Source of the DNA: an uncultured Pseudomonadota bacterium
GTDB taxonomy: Bacteria; Myxococcota_A; UBA796; GCA-2862545
Direction: 5' to 3'
Assembly: GCA_903861005.1 (NCBI GenBank)
Contig: CAIOSP010000093.1
Coordinates: forward strand, 1 to 36,320
Length of the DNA: 36,320 nucleotides
A model generated the notes under the pieces. That model was given only the letters and a program-made list of their open reading frames with translations. It was not told where the DNA came from and made no database searches. The position numbers were made by a program, and so were the translations under genes. The first letter of the stretch is position 1. Each line of letters opens with the position of its first letter. This document shows, piece after piece, positions 1 to 36,320 of this stretch.

Positions 1-1
1 C

Positions 2-181
2 AGCCCCGAGCTCAACCCGATCGAGCTGGCCTGGTCGACGTTGAAGCACTGGCTTCGCGAGAGCCGAGCACGAACGCACGCGGCGCTCGACGAAGCGATC
101 GATGCGGCGGCACGGAACATCCGAACGAGCCAGGCGGCCGCTTGGGTCAAGCACTGCGGCTACAAGGTTCGGCCAGCGTGA
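2..181 (+). CDS. IS630-type transposase, C-terminal fragment (cut by window start)
   Basis: The reading frame is open from the window edge and ends in TGA at 179-181, giving 59 residues. It begins SPELNPIELAWSTLK, the signature around the last acidic catalytic residue (the Glu in NPIE) of the DDE domain of IS630/Tc1-mariner-type transposases. A basic tail follows (KHCGYKVRPA). Known of the family: these enzymes cut and paste the element at TA dinucleotides. Only the C-terminus is visible, so it cannot be told whether the copy is intact. It is read as the right end of an insertion sequence whose body lies upstream of the window. Confidence 0.8.
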   Translation, partial: SPELNPIELAWSTLKHWLRESRARTHAALDEAIDAAARNIRTSQAAAWVKHCGYKVRPA

Positions 182-298
182 TCGGCGCTATAAGGTCACT
201 TTCGGCGCTACGCTGCTCGTACCCATGTCTTGTCCGGGCCGATTCGACGCAACCATTCCGCCTCCCCGTGCCGACCCGGCGCAGGTAAGCTCCCTCCG
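182..298. other. IS flank and upstream region of the FG-GAP gene
   Basis: No gene is seen here. The 9-mer TCGGCGCTA occurs twice (182-190 and 202-210), separated by 11 bases that start with TA. This may mark the outer end of the IS630-type element, but the partner terminus is outside the window. A TAAGCT box at 286-291 could be a -10 element for the following gene; no convincing -35 was found. Confidence 0.3.
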
Positions 299-1960
299 AT
301 GCCCCGAACCCCTCCCCGCCTCCGCCCCGTCCTCGCCTGGCTCGCGCTCGCCGCCTGCCACGCGCCCGACGACGTCGTCCCCAACGACACGGACGCCCCG
401 GCCTCGCCCGCCGACACCGACGTGACCGCGGTCGGGCCGCAGATCCCCGGCCTGGAGCTGGGCCCCGAGCAGCGCTGCGCCGACCCCAGCCTGCGCGACA
501 GCCTCGGCCCCTACTTCACGCGCCACCTGCCCATGGACCCGCACACCTGGGTGGGCTTTCAGGGCCTGGGCGTGGGCGTGGGCGACCTGGACGGCGACGG
601 CGCCATGGAGGTGGTGCTGCCGGGCTCGGTGCGCTCGCGGATGGTGCGCTGGGCGGCCGCGGGGCCCGAGGACCTCTCCGACCGGCTGGCCGCGTTCGAC
701 CTGTCGGAGGGCAACGGCGTCGTCCCCGTGGACCTGGACGGCGACGGCGACCTGGACCTGTTCGCCGCGCGGCACGGGCGCCCCAACGTGGTCCTGCGCA
801 ACGACGGCACCGGGCACTTCGCCGACGACACCGCCCGCAGCGGGCTGGCCGGGGGCGCCACCGACGCCAGCATGGGCGGCACGTTCGCCGACATCGACCA
901 CGACGGCGACCTGGACGCGTTCGTGTCGAACTACGCCGACCTGGACCTGAGCGGCACCGACGCCGACGAGTGGCCCACGCCCGCGCCCAACCGCCTCTAC
1001 GAGAACGTGGGCGACGGCGTGTTCGTCGACCGCTCCGACCTGCTGCCAGACGACGCGCGGGCCGGGCTGTCGTTCACCGCGGGCTTTGTGGACCTCGACG
1101 ACGACGGGCGGTGGGAGCTCTACGTCACCCACGACTTTGGCAACCGGCGCGTGGGGAACACGCTGATCTCCGTCGACGGGTTCGACGTGGCCGCGCTCCC
1201 GGACGTGGGGCTGGGCATCCGCCTGGAGGCGATGGGCCTCGCCATCGGCGACCTCAACAGCGACGGCCTCGACGAGATCTTCGTGGCGTCGTGGGGCAGG
1301 CAGGCGCTGATGTCCAAGCACGGCGGCCTGTGGTTCGACGACACCGCCACGTTCGGCCTGGACACGATCGACGAGGACACGTCGCGCGTGGGCTGGGCGC
1401 CCGCCATCGCGGACCTGGACAACGACGGCAAGGCCGAGCTGTTCCTGACCTACGGCTACATCGAGGTGCGCGACCGCTGGCGCAACGAGCTCGACCAGGC
1501 CGACGTGCTCTGGCGCCGCGACGCCGCCGGGACCTGGGGGGACCAGGCGCCCGCCTGGGGCCTGGACGACCGGCGCGCGTCGCGTGGCATGGCGGTCGTG
1601 GACCTGGACGGAAACGGCGTCCTCGACGTGCTGCGCCCCAACCTGGACGACGGCGACGCGATCAGCCTGGGCCGCTGCAGCGACGGCGCCTGGCTCGACG
1701 TGTCGTTCGCCGGCGCGGGCGCCAACCCGTTCGGCGTGGGCGCCCGCGTGCGCGTCACCGACGGCGACCAGACCTGGAGCGCCACCGCGCGCGCCGGCGG
1801 CGGGCCGGTGGGGTCGGGCGTGCCGGCCACCGTGCACCTGGGCCTCGGGTACACCGACGTGGTCGACCACATGGAGGTCCGCTGGCCCGACGGCACCGTC
1901 AGCACCTACGACGACGTGCCCACCCGCCGGGCCGTGTGCGCGGTCCAGCCAGGTCGTTGA
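299..1960 (+). CDS. FG-GAP/VCBS repeat lipoprotein with C-terminal ASPIC/UnbV domain
   Basis: A 553-residue exported protein. The N-terminus (MPRTPPRLRPVLAWLALAAC) is a lipoprotein signal with the lipid-modified Cys at about residue 20, followed by an Asp/Thr-rich linker. At least seven Ca-binding-type D-x-D-x-D-G blades follow, including DLDGDGAMEV, DLDGDGDLDLF, DIDHDGDLDAF, DLDDDGRWEL, DLNSDGLDEIF, DLDNDGKAELF and DLDGNGVLDVL, as in beta-propeller FG-GAP/VCBS proteins. The last ~85 residues, with GVGARVRV and VRWPDGTVSTYDDV, match the ASPIC/UnbV domain. The start at 299 is chosen because it gives a clean signal peptide; the longer frame from 230 adds a basic stretch without sense. The role is probably cell-surface binding; the ligand is unknown. 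Confidence 0.88.
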   Translation: MPRTPPRLRPVLAWLALAACHAPDDVVPNDTDAPASPADTDVTAVGPQIPGLELGPEQRCADPSLRDSLGPYFTRHLPMDPHTWVGFQGLGVGVGDLDGDGAMEVVLPGSVRSRMVRWAAAGPEDLSDRLAAFDLSEGNGVVPVDLDGDGDLDLFAARHGRPNVVLRNDGTGHFADDTARSGLAGGATDASMGGTFADIDHDGDLDAFVSNYADLDLSGTDADEWPTPAPNRLYENVGDGVFVDRSDLLPDDARAGLSFTAGFVDLDDDGRWELYVTHDFGNRRVGNTLISVDGFDVAALPDVGLGIRLEAMGLAIGDLNSDGLDEIFVASWGRQALMSKHGGLWFDDTATFGLDTIDEDTSRVGWAPAIADLDNDGKAELFLTYGYIEVRDRWRNELDQADVLWRRDAAGTWGDQAPAWGLDDRRASRGMAVVDLDGNGVLDVLRPNLDDGDAISLGRCSDGAWLDVSFAGAGANPFGVGARVRVTDGDQTWSATARAGGGPVGSGVPATVHLGLGYTDVVDHMEVRWPDGTVSTYDDVPTRRAVCAVQPGR

Positions 1961-2024
1961 TCGTCACCTGGGTGCGACGGCGCCCGGAATGTCGATTACG
2001 TGGCGATCTTGCCTGGAGCAAAGC

Positions 2025-2483
2025 ATGTCCATTGCCTGGTCCGCGATTGAGACGGGGCTCGTCGCCCTCCGCGTGCTCGACGGGCACAAGCCCCGCTCCT
2101 ACCGTGACGGCGCCGACGTCCCCGCCGCCATCCCCGTGCCGGTCGTCCCGCGCGCCACGCCGCAGCCTGAGGCCGCCGCCCAGACGCTCGACGCCACGCC
2201 CGACGACTTCGAGCCCGGCCTGCTGGAGGACCTGGCCGGCCTGCCGCTCACCATGGCCAACGTCGAGGCTCTGCTCGACGAGATGGTCCGCCCCGCGCTC
2301 AACGCGGACGGCGGCGACATCTCCTTGATCCGCATCGAGGACAACGACATCTACGTGCGGCTGATCGGCGCGTGCAACACCTGCCCGTCGTCGGTCATGA
2401 CCATGAAGATGGGCGTCGAGCGCCTGCTCCAGGAGGAGTTCCCCAACATGGGCGAGCTCATCCAGGTGGACGACGAGCTGTAG
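2025..2483 (+). CDS. NifU C-terminal-domain Fe-S scaffold protein
   Basis: A 152-residue cytoplasmic protein. Residues about 75-150 are a NifU-like domain: VEALLDEMVRPALNADGGD, then GACNTCPSS, whose C117-x-x-C120 pair bridges an Fe-S cluster between subunits in NfuA/NifU proteins. Known role: assembly or carriage of 4Fe-4S clusters for apo-proteins. The first ~75 residues are an Ala/Pro-rich extension not seen in the minimal domain. The start at 2025 is set by GGAG six bases upstream of ATG. It could help supply clusters to the many radical SAM enzymes at the other end of the window, but there is no direct link; such scaffolds are housekeeping in most bacteria. Confidence 0.85.
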   Translation: MSIAWSAIETGLVALRVLDGHKPRSYRDGADVPAAIPVPVVPRATPQPEAAAQTLDATPDDFEPGLLEDLAGLPLTMANVEALLDEMVRPALNADGGDISLIRIEDNDIYVRLIGACNTCPSSVMTMKMGVERLLQEEFPNMGELIQVDDEL

Positions 2484-2508
2484 GCCAGCGCGCCCGTCAG
2501 CAGGACTG

Positions 2509-2991
2509 TCAGCGCGCGAGCAGCAGCAGCAGCGTGACGATGGTGGTCAGCATCACGGTGAACCCGCCGACCACGGCGAACACCATGCCCCACTGCACGC
2601 GGGATGCGGCCACGACCTCCTCCGCCGACGCCTCCACCGCGATGGTGCGCATCTGGCGGATCACGACCGGCTGCGGGGCGGGCTCGACCACCACCTTGGC
2701 GCGCAGCAGCGTGGCCTCGGCGTCGTCCTCCAGGCGGTAGGGCAGGTCGCCGTGCAGCGACACGTCCGCCTCGTCCGCGTACGACGTGTCGCCGTGCAGC
2801 GAGACCTCGTCGTCGTCGTCGATCCAGCCGGCGGTGAGCGGGTCGCCGCTCATGCCGAAGTAGCCGCGACCGGGCACGGCCGTGGGCGGCGTGTCCTCGG
2901 TGGCGTCGTCGAGATGGAGCGAGTCCATGCTCTGCAACGACACCAAGCCCACGTCGAGCTTGTCCTGCTCCCCCTCGCCACCACCGATCAT
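2509..2991 (-). CDS. Small tail-anchored membrane protein coupled to the dapF-like gene
   Basis: A 160-residue protein of no recognised family. The first ~130 residues are acidic and soluble-looking, with a repeated VSLHGD motif at about 63-68 and 77-82 and a related SLHLDD at 24-29. A single hydrophobic helix at about 136-158 (VFAVVGGFTVMLTTIVTLLLLL) lies at the very C-terminus. That topology fits a tail-anchored inner-membrane protein with a cytoplasmic domain. Its ATG overlaps the TGA of the epimerase-like gene (ATGA), so the two are translationally coupled. The acidic SLHGD repeats could bind metal or protein; nothing in the sequence fixes this. Confidence 0.7.
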   Translation of the reverse strand: MIGGGEGEQDKLDVGLVSLQSMDSLHLDDATEDTPPTAVPGRGYFGMSGDPLTAGWIDDDDEVSLHGDTSYADEADVSLHGDLPYRLEDDAEATLLRAKVVVEPAPQPVVIRQMRTIAVEASAEEVVAASRVQWGMVFAVVGGFTVMLTTIVTLLLLLAR

Positions 2992-3824
2992 GCAGCCCCC
3001 AGCCGCCTCTTCACCCAGTCCCCGTCCAGCACCACCCGGCCAACCCGTTCGACCGGGCCAACCAGTCTCAGCGCGTAGCCCGGCCCCACGTCGACCGACA
3101 ACGCCCCGCCCGGCATCGTGACCATGATCTTGCCGGGCGCCAGCCGGCCGGTCCGGACCGCCGCCGACGCCACCGCGCACGCCGACGAGCCCGACGCCGC
3201 CGTCTCGCCCGCGCCGCGCTCCCACACCCGCACGTCCACCGACGCGCGCCCCGTCACCGCCGCGATCTGCACGTTGGTGCGGTTCGGAAACGACGGGTGA
3301 ACCTCCAGGGCCGCGCCCCACGCCCGCCACGGCACCGCGTCCGGATCGTCCACGAACACCACGCAGTGCGGGTTGCCAAGGCCGACCGCGCACACCTTCC
3401 ACGGCCCGCCCGGCAGCGCGCCGTCGAGCAGGGGCGCGTCGGCGAGCACCGGCACGTCGACCGGCTCGAACGAGGCGTGGCCCATGTCGACCGCGATCAC
3501 GTCGTCGCCCACGTCGCAGTGCACAAGGCACACGCCGGTCCACACCGAGAAGCGGCGCGGGGCGTGGCGTACATCCACCAGCCACTGCGCGAAGATGCGC
3601 AGGCCGTTGCCCGACTTCTCGGCGATCGACCCGTCCGGATTCCAGATTCGAACGCCGTAGTCGGCGGGGCCGGGGTCGGCGGGCTCGAGCACGCCATCGC
3701 TCCCGACGCCGCGGTGCCGGTCGCACACGGCCCGGGCGAAGTCGGCGGTCATGGCGGGGCCCTCAGCGGCGACGAGGTAGTCGTTGCCGAGCCCGTGGTA
3801 GCGATCGACGATCAGCGTGTGCAT
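2988..3824 (-). CDS. dapF: Diaminopimelate epimerase homologue with both catalytic Cys replaced by Ser
   Basis: A 278-residue DapF-fold protein. It keeps HGLGND near the N-terminus, GVGSDG (39-44), WNPDGS (61-66), SGNGLR (71-76), GLGNPHCV (148-155) and GAGETAASGSSAC (205-216). In characterised DapF the two acid/base residues are the Cys of CGNG and the Cys of ETxACG; here both positions are Ser (S71 and S211). DapF converts LL- to meso-diaminopimelate for lysine and peptidoglycan synthesis. A Ser/Ser pair might reflect a lineage variant, a different racemase or dehydratase activity, or an inactive copy. The gene is divergent from nadK. The symbol reflects family membership, not proven activity. 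Confidence 0.85.
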   Translation of the reverse strand: MHTLIVDRYHGLGNDYLVAAEGPAMTADFARAVCDRHRGVGSDGVLEPADPGPADYGVRIWNPDGSIAEKSGNGLRIFAQWLVDVRHAPRRFSVWTGVCLVHCDVGDDVIAVDMGHASFEPVDVPVLADAPLLDGALPGGPWKVCAVGLGNPHCVVFVDDPDAVPWRAWGAALEVHPSFPNRTNVQIAAVTGRASVDVRVWERGAGETAASGSSACAVASAAVRTGRLAPGKIMVTMPGGALSVDVGPGYALRLVGPVERVGRVVLDGDWVKRRLGAA

Positions 3825-3933
3825 CGCTGCCGGTTAGCGCGACCTCACCTTGGGCACCACGCCCGCGGGCGGTCAGCCACCGCCGGGTCGGATACAGCGC
3901 AACCACGCGCCGCCGCGCGCGCCGAGGCCCCGC

Positions 3934-4683
3934 ATGATCCTGGCCGATCCGCGAAACCCGACCGCCCAACGCACCCGCGACGAGCTGCTCTCGCGCTTGC
4001 CGGAGATCGAGGACGCGAACGTGACGGTGGTGGTGGGCGGCGACGGCTTCATGCTGCACACGGTGGCGCAGCACGGCCTGGACAAGACCTACCTGGGACT
4101 GAACGCAGGCCGCATCGGCTTCCTGATGAACGACGTGGACGACTGGGAGGGCACGGTCGACCGCCTGCGCCGCCGCGCCTGGGAGTCCTGGGCCTTCCCC
4201 GTGCTGCACGCAACCCTCACGCTCAAAGACGGCACCGTGCGCGAGGTCCACGCGATCAACGACGTCGCCCTGGAGCGCAGCACCGGTCAGACCGCGCACC
4301 TGGGCCTCACCCTGGACGTGCGGCAGGTGGTCGATCGGCTGGTGGCGGACGGCATCGTCTTCTGTACGGCCCTCGGCTCCACCGCCTACAACTTCTCGGC
4401 GGGCGGCCCGGCCTGTCACCCCACGCTGCCCATGCTCGGCGTCACCGCGGTGGCCCCGCACCACCCGCGCCTGTCGCCCATCGTCCTGCACGCCACCGCG
4501 ACCGGCCGCGTGCAGGTGCACGACGCCCACCGCCGCCCCGTGCGCGCCGTGGCCGACGGCGTCACCATCGCCGACAACGTGGCGATGGTGGTGGTCCGCA
4601 TCGGGCCGAAGAAGGTGCGGTTCGCGTGGCTGGAAGGCAACGACTTCACGGCGCGGATGATCACCAAGATCCTGCGGCCTTAA
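3934..4683 (+). CDS. nadK: NAD kinase
   Basis: A 249-residue cytoplasmic kinase that makes NADP from NAD and ATP (or polyphosphate). Diagnostic motifs are GGDGFML at 35-41 (the phosphate-binding GGDG), GLNAGRIGFLMN, NDVALER at about 109-115, and TALGSTAYNFSAGGPACHP, the family signature around the NAD site. The ATG at 3934 begins MILADPRN; the frame is open upstream, but that stretch is Pro/Arg-rich and unlike the family. The N-terminal Rossmann segment is short for an NAD kinase. The gene converges on the hydrolase gene: both stop codons come from one TTAA at 4680-4683. Confidence 0.9.
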   Translation: MILADPRNPTAQRTRDELLSRLPEIEDANVTVVVGGDGFMLHTVAQHGLDKTYLGLNAGRIGFLMNDVDDWEGTVDRLRRRAWESWAFPVLHATLTLKDGTVREVHAINDVALERSTGQTAHLGLTLDVRQVVDRLVADGIVFCTALGSTAYNFSAGGPACHPTLPMLGVTAVAPHHPRLSPIVLHATATGRVQVHDAHRRPVRAVADGVTIADNVAMVVVRIGPKKVRFAWLEGNDFTARMITKILRP

Positions 4684-6350
4684 GCGACCCGCGCGCGCGC
4701 CCACGCCCCGGCCCGTGCCAGCCCGTCGCGCGCCGCCGCCGAGATCAGCCCGAACATCGGGTAGACGTGCACCTGGTCGGGCTCGACGTGGAGCGTGACG
4801 TCCACGCCCGCCGCGCGCGCCGCCTCCACCAGCCGCAGGCTGTCGTCGAGCAGCACCTCGGCGCCGCCGACCAGCACCAACGTCGGCGGTAGGCCGCGCA
4901 GGTCCGCGAACAGCGGCGACGCCGGCGACCGCTTCGGGTCCTCCTGGCCCAGCGCCAGCCGCGCGTAGGCGGTGAGCGGCCCGTAGCCGCCCAGGTAGTC
5001 GACGCGATCGTTCGCCGCGATCGTGCCGCCGCTCACGGTCAGGTCGGTCCATGGCGACAGCAGGACCGCGCCCGCGGGCAGCCGCGCGCCCTCGTCGCGC
5101 AGCGCGATCAGCAGCGCCAGCGCCAGCCCGCCGCCGGCCGAGTCGCCCGCGATCACCACGCGATCGGGGTCGACGCCCTGGGCCATCAGCCAGCCCCAGG
5201 CGCGGCGCGCGTCGCCGATCTGCGACGGGAGCGGGTGCTCGGGCGCGAGCGCGTACTCAAACGCCAGCGCACGCGCGCGCATCGACTGCGCGAGGCTCGC
5301 GATCAAGGCCCGGTGCGAGCGCAGCGACCCGAACACGTAGCCGCCGCCGTGCACGTAGAAGAGCACGCGCTCGTCGCGCTCCCGCGCCACACACCACGCG
5401 CCGTGCAGGCCCGCCACGTCCACCGGCGCCCAGGTCGAGCGCGACGGCAGCCCACCCCACGACCCCACCACGTCGACGTGCCGACGCACCAGCGCGGGCG
5501 GTGCCTCAGACAGCACGCGGAAGCGATCGCGCAGCCATGTCTGGGCGATCTCAAACACCAGGGTCCACGTCGGCCGGTGCGGGCCGCGGGTGGCGCGCGA
5601 CCAGACCGTCGACAGCGCCGCCTCCACGAACGCCGCCGCCGACAGCCAGGGCCCAAACAGCATGGAGTCGCGCATCACGGCGCGCCAGATCGCCAGGTGC
5701 CCGCCGAACGCGCCGAGCACGCACACCGTCGGCAGCCACACGTAGGGCATGCGCGCGATCCAGGTGTTGAGGTGCGCCGGGTCCGACCCGAACGCGGCGA
5801 ACACCGGCGTGGACGCGACGGCGATGCCCACGATGATCGCCAGCAGCGCAAAGCCCAGCACGTTCCACGCGACGACCACGCGCTGGCCCCACCAGCCGCG
5901 CCACAGGCCAAACGCCACGAGCGGCGCGGTGGCGCCGGTGACGATGTCGAAGTTCCAGCCCGTGAAGGTCATCTGCGGCGGCATGATCCCCGCGCGGGCC
6001 GCCTCGTGCATCACCAGCTCCAGCGGGAGCCGGAACGTGTGAAACGCGACCAGCGCCACCAGCGGCAGCCGATCGACCACCCGCCGCCCGTTCGGCGACG
6101 CCACCAGCACCGCGGTCAGGAACGCGCCCACCACCAGCACCACGTTGAGCGGCGGCGGCACAGTCCAGCGGTCGAACACGCCGCGCCACGCCAGCGCGCC
6201 CGTCAGCGCGATCCACGCCCCGGTCGCCGCGAGCAGGCCCAGCTGTCCGCGACGCGAGACCCCGGCCGCGCGCACCGCGAGGAAGAACGCGATCGGGACC
6301 CAAGCCGCGACGAGCGGGAGCCCCCAGAGCACCACGACCGGATCGTGCAC
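4680..6350 (-). CDS. Membrane-fused HSL-family alpha/beta hydrolase (esterase)
   Basis: A 556-residue protein. The first ~230 residues contain about six to seven hydrophobic helices and no recognised enzymatic motif. From ~300 on it is an alpha/beta hydrolase of the hormone-sensitive lipase type: YVHGGGYVFGS near 333-343 supplies the HGGG oxyanion hole, GDSAGG near 402-407 the nucleophilic Ser, and the Asp of LLDD and His of QVHVYP near 500 and 528 complete the triad. Known role: hydrolysis of carboxyl esters. The membrane domain suggests a lipid-like substrate at the membrane; this is inference. The start is GTG at 6350. Confidence 0.82.
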   Translation of the reverse strand: MHDPVVVLWGLPLVAAWVPIAFFLAVRAAGVSRRGQLGLLAATGAWIALTGALAWRGVFDRWTVPPPLNVVLVVGAFLTAVLVASPNGRRVVDRLPLVALVAFHTFRLPLELVMHEAARAGIMPPQMTFTGWNFDIVTGATAPLVAFGLWRGWWGQRVVVAWNVLGFALLAIIVGIAVASTPVFAAFGSDPAHLNTWIARMPYVWLPTVCVLGAFGGHLAIWRAVMRDSMLFGPWLSAAAFVEAALSTVWSRATRGPHRPTWTLVFEIAQTWLRDRFRVLSEAPPALVRRHVDVVGSWGGLPSRSTWAPVDVAGLHGAWCVARERDERVLFYVHGGGYVFGSLRSHRALIASLAQSMRARALAFEYALAPEHPLPSQIGDARRAWGWLMAQGVDPDRVVIAGDSAGGGLALALLIALRDEGARLPAGAVLLSPWTDLTVSGGTIAANDRVDYLGGYGPLTAYARLALGQEDPKRSPASPLFADLRGLPPTLVLVGGAEVLLDDSLRLVEAARAAGVDVTLHVEPDQVHVYPMFGLISAAARDGLARAGAWARARVA

Positions 6351-6482
6351 GCGTCACGCTCCACTTGGCCGTTCCATAGCGCCAGAGGAGTGCCCCGGTC
6401 CAGCGCAGCACGCCCGCGTCGTTCACGCGACGTTCGCACGCCGCGATGGCGCACCGCGCGCCAGACGTTGTACGGTCGCGCC

Positions 6483-7715
6483 ATGCGAAACCTGCTCCTG
6501 TTGTCCGCCCTTTGGCTGCCCGCCGACGCCCTCGCGTGCGGCCAGTCCACCCACATCTGGATCGGCCTACACGCCATCGAGCACCTGCCGCCCGGCGAGC
6601 TCAAGGACCTGCTGTCCGACCCCGCCATGCAGACCTTGGAGATCAACGGCTCGATGTTCCCGGACGGCGGCTACTCGCCGCTCACCCAGGACGCCTACGG
6701 CGAGGACGCCCACTGGGAGCCGTTCCAGACCGCGTGGATGAACTGGGTGATGGACACCTACCCGCAGCCCTACAGCGACGAGGCGCTCGCCGACATCGCG
6801 TTCATCCTGGGCGCGGCCGCGCACGGCATGGCCGATCAGGCCTACGACGGCGTGTTCCTGACGCGCTCGCTGATCTACGACGGGCCTGAGCCGTGGGCCA
6901 ACTACAACAGCGACCACACCACCGACGTGGTGTTCGTCAGCCAGGTGGGCCCGCAGCCGCAGGTCGACGACGAGACCGTCCCCTACGACAAGCTCGCGCA
7001 CGTCTACGACCTGTACGGCAACCCCACCGAGGTGCGGACGATGAAGCTGGGGCAGACGTCGCTGCAGGCCGCCGTGCAGTTCGTCGCCGCGGAGGCCGCC
7101 GACCCAGCTGTGCTCGCCGACTACCTGGCGCAGTTCCCGTGGTCGACGGAGCACCTCAACGACAAGGACATGCCCGGCAGCCCGGCGTGTATGGGCGCGG
7201 TGGTCGCCGCCTACTGGCAGACGCTGTGGGACCGGCTGCACCACGACTTCGACAAGGACAAGTCGGCGGTGATCTGGAGCTGGCCGCCCGACGGCAGCTT
7301 TCAGCACGAGCGGAGCGCCGCCTCGATCGAGAGCCAGATCAGCTTCGTGTTCGCGCGCGCCGTGGACCAGGACACGCTCACACCCGACGCCATCACCGTC
7401 ACCGACGAGGACGGCGTCGAACACCCGCAGGAGCACGGGCTGTACTACGGAAACCGCAGCAACGTGGTGAACCTGTCGCCGGTGGGCGATTGGGCCGAGG
7501 ACACCACGTACACGGTCACCGTGCAGCCCGGCGTCACGTCGTTCGACGGCGTGCAGATTGAGGCGCCCACTTCGTTCACCTTCTCCACCGGCGAGCCGCC
7601 CAAGGTCTGCGGCTGCGCGTCGGACGGGCGCGGGGGCGCTGGCTTCCTGGTCGCGCTCGTGGCGACCGCCTCGCTGCGCCGACGCCGCTTTACATCGCGC
7701 GCGCCGCTGGCGTAG
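6483..7715 (+). CDS. Secreted zinc-phospholipase-C-like protein with Ig-like domain and MYXO-CTERM-like tail
   Basis: A 410-residue secreted protein. The signal peptide (MRNLLLLSALWLPADALA) ends just before CGQSTHIWIGLHAI. With GSMFPDGGYSP and GAAAHGMADQAYDG, this resembles the all-helical zinc-dependent phospholipase C fold, where His/Asp residues bind zinc. From about 265 to 375 lies a bacterial Ig-like domain (WSWPPDGS, TPDAITVTDEDG, YTVTVQPGV). The C-terminus has CGCASDGRGGAGFLVALV and an Arg cluster, resembling MYXO-CTERM surface-sorting signals. The natural substrate is unknown. The upstream gene is divergent. Confidence 0.8.
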   Translation: MRNLLLLSALWLPADALACGQSTHIWIGLHAIEHLPPGELKDLLSDPAMQTLEINGSMFPDGGYSPLTQDAYGEDAHWEPFQTAWMNWVMDTYPQPYSDEALADIAFILGAAAHGMADQAYDGVFLTRSLIYDGPEPWANYNSDHTTDVVFVSQVGPQPQVDDETVPYDKLAHVYDLYGNPTEVRTMKLGQTSLQAAVQFVAAEAADPAVLADYLAQFPWSTEHLNDKDMPGSPACMGAVVAAYWQTLWDRLHHDFDKDKSAVIWSWPPDGSFQHERSAASIESQISFVFARAVDQDTLTPDAITVTDEDGVEHPQEHGLYYGNRSNVVNLSPVGDWAEDTTYTVTVQPGVTSFDGVQIEAPTSFTFSTGEPPKVCGCASDGRGGAGFLVALVATASLRRRRFTSRAPLA

Positions 7716-7718
7716 GCT
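7689..7718 (+). promoter_or_regulatory. Predicted sigma-70-type promoter for the NTF2-like lipoprotein gene
   Basis: TTTACA (7689-7694) and TAGGCT (7713-7718) are separated by 18 bases. Transcription would start near 7725, leaving about 30 bases before the ATG at 7757. The -10 box overlaps the stop codon of the preceding gene. Confidence 0.5.
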
Positions 7719-7756
7719 GCCCTCGCGGAGCCGCCGCCCCGCCCCCGAGGTGCCCC

Positions 7757-8353
7757 ATGAACGCCCGCCCCCTCCTGCTCGCGATCGCCGTCGCCGCGTG
7801 CAGCGCGCCGCCCGCCCCGCCCTCCTGGACCCTCGAGGACGAGGCCAACCTGCACCGCGACCACGACGCCGCCGAGGCGCTCGCCAAGGCCCCGCAGCCC
7901 GACTGGGCCCTGTTCGTGAAGACCCACTACACCGAGGACGCCGTGGTGCTTCAGCCCAACGGCCCCGCGCTCAAGGGCTACGAGGCCATCACCGCCTACT
8001 TCTCCTCGTTCCCGCCCACGTCCAAGTGGGAGACGACCTACACCGACGTCTACGGCTCGGGTGATCTGGCCGTCGCGGTCGGCACCTACGACATCACCGT
8101 GGCGCCCCCCGGCCAGCCCGAGCAGCCCGACCAGGGCAAGTGGGTCGAGGTGTTCCGCAAGCAGCCCGACGGTCACTGGAAGACGGTGCGCGACACGTTC
8201 AACAGCGACCTGGCCGCGCCCGCCGCCGCGCCCGCGTCGACCGAGGCCGCGCCCGCAGACGCCGCGCCGGTTGAGGGCGCTTCCCCCGCCGAGGCCGCGC
8301 CGCCCGCGGACGCCAAGCCCGCCGACGCCGCGCCAGCCGAGGCGCCGAAGTAG
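7757..8353 (+). CDS. NTF2/SnoaL-like (DUF4440-type) lipoprotein with Ala/Pro-rich tail
   Basis: A 198-residue lipoprotein. The signal MNARPLLLAIAVAAC places the lipidated Cys at 15. Residues ~25-150 look like a SnoaL/DUF4440 cone fold: an N-terminal helix (DEANLHRDHDAAEALA), FVKTHYTEDAVVLQPNGP, then YEAITAYF, and strands ending in WKTVRDTFNSD. Such domains bind small ligands or act as isomerase-like scaffolds; no catalytic set is evident. The last ~45 residues are an Ala/Pro/Glu low-complexity tail (AAPAEAAPADA-like), probably an extended spacer. RBS GAGGTG precedes the ATG. The gene ends 7 bases from the convergent MFS gene. Confidence 0.78.
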   Translation: MNARPLLLAIAVAACSAPPAPPSWTLEDEANLHRDHDAAEALAKAPQPDWALFVKTHYTEDAVVLQPNGPALKGYEAITAYFSSFPPTSKWETTYTDVYGSGDLAVAVGTYDITVAPPGQPEQPDQGKWVEVFRKQPDGHWKTVRDTFNSDLAAPAAAPASTEAAPADAAPVEGASPAEAAPPADAKPADAAPAEAPK

Positions 8354-8360
8354 GCGGCCG

Positions 8361-9623
8361 TCACGCCTGCGCGGCGCCTCGTGGGGCCAGCGTCTCGCGC
8401 ATCCGCGCCAGCACCACGACCCCCGACGCCGCCGTCAGCGCGGCCACCACCCACACCGCGGTCGACACGCCGAACGCGTCCGCGACGAGCCCCGCGAGCA
8501 CCGCGCCGATCGCGTAGCCCAGGTCGCGCCACAGCCGGTAGACGCCGATCGCCGACGCGCGCCACGACGGCCGCGCGACGTCGCCGATCGCCGCGAGCAG
8601 CGTCGGGTAGACCATCGCCGTGCCCAGGCCGAGCAGCACCTGCCCCGTGGCGAAGGCGAACGTCGCGTGACCGGTCGCCACCACGCCAAGCCCCGCCGCC
8701 TGCGTCAGCATGCCGCCCACGATCAGGCCTTTGCGGCCGATGCGGTCGGACAGCGCGCCGGTGACCAGCTGCGAGAGCCCCCACACCGCCGGGTAGAGCG
8801 CCGCCAGCCAGCCGATCGTCGACAGGCCCAGCCCCGCCTGGGCGAACAGGATGGGGAACAGGCCCCACGCCATGCCGTCGTTGAGGTTGTTCACCAGCCC
8901 CGCCTGCGTCACCGCGGACAGGTCACGGTCACCCGCGGTGGTCCGCCAGAAGATCTCGCGCGCGCCCGGCGTGGCCTCCGTCGGCGCCGCGCCCGCGCGA
9001 CCCACCTCGACGGCGACGTGGTGGTGGGTCTCGCGCACCAAGATCGTCGACAGGCCGAGCCCCATCACGACGTACGCGACCCCGAGGAAGAAGGGCTCGG
9101 GTCGCAGCCCGTAGAGCGACGCAACCTGCCCCGTGGCCAGCGCCGACAGCGCGACCGCGAAGTACCCGGCGAACTCGTTGAGGCCCATCGCCAAGCCGCG
9201 GTTCTCTGGCCCCGCCAGGTCGATCTTCATGATCACCGCGGTCGACCACGTCAGGCCCTGGCTGATGCCCAACAGCAGGTTCGCGAACAAGATCCACGAC
9301 CAGCTCGGCGCCCACATCAGCAGGAACGGCACCGGCACGGCGACCAGCCAGCCGGCGACCAGCACCCGCTTGCGACCGACCGCGTCCGACACGCGCCCCG
9401 CGACGTAGTTCGTCAGCGCCTTGCTGACGCCGAACACCACGATGAACGACAGGATCGCGACCTTGGCGGCGAGGTGGAATTCCTCCTCAGCGATCGACGG
9501 CAGGATGGACCGCTCCATCCCCACCATCGCGCCGACAAAGGCGTTCACGACGACGAGCAGGCTGAACTGCGCGAGGTTCGCGCGAAGCCCGAGCCGCGGC
9601 GTGTCCGTCAAGGTCGGCGTCAC
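8361..9623 (-). CDS. MFS transporter
   Basis: A 420-residue integral membrane protein with about 12 hydrophobic helices in two halves. Each half shows the MFS loop 2-3 signature: GRVSDAVGRKRV after helix 2 and GALSDRIGRKGL after helix 8. Known role: secondary transport of small molecules; the substrate cannot be read from sequence. The first codon is GTG at 9623, six bases after the rhodanese stop codon, so the two form an operon. Rhodanese-MFS pairs could handle sulfur or thiol compounds; this is inference from the neighbour only. Confidence 0.88.
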   Translation of the reverse strand: MTPTLTDTPRLGLRANLAQFSLLVVVNAFVGAMVGMERSILPSIAEEEFHLAAKVAILSFIVVFGVSKALTNYVAGRVSDAVGRKRVLVAGWLVAVPVPFLLMWAPSWSWILFANLLLGISQGLTWSTAVIMKIDLAGPENRGLAMGLNEFAGYFAVALSALATGQVASLYGLRPEPFFLGVAYVVMGLGLSTILVRETHHHVAVEVGRAGAAPTEATPGAREIFWRTTAGDRDLSAVTQAGLVNNLNDGMAWGLFPILFAQAGLGLSTIGWLAALYPAVWGLSQLVTGALSDRIGRKGLIVGGMLTQAAGLGVVATGHATFAFATGQVLLGLGTAMVYPTLLAAIGDVARPSWRASAIGVYRLWRDLGYAIGAVLAGLVADAFGVSTAVWVVAALTAASGVVVLARMRETLAPRGAAQA

Positions 9624-9629
9624 CCCGCC

Positions 9630-9932
9630 CTACCGCGGGAACGCGGACATCGGCCCCACGTCCAGGACCTCCACGAAGCCCGCGCGGCGCAGGAACTCGG
9701 CCGCCTGACCGCTGCGACCGCCCGACAGGCAGTACAGGACGAGGGGGCGGTCCTTGGGGCCGAGCTCTGACATGCGCAGCGGCAGCACGTGCAGCGGGAT
9801 GTTGAGCGCGCCCTTCACATGGCTGCTGGCGAACTCCTCGACGGTGCGCACATCGAGGACGGTGGCGCCGGCCTCGACGACCTGGCGGACGCGGGTGCTG
9901 AAGGGGACGGCGGTCTGGCTGGACGGGGTCAT
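9630..9932 (-). CDS. Single-domain rhodanese-like protein
   Basis: A 100-residue rhodanese fold: VLDVRTVEEFASSHVKGALNIP is the CH2A-type N-terminal signature, and YCLSGGRSGQAA carries the active-site Cys of a six-residue loop (CLSGGR). Known role: transfer of sulfane sulfur via a Cys persulfide. No signal peptide is seen, so it is cytoplasmic. The start at 9932 (MTPSSQ) is preferred because GGAG lies five bases upstream; an in-frame ATG four codons earlier lacks an RBS. It is first in an operon with the MFS gene and divergent from the ECF sigma gene. Confidence 0.88.
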   Translation of the reverse strand: MTPSSQTAVPFSTRVRQVVEAGATVLDVRTVEEFASSHVKGALNIPLHVLPLRMSELGPKDRPLVLYCLSGGRSGQAAEFLRRAGFVEVLDVGPMSAFPR

Positions 9933-10020
9933 GCTTGTCTCCATGGGGGTTCACAGCCAAGAGCCATCACCGCGAACAGGTGTGACATGGGTCGTCGCGG
10001 AATGCAGGATAGCAGGTTCC

Positions 10021-10578
10021 ATGGCCACCTCCTGCGACCCTGAAGCCCTCGTCCGCCTGGTGAAGTCCGGCGACCTGGCCGCGCTCGACCACCTCACCCG
10101 CTGCCAGGGGCAGCGCTTGCTGGCCGTGGGGCGGCGGCACTGTCGCACCGACGAAGAGGCCGAGGACGCTGTGCAGGACGCGCTCGTGTCCGCGTCCACG
10201 CACCTGTCGGAGTACCGCGGCGACGGCCCGGTCGACGGCTGGGTGATCCGGATGGTGGCCCGCGCGTGCGGGCGCATGCGTCGCGGACGCAAGAACGACC
10301 CCGGCCTGCACGCGGTGGACGTGGACCTGACCGGCGACGACGACCCGCTGATGGCCGCGCAGCGCGCCCAGGTGGCCCGCACGCTCGAAGGCGCGCTCGC
10401 CGAGCTCGAGCCGGTGGACCGCGCCGTCCTGTGGCTGGCCGAGGGCGCCGGCTGGACCGGCCCGGAGATCGCCGAGAAGCTGGGCAGCACGCCCGCGGCT
10501 GTGCGCACGCGCCTGACCCGCGTCCGCAAGCGCGTGCGCGACTCGCTCGGCGACAAGCTCGAAGGGTCGACGGGCTGA
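10021..10578 (+). CDS. ECF-type RNA polymerase sigma factor
   Basis: A 185-residue sigma factor. Region 2 includes DEEAEDAVQDALVSASTHL and GWVIRMVARACGRMRRGRK. Region 4 includes LEPVDRAVLWLAEGAGWTGPEIAEKLGSTPAAVRTRLTRVRKRVRDSL, a typical helix-turn-helix for -35 recognition. Known role: directing RNA polymerase to a stress or envelope regulon. No anti-sigma factor with a recognisable ZAS or RsbW domain follows; the next gene encodes a 56-residue membrane protein. Four Cys lie in the N-terminal half, one in HCRTDEE, possibly redox-responsive (inference). The ATG at 10021 follows AGGATAGCAGG. Confidence 0.87.
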   Translation: MATSCDPEALVRLVKSGDLAALDHLTRCQGQRLLAVGRRHCRTDEEAEDAVQDALVSASTHLSEYRGDGPVDGWVIRMVARACGRMRRGRKNDPGLHAVDVDLTGDDDPLMAAQRAQVARTLEGALAELEPVDRAVLWLAEGAGWTGPEIAEKLGSTPAAVRTRLTRVRKRVRDSLGDKLEGSTG

Positions 10579-10646
10579 TCTCGGGAATTCGCGGGGGGTG
10601 TGAAACACTCTGGTCGGCTGGCGGCTCTGAGGGGTCTGGAGCGTCG

Positions 10647-10817
10647 ATGACCAACCCCCTCGTGAAGACTGCCCTCGGTGTCCTGTTCGGCGCGGCGTTC
10701 GGCTTTGGCTGGTACCGCACCGTCGGCTGCGCCTCTGGCACGTGCGCGATCACGTCCCGCTGGTGGACCAGCACGCTGTACGGCGCGTTCATGGGCTGGC
10801 TCGCCACGACGAACTGA
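10647..10817 (+). CDS. DUF6132-type mini membrane protein
   Basis: A 56-residue protein with two hydrophobic segments: a Gly-rich first helix (ALGVLFGAAFGFGWY), then TVGCASGTCAITS, then STLYGAFMGWLA. The G-C-x-S-G-x-C-x-I-T-S centre and the terminal YGAxMG match DUF6132-family membrane proteins. Function is not established. The C-x-x-x-C pair between the helices could be redox active. GGAG lies six bases before the ATG. It sits 68 bases after the ECF sigma gene and near a rhodanese, suggesting a sulfur or redox theme (inference). Confidence 0.8.
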   Translation: MTNPLVKTALGVLFGAAFGFGWYRTVGCASGTCAITSRWWTSTLYGAFMGWLATTN

Positions 10818-10923
10818 GGGTTGATCCGGACGCGATCGTGACGGATCCACGGCACATCAGGGGCGCGTCCGCTGGTCACACCGGGCCCCCCACGGTACCG
10901 GGGCGGATTGAACCCAGGCCCCG

Positions 10924-12651
10924 ATGACCCCGCTCCTCCTCGCCGCGCTCGCCATCCTCGCCGCGCCGATCTTCGATCGGGCGCTGCGCGGTCGGCTGGC
11001 GTTGTCGGTGGCCGTGCACGACCTGGCGCGCGTGGCGGTGTTCGGCGTGGTCGCCGTGCACATGCTTCCGCACGGCATCGCGGTCGCGGGCGCGGTCGCC
11101 ATCCCCGCGGTGCTGGCGGGCGTGTTCGCCGCCTCGCTGCTGGAGCGCCCGCTGGAGTCGCGCGACGGCGCGTCCTGGATCCCCATCGCGGTCGCGCTTG
11201 CGCTGCACCAGGCGATCGACGGCGTGGCGCTCGCGCAGCCTGACGACGGCCCCTTCCTGCCCGTCGCCGTCATCCTGCACACCATCCCGATCGCGCTGCT
11301 GGCGTGGCGCTTCTCCAGCCTGCGCGGCGGACCGCGCTCGGCGGCGGTGACCCTGGGCGGCATGATCGCCGCCACCGTCACCGGCTACGCGATCGCCTCG
11401 CTGGGGCCGGGCTCGCGCGAGTCGGCGCTGGCCAGCCTGGTCGAGTGCTTCCTGGGCGGCGCGCTCGTGCACGTGCTCGCCCACCGCCACGACGAGGCCT
11501 CGCGCGATCGACCGCTGGCGTCGGGTGTGGGCACGCTCGCGGGCATCGCGGTGGTCGGCACGCTCCTGTGGATGCACCCCACGCCGCGTCGCTTTGAGGG
11601 TGAGCTGTCGCTCGACGAGACGTTCGTCGCGCTCGCCGGCGCCCTCTCGCCGCCGATCCTGATGGGCGGCGCCATGGTGGCCGCGCTCCGCGGTCGCCTG
11701 CCCAATCGGCAGGGCATCGAGCTGGCCGCGCTGGCCGGGATCGGTGCGATCTTGGGCCCGGTCACCGCGCTCGTCGCGCTCGTCGCGGGGCTGCTGCGCA
11801 TCACGATCGGCCGCGGCGAGCCGGAGGTCGCGCACGCGGGGCACGGGCACCACGAGGACGCGCACCACGACGGCGCGCACATGCACGCGCATGCGCACCA
11901 CCGCGCCGCAGACGCGCACACGCACGGCCAAGACAGCGCGCACAACCACGGCACACACGAGAGAGCGCGCGACGACCACGGCCACGCGCATGCGCACGAC
12001 GACCACGGCCACGCGCACCACGACGCTACGGCGACCGACGGCCCGGGCCACGCGCACCGTGACGCTGCCGCGACCGACCACGCGCACGGCGACGCTACTG
12101 CGTTCGAGCACGCCCACCACGACGCCGCGACGCGCACCGCCGCGTTCCCGCTGCTGCGCGCCGCGCTCGACGACGCCGCGCCGTGGGCGCTCGCCGGGCT
12201 GATCGTCGCGGCGATCGCCGAGCCGTCGCTGGACGCGGCGGCGTTTGTGTCGGTGCCACCGTTGGCGCTCGCGGCGGCGCTGGGGATCGCGGCGTGGTGG
12301 ATCGCGCCGTCGCCGCTCGCCGCACTACCGCTCGCGGTCGTCCTCGCGCACAAGGGCGCGCCGCCCACGGTGGTCGCGGCGGCGGTCGCGGTGTGTGGTC
12401 AGGGCCTGCCCGCGCGCGGCGCGCGGCGCGCGGCGGCGGTGACGGTGGGCATGGTGATCGGCGTGCTCGGCGCCTCGTTCGTGCACGTCGACGTGCCGCT
12501 GCACGACCCCAACGCGTTCGGCGACGGGCGGGTCGCGCTGATGGTGATGACGCTCGCCACGCTCGACCTGCTGCGTCGGTGCGGGCTGGACGGCCCGGTC
12601 GCCCAGGTGCTGGGCTCACACGATCACGCGCACGATCACGGGGTCGGATAG
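10924..12651 (+). CDS. ZIP-like metal transporter with long His-rich loop and second membrane half
   Basis: A 575-residue polytopic membrane protein. The N-terminal half has ZIP-like elements: VHMLPHG near 45-51, HQAIDGVALA near 94-103 (compare the H-N-x-x-D-G of ZIP helix 4) and LHTIPIAL near 117-124 (compare H-x-x-P of helix 5). Residues ~300-400 form an extreme His/Asp/Ala-rich loop (for example HGHHEDAHHDGAHMHAHAHH). A second set of helices (~405-560) contains LAHKGAPPTVVAAAVAVCGQG, resembling UPF0718-type permeases. The C-terminus ends HDHAHDHG. The likely role is movement or sensing of Zn, Ni or Co; direction and metal are not resolvable. Confidence 0.7.
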   Translation: MTPLLLAALAILAAPIFDRALRGRLALSVAVHDLARVAVFGVVAVHMLPHGIAVAGAVAIPAVLAGVFAASLLERPLESRDGASWIPIAVALALHQAIDGVALAQPDDGPFLPVAVILHTIPIALLAWRFSSLRGGPRSAAVTLGGMIAATVTGYAIASLGPGSRESALASLVECFLGGALVHVLAHRHDEASRDRPLASGVGTLAGIAVVGTLLWMHPTPRRFEGELSLDETFVALAGALSPPILMGGAMVAALRGRLPNRQGIELAALAGIGAILGPVTALVALVAGLLRITIGRGEPEVAHAGHGHHEDAHHDGAHMHAHAHHRAADAHTHGQDSAHNHGTHERARDDHGHAHAHDDHGHAHHDATATDGPGHAHRDAAATDHAHGDATAFEHAHHDAATRTAAFPLLRAALDDAAPWALAGLIVAAIAEPSLDAAAFVSVPPLALAAALGIAAWWIAPSPLAALPLAVVLAHKGAPPTVVAAAVAVCGQGLPARGARRAAAVTVGMVIGVLGASFVHVDVPLHDPNAFGDGRVALMVMTLATLDLLRRCGLDGPVAQVLGSHDHAHDHGVG

Positions 12652-12670
12652 TCCGGCGCAGGAGGCCCGC

Positions 12671-13306
12671 ATGCGCCTGCTGCCCTGGATCGCGCTCACG
12701 CTCGCAGCCTGCACCGGCGGGTCCGTGCCGTCCGACCTGACCGCCGTCGAGGGCGCCGCTGAGGACGGCTATGATCAGGCGCTCGCCGGCGACCGCGAGG
12801 CGTTTGGCACCGAGGCGACCCTCATCGCGCACGCGTGGGACAACCTGCGCTCCGTGGTCGAGGCGGACGGCGCGCCTGAGCAGACGCTGACCCTGATGGA
12901 CAGCTCGGTCGCGTCGCTGGCCACCGCCGCCACCGACGCCGAGGGCGCCACGGTGCGCGCGCGCGCGGCGAACGCGGTGTCGGGCTGCATGGACGACCTG
13001 TTCACGCTCTACCACCCCAAGGTCCCGTCGGAGCTGCTGGAGCTGGACTACCGCGGCCGCGAGATCATCCTCGACGCGCTGGACGTGACGCTGGTCGGCG
13101 CGATCACCGACGTGCAGGTGATGGACGACTTCTGGGGCACGCTGCGCGGGCGCGTCACCCGCAAGGACGCGGACGTCGCGAGCGACTTCACGCAGTCGCT
13201 GGAGGACCTGCGCGGCGCGCGCGACTCGCTCGACGTGCAGGCCACGCAGGACGCCGCGAACGCGACGCTCGATCAGATCGACGTGATCGAGGATCTGTTC
13301 CGCTAG
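12671..13306 (+). CDS. Hypothetical lipoprotein
   Basis: A 211-residue protein of unrecognised family. The signal MRLLPWIALTLAAC puts the lipidated Cys at 14. The mature part is predicted mostly helical, with long Ala/Asp/Leu stretches and one further Cys (SGCMDDLF); helices such as DVTLVGAITDVQVMDD and FTQSLEDLRGARDSLD could form a bundle. It follows the ZIP-like gene by 19 bases, with AGGAGG ahead of its ATG, so it is likely cotranscribed. A partner role on the periplasmic side of the transporter is possible but is inferred only from position. Confidence 0.7.
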   Translation: MRLLPWIALTLAACTGGSVPSDLTAVEGAAEDGYDQALAGDREAFGTEATLIAHAWDNLRSVVEADGAPEQTLTLMDSSVASLATAATDAEGATVRARAANAVSGCMDDLFTLYHPKVPSELLELDYRGREIILDALDVTLVGAITDVQVMDDFWGTLRGRVTRKDADVASDFTQSLEDLRGARDSLDVQATQDAANATLDQIDVIEDLFR

Positions 13307-13406
13307 ACAGCGGGCCGCCCAAGTCGATCGCCACGGTCGTCGACCGGCGGTGAGCGTCGCGGAGCGCGGCCAGGCGACCGGCGCGCCGCGGGACGGGCCG
13401 CTCGCG

Positions 13407-13781
13407 TCAGTTCACTTCCATGTGGAAGTCGCAGCCATCGCTGCAGGTGCCGTCGACCACGCCGTCCACGATCGCGCCGGTGCAGTCGGTCCAGCCGGCG
13501 CCGGTCAGCGTGACCGTGTCGCCGTCCACCTTGCCGCCCTTGGGCATGTCCATCATCATGCTCCAGGCGGAGAACTCAAACCCGCAGCCGCTCTGGTCGA
13601 GCGTGAGCGTGCCGGTCATGTCCATGCCGATGCACGCGCCGTTCACCAGCCAGCCGCCCTCGGGCAGGGCGGTACAGGTGACGTCCGCCACGTCGGTGTC
13701 GGTGGCGTCGGTGTCGTCGCCGTCGGACGTGCCGGTGTTGCAGGCGGCGGTGAAGAGCAGGGCGAGGATGGCGCGGGACAT
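13407..13781 (-). CDS. Small Cys-containing lipoprotein, unknown function
   Basis: A 124-residue lipoprotein. MSRAILALLFTAAC gives the lipobox Cys at 14, followed by the linker DGDDTDATDTDVADVTC. The mature domain looks beta-rich with several Cys (TCTALPEGGW, GACIGMDM, SGCGFEF, TDCTGA, GTCSDGCDFHMEVN), which would form disulfides in the periplasm. The ATG at 13781 has GGAG eight bases upstream. It lies just downstream of the MNIO gene on the same strand, 82 bases away, so it may be part of that locus, although the gap allows a separate transcript. No family was recognised. Confidence 0.7.
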   Translation of the reverse strand: MSRAILALLFTAACNTGTSDGDDTDATDTDVADVTCTALPEGGWLVNGACIGMDMTGTLTLDQSGCGFEFSAWSMMMDMPKGGKVDGDTVTLTGAGWTDCTGAIVDGVVDGTCSDGCDFHMEVN

Positions 13782-13863
13782 CGTGGTCTCCAGGTTGGGC
13801 GACGAGGGGTATCCAGCCCGCGCGCCCCGCAGCGCCGATCGGACAATCCGCCGCAGTGCAGGG

Positions 13864-15615
13864 TCAGGCGTCGGCCAGACCTGACCACCAACCCCACTTC
13901 ACCCCTTGCTGGAGCCACTCCCGCACGCGCCCGTGGAGGTCGGGGACGCCCACCCCGAACAGCGCCTCGGTGGACGCCAGCGCTTCGCCCAGGGGTCGGT
14001 GGTCGAGCTCCACCAGGAGGTGGGCCAGCGCGGGCTCTAGCCGGACGCGGATCAGGTTGAGCTGGGGATCCCGACACAGCACCCACGTCGCGGGATCGGG
14101 CGCCGGCGCGGGCAGCGGCGCCTCGCCGTCGTGCTCCAGCGCCGCCACACGCAGCAGCGGGACGGGCCAGTGAAAGGTCAGGCGGCGGAGCGTCGGCGAC
14201 GGCACCAGCCGACAGGCGAACAGCCGGGCCGCGGCCTCCGCCGAGGGCGCCCACGCCGCGGTGAGCGGCAGGTGGAACAGCTCGGTCCAGGCGCGGTCGT
14301 ACGCCGCGGCCTCCCGCCGCAGCGGCTGGTCCCAAGGGGACGACGCGAGGTGCGCGGGCAAGTCGACGCCCAGCTCACCCAGGTCCACCGATCGGGGCGG
14401 CGCTGCAGCTAGGTACGCGCTCGCCAGCTGGTTGAACGACCACAGGCCCATCAGCCGGGACAAGGTCGGGTACGCGCCCTGGAGCACCGTCAGCCAGCGG
14501 AACCACACCTGCTCGTTGTAGGCGCTCAATCGATCGCGCGCCGAGGCCCGGGCGTCCGACTGCACCCTCTCGACGACGCTCGTCGGGTAGGTGTCCGCGG
14601 CGGCGGCCGCGCGCGGCGGCGACCAGGTCAGCGGCTGGGTCACCGCGTCGAGCAGCGCCGTCTGCCACGCCACCAGCGTCGACGGGGGCGGGGGCTCCTC
14701 GGGAGCGGGACGCAGCGCCGACGGCGGCTCCGGCTCCTCGGGAGCGGGGCGCAGCGCCGACGCCCGCACCGCGCGCGGAGCGGCGGGCGCCTGGTGCCGC
14801 CGCGCCTTCTCCACCTCGGCGACGCACGCGTCGTAGGCGGGGATCTTGTCGTCCCACTCCAGCAGCGTCGGGAACGGCCCAAGCTGCGACCAAGCGCGCG
14901 CGTAGAGCGACCACACCTCGTCGGGCACCGGCTCGTCGTGGGTGTCCACCACCGGCCCCGTCGGTAGCGCGCGGTGCCCGGCGACGTGAACCTGCAGGAT
15001 CCGATCGGCGTCGATCGAGTCGAGGTAGGCGTGCGGATCGAGGCCGTGGTTGCGCGCGGACACGACGATGTTGTTCACGTCGAGCATGAACCAGACGCCC
15101 GAGCGACCGACGACCTCCGCGTAGAACTCGGCCTCGCCAAACGGGTCGTCGCGCAACGCCACCACGCTGGACAGGTTCTCCAGCCCGAACGGTCGCTCCA
15201 AGATGTCCTGCACGATGCGCGCGCGGTCTGCGGCGTAGCGCGCGGTCGCGGCGTTCATCGGCGCGGGGAGCAGGTCGTGGGAGAGCCGCCCGTGCGCGCC
15301 GGTCCAGCACAGGTGGTCGGTGACCCAGGGCGCGTCCACCTCGTCGGCCAGACGGCGCAGCGCGCGGAGGTAGTCGCGATCGAGCGGATCGGGCCCGAGC
15401 AGGTTCAGCCCCACGCCGTGCAGCACCACCGGCGCGCGCTCGGCCGCGCGATGGAGGTTGGCGCGCGCCGGCGCCGACGGGCTCAGGAAGTTCTCGCTGA
15501 TCACCTCGAAGAAGTCCACGCCCGGCGACGAGCGCGACCACAGCTCCGCGTAGTGCGACACGCGCAGCCCGAGGCCGAGCGCGTCCACGGCGATGCGAGG
15601 CGTCCGCTGCGACAC
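13864..15615 (-). CDS. DUF692 multinuclear iron oxygenase (MNIO) fused to a DUF2063/MbnC-like partner domain
   Basis: A 583-residue fusion. Residues ~1-273 are a DUF692 TIM barrel related to MbnB, TglH and HvfB/BufB. Conserved metal-ligand regions are visible: VLHGVGLNLLG, VTDHLCWTG, GLENLSS, MLDVNNIVVS, VHVAGH, DTHDEPV and LLEWDD. These enzymes use two or three irons to oxidise Cys in peptide substrates. A Pro/Glu linker with two SALRPAPEEP copies (~280-315) leads to ~315-560, a DUF2063 domain like HvfC/MbnC (SAYNEQVWFRWLTVLQGAYP, GLWSFNQLASAYL), normally a separate partner protein. The GTG start is one base after the upstream lipoprotein's stop, so coupling is tight. Substrate choice is inference. 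Confidence 0.88.
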   Translation of the reverse strand: MSQRTPRIAVDALGLGLRVSHYAELWSRSSPGVDFFEVISENFLSPSAPARANLHRAAERAPVVLHGVGLNLLGPDPLDRDYLRALRRLADEVDAPWVTDHLCWTGAHGRLSHDLLPAPMNAATARYAADRARIVQDILERPFGLENLSSVVALRDDPFGEAEFYAEVVGRSGVWFMLDVNNIVVSARNHGLDPHAYLDSIDADRILQVHVAGHRALPTGPVVDTHDEPVPDEVWSLYARAWSQLGPFPTLLEWDDKIPAYDACVAEVEKARRHQAPAAPRAVRASALRPAPEEPEPPSALRPAPEEPPPPSTLVAWQTALLDAVTQPLTWSPPRAAAAADTYPTSVVERVQSDARASARDRLSAYNEQVWFRWLTVLQGAYPTLSRLMGLWSFNQLASAYLAAAPPRSVDLGELGVDLPAHLASSPWDQPLRREAAAYDRAWTELFHLPLTAAWAPSAEAAARLFACRLVPSPTLRRLTFHWPVPLLRVAALEHDGEAPLPAPAPDPATWVLCRDPQLNLIRVRLEPALAHLLVELDHRPLGEALASTEALFGVGVPDLHGRVREWLQQGVKWGWWSGLADA

Positions 15616-15616
15616 G

Positions 15617-16348
15617 CTAGTTCAGGTCTTCGGTGACGCCGACGACGCCGTACTCGTAGGGCTCCACGTCGAGCGTGCGCAGATACTCGGCGACGCGCTC
15701 CAGCTCAGCCACCGAGTAGCGCTCGTGGAAGGCCGGCATGTTCGCCGACGCCGATCCATCGGAGTTCAGGCCGCGGTAGCCAAACGCCGCGATGGTCACC
15801 AAGTTCGCCTTGGACAACGCGGCGAACTGGGCCTGCGCCGCGGTCTGGTCGGCGCCGGGCGCCGTGTAGAGCGTGAACGCGTCGGCGCTGTGGCAGTCGG
15901 CGCAGGTGCCGCTCCACACCTCCGCTCCGGTCTTGCCCGAGTCGGTCGGGAGCACGACGCAGCTCACGCCGCCGCAGCTGTTCATGCCCTTGCAGGTGTG
16001 CTCAGTGAGCTCCTTGGAGAACTTGTTGAACGACATGCCCTTGCAGCTGTTGTTGCCCGCGCAGGTGGCGTGGGTCTGGATCAAGCCGCCCTTCGCGGTG
16101 CACTCGGCGAGGAAGTCCGCGAACTTGATCGTCTCGTCGGTCACCGTGGACGTGATCACGGGCCCGGTCGCCGCGACGTCCGTGTCCGCGGGATCGGTGT
16201 CCGACGCCACGCCGTCGGTGTCGATGTGATCCTCGTCCTTGGTCGAACCGCACGCCGACGCGCCGAGGCACAGCAGGCCGGTGAGGGCGGCGGCGCGCAT
16301 CGCGACCGAGGACTCGGAGACAGCGGGAGAGCGGGGCAGCGAAGACAT
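15617..16348 (-). CDS. Lipoprotein with duplicated Cys-Gly motif and cytochrome c domain; candidate MNIO substrate
   Basis: A 243-residue exported lipoprotein (signal around 18-32, lipidated Cys 33), with a DTD-rich linker. Residues 93-130 hold two aligned motifs: C96-A-G-N-N-S-C102-K-G-M-S and C119-K-G-M-N-S-C125-G-G-V-S, each preceded by a nearby His, with an extra C130. This spacing resembles the Cys-Gly cores of small proteins encoded beside DUF692 genes (DUF2282/bufferin-like). Residues ~145-235 are a mono-haem cytochrome c domain: CADCH at 149-153 and Met in NMPAFHERYSVAELERVAEYL as axial ligand. GGAGG precedes the ATG. The MNIO fusion gene follows after one base, making this the obvious substrate candidate (inference). 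Confidence 0.85.
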   Translation of the reverse strand: MSSLPRSPAVSESSVAMRAAALTGLLCLGASACGSTKDEDHIDTDGVASDTDPADTDVAATGPVITSTVTDETIKFADFLAECTAKGGLIQTHATCAGNNSCKGMSFNKFSKELTEHTCKGMNSCGGVSCVVLPTDSGKTGAEVWSGTCADCHSADAFTLYTAPGADQTAAQAQFAALSKANLVTIAAFGYRGLNSDGSASANMPAFHERYSVAELERVAEYLRTLDVEPYEYGVVGVTEDLN

Positions 16349-16533
16349 CAGACCTCCAGAGTGGGACGCGCGGGCCAACCCAGGCCCAGACAGCGCCGGG
16401 GGCCGTGTACTCCGAGGCGAGACCTCGTGGATCCGATTGGACAACGTGCCACACGCGGCGAATTGTCGCGGCGAGGCCCCGTTCCCGCTCCGCCCTTGCG
16501 CGTTCTGCGCGCGCGCCGACTAAGCGCGCTCGC

Positions 16534-18060
16534 TCAGCGCCGACGACGAACCGCCGCGAGCGCCAGCAGCGCCAGCCAACCGCCCGACGCCCCGCCCGAC
16601 GCGCAGCCACACTTGGGCGCGTCGTCCACCACGACGGCCGGCGCCTCCACCCACAGGTGCGAGGTGATCGTGCGCACCACGCCGTCACGCAGCACGTGCA
16701 CGCGGATGCGCGCCTGGCCCACCGCAGGCGCGTCCACCGTGCCGGTCCACGTCCAGTCGTCCGACGGGATGTCAACGACCTCGCTCTCCAGGCCGTCGCG
16801 CACCACCAACAGCTGCGCGCCGGCGCCGCCGGTGACGTGCGCGGTGATCGTCGCGCGGTCGGCGTAGAGGGTGTCGCCTTCGCGGCCGATCGCGTCGAGC
16901 TCGACCATGGGGTCGGACATGCCGCCGAGCTTCACGACCGTGCGGTTCTGGCGCACGCCCTCCACGATGCCGTCGACCGACAGCTCCTCGGCGAACACCA
17001 TCGTGGTCGGCTCGCCAATGTTGCTGCCGACCGCGCCCGTGGCCGTGCCGCCGGTGTGGTCGTCGCTGCCGCCGAGCGCGGCGACGTGCGCGCCCGCGTC
17101 ACACTGCGCGTCCCACAGCGCGAGCGCGTTGACCAGCAGCACGGCGCCCAGCTTGTCGACGCTGCCGCTCGACACCTCCAGGCCGTCGAAGCTCATCACG
17201 TCGACCGGGTGCTCCCACGCGCAGCCCATGCACGAGCTGCCAATGTCGAGCGTGGGGTGGGCGGGCGAGAACAGGCCGCCTTGGTCGTGGATGGCGTCGA
17301 CCGCCTGCTGCGCGGTGAGGCCGTCGATGCCCAGCGTGAACGGCACGGGCTCGGTCACGCCGATGGCGATCGCGTGGCCCCGGTAGCTGGTCCACTCGAT
17401 GCCCGGCACGAGCAGCGCGGTCGGGTGGCGACGCTGCACCGCCGACAGCAGCGACAGGTGCGCGGTGGTGTTGTGCTCGCTGAGCTCCACGAAATCCAAG
17501 CCGCTCGCGACCACGTAGTCGGCCACCTCGTCGAGCGAAGGGCGCGCGTCGCCGCTCTGCTCGGAGTGCACGTGGAAGTCGCCCGCGTACCAGCCGGGGG
17601 CGGCGGAGATCGGCGTGGGCGCGACGAACGGGCCGCGATCAGGCTGCGGGGCCAGCGTGGGCGCGTCGCGCAGGGTGATCTCGATGTGGATGGTGGCGGG
17701 CAGCTCGGGCGTGAACGGGAAGCCGATGACGACGTTCCAGGTGCCCGGCGTGATCACCCCAGGGATGTAGCCGGGCGACGCCGCCAACTCGCCCAGGACG
17801 CCGTCGCTCCCGTTGCTCCCGGCCCACCCGCGCAGCACGTGGTCCGGGCCATACAGGCCAAAGTCGGTGGCGTTCGCCGCGCTCTGGTCGTTGGGGTGGA
17901 AGGCGAGCTCAGCCACGCCCGCCGGGACCTCGAACGGCTGCAGGATGAACGGCGTGCCGACCGGGTCGGACGGCACGGGCACGTCGAACGTCAGCGTGGT
18001 GTCGGCCCGCGCGACCGACGCGCAGCACAGCGCCCCGAAGCACAGGCCGACGACCCGCAT
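16534..18060 (-). CDS. Secreted PHP-domain metallohydrolase (CehA/McbA-like) with MYXO-CTERM-like tail
   Basis: A 508-residue exported protein. The signal peptide MRVVGLCFGALCCASVARA is followed by a beta-rich domain (~20-165). A PHP domain follows: DFHVHSEQSGDA (H-x-H), ELSEHNT, FSPAHP and GGSDDHTG carry the metal-binding His/Asp/Glu residues typical of CehA/McbA-type hydrolases, which cleave phosphoester, carbamate or amide bonds. A beta domain follows and the tail CGCASGGASGGWLALLALAAVRRRR-type sequence resembles MYXO-CTERM. The start codon shares one base with the stop of the RND transporter gene (TGATG), so the two are cotranscribed. The substrate is unknown. Confidence 0.85.
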   Translation of the reverse strand: MRVVGLCFGALCCASVARADTTLTFDVPVPSDPVGTPFILQPFEVPAGVAELAFHPNDQSAANATDFGLYGPDHVLRGWAGSNGSDGVLGELAASPGYIPGVITPGTWNVVIGFPFTPELPATIHIEITLRDAPTLAPQPDRGPFVAPTPISAAPGWYAGDFHVHSEQSGDARPSLDEVADYVVASGLDFVELSEHNTTAHLSLLSAVQRRHPTALLVPGIEWTSYRGHAIAIGVTEPVPFTLGIDGLTAQQAVDAIHDQGGLFSPAHPTLDIGSSCMGCAWEHPVDVMSFDGLEVSSGSVDKLGAVLLVNALALWDAQCDAGAHVAALGGSDDHTGGTATGAVGSNIGEPTTMVFAEELSVDGIVEGVRQNRTVVKLGGMSDPMVELDAIGREGDTLYADRATITAHVTGGAGAQLLVVRDGLESEVVDIPSDDWTWTGTVDAPAVGQARIRVHVLRDGVVRTITSHLWVEAPAVVVDDAPKCGCASGGASGGWLALLALAAVRRRR

Positions 18061-20507
18061 CAGGGCTCCTCGCTGTCCGCGCCGTGCGAAGCGGCCTGCG
18101 GCGCGTCCATGGTGCCCGTGGCGTCCTCGGCCGGGATCATCTCGAACTCGGGCTGCTGACCGGGCGCGCGGCCCTGCAAGCGCCACGTGGCCGACCAGAT
18201 GAGCGGCAGCAGGAACGCGGCGGCCAGCGTGACGACGATCTCGCCGATGACGACCACGACGCCCAGCGAGCGCACGCCGCGGTTGGTGGCGAAGCCCAGC
18301 GACAGGAACGCGCCCGACGTGGTGATGGTCGACAGCGCCGACGCGGCGCCCGAGGTCATCAGCGCGCGACGGATACCGCCTGGGCCTTCCTCTTCAAGTC
18401 GGTGGAGCAGGTGCACCACCGTGTCCACGCCGATGCCGACCGCGATCGGGACGCCCGTCAGGTTGATCATCGAGAACTTCACGCCGAACAGCCAGATCAG
18501 GCCGAACGACCAGACCAGACCCGCCGACAGCGCCGTGAGCGCCCACGCCACCCAGGCAGGACGGCGCAGGTCCCAGGCGACCAGCAGGGCGACCAGGAAG
18601 AAGGACAGGCCGCCCACCTTGGGGGCGTCCTCAAGCGCCAAGCTGAACAGGCTGGAGATGCCGAGCATCTCACCCGCGATCTGACGACCGGGCAGCGCCT
18701 GCTTGAGCTCGACCGCCAGCTGGCCGGCCTCGCGCACGTCCCACATGTTGCCCTTGGGCAGCAGCATCATGCGCGGCGCGTTCTCGTTGTTGGCGCCCAT
18801 CAGGGTGAGCAGCGCCGCGGGCAGGTCTTCGCGGGTCAACTCGTTGACCTGAAGGCCGCGCAGCGGGAGCAGGCGCTTGATCAGGATCGGCGGCAGGTAG
18901 CGCATGGCCGGGTTGTCCAGCATGTGGACCAGGTCCCGGATCTGCTCGTTGCGCGCCGCCTGATCGTCCGGGAGCACGTTCTTGATGCTGAACGCGCCGC
19001 CGACGTGCAGCAGGCCGCCCGCGCGCACCAGCGCCGTGATGCGCTCCTCGTCCGCCTGGAGCTTCTCCGGCTCCTGGTCGTAGAACACGACCACCGGGGC
19101 GTAGGACTCGCGGGCGAGCTTGCGCTCCTGCTCGGAGAGCTCGGAGTAGGACATGCCGTCGCGGCGCATCGCTGAGATGTCGTACTCGAACCCAATGCGC
19201 GGGACGATGAACACCAAGATGCCGATGGTGGCGACCATCATGGCGACGACGCCATGCGGCGCGAGCGCGTAGGTGGCGCGGCTGGGCTTGCGCTTCACGT
19301 CCAGACCCAGGAGCATGCGCGTGCCGTGGTCGTAGCGGACCAGCAGCGACGGCATGAGCACGATCACGCAGAGGAAGCAGAGCAGCAGGCCGATCGACAG
19401 CATGTAGCCGAGCTGCACGAAGCCCTGGAAGCGCGCCGTGGCCAGCGCCAGGAAGCCCGCGGCCGACGTCAGCGCCGCGGTGGAGGACGGCGGGCCCGCG
19501 TGGTCCCACGCCGCGATCACCGCCTCTCTGGGCTCCAAGCCGCCGGCGCGGTTCTCTCGGAAGCGGGCGACCAAGTGGACCGCGAAGTCGACCGACAGGC
19601 CGAGCAGCGTGGCGGTGCCGAACGACGTGTAGGTGTTGATCGTCCCGATCATCAGCGCGGCCAGGCCGAGCGTCCAGACGTTGGCGATCAGGATGGGCGG
19701 GAACATCAGCAGCGTGGTCTTCACGGAGCGGAAGGCCCACGACAGCACCACGAGCACCACGATCAGCGACGCGGAGTTGGTGACGGCCAGGTCCTGCTTG
19801 ACCCCCTGCACGTCCTCCGCGGAGTGGCGGTAGGCGCCGCCGATCCACAGCACGCGGATGCCCTGGGCCTCCGGGTGCGCGTCGGCCATGACCTTCTCCA
19901 CCTCCTCCATGAGGTGCTTGCAGAACTCAGGGTCGGAGCTGGCCTTGGTCGGGCGGATGATCACGCGGCCGGTGCCGTCGCCCTTGTCGGCGAGCAGGGC
20001 TGAGCTGTTGGCCTTGGCGATGCGCTCGGTGAGCGGGCCCATGTCCATCAGCTTCTGGGTGACCATGGGGTTGAGGGCCGGGCCCAGCGCCAGGGCGCCC
20101 TTCAGGCGGATGTTGAGCTGCTCGAGCTCGTCGGGCTTGAACTGGAGCAGGCCGATGTGCTTGGCCAGCGACGGGTCGAGCTTGTGCATGGCGAAGTTGA
20201 CGTCGGGCAGCTTCTCCAGCTTGGCGACCAGGTCGTCCAGGAAGGGGTCGAGCTTGGCGGGGTCTTCGGCCTTGTAGGTGATGCTGAGGACGTTGAGGCC
20301 GCCCTCCTCCTTGTTGATGCGGAGCAGCGCCTGCACGCTCGGATCGTTGTCCGGGAGCAGCGCCAGCATGTTGGGATCGACCCGGGGGGGGATCCCGATC
20401 ACACCCAGCACCGCGGTCAAGATCAGCGCGACGACCCAGATGGGCGCCGCGTGATCGATCGCGAATCGGGCCAGGCGTCCATAGAAGTTCGGCTCGGCGT
20501 CGCTCAC
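18060..20507 (-). CDS. RND/MMPL-superfamily transporter (HpnN-like)
   Basis: An 815-residue inner-membrane protein with the duplicated RND plan: helix 1, a large periplasmic loop, five helices, then the same again. The helix-4 signatures are GLSVDFAVHLVARFRE in the first half and GIGVDTVVHLLHRLEE in the second. Known relatives (HpnN, MMPL) move hydrophobic lipids such as hopanoids to the outer membrane using the proton gradient. The GTG start at 20507 is chosen because GGAGG lies upstream; the longer frame has no RBS. The C-terminus is a cytoplasmic acidic tail. Cotranscribed with the PHP-domain gene. The lipid cargo is not deducible. Confidence 0.88.
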   Translation of the reverse strand: MSDAEPNFYGRLARFAIDHAAPIWVVALILTAVLGVIGIPPRVDPNMLALLPDNDPSVQALLRINKEEGGLNVLSITYKAEDPAKLDPFLDDLVAKLEKLPDVNFAMHKLDPSLAKHIGLLQFKPDELEQLNIRLKGALALGPALNPMVTQKLMDMGPLTERIAKANSSALLADKGDGTGRVIIRPTKASSDPEFCKHLMEEVEKVMADAHPEAQGIRVLWIGGAYRHSAEDVQGVKQDLAVTNSASLIVVLVVLSWAFRSVKTTLLMFPPILIANVWTLGLAALMIGTINTYTSFGTATLLGLSVDFAVHLVARFRENRAGGLEPREAVIAAWDHAGPPSSTAALTSAAGFLALATARFQGFVQLGYMLSIGLLLCFLCVIVLMPSLLVRYDHGTRMLLGLDVKRKPSRATYALAPHGVVAMMVATIGILVFIVPRIGFEYDISAMRRDGMSYSELSEQERKLARESYAPVVVFYDQEPEKLQADEERITALVRAGGLLHVGGAFSIKNVLPDDQAARNEQIRDLVHMLDNPAMRYLPPILIKRLLPLRGLQVNELTREDLPAALLTLMGANNENAPRMMLLPKGNMWDVREAGQLAVELKQALPGRQIAGEMLGISSLFSLALEDAPKVGGLSFFLVALLVAWDLRRPAWVAWALTALSAGLVWSFGLIWLFGVKFSMINLTGVPIAVGIGVDTVVHLLHRLEEEGPGGIRRALMTSGAASALSTITTSGAFLSLGFATNRGVRSLGVVVVIGEIVVTLAAAFLLPLIWSATWRLQGRAPGQQPEFEMIPAEDATGTMDAPQAASHGADSEEP

Positions 20508-20580
20508 GCTGCCCTCCGCGGCGAGGCGCACTAACTGGAAAACCCCGGCCCGGCGCGCGACCCTTTGCGGCAACCCGTGC

Positions 20581-20586
20581 TAGGAT
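20581..20586 (+). promoter_or_regulatory. Predicted extended -10 promoter of the 1032-residue radical SAM gene
   Basis: TAGGAT preceded by TGC (TGCTAGGAT) makes an extended -10 box in the 116-base divergent region; no strong -35 is seen. Transcription would start near 20593, which excludes the in-frame GTG at 20588 and favours the GTG at 20624. Confidence 0.5.
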
Positions 20587-20623
20587 CGTGGATCCTGGAC
20601 ACCCCACTCCGACCGGAGCCCGT

Positions 20624-23600
20624 GTGAACGAGCGTGCCACGATCGACCGGGGCTGGTTCTATGTGATCGAGCCAGACCAGGGCGCCCACGCGCCGCCGGA
20701 CCGTCAGATCGTCGCCGACGACGGCGCGGTGCTGACGCGTCGTCCGCACGGCTTCCCCGGCCGCCTGGAGGCGGTGGACCTGTCCGGCGAGTCGCTGCCT
20801 GTCGCCACCCTGCTGCGTGCCACGTCCGCGGTCGGCCTGGCGTTCGAGGCCCGTGGCGCCGGCTTCTCCGACGCGGTGGTCGAGCTTGGGCCCGCAGGCA
20901 CCGCGCTCGCGGTCGACCAGACCCCTGACGGCCGCCTGCGCGTGCGCCTGGACGGCCCCGCGGTGTCGTGGGCGCCCGCGCCCCACGCGGTCTACGACGC
21001 GGTCGCCAAGGCGCTGGACGCCGTCTCTGCGGCACCGCCGCGGGCCCTCGCCGCGACCGGCGCCCTGCCCGACCATCCCGTGCCGCGCGCCCTGTTCTTC
21101 GAGTCGTTGATGAACACGGACATGCCGCACAACGACAAGGAGATCAGCCAAGGCGTCCTGCACATGATCAGCCCGCTCAAGGGGCTGGGGACACAGGTCG
21201 TCCTGGTGAACGCCAAGATGCCGATCGTGGGCGACGATCGCCCCGTGTTGGGCCTGGAGCGCCTAGTCGACGCGCTGGCGGCGGGCCCCATCCACTTGGT
21301 CGGGATCACCCTGCTCGAGGGCTACTGGGAGGGCGTGGTCAAGCTGATCGCCACGCTGCGGTCCCTGGGCTGTCGCGCGCACATCGCGGTGGGCGGCGTC
21401 ATGCCGTCGCTGGCGCCCGAGCACGTCGCCACGCACCTGCCGGACGTCAGCTTCATCTGCCGCGGCGCGGGCGAGGCCTTCCTCCCGCAGCTGTGCGAGA
21501 TCATCGGCACCCACACCATCGACGACGCGTTCACCGACGCCCAGCGCGCCGCCCTGCTACGCCTGGACGGGCTCATCACGCTCGACCGGGCCGCGGGTCG
21601 CCTGCTGGCGTCCAACGTCGCGCGGACGATGAAGGTCGAGGACCTGGACCGGGTCCACCTCGACCTGCGCTACCTCACGGCTCGCCACATCGAAGGCGGC
21701 ATCGAGCTGTCGACGTCGCGCGGCTGCATCCACAAGTGCAGCTTCTGCTCCATCCTGGGCCGCGAGTCGTACCAGGCGCGCAGCGCGGGCGGCGTGTTCG
21801 ACGTGCTGAAGGGCTACGAGGCGCGCTTCGCCGAGCTGTTCGGCGAGAACGTGCCGCCCAACGCCTACCGGGTGCACATCTCCGACGACGACTTCGCGTG
21901 CGAGCGCGACCGCGCGCGCGTCTTCTTCGAGGGCCTGCGCGACACCAAGTTCCGGCTCTCGTCGGTGCAAGTGTCGATCGCCGACCTGTGCCGCAAGGAG
22001 AACGGCAAGCTGCTGCCTGAGCCCGACCACGCGCTGCTCGACGCCATCCGCGCCGACTGCTTCGCCGACCACGGGCGGCCGATCCCCAAGAACGACTTCT
22101 TCGAGGACCACAAGTCCCGCAGCTGGTCGAGCTTCCTGCAGATCGGCGTCGAGACCTACAGCGACCGCGAGATCGCCAGGCTGGGCAAGGGCTACAAGCG
22201 CGTCCACGTCCGCGCGATCGTCGCCGAGCTGGCCCGCCGCGACCTGCACATGGACGGCTACTTCATCCTGGCCAACCGCGAGACCTCCGCGGCCGATCTG
22301 GTCGAGGTGTTCAGCGAGGTCGCGCGGCTCAAGCTCCGCTTCCCCGAGCACTTCCACATGCGCTTCCCGGTGGTGCAGCACCTGGTCAGCTACTTCACGG
22401 CCGCCAGCCACCGCCGCCACGTGCGCCAGGGCCGCCGCGACGCCATGGTCCTGCGCGGGTTCGCGTCCGTCCCGTCGCACCCCGAGTACGACTACCCGTT
22501 CGTCGACCACGACCAGCCCGACGACCCCTGGACGCTGCGCACCGTCGCCCGCCCGTTCGTCACCGATCAAGGCAGCTACACCGGCAACCTGACCGTGCTC
22601 AGCGCGATGTGGCGTGACTGGCTGCCCGACGCGTCCGACGCCGACCGCACCCGCATCGAGCGCCTGCTGCGCCGCCTGGACGACCGACCACGCCGGCTGG
22701 TGTTCGAGATGGTGCGCCAGGCGTGGTTCGCCGAGGACGCCGGCTGGCCCGACGCGCGCCTGGACCGCGAGCGCTGCCTGGAGACCGCCGAGCGCGTACT
22801 GGGCCCGCACGAGGCGTGGTTCCCCGTGCTGCGCCACGTGCTCCGCTCCCCCACCGAGCGCCGGCTGGTGCTGGTGACGGCCGCCAAGGACCGCCCGATG
22901 TCGGAGTCCGACGCGCGCGCCGCGGTCGACCTGCTGATGGCGTCCGACCAGGACGACGTGGCCCTGCACCTGATCGCCCCGCACGGCGAGGTCGACGTGG
23001 GCTTCCTGGGCGACGTGATCGACCTGGCGACCGAGCGCGCCGCCCACGTGGACGCGCCGCACCGCCTGCGCGTGATCGTCGACCGCGACGGCTGGGTCGC
23101 CACCGACGAGACCATCGCCACCCTCGCCGCCCGCAAGGTGGAGGTGCAGGTGGTCCGCCGCGCTGGCGCCGCCGACCTGGGCGACGGCTGGCGCGCCATG
23201 GAGGCCGCGGGGATCGACACCCGCGCGGTGATCGTGGTCGGACCGGATGACGTCGGCGCGCTTGTCGACGCGTGGCGTGCCGCCGCCCGGGTGGGCGTGG
23301 GCGCGTTCGCGATCGAGCTGACGACCGACCCCTGGGACGACGCGTCGTCGGCCAGGCTGGCCTCGGCGCTGTTCGACGCGGCCAAGGTGGTGGTGGGCGG
23401 CCCGCGCTGGCTGGGCGTGGGCGTGGAGCGCTCAGGCCGCCTGGACGACGTGCTGGTCGACGCGGACGGCACGATCGGCCGCGCGGACGGGCTGGTCGCG
23501 GGGTCAGGCCTGCGCGCCGAGCACCGGCTGGGTCGCCTGTCCGACCTGTCGAACGTCGACCGTCACGCGCTGCAAATCGGCGACCCGACGTCGCTGCCGG

Positions 23601-23722
23601 GCGCGCCCAAGCTCGACGCGATCACCAAGCGCCGCGCCAAGGCGGACAAGGTGCTCGCGAGCTTTGCGGCGTGGTGGCGCGGGCGGTCCGGCGAGGACAC
23701 GCAGACGGCGCCGCAGGCCTGA
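20624..23722 (+). CDS. Large radical SAM protein with B12-binding-like N-terminal domain and degenerate C-terminal barrel-like region
   Basis: A 1032-residue protein. Residues ~150-310 have the order of a cobalamin-binding domain (GITLLEGYWEGVVKLIATLR, AVGGVMPSLAPEHV, CRGAGEAFLPQL) but no DxHxxG cobalamin motif. The radical SAM motif is C368-IHK-C372-SF-C375, after STSRG; HISDDDFACERDRAR and FLQIGVETYSDREI follow, as in B12-type radical SAM enzymes. From ~750 to 950 alternating strands and helices (RRLVLVTAAKDRP, RLRVIVDRDGW, AVIVVGPDDVGALVDAW, GVGAFAIEL) look like a second barrel without cysteines. GTG at 20624 has GGAG five bases upstream. It converges on the hxs-type operon; the substrate is unknown. 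Confidence 0.8.
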   Translation: MNERATIDRGWFYVIEPDQGAHAPPDRQIVADDGAVLTRRPHGFPGRLEAVDLSGESLPVATLLRATSAVGLAFEARGAGFSDAVVELGPAGTALAVDQTPDGRLRVRLDGPAVSWAPAPHAVYDAVAKALDAVSAAPPRALAATGALPDHPVPRALFFESLMNTDMPHNDKEISQGVLHMISPLKGLGTQVVLVNAKMPIVGDDRPVLGLERLVDALAAGPIHLVGITLLEGYWEGVVKLIATLRSLGCRAHIAVGGVMPSLAPEHVATHLPDVSFICRGAGEAFLPQLCEIIGTHTIDDAFTDAQRAALLRLDGLITLDRAAGRLLASNVARTMKVEDLDRVHLDLRYLTARHIEGGIELSTSRGCIHKCSFCSILGRESYQARSAGGVFDVLKGYEARFAELFGENVPPNAYRVHISDDDFACERDRARVFFEGLRDTKFRLSSVQVSIADLCRKENGKLLPEPDHALLDAIRADCFADHGRPIPKNDFFEDHKSRSWSSFLQIGVETYSDREIARLGKGYKRVHVRAIVAELARRDLHMDGYFILANRETSAADLVEVFSEVARLKLRFPEHFHMRFPVVQHLVSYFTAASHRRHVRQGRRDAMVLRGFASVPSHPEYDYPFVDHDQPDDPWTLRTVARPFVTDQGSYTGNLTVLSAMWRDWLPDASDADRTRIERLLRRLDDRPRRLVFEMVRQAWFAEDAGWPDARLDRERCLETAERVLGPHEAWFPVLRHVLRSPTERRLVLVTAAKDRPMSESDARAAVDLLMASDQDDVALHLIAPHGEVDVGFLGDVIDLATERAAHVDAPHRLRVIVDRDGWVATDETIATLAARKVEVQVVRRAGAADLGDGWRAMEAAGIDTRAVIVVGPDDVGALVDAWRAAARVGVGAFAIELTTDPWDDASSARLASALFDAAKVVVGGPRWLGVGVERSGRLDDVLVDADGTIGRADGLVAGSGLRAEHRLGRLSDLSNVDRHALQIGDPTSLPGAPKLDAITKRRAKADKVLASFAAWWRGRSGEDTQTAPQA

Positions 23723-23734
23723 GACCCGGACACG

Positions 23735-23765
23735 GCGCCCGACCCACACGCAGGGCCGGGTGCGC
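23735..23765. terminator. Imperfect inverted repeat between convergent genes; possible terminator
   Basis: GCGCCCGACCC (23735-23745) and GGGCCGGGTGCGC (23753-23765) pair with one mismatch and a small bulge around a seven-base loop. No T-run follows on either strand, so intrinsic termination is uncertain. Confidence 0.4.
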
Positions 23766-23772
23766 GGTCCGA

Positions 23773-25218
23773 TCACGCCTTGTCGTCTTCCTTGGCGGCG
23801 AGCGCCTCTTCCAACACGGCGTCCTGGCTGCCCTGGTCGAGGTCCACGCTGTCGATCGTGATCAGCGAGGGGTCGTCGTCGTAGCCCAAGCGGCCGAGGC
23901 CCTCGAGGTAGTCGTGCAGCGGGCCGGACGCGGCCTGGAACTCACCGGCGACCGCCTGCTCGAGCAGGGTCTTGGTCGTGGGCAGATCGTAGGGCGGGTA
24001 CGGGTAGCGGTGCAGGTCGAGCTCGGGGTCGGCGCTGGCGGCGGCCTCGAGGGTGTCGAACGTGGCGCGCAGGGCGGCGGCCTGGGCGGCGATGTCTTCG
24101 GCGGACGCGCCAACCAGGGCGGACGGCAGGTCGGCCGGCGGCGCGGCGTCGGGGTGCGAGGCCAGGTAGCGGGCGGCGGCCAGGTGGAAGGCGTTGCCCT
24201 GGAGCTCGGCCAGGCGCGCGCTGACGGTGACGCGCTGCAGCAGCGCCAGGCGGTCGGTCGGCAGCTCCAGCCCCAGCAGGCCCACGATCCAGGTCCAGAC
24301 CTCGGCCAGGTGGCGGCCTTCGTCCTTCTCGGTGGGGCGCAGGCGCGTGAAGATGGGGATCAACTCGTCGCGCACGAGCGCGGTCGCGGCGGCCTGGTCG
24401 GCGGGGGCGACGACGGTGGCCAGCTCGCGGGCGAACACGGCGGCGTCGGGGACGGCGCCCTCGGCGAAGATGGCGGGCAGGTGCGACGTGTCCTGGGTGC
24501 GGAGCGCGCCCCACATGCAGACGCGGCCGCCGCCGTCAGCGTGGAACTCGGCGAACCACGGGTGCACGCCCAGACCGGAGGCCGAGTAGACTTGGTAGGC
24601 GGTCTTGAAGCGGGTGCCGTGGCCCAGCTCGACGAACGCGGCGGCGATGGCCGGAGAGCTGACGCCCTCGGACGACCAGGACAGGCCGGTGACGGCGCCG
24701 TCACGCCAGTGCACGCCCCACAGGCCGCTGCGGACGCGCGGCGCGAAGGCCTCGACGCGGGCAGATAGCGCTGGCGAGAGCAGCGAGAGCGGCGAGGCTT
24801 CGTGGCGCGTGACCACGCCCTCGACGCCGTCGATCCACTCCCACGCGAGGACGGGGTGGCCGCCCTGGCCGGCGACGTTGTCGCGCTCGACGGCGAACAC
24901 ACGCAGGCGCTTGCCGTCGGTGCAGAACACGTGGTCGAGCTTGGGGCGCTTGTCGACGAAGGCCTTCACGGCCGGCCACTGCTTGAACGCGACGCCGCGC
25001 ACGCGCTCGACCTCACCGCGGTCGGCGACCCACACGTCGGGGGCCTCGTCCGTGCCCAGACCGAACGACACGCCCAGCTTGCTGGAGTCGATCATCTTCG
25101 CGATCACGGCCTGATCCACCAGCGCCGCGATCGGCGCGGCGGGGGCGGCTCCGAGCGCCGCGGCAATCAGCGAGTCCACCCACTCAGGCGAGACCAGATC
25201 GACAGGTGCCTTGTCCAT
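23773..25218 (-). CDS. Unrecognised 481-residue protein at the end of the hxs-type operon
   Basis: A soluble protein with no signal peptide, no membrane segment and only two Cys, so it is not an Fe-S enzyme. The first ~270 residues look beta-rich with many Trp and Gly (VLAWEWIDGVEGVV, GLWGVHWRDGAVTGLSW, HPWFAEFHADGGGRVCMWGAL). The C-terminal part is helical, with an aromatic HRYPYPPYDLP segment, and ends in a charged tail (EEALAAKEDDKA). The ATG at 25218 has GGAGG seven bases before it. It lies 47 bases after a radical SAM gene on the same strand. It might be a peptide-binding, peptidase-like or second tailoring protein for the repeat peptide; the sequence does not decide. Confidence 0.75.
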   Translation of the reverse strand: MDKAPVDLVSPEWVDSLIAAALGAAPAAPIAALVDQAVIAKMIDSSKLGVSFGLGTDEAPDVWVADRGEVERVRGVAFKQWPAVKAFVDKRPKLDHVFCTDGKRLRVFAVERDNVAGQGGHPVLAWEWIDGVEGVVTRHEASPLSLLSPALSARVEAFAPRVRSGLWGVHWRDGAVTGLSWSSEGVSSPAIAAAFVELGHGTRFKTAYQVYSASGLGVHPWFAEFHADGGGRVCMWGALRTQDTSHLPAIFAEGAVPDAAVFARELATVVAPADQAAATALVRDELIPIFTRLRPTEKDEGRHLAEVWTWIVGLLGLELPTDRLALLQRVTVSARLAELQGNAFHLAAARYLASHPDAAPPADLPSALVGASAEDIAAQAAALRATFDTLEAAASADPELDLHRYPYPPYDLPTTKTLLEQAVAGEFQAASGPLHDYLEGLGRLGYDDDPSLITIDSVDLDQGSQDAVLEEALAAKEDDKA

Positions 25219-25265
25219 CAGCAATCCTCCAGGCGGGGCGTCCCAGCCAAATCCACGTTCCGGGG

Positions 25266-26390
25266 CTAATCGCCCGCTTGGGCGGCGGCCATCGGCTCGC
25301 CGTAGGGGCGAAGCTCGCCCGTGTCATACAAGTCTGCGTACCGATCGTACACGCCCATGCACACCGTGTTGCGGGCGCAGCGCTCGCAGGCGTCCACGCG
25401 CTTGCGCTTGCGGTCGGGGGTCCAGTTGTAGAGGCCCTCGAAAACGACCTTTCCGGGCTTGCTGCTCCACTCGACCGTCACGCGCGGATCCCAGTGGAGG
25501 TCGTTGGAGAGCACGTCGTACGGGCCCAGCAGGCACATCGGCATGCCGAAGAAGCGCACGATCGCCTTGTGCGCGCGGGCGCCGGCCTTGGGGACGACCT
25601 CGGCCAACTTGGCCAGCGGCACGCCCAGCTCGCGGTACTTGTCGAAGCCGCCGCCCTCCGGCGTGGTGTTCGACACGACGATCAGCTTGGCGCCCAGGCT
25701 CTCGGCGAACGCGATGGTGTCGGGCAGCGCGTCGATGTTGTGCTTGGTGACCACCGTGTTGACGTACAGGTTGAAGTTCGGGTTCACGGCCAGCGTGTTG
25801 CGGATGGCGGTGGTGGTCTGCTCGAAGCTGCCCTGGCGACGCGTCAGGCGGTCGTTGATCTCGGCGTTCGGGCCGTGGAGCGAGAACAAGGCCTCGTCGA
25901 GGTACGGCACCGCGCGCGCCGCGTAGTCCGGCCGCGCGAGCATGGTGCCGATGGTGCCCACGCTGGTGCGCATGCCGAGCTTGCGCGCGAGCATGCAGAC
26001 CTCGATGAACTGCGGGTGGAGCGTGGGCTCGCCGCCCGTGAAGTGGACGTTTTGCACGCCGCGGGCGGCGTGGGTGCGCAGGATGGTCGCCACCCGGCCC
26101 CAGGTCACCTGGAACTCGTGGTAGGCCTCCATGCGGTGCTCTTCCGAGCAGAACACGCATCGCTCGGCGCAGTGGTAGGTCAGGTGCAGCTCGAGCCGGC
26201 GCATGACCGCGCCGTTCGGACCGATCCACGGCGTCTCGGTGGCGTACTCGGGTGCCACGGGCATGGGCGCTGAGCCGCGCGGGATGTGGCCGGCGGTGCG
26301 CTTGAGCTCGAACTCCTCGACGACGCGCGCGTCTTCGGGGACGATGATCGCGCGTTCGCGCACGGGGTCACTCACAGACCGTCCTGTCAC
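25266..26390 (-). CDS. Radical SAM protein with C-terminal Fe-S site (hxs operon, second accessory)
   Basis: A 374-residue radical SAM enzyme. The cluster motif is C74-AER-C78-VF-C81, after LTYH; GGEP is at 119-122. The barrel continues with SLHGPNAEINDRLTRRQGSFEQT, a common substrate-pocket pattern in this superfamily. The C-terminus has C335-ER-C338-ARNTV-C344, a short SPASM-like auxiliary cluster site. The first ~60 residues form a polar extension. GTG at 26390 overlaps the previous stop (GTGA), with GGAGG four bases upstream; a GTG five codons later is possible. It likely acts on the repeat peptide or a partner, judged from coupling. Confidence 0.85.
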   Translation of the reverse strand: MTGRSVSDPVRERAIIVPEDARVVEEFELKRTAGHIPRGSAPMPVAPEYATETPWIGPNGAVMRRLELHLTYHCAERCVFCSEEHRMEAYHEFQVTWGRVATILRTHAARGVQNVHFTGGEPTLHPQFIEVCMLARKLGMRTSVGTIGTMLARPDYAARAVPYLDEALFSLHGPNAEINDRLTRRQGSFEQTTTAIRNTLAVNPNFNLYVNTVVTKHNIDALPDTIAFAESLGAKLIVVSNTTPEGGGFDKYRELGVPLAKLAEVVPKAGARAHKAIVRFFGMPMCLLGPYDVLSNDLHWDPRVTVEWSSKPGKVVFEGLYNWTPDRKRKRVDACERCARNTVCMGVYDRYADLYDTGELRPYGEPMAAAQAGD

Positions 26391-27373
26391 GCCGCCTCCT
26401 CCAGCGTCCTCCGCCTCTGACGGTACCGGCGGTAGTGCGGGTAGAGGCTCTGGCACAGCCGCGTCAGCTCGGCGTCGACGGCCAGCGTCGAGCTCCACAC
26501 ACGCGGGGGAAGGGACGACTCCAGCAGGCCGTTGATCGACGCGGCCTTCTCGGCCAGCAGCTCGTTGGACGGGGGGTTGTCGAGGTCGCCGCAGCGCGTC
26601 TCGCCCAGCAGCTCGTCGAGCGATCCAGACAGGCCGACGTTGCTCGGGTGGATGCTGCGGTCGGAGTCGACGATGAAGCCTGAGTTGAAGAACGGCGTGG
26701 GCTGCAGCGTGAACAGGTTGCGCAGGTAGAGCTTCTCGCCCTTCTCCCAGGCGTCGATGATCTCGTCGCGGATGCCGTCAAAGCCCACGCGCAGGTTGGC
26801 GAGGGCCTCGTCCGTCCACGGGATGTAATATCCGGGGAGCAGGTTGAACCGCCAGAACCCGAGGCTGCGCAGGTGGCGGAAGTTGTCCCCGGCCCGGCCC
26901 GACGTCTTGGGCGGGACGGTCTGGGTGATCACCACGCGCGGCACGGTGGACAGCTGCGGGATCAGCGACACGACGTGGTCGTACGCATCGCCCACGCCGT
27001 CGACCGCGCGCCGGTACTTCCGGTTGTCCTCGGGTACGCCGTCGATTGAGATCGTCAGCACGCCCTTGGGGTAGGTGCGCAGGTAGTCGAGCCAGTCCGT
27101 GTCGAGCCCGAGCCCGTTGGTCGACAGGTAGACGCGACGAATGGACGGCAGCGTGGCCGCGTAGTCCATGGCCGCGCGCACCACCTCAGGCACCATCAGG
27201 GGCTCACCGCCGAACAGCTTGACGTCACCGCCGCCATGCCGCTCGACGAACAGATCCAGCCCGCGGCGCACGTCGTCCGGCGACAAGCCGGGCCACCCAT
27301 CCTTCACCGTCGGACAGTACGCGCAGCGAAGGTTGCATGCGCGTGTGACGGTGAGGATGAGCGTGGTCACCAC
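26387..27373 (-). CDS. Radical SAM protein directly coupled to the Ser-His-Gly repeat gene
   Basis: A 328-residue radical SAM enzyme. C13-NLR-C17-AY-C20 binds the catalytic 4Fe-4S cluster and GGEP is at 55-58. Further barrel motifs are YLSTNGLGLD and ISIDGVPEDNRKYRRAVDG. No compact C-terminal Cys set is seen, only scattered Cys (RCGDL, RLCQSLYP), so it may lack an auxiliary SPASM cluster. Its GTG start lies inside the last codons of the repeat gene (7-base overlap); a second GTG is the next codon. That coupling makes it a strong candidate for modifying the repeat peptide. It does not look like canonical HxsC, which has CxxxCxxCSxPP. Confidence 0.87.
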   Translation of the reverse strand: MVTTLILTVTRACNLRCAYCPTVKDGWPGLSPDDVRRGLDLFVERHGGGDVKLFGGEPLMVPEVVRAAMDYAATLPSIRRVYLSTNGLGLDTDWLDYLRTYPKGVLTISIDGVPEDNRKYRRAVDGVGDAYDHVVSLIPQLSTVPRVVITQTVPPKTSGRAGDNFRHLRSLGFWRFNLLPGYYIPWTDEALANLRVGFDGIRDEIIDAWEKGEKLYLRNLFTLQPTPFFNSGFIVDSDRSIHPSNVGLSGSLDELLGETRCGDLDNPPSNELLAEKAASINGLLESSLPPRVWSSTLAVDAELTRLCQSLYPHYRRYRQRRRTLEEAA

Positions 27374-27999
27374 TGCCCGTGAGAGCCGTGGCTACCGTGC
27401 GACCCGTGCGACCCATGCGAGCCGTGCGACCCGTGAGAGCCGTGCGAACCATGCGAGCCGTGCGACCCGTGAGAGCCGTGCGACCCGTGCGAACCATGGG
27501 AGCCGTGCGAGCCGTGAGAGCCGTGAGAGCCGTGGCTGCCGTGCGACCCGTGAGAGCCGTGCGAGCCGTGGCTGCCGTGCGAACCGTGCGAGCCGTGCGA
27601 CGCGTGGGAGCCGTGCGAGCCGTGCGACCCGTGCGAGCCGTGGCTGCCGTGCGAACCATGCGAGCCATGCGAGCCATGCGACCCGTGCGAACCATGCGAG
27701 CCGTGCGACCCGTGAGAGCCGTGCGACGCGTGGGAGCCGTGCGAGCCGTGCGACCCGTGCGACGCGTGGGAGCCGTGCGAGCCATGGCTACCGTGCGACC
27801 CGTGCGACCCGTGCGAGCAGTGGCTGGCCAGGAACACGCCACCGTTGTCGGGATCCGACACGAGCATGTCGGCCTTCTGGAGGAGACCGTCCACGTCCAC
27901 TTCGGTGACCTGACGGGTCTCCTCGGACTGGAGGAACTGGACGGGCTTCTTGGTGAGGCCCGGCAGCGGCGGCAAGCCCGAGAGATCCTTCTTGGCCAT
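27367..27999 (-). CDS. hxsA: His-Xaa-Ser-type repeat protein: precursor with 50 Ser-His-Xaa triplets
   Basis: A 210-residue protein. Residues 1-58 ([19 protein letters not shown]... to GVFLA) form a non-repetitive leader with no signal peptide or membrane helix. Residues 59-208 are 50 consecutive Ser-His-Xaa triplets: Xaa is Cys once (first), Ala three times and Gly 46 times. The chain ends Gln-Trp. In known Hxs systems HxsA is the repeat protein presumed to be modified by HxsB and HxsC. AGGAG lies five bases before the ATG, and the gene begins 8 bases after the HxsB stop. The DNA uses mixed synonymous codons. A metal-binding or structural role for an unmodified His array remains an alternative. 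Confidence 0.85.
27376..27825 (-). repeat. In-frame 9-base tandem array coding Ser-His-Xaa x 50
   Basis: The array covers 450 bases as 50 nine-base units. Variation between units is synonymous (Ser as TCG, TCC, TCT or AGC; His as CAC or CAT; Gly third base variable) except for one Cys and three Ala codons. The frame never slips. Confidence 0.95.
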
Positions 28000-28007
28000 C
28001 GTGACTC

Positions 28008-29567
28008 CTACTTGGCGTCTGCGTGCGACGGAGCCACAGGCTCCTCGTCGCGGGGTCGGTTGATCGTCCAGCGGCGAAACACCGCCATTATCTTACCATC
28101 GGTGTCGGCGGCAATCCGCTCGAAAAGCATCCGAGAGATGCCCATGTGCTCCTTGCACTTCGGCGTATTCGGCCTCTGACCGAACAAATCGCCGCACTCC
28201 ATGTAATTGTTGTCCGGACGCACGCCGCAGTAGGGCATGTTCCAGCACGTGTGGCAGGCGGGCAAACCGTCGAGCAGCGACGACATCACCAGGGCCTTGA
28301 CCGTGGGGTGGCCGATCATGTCGCGGTAGCTGGTCTTGCCCAGCTCGCCGATCTGCAGGAAGTCGTTGCCCATGCCCGCGAGCATGCGGCCCTCGTCGGA
28401 CGTGAAGATGCGCCCGTCGAAGTTGTAGGCGACCTGGCCGGTGCCCGCGCCCAGCGGGTTGCGGATGTCGACGTAGTTGGGGTCATCCGGCGTCAGCATC
28501 TTCTTGAGGAAGATGGCGGCGGTGCCCTCTTGGATCTGGACGCCCTTGGCGTTGAGCTCCAGGACGTAGTCCAGGACCTTGCCGTAGAAGTCGAGGTACT
28601 CCTCCATGGAGTAGCCGATCACGCGCCAGGTCTTGGTGGCGAAGCCGTACGGGTTGAGCGGCCGGATCTTGATGTTCCGGATGCCCAAGCTGACGTACAG
28701 ATCCACCAGCTCCTTGTACTGGCTGAGCGTCTTGCGGGTCGTCGTCATCAGGGCGTCGACGTGCCAGAGGCCGCCATCCTTGCCCGTCTCGATGTAGCGA
28801 CGGTTGAAGTACGAGATCCAGTGCAGCACCTGCTGGTAGGCGCTGGCTTCCTGGACGTTCACGCCCGTGGGGAAGTTCTGCTCGCTCTTCACCCAGGTGC
28901 GGTTCCAGTTGTGGAGCTCCTCGGGGCCGTCGAGCGACGTGCACACCAGGACGCCGTTGGCGATCAGCCACTCGGCGTTCTCCACCGTCATCCACGACAT
29001 GTTGGTGACCACGGAGTGATCGACCACCTTGCCGTACTTCTTGTTCAGCTCGCGGCTGTACTCGACCGAGAGCTTGATGGCGTCCATGTTCACCGTCGGC
29101 TCGCCGCCGGTGTACTCGAAGCAGATGTAGGGCGACGTGGACTGGAAGGCCTGCTCGACGCCCTTCTTCACGATCTCGGGGCTCATGTCCGTGCCCACCG
29201 CGTCCATGTCGGTGCGCGACGCGTGGCAGTACTTGCAGCCCTGGTTGCACCGCAGCGTGGTGATCATCACGTGCAGGTGCGGGCCGTAGTCCACGTAGTA
29301 GCGCTTGCGACGCACCTTCTGCGCGAGGTCCATCAGGTTCATGCCGGACCTGACGAACCCCTTGGCGTTGAGGGCGTCGAATTCGGGATGCCCGGCCTCC
29401 AGCCCACCCGAGAGGAACAGCTCGAAGTCTGCGGGGGTGAGCAGGTGCCACTCCGCCGCGTCGTTCGTGAGCAGGACCTTGTCCGCGATGAACCCGTAGC
29501 GGAAGAAGCCGAGCTTCTCGGCGGCGAGCTTAGGGGTGGTGACCTGAAGCGTCCGGGTCTCGATCAC
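28008..29567 (-). CDS. hxsB: HxsB-like radical SAM/SPASM maturase
   Basis: A 519-residue radical SAM enzyme matching the HxsB plan of the His-Xaa-Ser system. An N-terminal domain with FFRYGFIADKVLLTNDAAEW is followed by TTLRC107-NQG-C111-KY-C114-HASR, then DMSPEIVKKG, YTGGEPTVN (GGEP 154-157), VTNMSW, TSLDGPEELHNWNRT, ALMTTT, IRPLNPYGFA, VAYNFDGRIFTSDEGRML and a C-terminal Cys cluster (C438, C441, C447, C458, C471). Known role (inferred in the literature from genome context): modification of HxsA. The GTG start overlaps the stop of the HxsD-like gene (GTGA), with GGAGG upstream. The repeat gene follows 8 bases later. Confidence 0.9.
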   Translation of the reverse strand: MIETRTLQVTTPKLAAEKLGFFRYGFIADKVLLTNDAAEWHLLTPADFELFLSGGLEAGHPEFDALNAKGFVRSGMNLMDLAQKVRRKRYYVDYGPHLHVMITTLRCNQGCKYCHASRTDMDAVGTDMSPEIVKKGVEQAFQSTSPYICFEYTGGEPTVNMDAIKLSVEYSRELNKKYGKVVDHSVVTNMSWMTVENAEWLIANGVLVCTSLDGPEELHNWNRTWVKSEQNFPTGVNVQEASAYQQVLHWISYFNRRYIETGKDGGLWHVDALMTTTRKTLSQYKELVDLYVSLGIRNIKIRPLNPYGFATKTWRVIGYSMEEYLDFYGKVLDYVLELNAKGVQIQEGTAAIFLKKMLTPDDPNYVDIRNPLGAGTGQVAYNFDGRIFTSDEGRMLAGMGNDFLQIGELGKTSYRDMIGHPTVKALVMSSLLDGLPACHTCWNMPYCGVRPDNNYMECGDLFGQRPNTPKCKEHMGISRMLFERIAADTDGKIMAVFRRWTINRPRDEEPVAPSHADAK

Positions 29568-29812
29568 GCAGGACCTCCGAGGGTGGCGCGCGTGCGCACC
29601 ACGGTCTCGAAGAGCGCGTGGTTGGCGAAGCCGTCCGGGAGGACGTCGCCGTAGCCAGGGTCGAAGCCCTTGAGCACCGCGATCGTCTCCACCTCGGTGT
29701 CGGTCACCTCGATGGACTCCGCGTAGGCGCCGTACGCCTCCGCGGCCGCGCGAACGGCCTCAGGCAGGTACAGCGACCGATGAAAGGTCAACCGGGCGGA
29801 GGTCTCAGCCAT
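29564..29812 (-). CDS. Second, short HxsD-like protein
   Basis: An 82-residue protein with the HxsD-type order: LTFHRSLYLPEAVRAAAEAYG (an F-x-x-x-x-Y-x-x-x-A-V strand and helix), a short strand (ETIAVLKGF), then a C-terminal helix with FANHALFETV. It matches the upstream HxsD gene in pattern but is about 65 residues shorter and lacks the ELLNQ segment, with NHALF in its place. Known HxsD proteins accompany HxsB/HxsC and may present the precursor; they are not enzymes by any visible motif. Its ATG lies inside the HxsD gene (8-base overlap) and its stop overlaps the HxsB start, so the three are one translational unit. Confidence 0.78.
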   Translation of the reverse strand: MAETSARLTFHRSLYLPEAVRAAAEAYGAYAESIEVTDTEVETIAVLKGFDPGYGDVLPDGFANHALFETVVRTRATLGGPA

Positions 29813-30245
29813 TGCTTGGGTCCTCCCACGGAACGGAGATCTCCAGCGGATCCTCTTCCAGCTCTTCGGCGTCGAGCTCGGCGAGCAGGGCGTCGATGCT
29901 GGTCTGGTTGGAGTCCGCGAAGAAGGCCTTGGCCATGTAGTACTCGCGGATCTGCGCGGTGGACTCACCGACGCGGACACGGACCACCTGGTTGAGGAGC
30001 TCGTTCGCGTACTCGCCCGCGAGCTTCTCCAGGCCGGCCTTGTCGGACTCTTCCTTAGGCTTGAGGCGGACTTCGATGCGGTCGTCGGCCGGGCGCGTCA
30101 GGAACACGAAGGCGCGATCCACGAAGAGGTACGCGGCGCCGTACACGGCATCGCGAGGGTAGATCGCTTCGTCCAGGGTGAACGAGACGCGGCGACCGTC
30201 GGTGGAGTAGATGAGCTCGTCGAGCTCCTGGGTGATGTCGGTCAA
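29805..30245 (-). CDS. hxsD: HxsD-family protein
   Basis: A 146-residue protein. Residues ~13-95 carry the HxsD signature: VSFTLDEAIYPRDAVYGAAY, FVDRAFVFL, IEVRLKPK, and LAGEYANELLNQVVRVRVGE followed by STAQIREYYMAKAF. The E-L-L-N-x-x-x-R element is the family hallmark. An acidic tail (about 110-146, DAEELEEDPLEISVPWEDP) extends beyond the family core. The start codon is TTG at 30245, chosen because GGAGG precedes it by 7 bases and the family core starts shortly after; the ORF extends upstream without an RBS. It is the first gene of the hxs-type operon. Confidence 0.85.
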   Translation of the reverse strand: MTDITQELDELIYSTDGRRVSFTLDEAIYPRDAVYGAAYLFVDRAFVFLTRPADDRIEVRLKPKEESDKAGLEKLAGEYANELLNQVVRVRVGESTAQIREYYMAKAFFADSNQTSIDALLAELDAEELEEDPLEISVPWEDPSNG

Positions 30246-30378
30246 GCGGAATCCTCCGAAGGCCTGGGGTACGGACGCCTGGATGGCGGTTCGTTCCCGT
30301 GTGGTAACGCCCTCCTGGCACGCAAGCCCTTCCCCCGGCTTGGCATGCAATTACGGGCCACTCAAGATCTGGACTCTA
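30246..30378 (-). promoter_or_regulatory. Predicted promoter and leader of the hxs-type operon
   Basis: On the minus strand TGGTAGAGT (TAGAGT at 30378-30373) is an extended -10 candidate; no -35 is convincing. A leader of ~120 bases would follow. It contains the hairpin CAAGCC (30342-30337 on the minus strand) paired with GGCTTG (30328-30323) around an eight-base loop, then the RBS GGAGG before the TTG start. A terminator just upstream supports an independent start here. Confidence 0.4.
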
Positions 30379-30446
30379 CCACGGGCGACCAAGCCGCCGG
30401 TCGGGAATTCCTACGGTCGGCATTGCGGGCCGCTTTCACGCGTCCG

Positions 30447-30490
30447 CGAGAGAAAGCAGAAAGCGCCGGGCCCGTCAGGACCCGGCGCTT
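30447..30490 (-). terminator. Rho-independent terminator of the Tat-protein gene
   Basis: A perfect 10-base-pair stem, AAGCGCCGGG/CCCGGCGCTT (30461-30470 with 30481-30490), has a ten-base loop. Read on the minus strand it is followed by the T-rich TTTCTGCTTTCTCTC. It lies 28 bases after the stop codon of the Tat-protein gene. Confidence 0.85.
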
Positions 30491-30518
30491 CCGTCTGCGC
30501 ACCCCAAAGGAGCGAGCT

Positions 30519-31049
30519 CTAGGCCAGGGTCTCGGGACCGAAGGCGCCAACGCGATCATCGTGCGTCATCATGCGCGCGATGGGCTTGAGGTCGCCATCC
30601 GGCAGCGTCTCGTTGCGGCGGATGCGCTCGGCCAGGCCGAGGACCACGCGACCGAGCTTCTCGTCCGTCTGGAACGAGCCCGATCCGCCGTCCATGAGGA
30701 CCAGATCCACCAGACGCGTGCTGGCGAGGCCGCGGGGCTTGCCGCCGTGGGCGCAGATGTGGACCTTGGCCGTGCGGCCCGTGGCGTGCGCCAGGGTGAG
30801 GACGGCGGCGCCGCGCTCGACCGAGGACAGGCCGGCCACGTACCAGCCGAACTTCAGGGGCGTGCCCATGCCGATCGGATGAACCAGCCACCAGGGCGCG
30901 GGGCCCGTGGGCAGGGTCATGCCACCGGCTTCTGCAGGGCGGATTCCACCCTGAACCGCCTCAAAGGCCGCGCTCGCGACACCGGGGACAGCGGCCGCAG
31001 CAGCGGTACCCGCGAGAAGCTTCTTGAGAACGGTACGACGAGAGTCCAT
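30519..31049 (-). CDS. Tat-exported small protein, unknown function
   Basis: A 176-residue protein. The N-terminus MDSRRTVLKKLLAGTAAAAA with cleavage near GVASAA is a twin-arginine signal, so the protein is exported folded, often with a cofactor. The mature ~148 residues have no recognised family. They include WWLVHPIGMGTPLKFGWYVAG, AKVHICAHGGKPRGLAST (one Cys, several His), LVLMDGGSGSFQT and LAERIRRNETLP. It sits between three upstream radical SAM genes and the hxs-type operon on the same strand, but a promoter box and a terminator bracket it as a separate unit. A role as partner or target of the radical SAM enzymes is inference from position. Confidence 0.75.
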   Translation of the reverse strand: MDSRRTVLKKLLAGTAAAAAVPGVASAAFEAVQGGIRPAEAGGMTLPTGPAPWWLVHPIGMGTPLKFGWYVAGLSSVERGAAVLTLAHATGRTAKVHICAHGGKPRGLASTRLVDLVLMDGGSGSFQTDEKLGRVVLGLAERIRRNETLPDGDLKPIARMMTHDDRVGAFGPETLA

Positions 31050-31093
31050 GTCGACACCCCATTCAGACGGTCTGCCGGTTCAAAATTGATCGC

Positions 31094-31139
31094 CAAGGAT
31101 TGCCTTGTCGATGCCACCGACGCCGGGCGTTCCCCCGGC
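31094..31139 (-). promoter_or_regulatory. Structured 5' leader: three abutting hairpins
   Basis: In transcript order: GCCGGG/CCCGGC (31139-31134 with 31127-31122, six-base loop), then GTCG/CGAC (31121-31118 with 31110-31107, seven-base loop), then CAAGG/CCTTG (31107-31103 with 31098-31094, four-base loop). They touch with no spacer, about 45 bases before the start codon. A riboswitch, thermosensor or stability element is possible; no known family was recognised. Confidence 0.45.
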
Positions 31140-31150
31140 TCTACGGCACC

Positions 31151-31156
31151 ATTATA
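31151..31156 (-). promoter_or_regulatory. Predicted -10 box for the Tat-protein gene
   Basis: A perfect TATAAT on the minus strand (plus-strand ATTATA at 31151-31156), conspicuous in this GC-rich DNA. Transcription would start near 31144, just before the first leader hairpin. No consensus -35 was found at 16-18 bases, so an activator may be needed. Confidence 0.55.
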
Positions 31157-31439
31157 TTCGTCACAAGCCGTCGCGGCGCGTCGATGTGAAACTGCGGCGC
31201 AAATGAAAACGGCAGTACCGTCGACACGGCCGCTTTGGCCTGCACTTTCGACACGCCGACGTTTGCACATAACCCACCGCCACCCAAGCAATCGTCTTCA
31301 AATGCCGCGGCGCGCGGTGGCGCGCCGCACCGCGGGAAGTCGCGTCCGACCGTCGTAGACCGCCCGATCCAACGGCCTGATGCCGCGATCGGGGCCCGAT
31401 CCAGCACGCGCTCCCCGTTCGGGTGCCCGGCAAGCCGCA
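31157..31439. other. Intergenic stretch between radical SAM gene and Tat-protein promoter
   Basis: No gene is supported on either strand in these 283 bases. Short open frames here lack an RBS and recognisable composition. The stretch is somewhat richer in A/T than its neighbours and probably holds regulatory DNA for the Tat-protein gene. Confidence 0.4.
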
Positions 31440-32477
31440 TCAGAAGCCCCGCGCGAGCACAGACTGGCGCTGCTCTTCGCTGGGCTGCTCGGTGCGGGAG
31501 CGCAGGCCACGACGGTCTTCCAGGCGCGCGACCAGGGCCGGGCTGGGCTCGGCCCGGAGCACCTGACGGATGACGGGGAGCGGATCCTCGAAGATCGGGG
31601 ACAGCTCGCGCTCGTCGTAGGTCTTGGCCATGGAGTACATGCCGGCGCAGATGGTGTCCCACCGGCAGGAGTCGCAGGCGCTGCCCTTGCCGTGCAGGAA
31701 CTCGAGCTGGTGGACGAAGCCCTTCTGATCCAGGAAGCGGATGCAGCGCTCCTCCTCCTTGATGATCTTGCGGGCCTCGGTCGACGCCCAGGCGAACCGG
31801 CGCATGTAGCAGAGCGGCACGCGCTCGGCGCGGAAGGTGCGGCCCGTCGCGTGGAGGTACTCCATCGCGAGCTCCAGGCCGATCTGCCACTCGTGGTGGC
31901 GCGGGATGCAGTCCGGGTTCTTCTCGGCGCGGTTGCCGTCCGGGTCCATGTTGTTCCACACGAAGTGGCGGATGGTCGGGAACCGATCCGTGATCCACAT
32001 CACGTTCTCGTGCAGGTGGTCCGCGTTGTACGCGCAGATCACGCAGTTGATGTCCGCCGTGATGCCCATCTCTGGCACCAGCGACAGGGCCGTCACCAGC
32101 GTCTCCCAGGCGTTGGGGTACGCGGTGATGAAGTTGTGGACCTCAGGCCGGTAGCTGTGGAGCGACGCGTGGATGTGGGTCAGGCCCGCGTCCACGCACT
32201 CCCGGAAGAACTTGGGGTCGCACAGCAGCTGGCCGTTGGTGATCATCCGGCTGTGCAGGCCCTTCTCGGTGGCGTAGCGCAGCGCGGGCTTGAGCAGCGG
32301 CGACATGGTCGGCTCGCCGCCGGTCAGGATGACGCCGTCGTAGCCCATGTCGGCCAGATCATCGATCATGGCCCGCATCTCCTCTTCCGTCAGATCCACG
32401 CCCGTGGGCGGGTTCGAGCAGAAGCGGCAGTGCTGCAAGCAGTTGCGCGTGAGCTGGAGATAGCCAAGGTTTGCCAT
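31440..32477 (-). CDS. Radical SAM protein with C-x-P-P motif and short C-terminal Cys site
   Basis: A 345-residue radical SAM enzyme. LQLTRN is followed by C13-LQH-C17-RF-C20-SNPP; the S-N-P-P continuation recalls the CSxPP of HxsC-type enzymes. GGEPT is at 53-57, TNGQLL follows, then SLHSYRPEVHNFITAYPNAW, matching the SL..HD..V..GAF pattern of peptide-modifying radical SAM proteins. C268-DS-C271-RWDTI-C277-AGMY is a C-terminal auxiliary Fe-S site. A long Arg/Glu-rich tail ends the protein. Its ATG comes 3 bases after the stop of the preceding radical SAM gene. It may play the HxsC-like role, but overall HxsC similarity is limited and the substrate is inferred. Confidence 0.85.
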   Translation of the reverse strand: MANLGYLQLTRNCLQHCRFCSNPPTGVDLTEEEMRAMIDDLADMGYDGVILTGGEPTMSPLLKPALRYATEKGLHSRMITNGQLLCDPKFFRECVDAGLTHIHASLHSYRPEVHNFITAYPNAWETLVTALSLVPEMGITADINCVICAYNADHLHENVMWITDRFPTIRHFVWNNMDPDGNRAEKNPDCIPRHHEWQIGLELAMEYLHATGRTFRAERVPLCYMRRFAWASTEARKIIKEEERCIRFLDQKGFVHQLEFLHGKGSACDSCRWDTICAGMYSMAKTYDERELSPIFEDPLPVIRQVLRAEPSPALVARLEDRRGLRSRTEQPSEEQRQSVLARGF

Positions 32478-32480
32478 GAA

Positions 32481-34406
32481 CTACTTGGCCTCCCCACCGT
32501 TGGGATTCGCGGCGAACAGGGCCTTGGCCTCAGCCAGGCGCTCGTCGCGACGCTTCTGACGCTGCTCTTCGACGATCGCCAGCGGGTCCTGCGGGGCGTG
32601 CGTCGGCTGGGCGAAGCCCGGCAGGCTGGTCGCCGCAGGCTGGAGGGGCCGACCCTGCGCGATGCGCGAGATGGGGTCAGGGTAGCGCGCGGTGAGCTGC
32701 GCCGTGGCGTCCTCGAGCCAGGGCCCGCTCGTCATCGGCTCCAGCAGCTTGAGGCCCTGGTCGCGGATCATGTTGATGTGCATGCCGTCGCAGCGGCCGA
32801 TGAGCGCGCAGTCGTCGCAGCGGGACGACTTGGAGCGGTAGCCGTTCTTGATGTGGAAGCGGGCCAGCTGCGAGATGCTCAGGCGGCCGGTCCCCTGCTC
32901 GAACGTGTCGGACGGGAGCACGGCGCGGTCGGGGATCATCTCCATGAACGGCGTGTTGCACGGCGGCAGGCCAGACACGCGGACGCGCAGGCCCAGGGCC
33001 ACGAAGAACTGCTTGGGCTCGCGGACGTCGTTCTCCGACGATTCCTTCATCTGCTCGAACGTGGGCTGATGCACGCGGACGCGGGCCAGGTTGGCGGCCA
33101 GCGCGTCCTTGTGCTCGAGCATCCACGGGGCGGTCGACGTGTTGAGCCAGATCTCCAGCTCGCCGACCGAGTCGGGGATGGGCTGGCTGAACCACAGGTC
33201 GAGCTGCTCGGCGGTGCGCGCGACGAACACCGACGGGACGCCGAGGTCGGCGGGGATCGGCGACGCGTCCTTGGGGAGCGCGTACAGACCCGCGCCCGCA
33301 GGCAACGCGGCCACCACGCGGCGCAGGTCGTCGGTCTTGTCGACCTCGACCCCGACCTTGTTGATGCCGAACGGCAGCGGGACGGGCAGGCTCTTCAGCG
33401 CGCGCTTGTCCGCGCCCAGGTCCCAGACCTCCCAGGCGTCGGTGTTCTGGGCCTCGATGGTGCGGTCCATCGTGGTGCAGAAGGGCTCGATGAAGCAGTG
33501 CACGCAGCGCTCGGGCTGGCGGCAGTTCAAGGGCTCGCCGGTGTCCAGGTAGTTCCGGACGTGGAAGCGGCGGCCGTTGATCTCGTCCATCATCTTGTGG
33601 GGGTCCTGGATCAGGTCCTCCATGCCCTCAAGATGCGCGACAGGGAACCGGTTGGTCCACACGACGAACCGCGGGTGGCGGTTGAGGCGGAACACCTTCT
33701 GCAGGATGGGGAGGTACTCGCGCGGATTGTAGAACAGCTCGTCGCGGTTCTCGAACCCGGCGGCCTGCGGGATGATGTGCAGCAGGTCGAACTCGGTCAC
33801 GCCCAGCTTGATCGCCAGCTGAACGATCTGATCGAGCACGCCGACGTTCTGCTTGTTGATCACCACGTCCACCGAGCAGATGACGCGCGGGTCGCGCGCG
33901 GCGCGGTGGATGGCCTTGGTGATGCGCTGGAAGCTGTCCTTGTGCGCGGTCAGCCGGTTGTGGAGCTCGGGCGTGTGGCCGTGCAGGCTGAACGTCATCT
34001 CCTGGAGGCCTGCGGTCACGCACTCCTCGTAGAACTCGCGTTCCGCGTAGCGCCAGCCGTTGGTGACGGTCTGGATGCGGCCGTAGCCGACCTCGCGGGC
34101 GTAGCGGATGAACTCCGGGAACAGCGGGTGCAGCGACGCCTCACCGCCCGACAGGATGATCTTCCACGCGTTCTGCTCGGTGCGACCGCGCAGGATCTCC
34201 GCCTTCACGTCCTCTTCGGACAAGTAGACGTTGCGCGGCGTGTCGCTGTCCAAGCAGAAGATGCAGTGGCTGTTGCAGGCGGTGACGGTGCGGACCCAAT
34301 GCTTGGGTACGTTCGACACCTCCTCGCGCCAGAGCATGTACTCCTCGGAGTTCTGCCCCTCTGGCTTGATGAAGGACAGACCCGTCGGCTCGGCGTGTTC
34401 ACCCAT
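32481..34406 (-). CDS. Large two-part radical SAM protein with two Cys sites
   Basis: A 641-residue protein. C44-NSH-C48-IF-C51-LDSD is the radical SAM motif and GGEA (87-90) stands in for GGEP. TFSLHGHTPELHNRLTAHKDSF and INKQNVGVLDQIVQLA complete a barrel. A first C-terminal Cys set (CRQPERCVHCFIEPFC, about 294-309) resembles SPASM ligands. After it comes a second alpha/beta region (~340-520) ending GLRVRVSGLPPC and then CDDCALIGRCDG near 529-540, repeating the barrel-plus-Cys layout without a CxxxCxxC. AGGAG lies five bases before the ATG at 34406; a longer frame lacks an RBS. Flanked by radical SAM genes with gaps of 23 and 3 bases. Confidence 0.82.
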   Translation of the reverse strand: MGEHAEPTGLSFIKPEGQNSEEYMLWREEVSNVPKHWVRTVTACNSHCIFCLDSDTPRNVYLSEEDVKAEILRGRTEQNAWKIILSGGEASLHPLFPEFIRYAREVGYGRIQTVTNGWRYAEREFYEECVTAGLQEMTFSLHGHTPELHNRLTAHKDSFQRITKAIHRAARDPRVICSVDVVINKQNVGVLDQIVQLAIKLGVTEFDLLHIIPQAAGFENRDELFYNPREYLPILQKVFRLNRHPRFVVWTNRFPVAHLEGMEDLIQDPHKMMDEINGRRFHVRNYLDTGEPLNCRQPERCVHCFIEPFCTTMDRTIEAQNTDAWEVWDLGADKRALKSLPVPLPFGINKVGVEVDKTDDLRRVVAALPAGAGLYALPKDASPIPADLGVPSVFVARTAEQLDLWFSQPIPDSVGELEIWLNTSTAPWMLEHKDALAANLARVRVHQPTFEQMKESSENDVREPKQFFVALGLRVRVSGLPPCNTPFMEMIPDRAVLPSDTFEQGTGRLSISQLARFHIKNGYRSKSSRCDDCALIGRCDGMHINMIRDQGLKLLEPMTSGPWLEDATAQLTARYPDPISRIAQGRPLQPAATSLPGFAQPTHAPQDPLAIVEEQRQKRRDERLAEAKALFAANPNGGEAK

Positions 34407-34429
34407 CGGGGCTCCTGTCTCTCGGGCGC

Positions 34430-36320
34430 CTACCCGGTCGTCGTCCAACCGACGGCGTATCCGGGAAGCACGCGCGAATCAGCGCGCTGGGAAGAGTCCA
34501 GCCCTGCAGTATAGCAGCCAAACCGGTCAAGACCGCTCGGCTGTGACCAGGATTCCGGGATCTCACCCCACGCGACCTCGGCAATGGGCGCCGGAACGAC
34601 ATGATCCGGCCTGTCGAAGATCGTCGCGGGCAGCACGGCGGCGATCGCATCGCGTGCGGGGCCCTGGGGCAACGACTCGGCGGCGCGCAGGAGCGCGGTC
34701 AGGTTGCCCCCCTTCGACGACAGCCGGAAGAACGGCGCGCCGGGCAGATCGCCGCGGTCCCAGGCCTCGGCGAACGGCAGCAGCTGGTCGGCCGACGTGA
34801 GCACGGCGTACACGCCCAGCTCGAGCGACGGCACCAGCGTGCCCGCGCGGTCGATCGCCTTGAGCGTGGCGTCGAACGCGCCCGCGCGACCCACCAGCGC
34901 GTCGTGCTCCGCCGCGTCCGCGGACAGCAGCGCGCCGTCCAGGCGGGTGATGCCACGCAGGCGGCGGATCTCCATGTCGCCCAGGCGCTCGAACGCGCTC
35001 AGGTCACCGGCCACCTCGATGCGCTTGAACTCCAGGCGGGTGGCCTCGCGCAGCATCTCGGCCGCCTCGGGGTGCCACAGGCTGCCGGCCGACGCGATGC
35101 GCAGCGTGCTCGCGCCCACCTGCGCGGCCTTCACCAAGCGCTGGCGGATCTCGCGGGTGGGCTCGGGCACGTCCGGACCGGGGCGATCGCCCAGCACGGG
35201 GTCGGCGATCTTGGACGGCGCCAGGAACACAAAGCGGAGCGTGTCCGGCGGGTCGGACTTGGCGACGAGCGCCAGCGGGTCGCCCGCCAGCGACGGCAGC
35301 TGGGCCGACATGCGCGCGAACATGGCGCGACTCTGCGGGAAGCGACCACCGCGCGGCGGCGGGAACACGTCGCCGCCCTCCAGCGGCGTGGGCGGCAGCT
35401 TGCCCGGGTTCACCAGCTTCACGCCCTCGCTGTCGATCTCCATGCGACCAAAGCGGCGGGTGTAGTCGGTGGGCGCGCCGCAGCAGGCGGGGCCGCCCGG
35501 GCACGCGCCGCAGCCACGCTCAGACGGCGGCGGCTCGAAGCGCGGGCGCAGGAAGGGCCACGGACCGGTCGACGGCACGGCCCACACCACGGCGTCCGTC
35601 GGCAGGTAGGCCATCTTGGCGCCGGGCGACACACACTGCGGGAAGCCCTCGATCCACACGTTCAGGCCGCTGCGCATGCCCAGCTGCGCTGCCTTCTCCA
35701 GGTCCTTGCCCACCAGACCAAAGCGCGCGGCGACCGGGATGTCGGCGTCCGCCGTGGGGCCGCGCGCCGTCACGCGGCGGAGCACCACGGTCTTGGCGCC
35801 CAGCTTGGTGAAGAAGTCGAGCGCCTCGTCCAGGTAGGGGCCGGTGGGGCGGGTGACGGTGCACTCGACCTCGACCTCCAGGCCGGCCTCGACGCAGGCG
35901 CGCAGGCCCTTCACGGCGCGCTTGAACGCGCCGGTCTGCCCGAACAGCCAGTCATGGGCGTCGCCGCGGGCGCTCGCCAGGCGGACGCGCACGCGCTTGA
36001 GGCCCAGCTGCTTGAGCATCGCCGGGACGTTGGGCGCACCGAGCGCCAGGCCGTCGGTGATCATGCCCAGGCCGGGTGCGCCGGCGTCAGCCAGCGCGCG
36101 GACCAGCTGGGGGAAGTCGTCGCGCAGGGTGGGCTCGCCGCCCGCGATCATCCAGCTCCCTGCGTCCGGAAACGCGCGGGCGGCCGCCACCACGTCGGCG
36201 ATCGAGGGATCGGCCGGGGCGTCGTCGACGGCGTGGTCGAGCTTGCCCGTGAGTCGCTGGCGCGCGCCCGCGACGACCCGGACCTCGGGTTGTGCGGCGG
36301 TGGGCGGAGTGCGTCGGCCG
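34430..36320 (-). CDS. Radical SAM-type protein, 5' end beyond window, with degenerate second barrel
   Basis: The frame is open to the window end, giving 629 visible residues and no start. Near the visible N-terminus MIAGGEPTLRDDFPQLVRAL is a clear radical SAM GGEP strand, followed by MITDGLALG and SARGDAHDWLFGQTGAFKRA, typical barrel motifs. The CxxxCxxC that should precede GGEP by ~45 residues is not in the visible part; it is either outside the window or missing. A Cys set, CGACPGGPACCG, suggests an auxiliary cluster. The C-terminal ~250 residues repeat the barrel order (RIASAGSLWHPEAAEMLREA, SADAAEHDALVGRAGAFDAT, YAVLTSADQLLPFAEAW) without Fe-S cysteines. Confidence 0.8.
   Translation of the reverse strand, partial: GRRTPPTAAQPEVRVVAGARQRLTGKLDHAVDDAPADPSIADVVAAARAFPDAGSWMIAGGEPTLRDDFPQLVRALADAGAPGLGMITDGLALGAPNVPAMLKQLGLKRVRVRLASARGDAHDWLFGQTGAFKRAVKGLRACVEAGLEVEVECTVTRPTGPYLDEALDFFTKLGAKTVVLRRVTARGPTADADIPVAARFGLVGKDLEKAAQLGMRSGLNVWIEGFPQCVSPGAKMAYLPTDAVVWAVPSTGPWPFLRPRFEPPPSERGCGACPGGPACCGAPTDYTRRFGRMEIDSEGVKLVNPGKLPPTPLEGGDVFPPPRGGRFPQSRAMFARMSAQLPSLAGDPLALVAKSDPPDTLRFVFLAPSKIADPVLGDRPGPDVPEPTREIRQRLVKAAQVGASTLRIASAGSLWHPEAAEMLREATRLEFKRIEVAGDLSAFERLGDMEIRRLRGITRLDGALLSADAAEHDALVGRAGAFDATLKAIDRAGTLVPSLELGVYAVLTSADQLLPFAEAWDRGDLPGAPFFRLSSKGGNLTALLRAAESLPQGPARDAIAAVLPATIFDRPDHVVPAPIAEVAWGEIPESWSQPSGLDRFGCYTAGLDSSQRADSRVLPGYAVGWTTTG

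What the first reader, a model, noticed from the sequence alone, without database searches (positions are those of the whole stretch)
23773..30245. Variant His-Xaa-Ser peptide-modification operon around a pure Ser-His-Gly array
Seen: seven tightly packed minus-strand genes (HxsD, HxsD-like, HxsB-like radical SAM, repeat protein, two radical SAM enzymes, unknown protein), with four of the six junctions overlapping. The repeat protein has 50 unbroken Ser-His-Xaa triplets, nearly all Gly. Known: Hxs systems pair HxsA repeats with HxsB, HxsC and HxsD. Here no typical HxsC is in the operon and two other radical SAM enzymes replace it, so the chemistry may differ. Inference: HxsB and partners modify Ser, His or Gly positions many times per chain.
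Basis: partly seen in the sequence, partly recalled or inferred. Interest (0 to 1): 0.9.

Follow-up and report, generated by a model that had tools for sequence, protein, structure and literature searches.

The report
Histidine-serine repeat peptide modification operon
A bacterial gene cluster makes a protein whose tail is Ser-His-Gly repeated up to 50 times, alongside several radical-chemistry enzymes that probably modify it; it is a distinct, widely conserved branch of a known family (His-Xaa-Ser systems) whose chemistry is, as far as I could find, unsolved.

Summary
In detail: seven co-directional minus-strand genes, four of six junctions overlapping, and a repeat protein with 50 unbroken Ser-His-Xaa triplets (46 Gly, 3 Ala, 1 Cys). 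Curated models name HxsA4, HxsB and HxsD, plus a near-cut-off HxsD-like protein and two radical SAM enzymes of no curated family. So this is a His-Xaa-Ser system, and HxsA4 is already a named family. New here: (1) the window belongs to a 'type I' clade of HxsB (100/100 support) with a conserved set: Tat-signal protein, HxsD, HxsD-like, HxsB, HxsA4, P0005, P0006. (2) The array's C-terminal cap follows the HxsB clade perfectly: GQW in 32/32 type I arrays, GSW in 13/13 type II. 'No HxsC, two replacements' is only partly right: no protein reaches the HxsC cut-offs, but upstream P0009 is the nearest HxsC relative. Ser and His are almost invariant over 1233 triplets, which points to them as the modified residues. 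The chemistry is untested. New variant of a known kind.

The parts
27367..27999 (-). HxsA4 precursor, 210 aa (whole gene)
   Evidence: NF038313 193.6 bits, cut-off 55
27826..27999 (-). Leader, 58 aa, with a LPxLxxxxxxFLxxxE-like motif seen across the phylum; no signal peptide
   Evidence: leaders compared; 13 synonymous and 1 non-synonymous codon differences to the orphan paralogue
27376..27825 (-). Array of 50 Ser-His-Xaa triplets; first is SHC (N-cap), then SHG/SHA
27370..27375 (-). C-terminal Gln-Trp cap, typical of type I
   Evidence: GQW 32/32 in type I arrays, GSW 13/13 in type II arrays
28008..29567 (-). HxsB radical SAM maturase (P0003)
   Evidence: TIGR03978 461 bits, cut-off 370; CxxxCxxC at 107/111/114 and four C-terminal Cys (438, 441, 447, 471) invariant in 67 homologues
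29805..30245 (-). HxsD (P0001; start codon not certain, TTG)
   Evidence: TIGR03976 59.2 bits, cut-off 50
29564..29812 (-). HxsD-like small protein (P0002)
   Evidence: NF038315 39.2 bits, just under the cut-off of 41; found next to HxsB in most loci
26387..27370 (-). Type I radical SAM enzyme P0005; rSAM core, no SPASM cysteines
   Evidence: PapB 83 bits against cut-off 340; all 15 homologues match only PapB at this threshold; alignment; only in type I genomes
25266..26390 (-). Type I radical SAM enzyme P0006, HxsC-like, with four further conserved Cys
   Evidence: HxsC4 95 bits against 500 and HxsC 65 against 268; alignment; own clade
30519..31049 (-).
   Evidence: in all 30 type I loci; twin Arg invariant in 21 homologues; duplicated with HxsA4 in L054 and L055; in 25/50 HxsA4 carriers and 0/30 others
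31440..32477 (-). Radical SAM P0009, nearest relative of HxsC, phylum-wide partner
   Evidence: TIGR03977 76 bits, below cut-off 268; co-occurs 49/50 against 2/30; groups with HxsC
32481..34448 (-). Radical SAM P0010, phylum-wide partner
   Evidence: co-occurs 49/50 against 2/30; own clade
34430..36193 (-). Incomplete radical SAM gene at the contig edge; membership uncertain
   Evidence: Pfam Radical_SAM 47 bits from model position 42 on; the window is the whole contig
23773..25218 (-). P0007, unknown protein, lineage-specific rider, probably not core
   Evidence: no NCBIfam or significant Pfam match; only window genus plus a 66-bit match in L074

Best explanation
A type I variant of the HxsA4 His-Xaa-Ser system. 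The HxsA4 chain is made with a leader that HxsB, probably with HxsD and the HxsD-like protein, recognises. HxsB then works along the repeat and modifies the Ser-His-Gly units, with P0009 and P0010 as further radical SAM partners needed by HxsA4 systems generally, and P0005 and P0006 adding a step specific to type I, perhaps at the GQW end. The single chemistry I think most likely is a bond or oxidation at the Ser beta carbon involving the neighbouring His ring. The product is probably destined for the cell envelope, with the Tat-signal protein P0008 as exported partner or carrier. Shown: gene content, conservation, co-occurrence and cap/clade covariation. Inferred: that HxsA4 is the substrate, that Ser and His are modified, leader binding, export. 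Guess: the bond type.
For: Curated HxsA4, HxsB and HxsD matches. HxsA4 carriers have HxsB in 50/50 genomes against 2/30 non-carriers, although in many sampled loci the two genes are unlinked; one of the two exceptions, G087, does hold a weak HxsA4 next to its HxsB. P0009 and P0010 show 49/50 against 2/30. Array cap and HxsB clade agree in 45/45 arrays, and one genome, G186, holds both types, each with its own cap (L121, L122). In 1233 inner triplets Ser is kept in 1232, His in 1230, Gly in 1218, so the constraint is strongest on the two residues with reactive side chains. Classical HxsA proteins carry signal peptides; type I precursors do not, while the operon carries a Tat protein, and 8 loci place a PKD/Ig-domain protein with a lipoprotein-like start just upstream.
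Against: No mass, structure or activity data. No peptidase or dedicated exporter was recognised. Phylogenetic inertia could explain part of the cap/clade match. The order-wide carriers are related, so the counts are not independent events. The Tat-carrier idea rests on synteny and two tandem duplications only. P0008 and HxsD structure predictions were unusable.
Confidence: 0.6

Rival explanations
1. The array is used unmodified, as a His-rich metal-binding or buffering polymer, and the radical SAM enzymes act on something else encoded nearby.
For: A repeat with His every third residue is a plausible metal ligand; many carriers keep HxsA4 far from HxsB among housekeeping genes.
Against: HxsB, P0009 and P0010 track HxsA4 in almost every genome even when unlinked, and Ser, which a metal buffer would not need, is kept in 1232 of 1233 triplets.
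Confidence: 0.12
2. A collagen-like structural protein: Gly every third residue lets chains pack as a triple helix or polyglycine-II bundle.
For: Pfam Collagen matches at 77 bits; exact period of three; Gly mostly invariant.
Against: No proline anywhere in the array; Gly is the most tolerant of the three positions (15 exceptions against 1 for Ser and 3 for His), the reverse of collagen; strict company of maturases. A three-fold helix could still be the shape of a modified chain.
Confidence: 0.08
3. P0005 and P0006 have truly replaced HxsC and carry out a different chemistry in type I systems; P0009 and P0010 serve some other shared step.
For: P0005 and P0006 follow type I only, and sit directly after the array; HxsC4 proper sits after the array in type II loci L116 and L170.
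Against: P0009 is the nearest HxsC relative and is present in both types; type I is a co-inherited set, so replacement and addition look alike.
Confidence: 0.2

Closest known systems
HxsA4 system of NCBIfam (NF038313 HxsA4 with NF038332 HxsC4)
   Same: Same precursor family, well over the cut-off; HxsB present; array of SHG triplets with HCS start and aromatic end.
   Different: The window has no HxsC4 (best 95 bits against 500). HxsC4 sits beside the array in type II loci such as L116 and L170; the window's clade has P0005, P0006 and a Tat protein instead, and a GQW rather than GSW end.
Classical HxsA/HxsA2-HxsB-HxsC-HxsD systems (plasmid loci L174-L177)
   Same: HxsB and HxsD over the cut-offs; Ser-His-Xaa triplets at the end of a small protein.
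   Different: Classical arrays are short, Xaa is mostly Ser, Arg, Ala or Tyr, the precursor has an N-terminal signal peptide, and HxsC follows HxsB.
PapB-type ranthipeptide maturases
   Same: P0005 aligns with the radical SAM core (83 bits).
   Different: Far below the cut-off of 340, no SPASM cysteines, and the array holds only one Cys, so no repeated thioether is possible.
TvgB (poly-cyclopropylglycine RiPP; PMC9062424)
   Same: A radical SAM enzyme that modifies a repeat motif many times along one precursor.
   Different: Different motif (TVGG, Val modified); cited as an analogy for repeated modification, no homology tested.

Membership tests
His-Xaa-Ser system | HxsA-type repeat protein | tested here: met
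   NF038313 193.6 bits against 55
His-Xaa-Ser system | HxsB maturase | tested here: met
   TIGR03978 461 bits against 370
His-Xaa-Ser system | HxsD | tested here: met
   TIGR03976 59.2 bits against 50
His-Xaa-Ser system | HxsC | tested here: not met
   Best candidates: P0009 76, P0006 65, P0010 64 bits against a cut-off of 268; P0009 is nearest HxsC on a tree (SH-aLRT 92, long branches)
His-Xaa-Ser system | Post-translational modification of the repeat | not testable with these tools
   needs mass spectrometry
HxsA4/HxsC4 subtype (type II here) | HxsC4 beside the array and GSW end | tested here: not met
   P0006 95 and P0010 92 bits against 500; window array ends GQW
Type I clade (defined here) | HxsB clade, Tat protein, P0005, P0006, GQW end | tested here: met
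PapB ranthipeptide maturase (P0005) | PapB score and SPASM cysteines | tested here: not met
   83 bits against 340; no conserved Cys set beyond CxxxCxxC
Collagen | Gly-Xaa-Yaa repeat with strict Gly and proline-rich triplets | tested here: not met
   Pfam Collagen score 77 bits is met, but there is no Pro and Gly is the least strict position
RiPP | Leader plus modified core, leader removed | tested here: inconclusive
   a leader with a shared motif is present; modification and cleavage untested

The most novel reading that the evidence does not exclude
Each Ser-His-Gly unit is converted to the same new residue or cross-link, so that one chain carries up to 50 identical modifications and becomes an ordered array of His rings, made by four or more radical SAM enzymes and exported with a Tat partner: a new kind of modified biopolymer spread over about a third of the sampled genomes of a bacterial phylum.
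Probability: 0.3. Interest if true: 0.88.

Novelty: new variant of a known kind. Interest (0 to 1): 0.6.

Why it matters
No paper in the library searched reports the chemistry of any His-Xaa-Ser system, although the genes are common. The type I set makes that question directly testable: the array has only two reactive residue types, Ser and His, plus one Cys and one Trp, so a mass shift per repeat would define the modification. The co-occurrence result names P0009 and P0010 as partners that a test with HxsB alone would leave out, and the cap/clade match gives a specific prediction about which enzymes read the C-terminus.

Tried and rejected
P0008 has no significant PDB match (best E 0.4) and no Pfam domain beyond weak Tat-signal hits. 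A heuristic hydrophobicity scan for signal peptides in HxsA4 leaders was mixed: only a few families show one, two with a twin-Arg motif (L147, L152), so I do not claim that HxsA4 in general is exported by Tat. A Cys-Cys link between P0008 and the array was considered and dropped, since the P0008 Cys is lost in L048, L050, L051 and L053. The plus-strand B12-type radical SAM gene at 20588-23722 did not recur beside HxsA4 in relatives. Genome contigs gave only one true relative for HxsB. The Haft and Basu paper on Hxs systems is not held, so its definitions were taken from NCBIfam models.

Full report
WHAT IS THERE. The window is a whole contig (C93) of a 5.8 Mb draft genome, unnamed by the tools; a near-identical locus comes from a metagenome-assembled genome labelled only 'Proteobacteria bacterium'. 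NCBIfam gives HxsD (59.2 bits, cut-off 50), an HxsD-like protein just under its cut-off (39.2 of 41), HxsB (461, 370) and HxsA4 (193.6, 55). P0005 reaches only 83 bits for PapB (cut-off 340), P0006 95 for HxsC4 (500) and 65 for HxsC (268), and P0007 matches nothing.

THE ARRAY. The precursor is a 58-aa leader, 50 SHX triplets and QW. I collected 83 precursors with distinct leaders from the order and phylum. Of 81 complete ORFs, 78 end in SW or QW and three are cut off by contig ends. Lengths run from 8 to 50 triplets, most between 12 and 22. The first triplet is xHC in nearly all. In 1233 inner triplets Ser is kept in 1232, His in 1230 and Gly in 1218 (12 Ala, 2 Ser, 1 Arg). The set was gathered by requiring at least four consecutive SHG, which favours pure arrays. 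Ser codons from both families and the synonymous excess against the paralogue and sister species show selection on the protein, not on the DNA repeat.

CONSERVED OPERON. In the window's order 31 of 63 genomes have HxsA4 over the cut-off. I annotated the loci with profiles made from the window's proteins. Of the 30 type I loci (the orphan HxsB L069 left out), all carry P0008 and HxsD; nearly all with sequence downstream carry P0005 and P0006. The clear exception is L057, with 9.6 kb downstream and neither. In L058 they lie several kb further on. Many loci have one more HxsC4-like enzyme after P0006 ('E', 130-150 bits to HxsC4), which the window lacks. P0008 has an invariant twin Arg, and in L054 and L055 it is duplicated together with HxsA4. 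Eight loci have a long protein with PKD/Ig domains and a lipoprotein-like start just before P0008.

TWO TYPES. A tree of 67 HxsB proteins splits with 100/100 support into type I (35 rows, including four loci from families outside the order: L117, L121, L128, L130) and type II (32 rows, none with P0005). The only type I row without P0008 or P0005 beside it is a second, orphan HxsB of the window's own genome (L069), on a long branch. Every complete array linked to a type I HxsB ends GQW (32/32) and every one linked to type II ends GSW (13/13; Fisher 1.4e-11, treating loci as independent, which they are not). G186 holds one locus of each type (L121 GQW, L122 GSW), so the cap follows the enzyme set rather than the host. 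HxsC4 over its cut-off sits beside the array in type II loci L116 and L170.

CO-OCCURRENCE. In a phylum sample 113 of 379 genomes have HxsA4 over the cut-off. Of 80 genomes chosen, all 50 HxsA4 carriers have HxsB over its cut-off, against 2 of 30 others. One of the two, G087, has a weak HxsA4 beside its HxsB; the other, G065, is 79% complete. P0009 homologues occur in 49/50 against the same 2/30 and P0010 homologues in 49/50 against the same 2/30; the single missing P0010 is in G005, whose contig ends inside the neighbouring gene. P0005 occurs only where type I does, plus G218, whose locus I did not inspect. P0008 relatives occur in 25/50 against 0/30. HxsA4 and HxsB are often unlinked, so these figures are not just synteny. 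They are not independent of descent either.

WHICH ONE IS HXSC? On a quick tree of radical SAM cores P0009, P0010, P0006, 'E', HxsC4 and HxsC each form one group, and P0009 groups with HxsC (SH-aLRT 92). The branches are long, seven rows lack the GGE motif I used for trimming, and the tree is unrooted, so this is a lead.

MECHANISM. Inference, step by step: the leader motif shared across the phylum is the likely recognition element; HxsB has the CxxxCxxC motif and four invariant C-terminal cysteines, compatible with one auxiliary cluster; the positions under strongest constraint are Ser and His, so I place the modification there. Repeated radical SAM modification of a repeat precursor has a precedent in TvgB (PMC9062424), which shows feasibility only. 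A bond or oxidation at the Ser beta carbon near the His ring is my first guess, at about one in three; the sequence data cannot tell it from other Ser or His changes. Export is suggested by the signal peptides of classical HxsA and by P0008, but is not shown.

NOVELTY. HxsA4 is a named family, so the array itself is known. I found no description of the type I/II split, the cap rule, the P0009/P0010 companions or the Tat partner in the papers searched, a library that lacks most subscription journals.

Noticed in passing
13864-16444 (-): A fused MNIO (DUF692, MbnB/TglH/ChrH) and DUF2063 protein sits next to a Cys-rich lipoprotein-like protein with a CADCH motif (15617-16444), which looks like a second, separate RiPP-type modification locus in the window.
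   Followed up: partly
20588-23722 (+): A 1044-aa protein with a weak B12-binding match and a CxxxCxxC-like motif, convergent with the Hxs operon; not recurrent beside HxsA4 in relatives.
   Followed up: partly
L066 1-586 and L067 4580-4831 (own genome, contigs C40 and C168): A second HxsA4 with an almost identical leader lies among housekeeping genes without maturases; two contigs each end inside the repeat and probably belong to one gene, which also suggests that assemblers break here.
   Followed up: partly
L069 8074-9678 (own genome, contig C73): A second, divergent HxsB over the cut-off with none of the other Hxs genes beside it.
   Followed up: no
10924-12651 (+): ZIP-like transporter with a long His-rich loop (HAHAHHDD and similar).
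   Followed up: no
L068 3-377 (own genome, contig C66): A short contig edge reads as an Asp-His-Gly repeat (14 triplets) in one frame; not checked whether it is a real gene or a shifted frame of another repeat.
   Followed up: no
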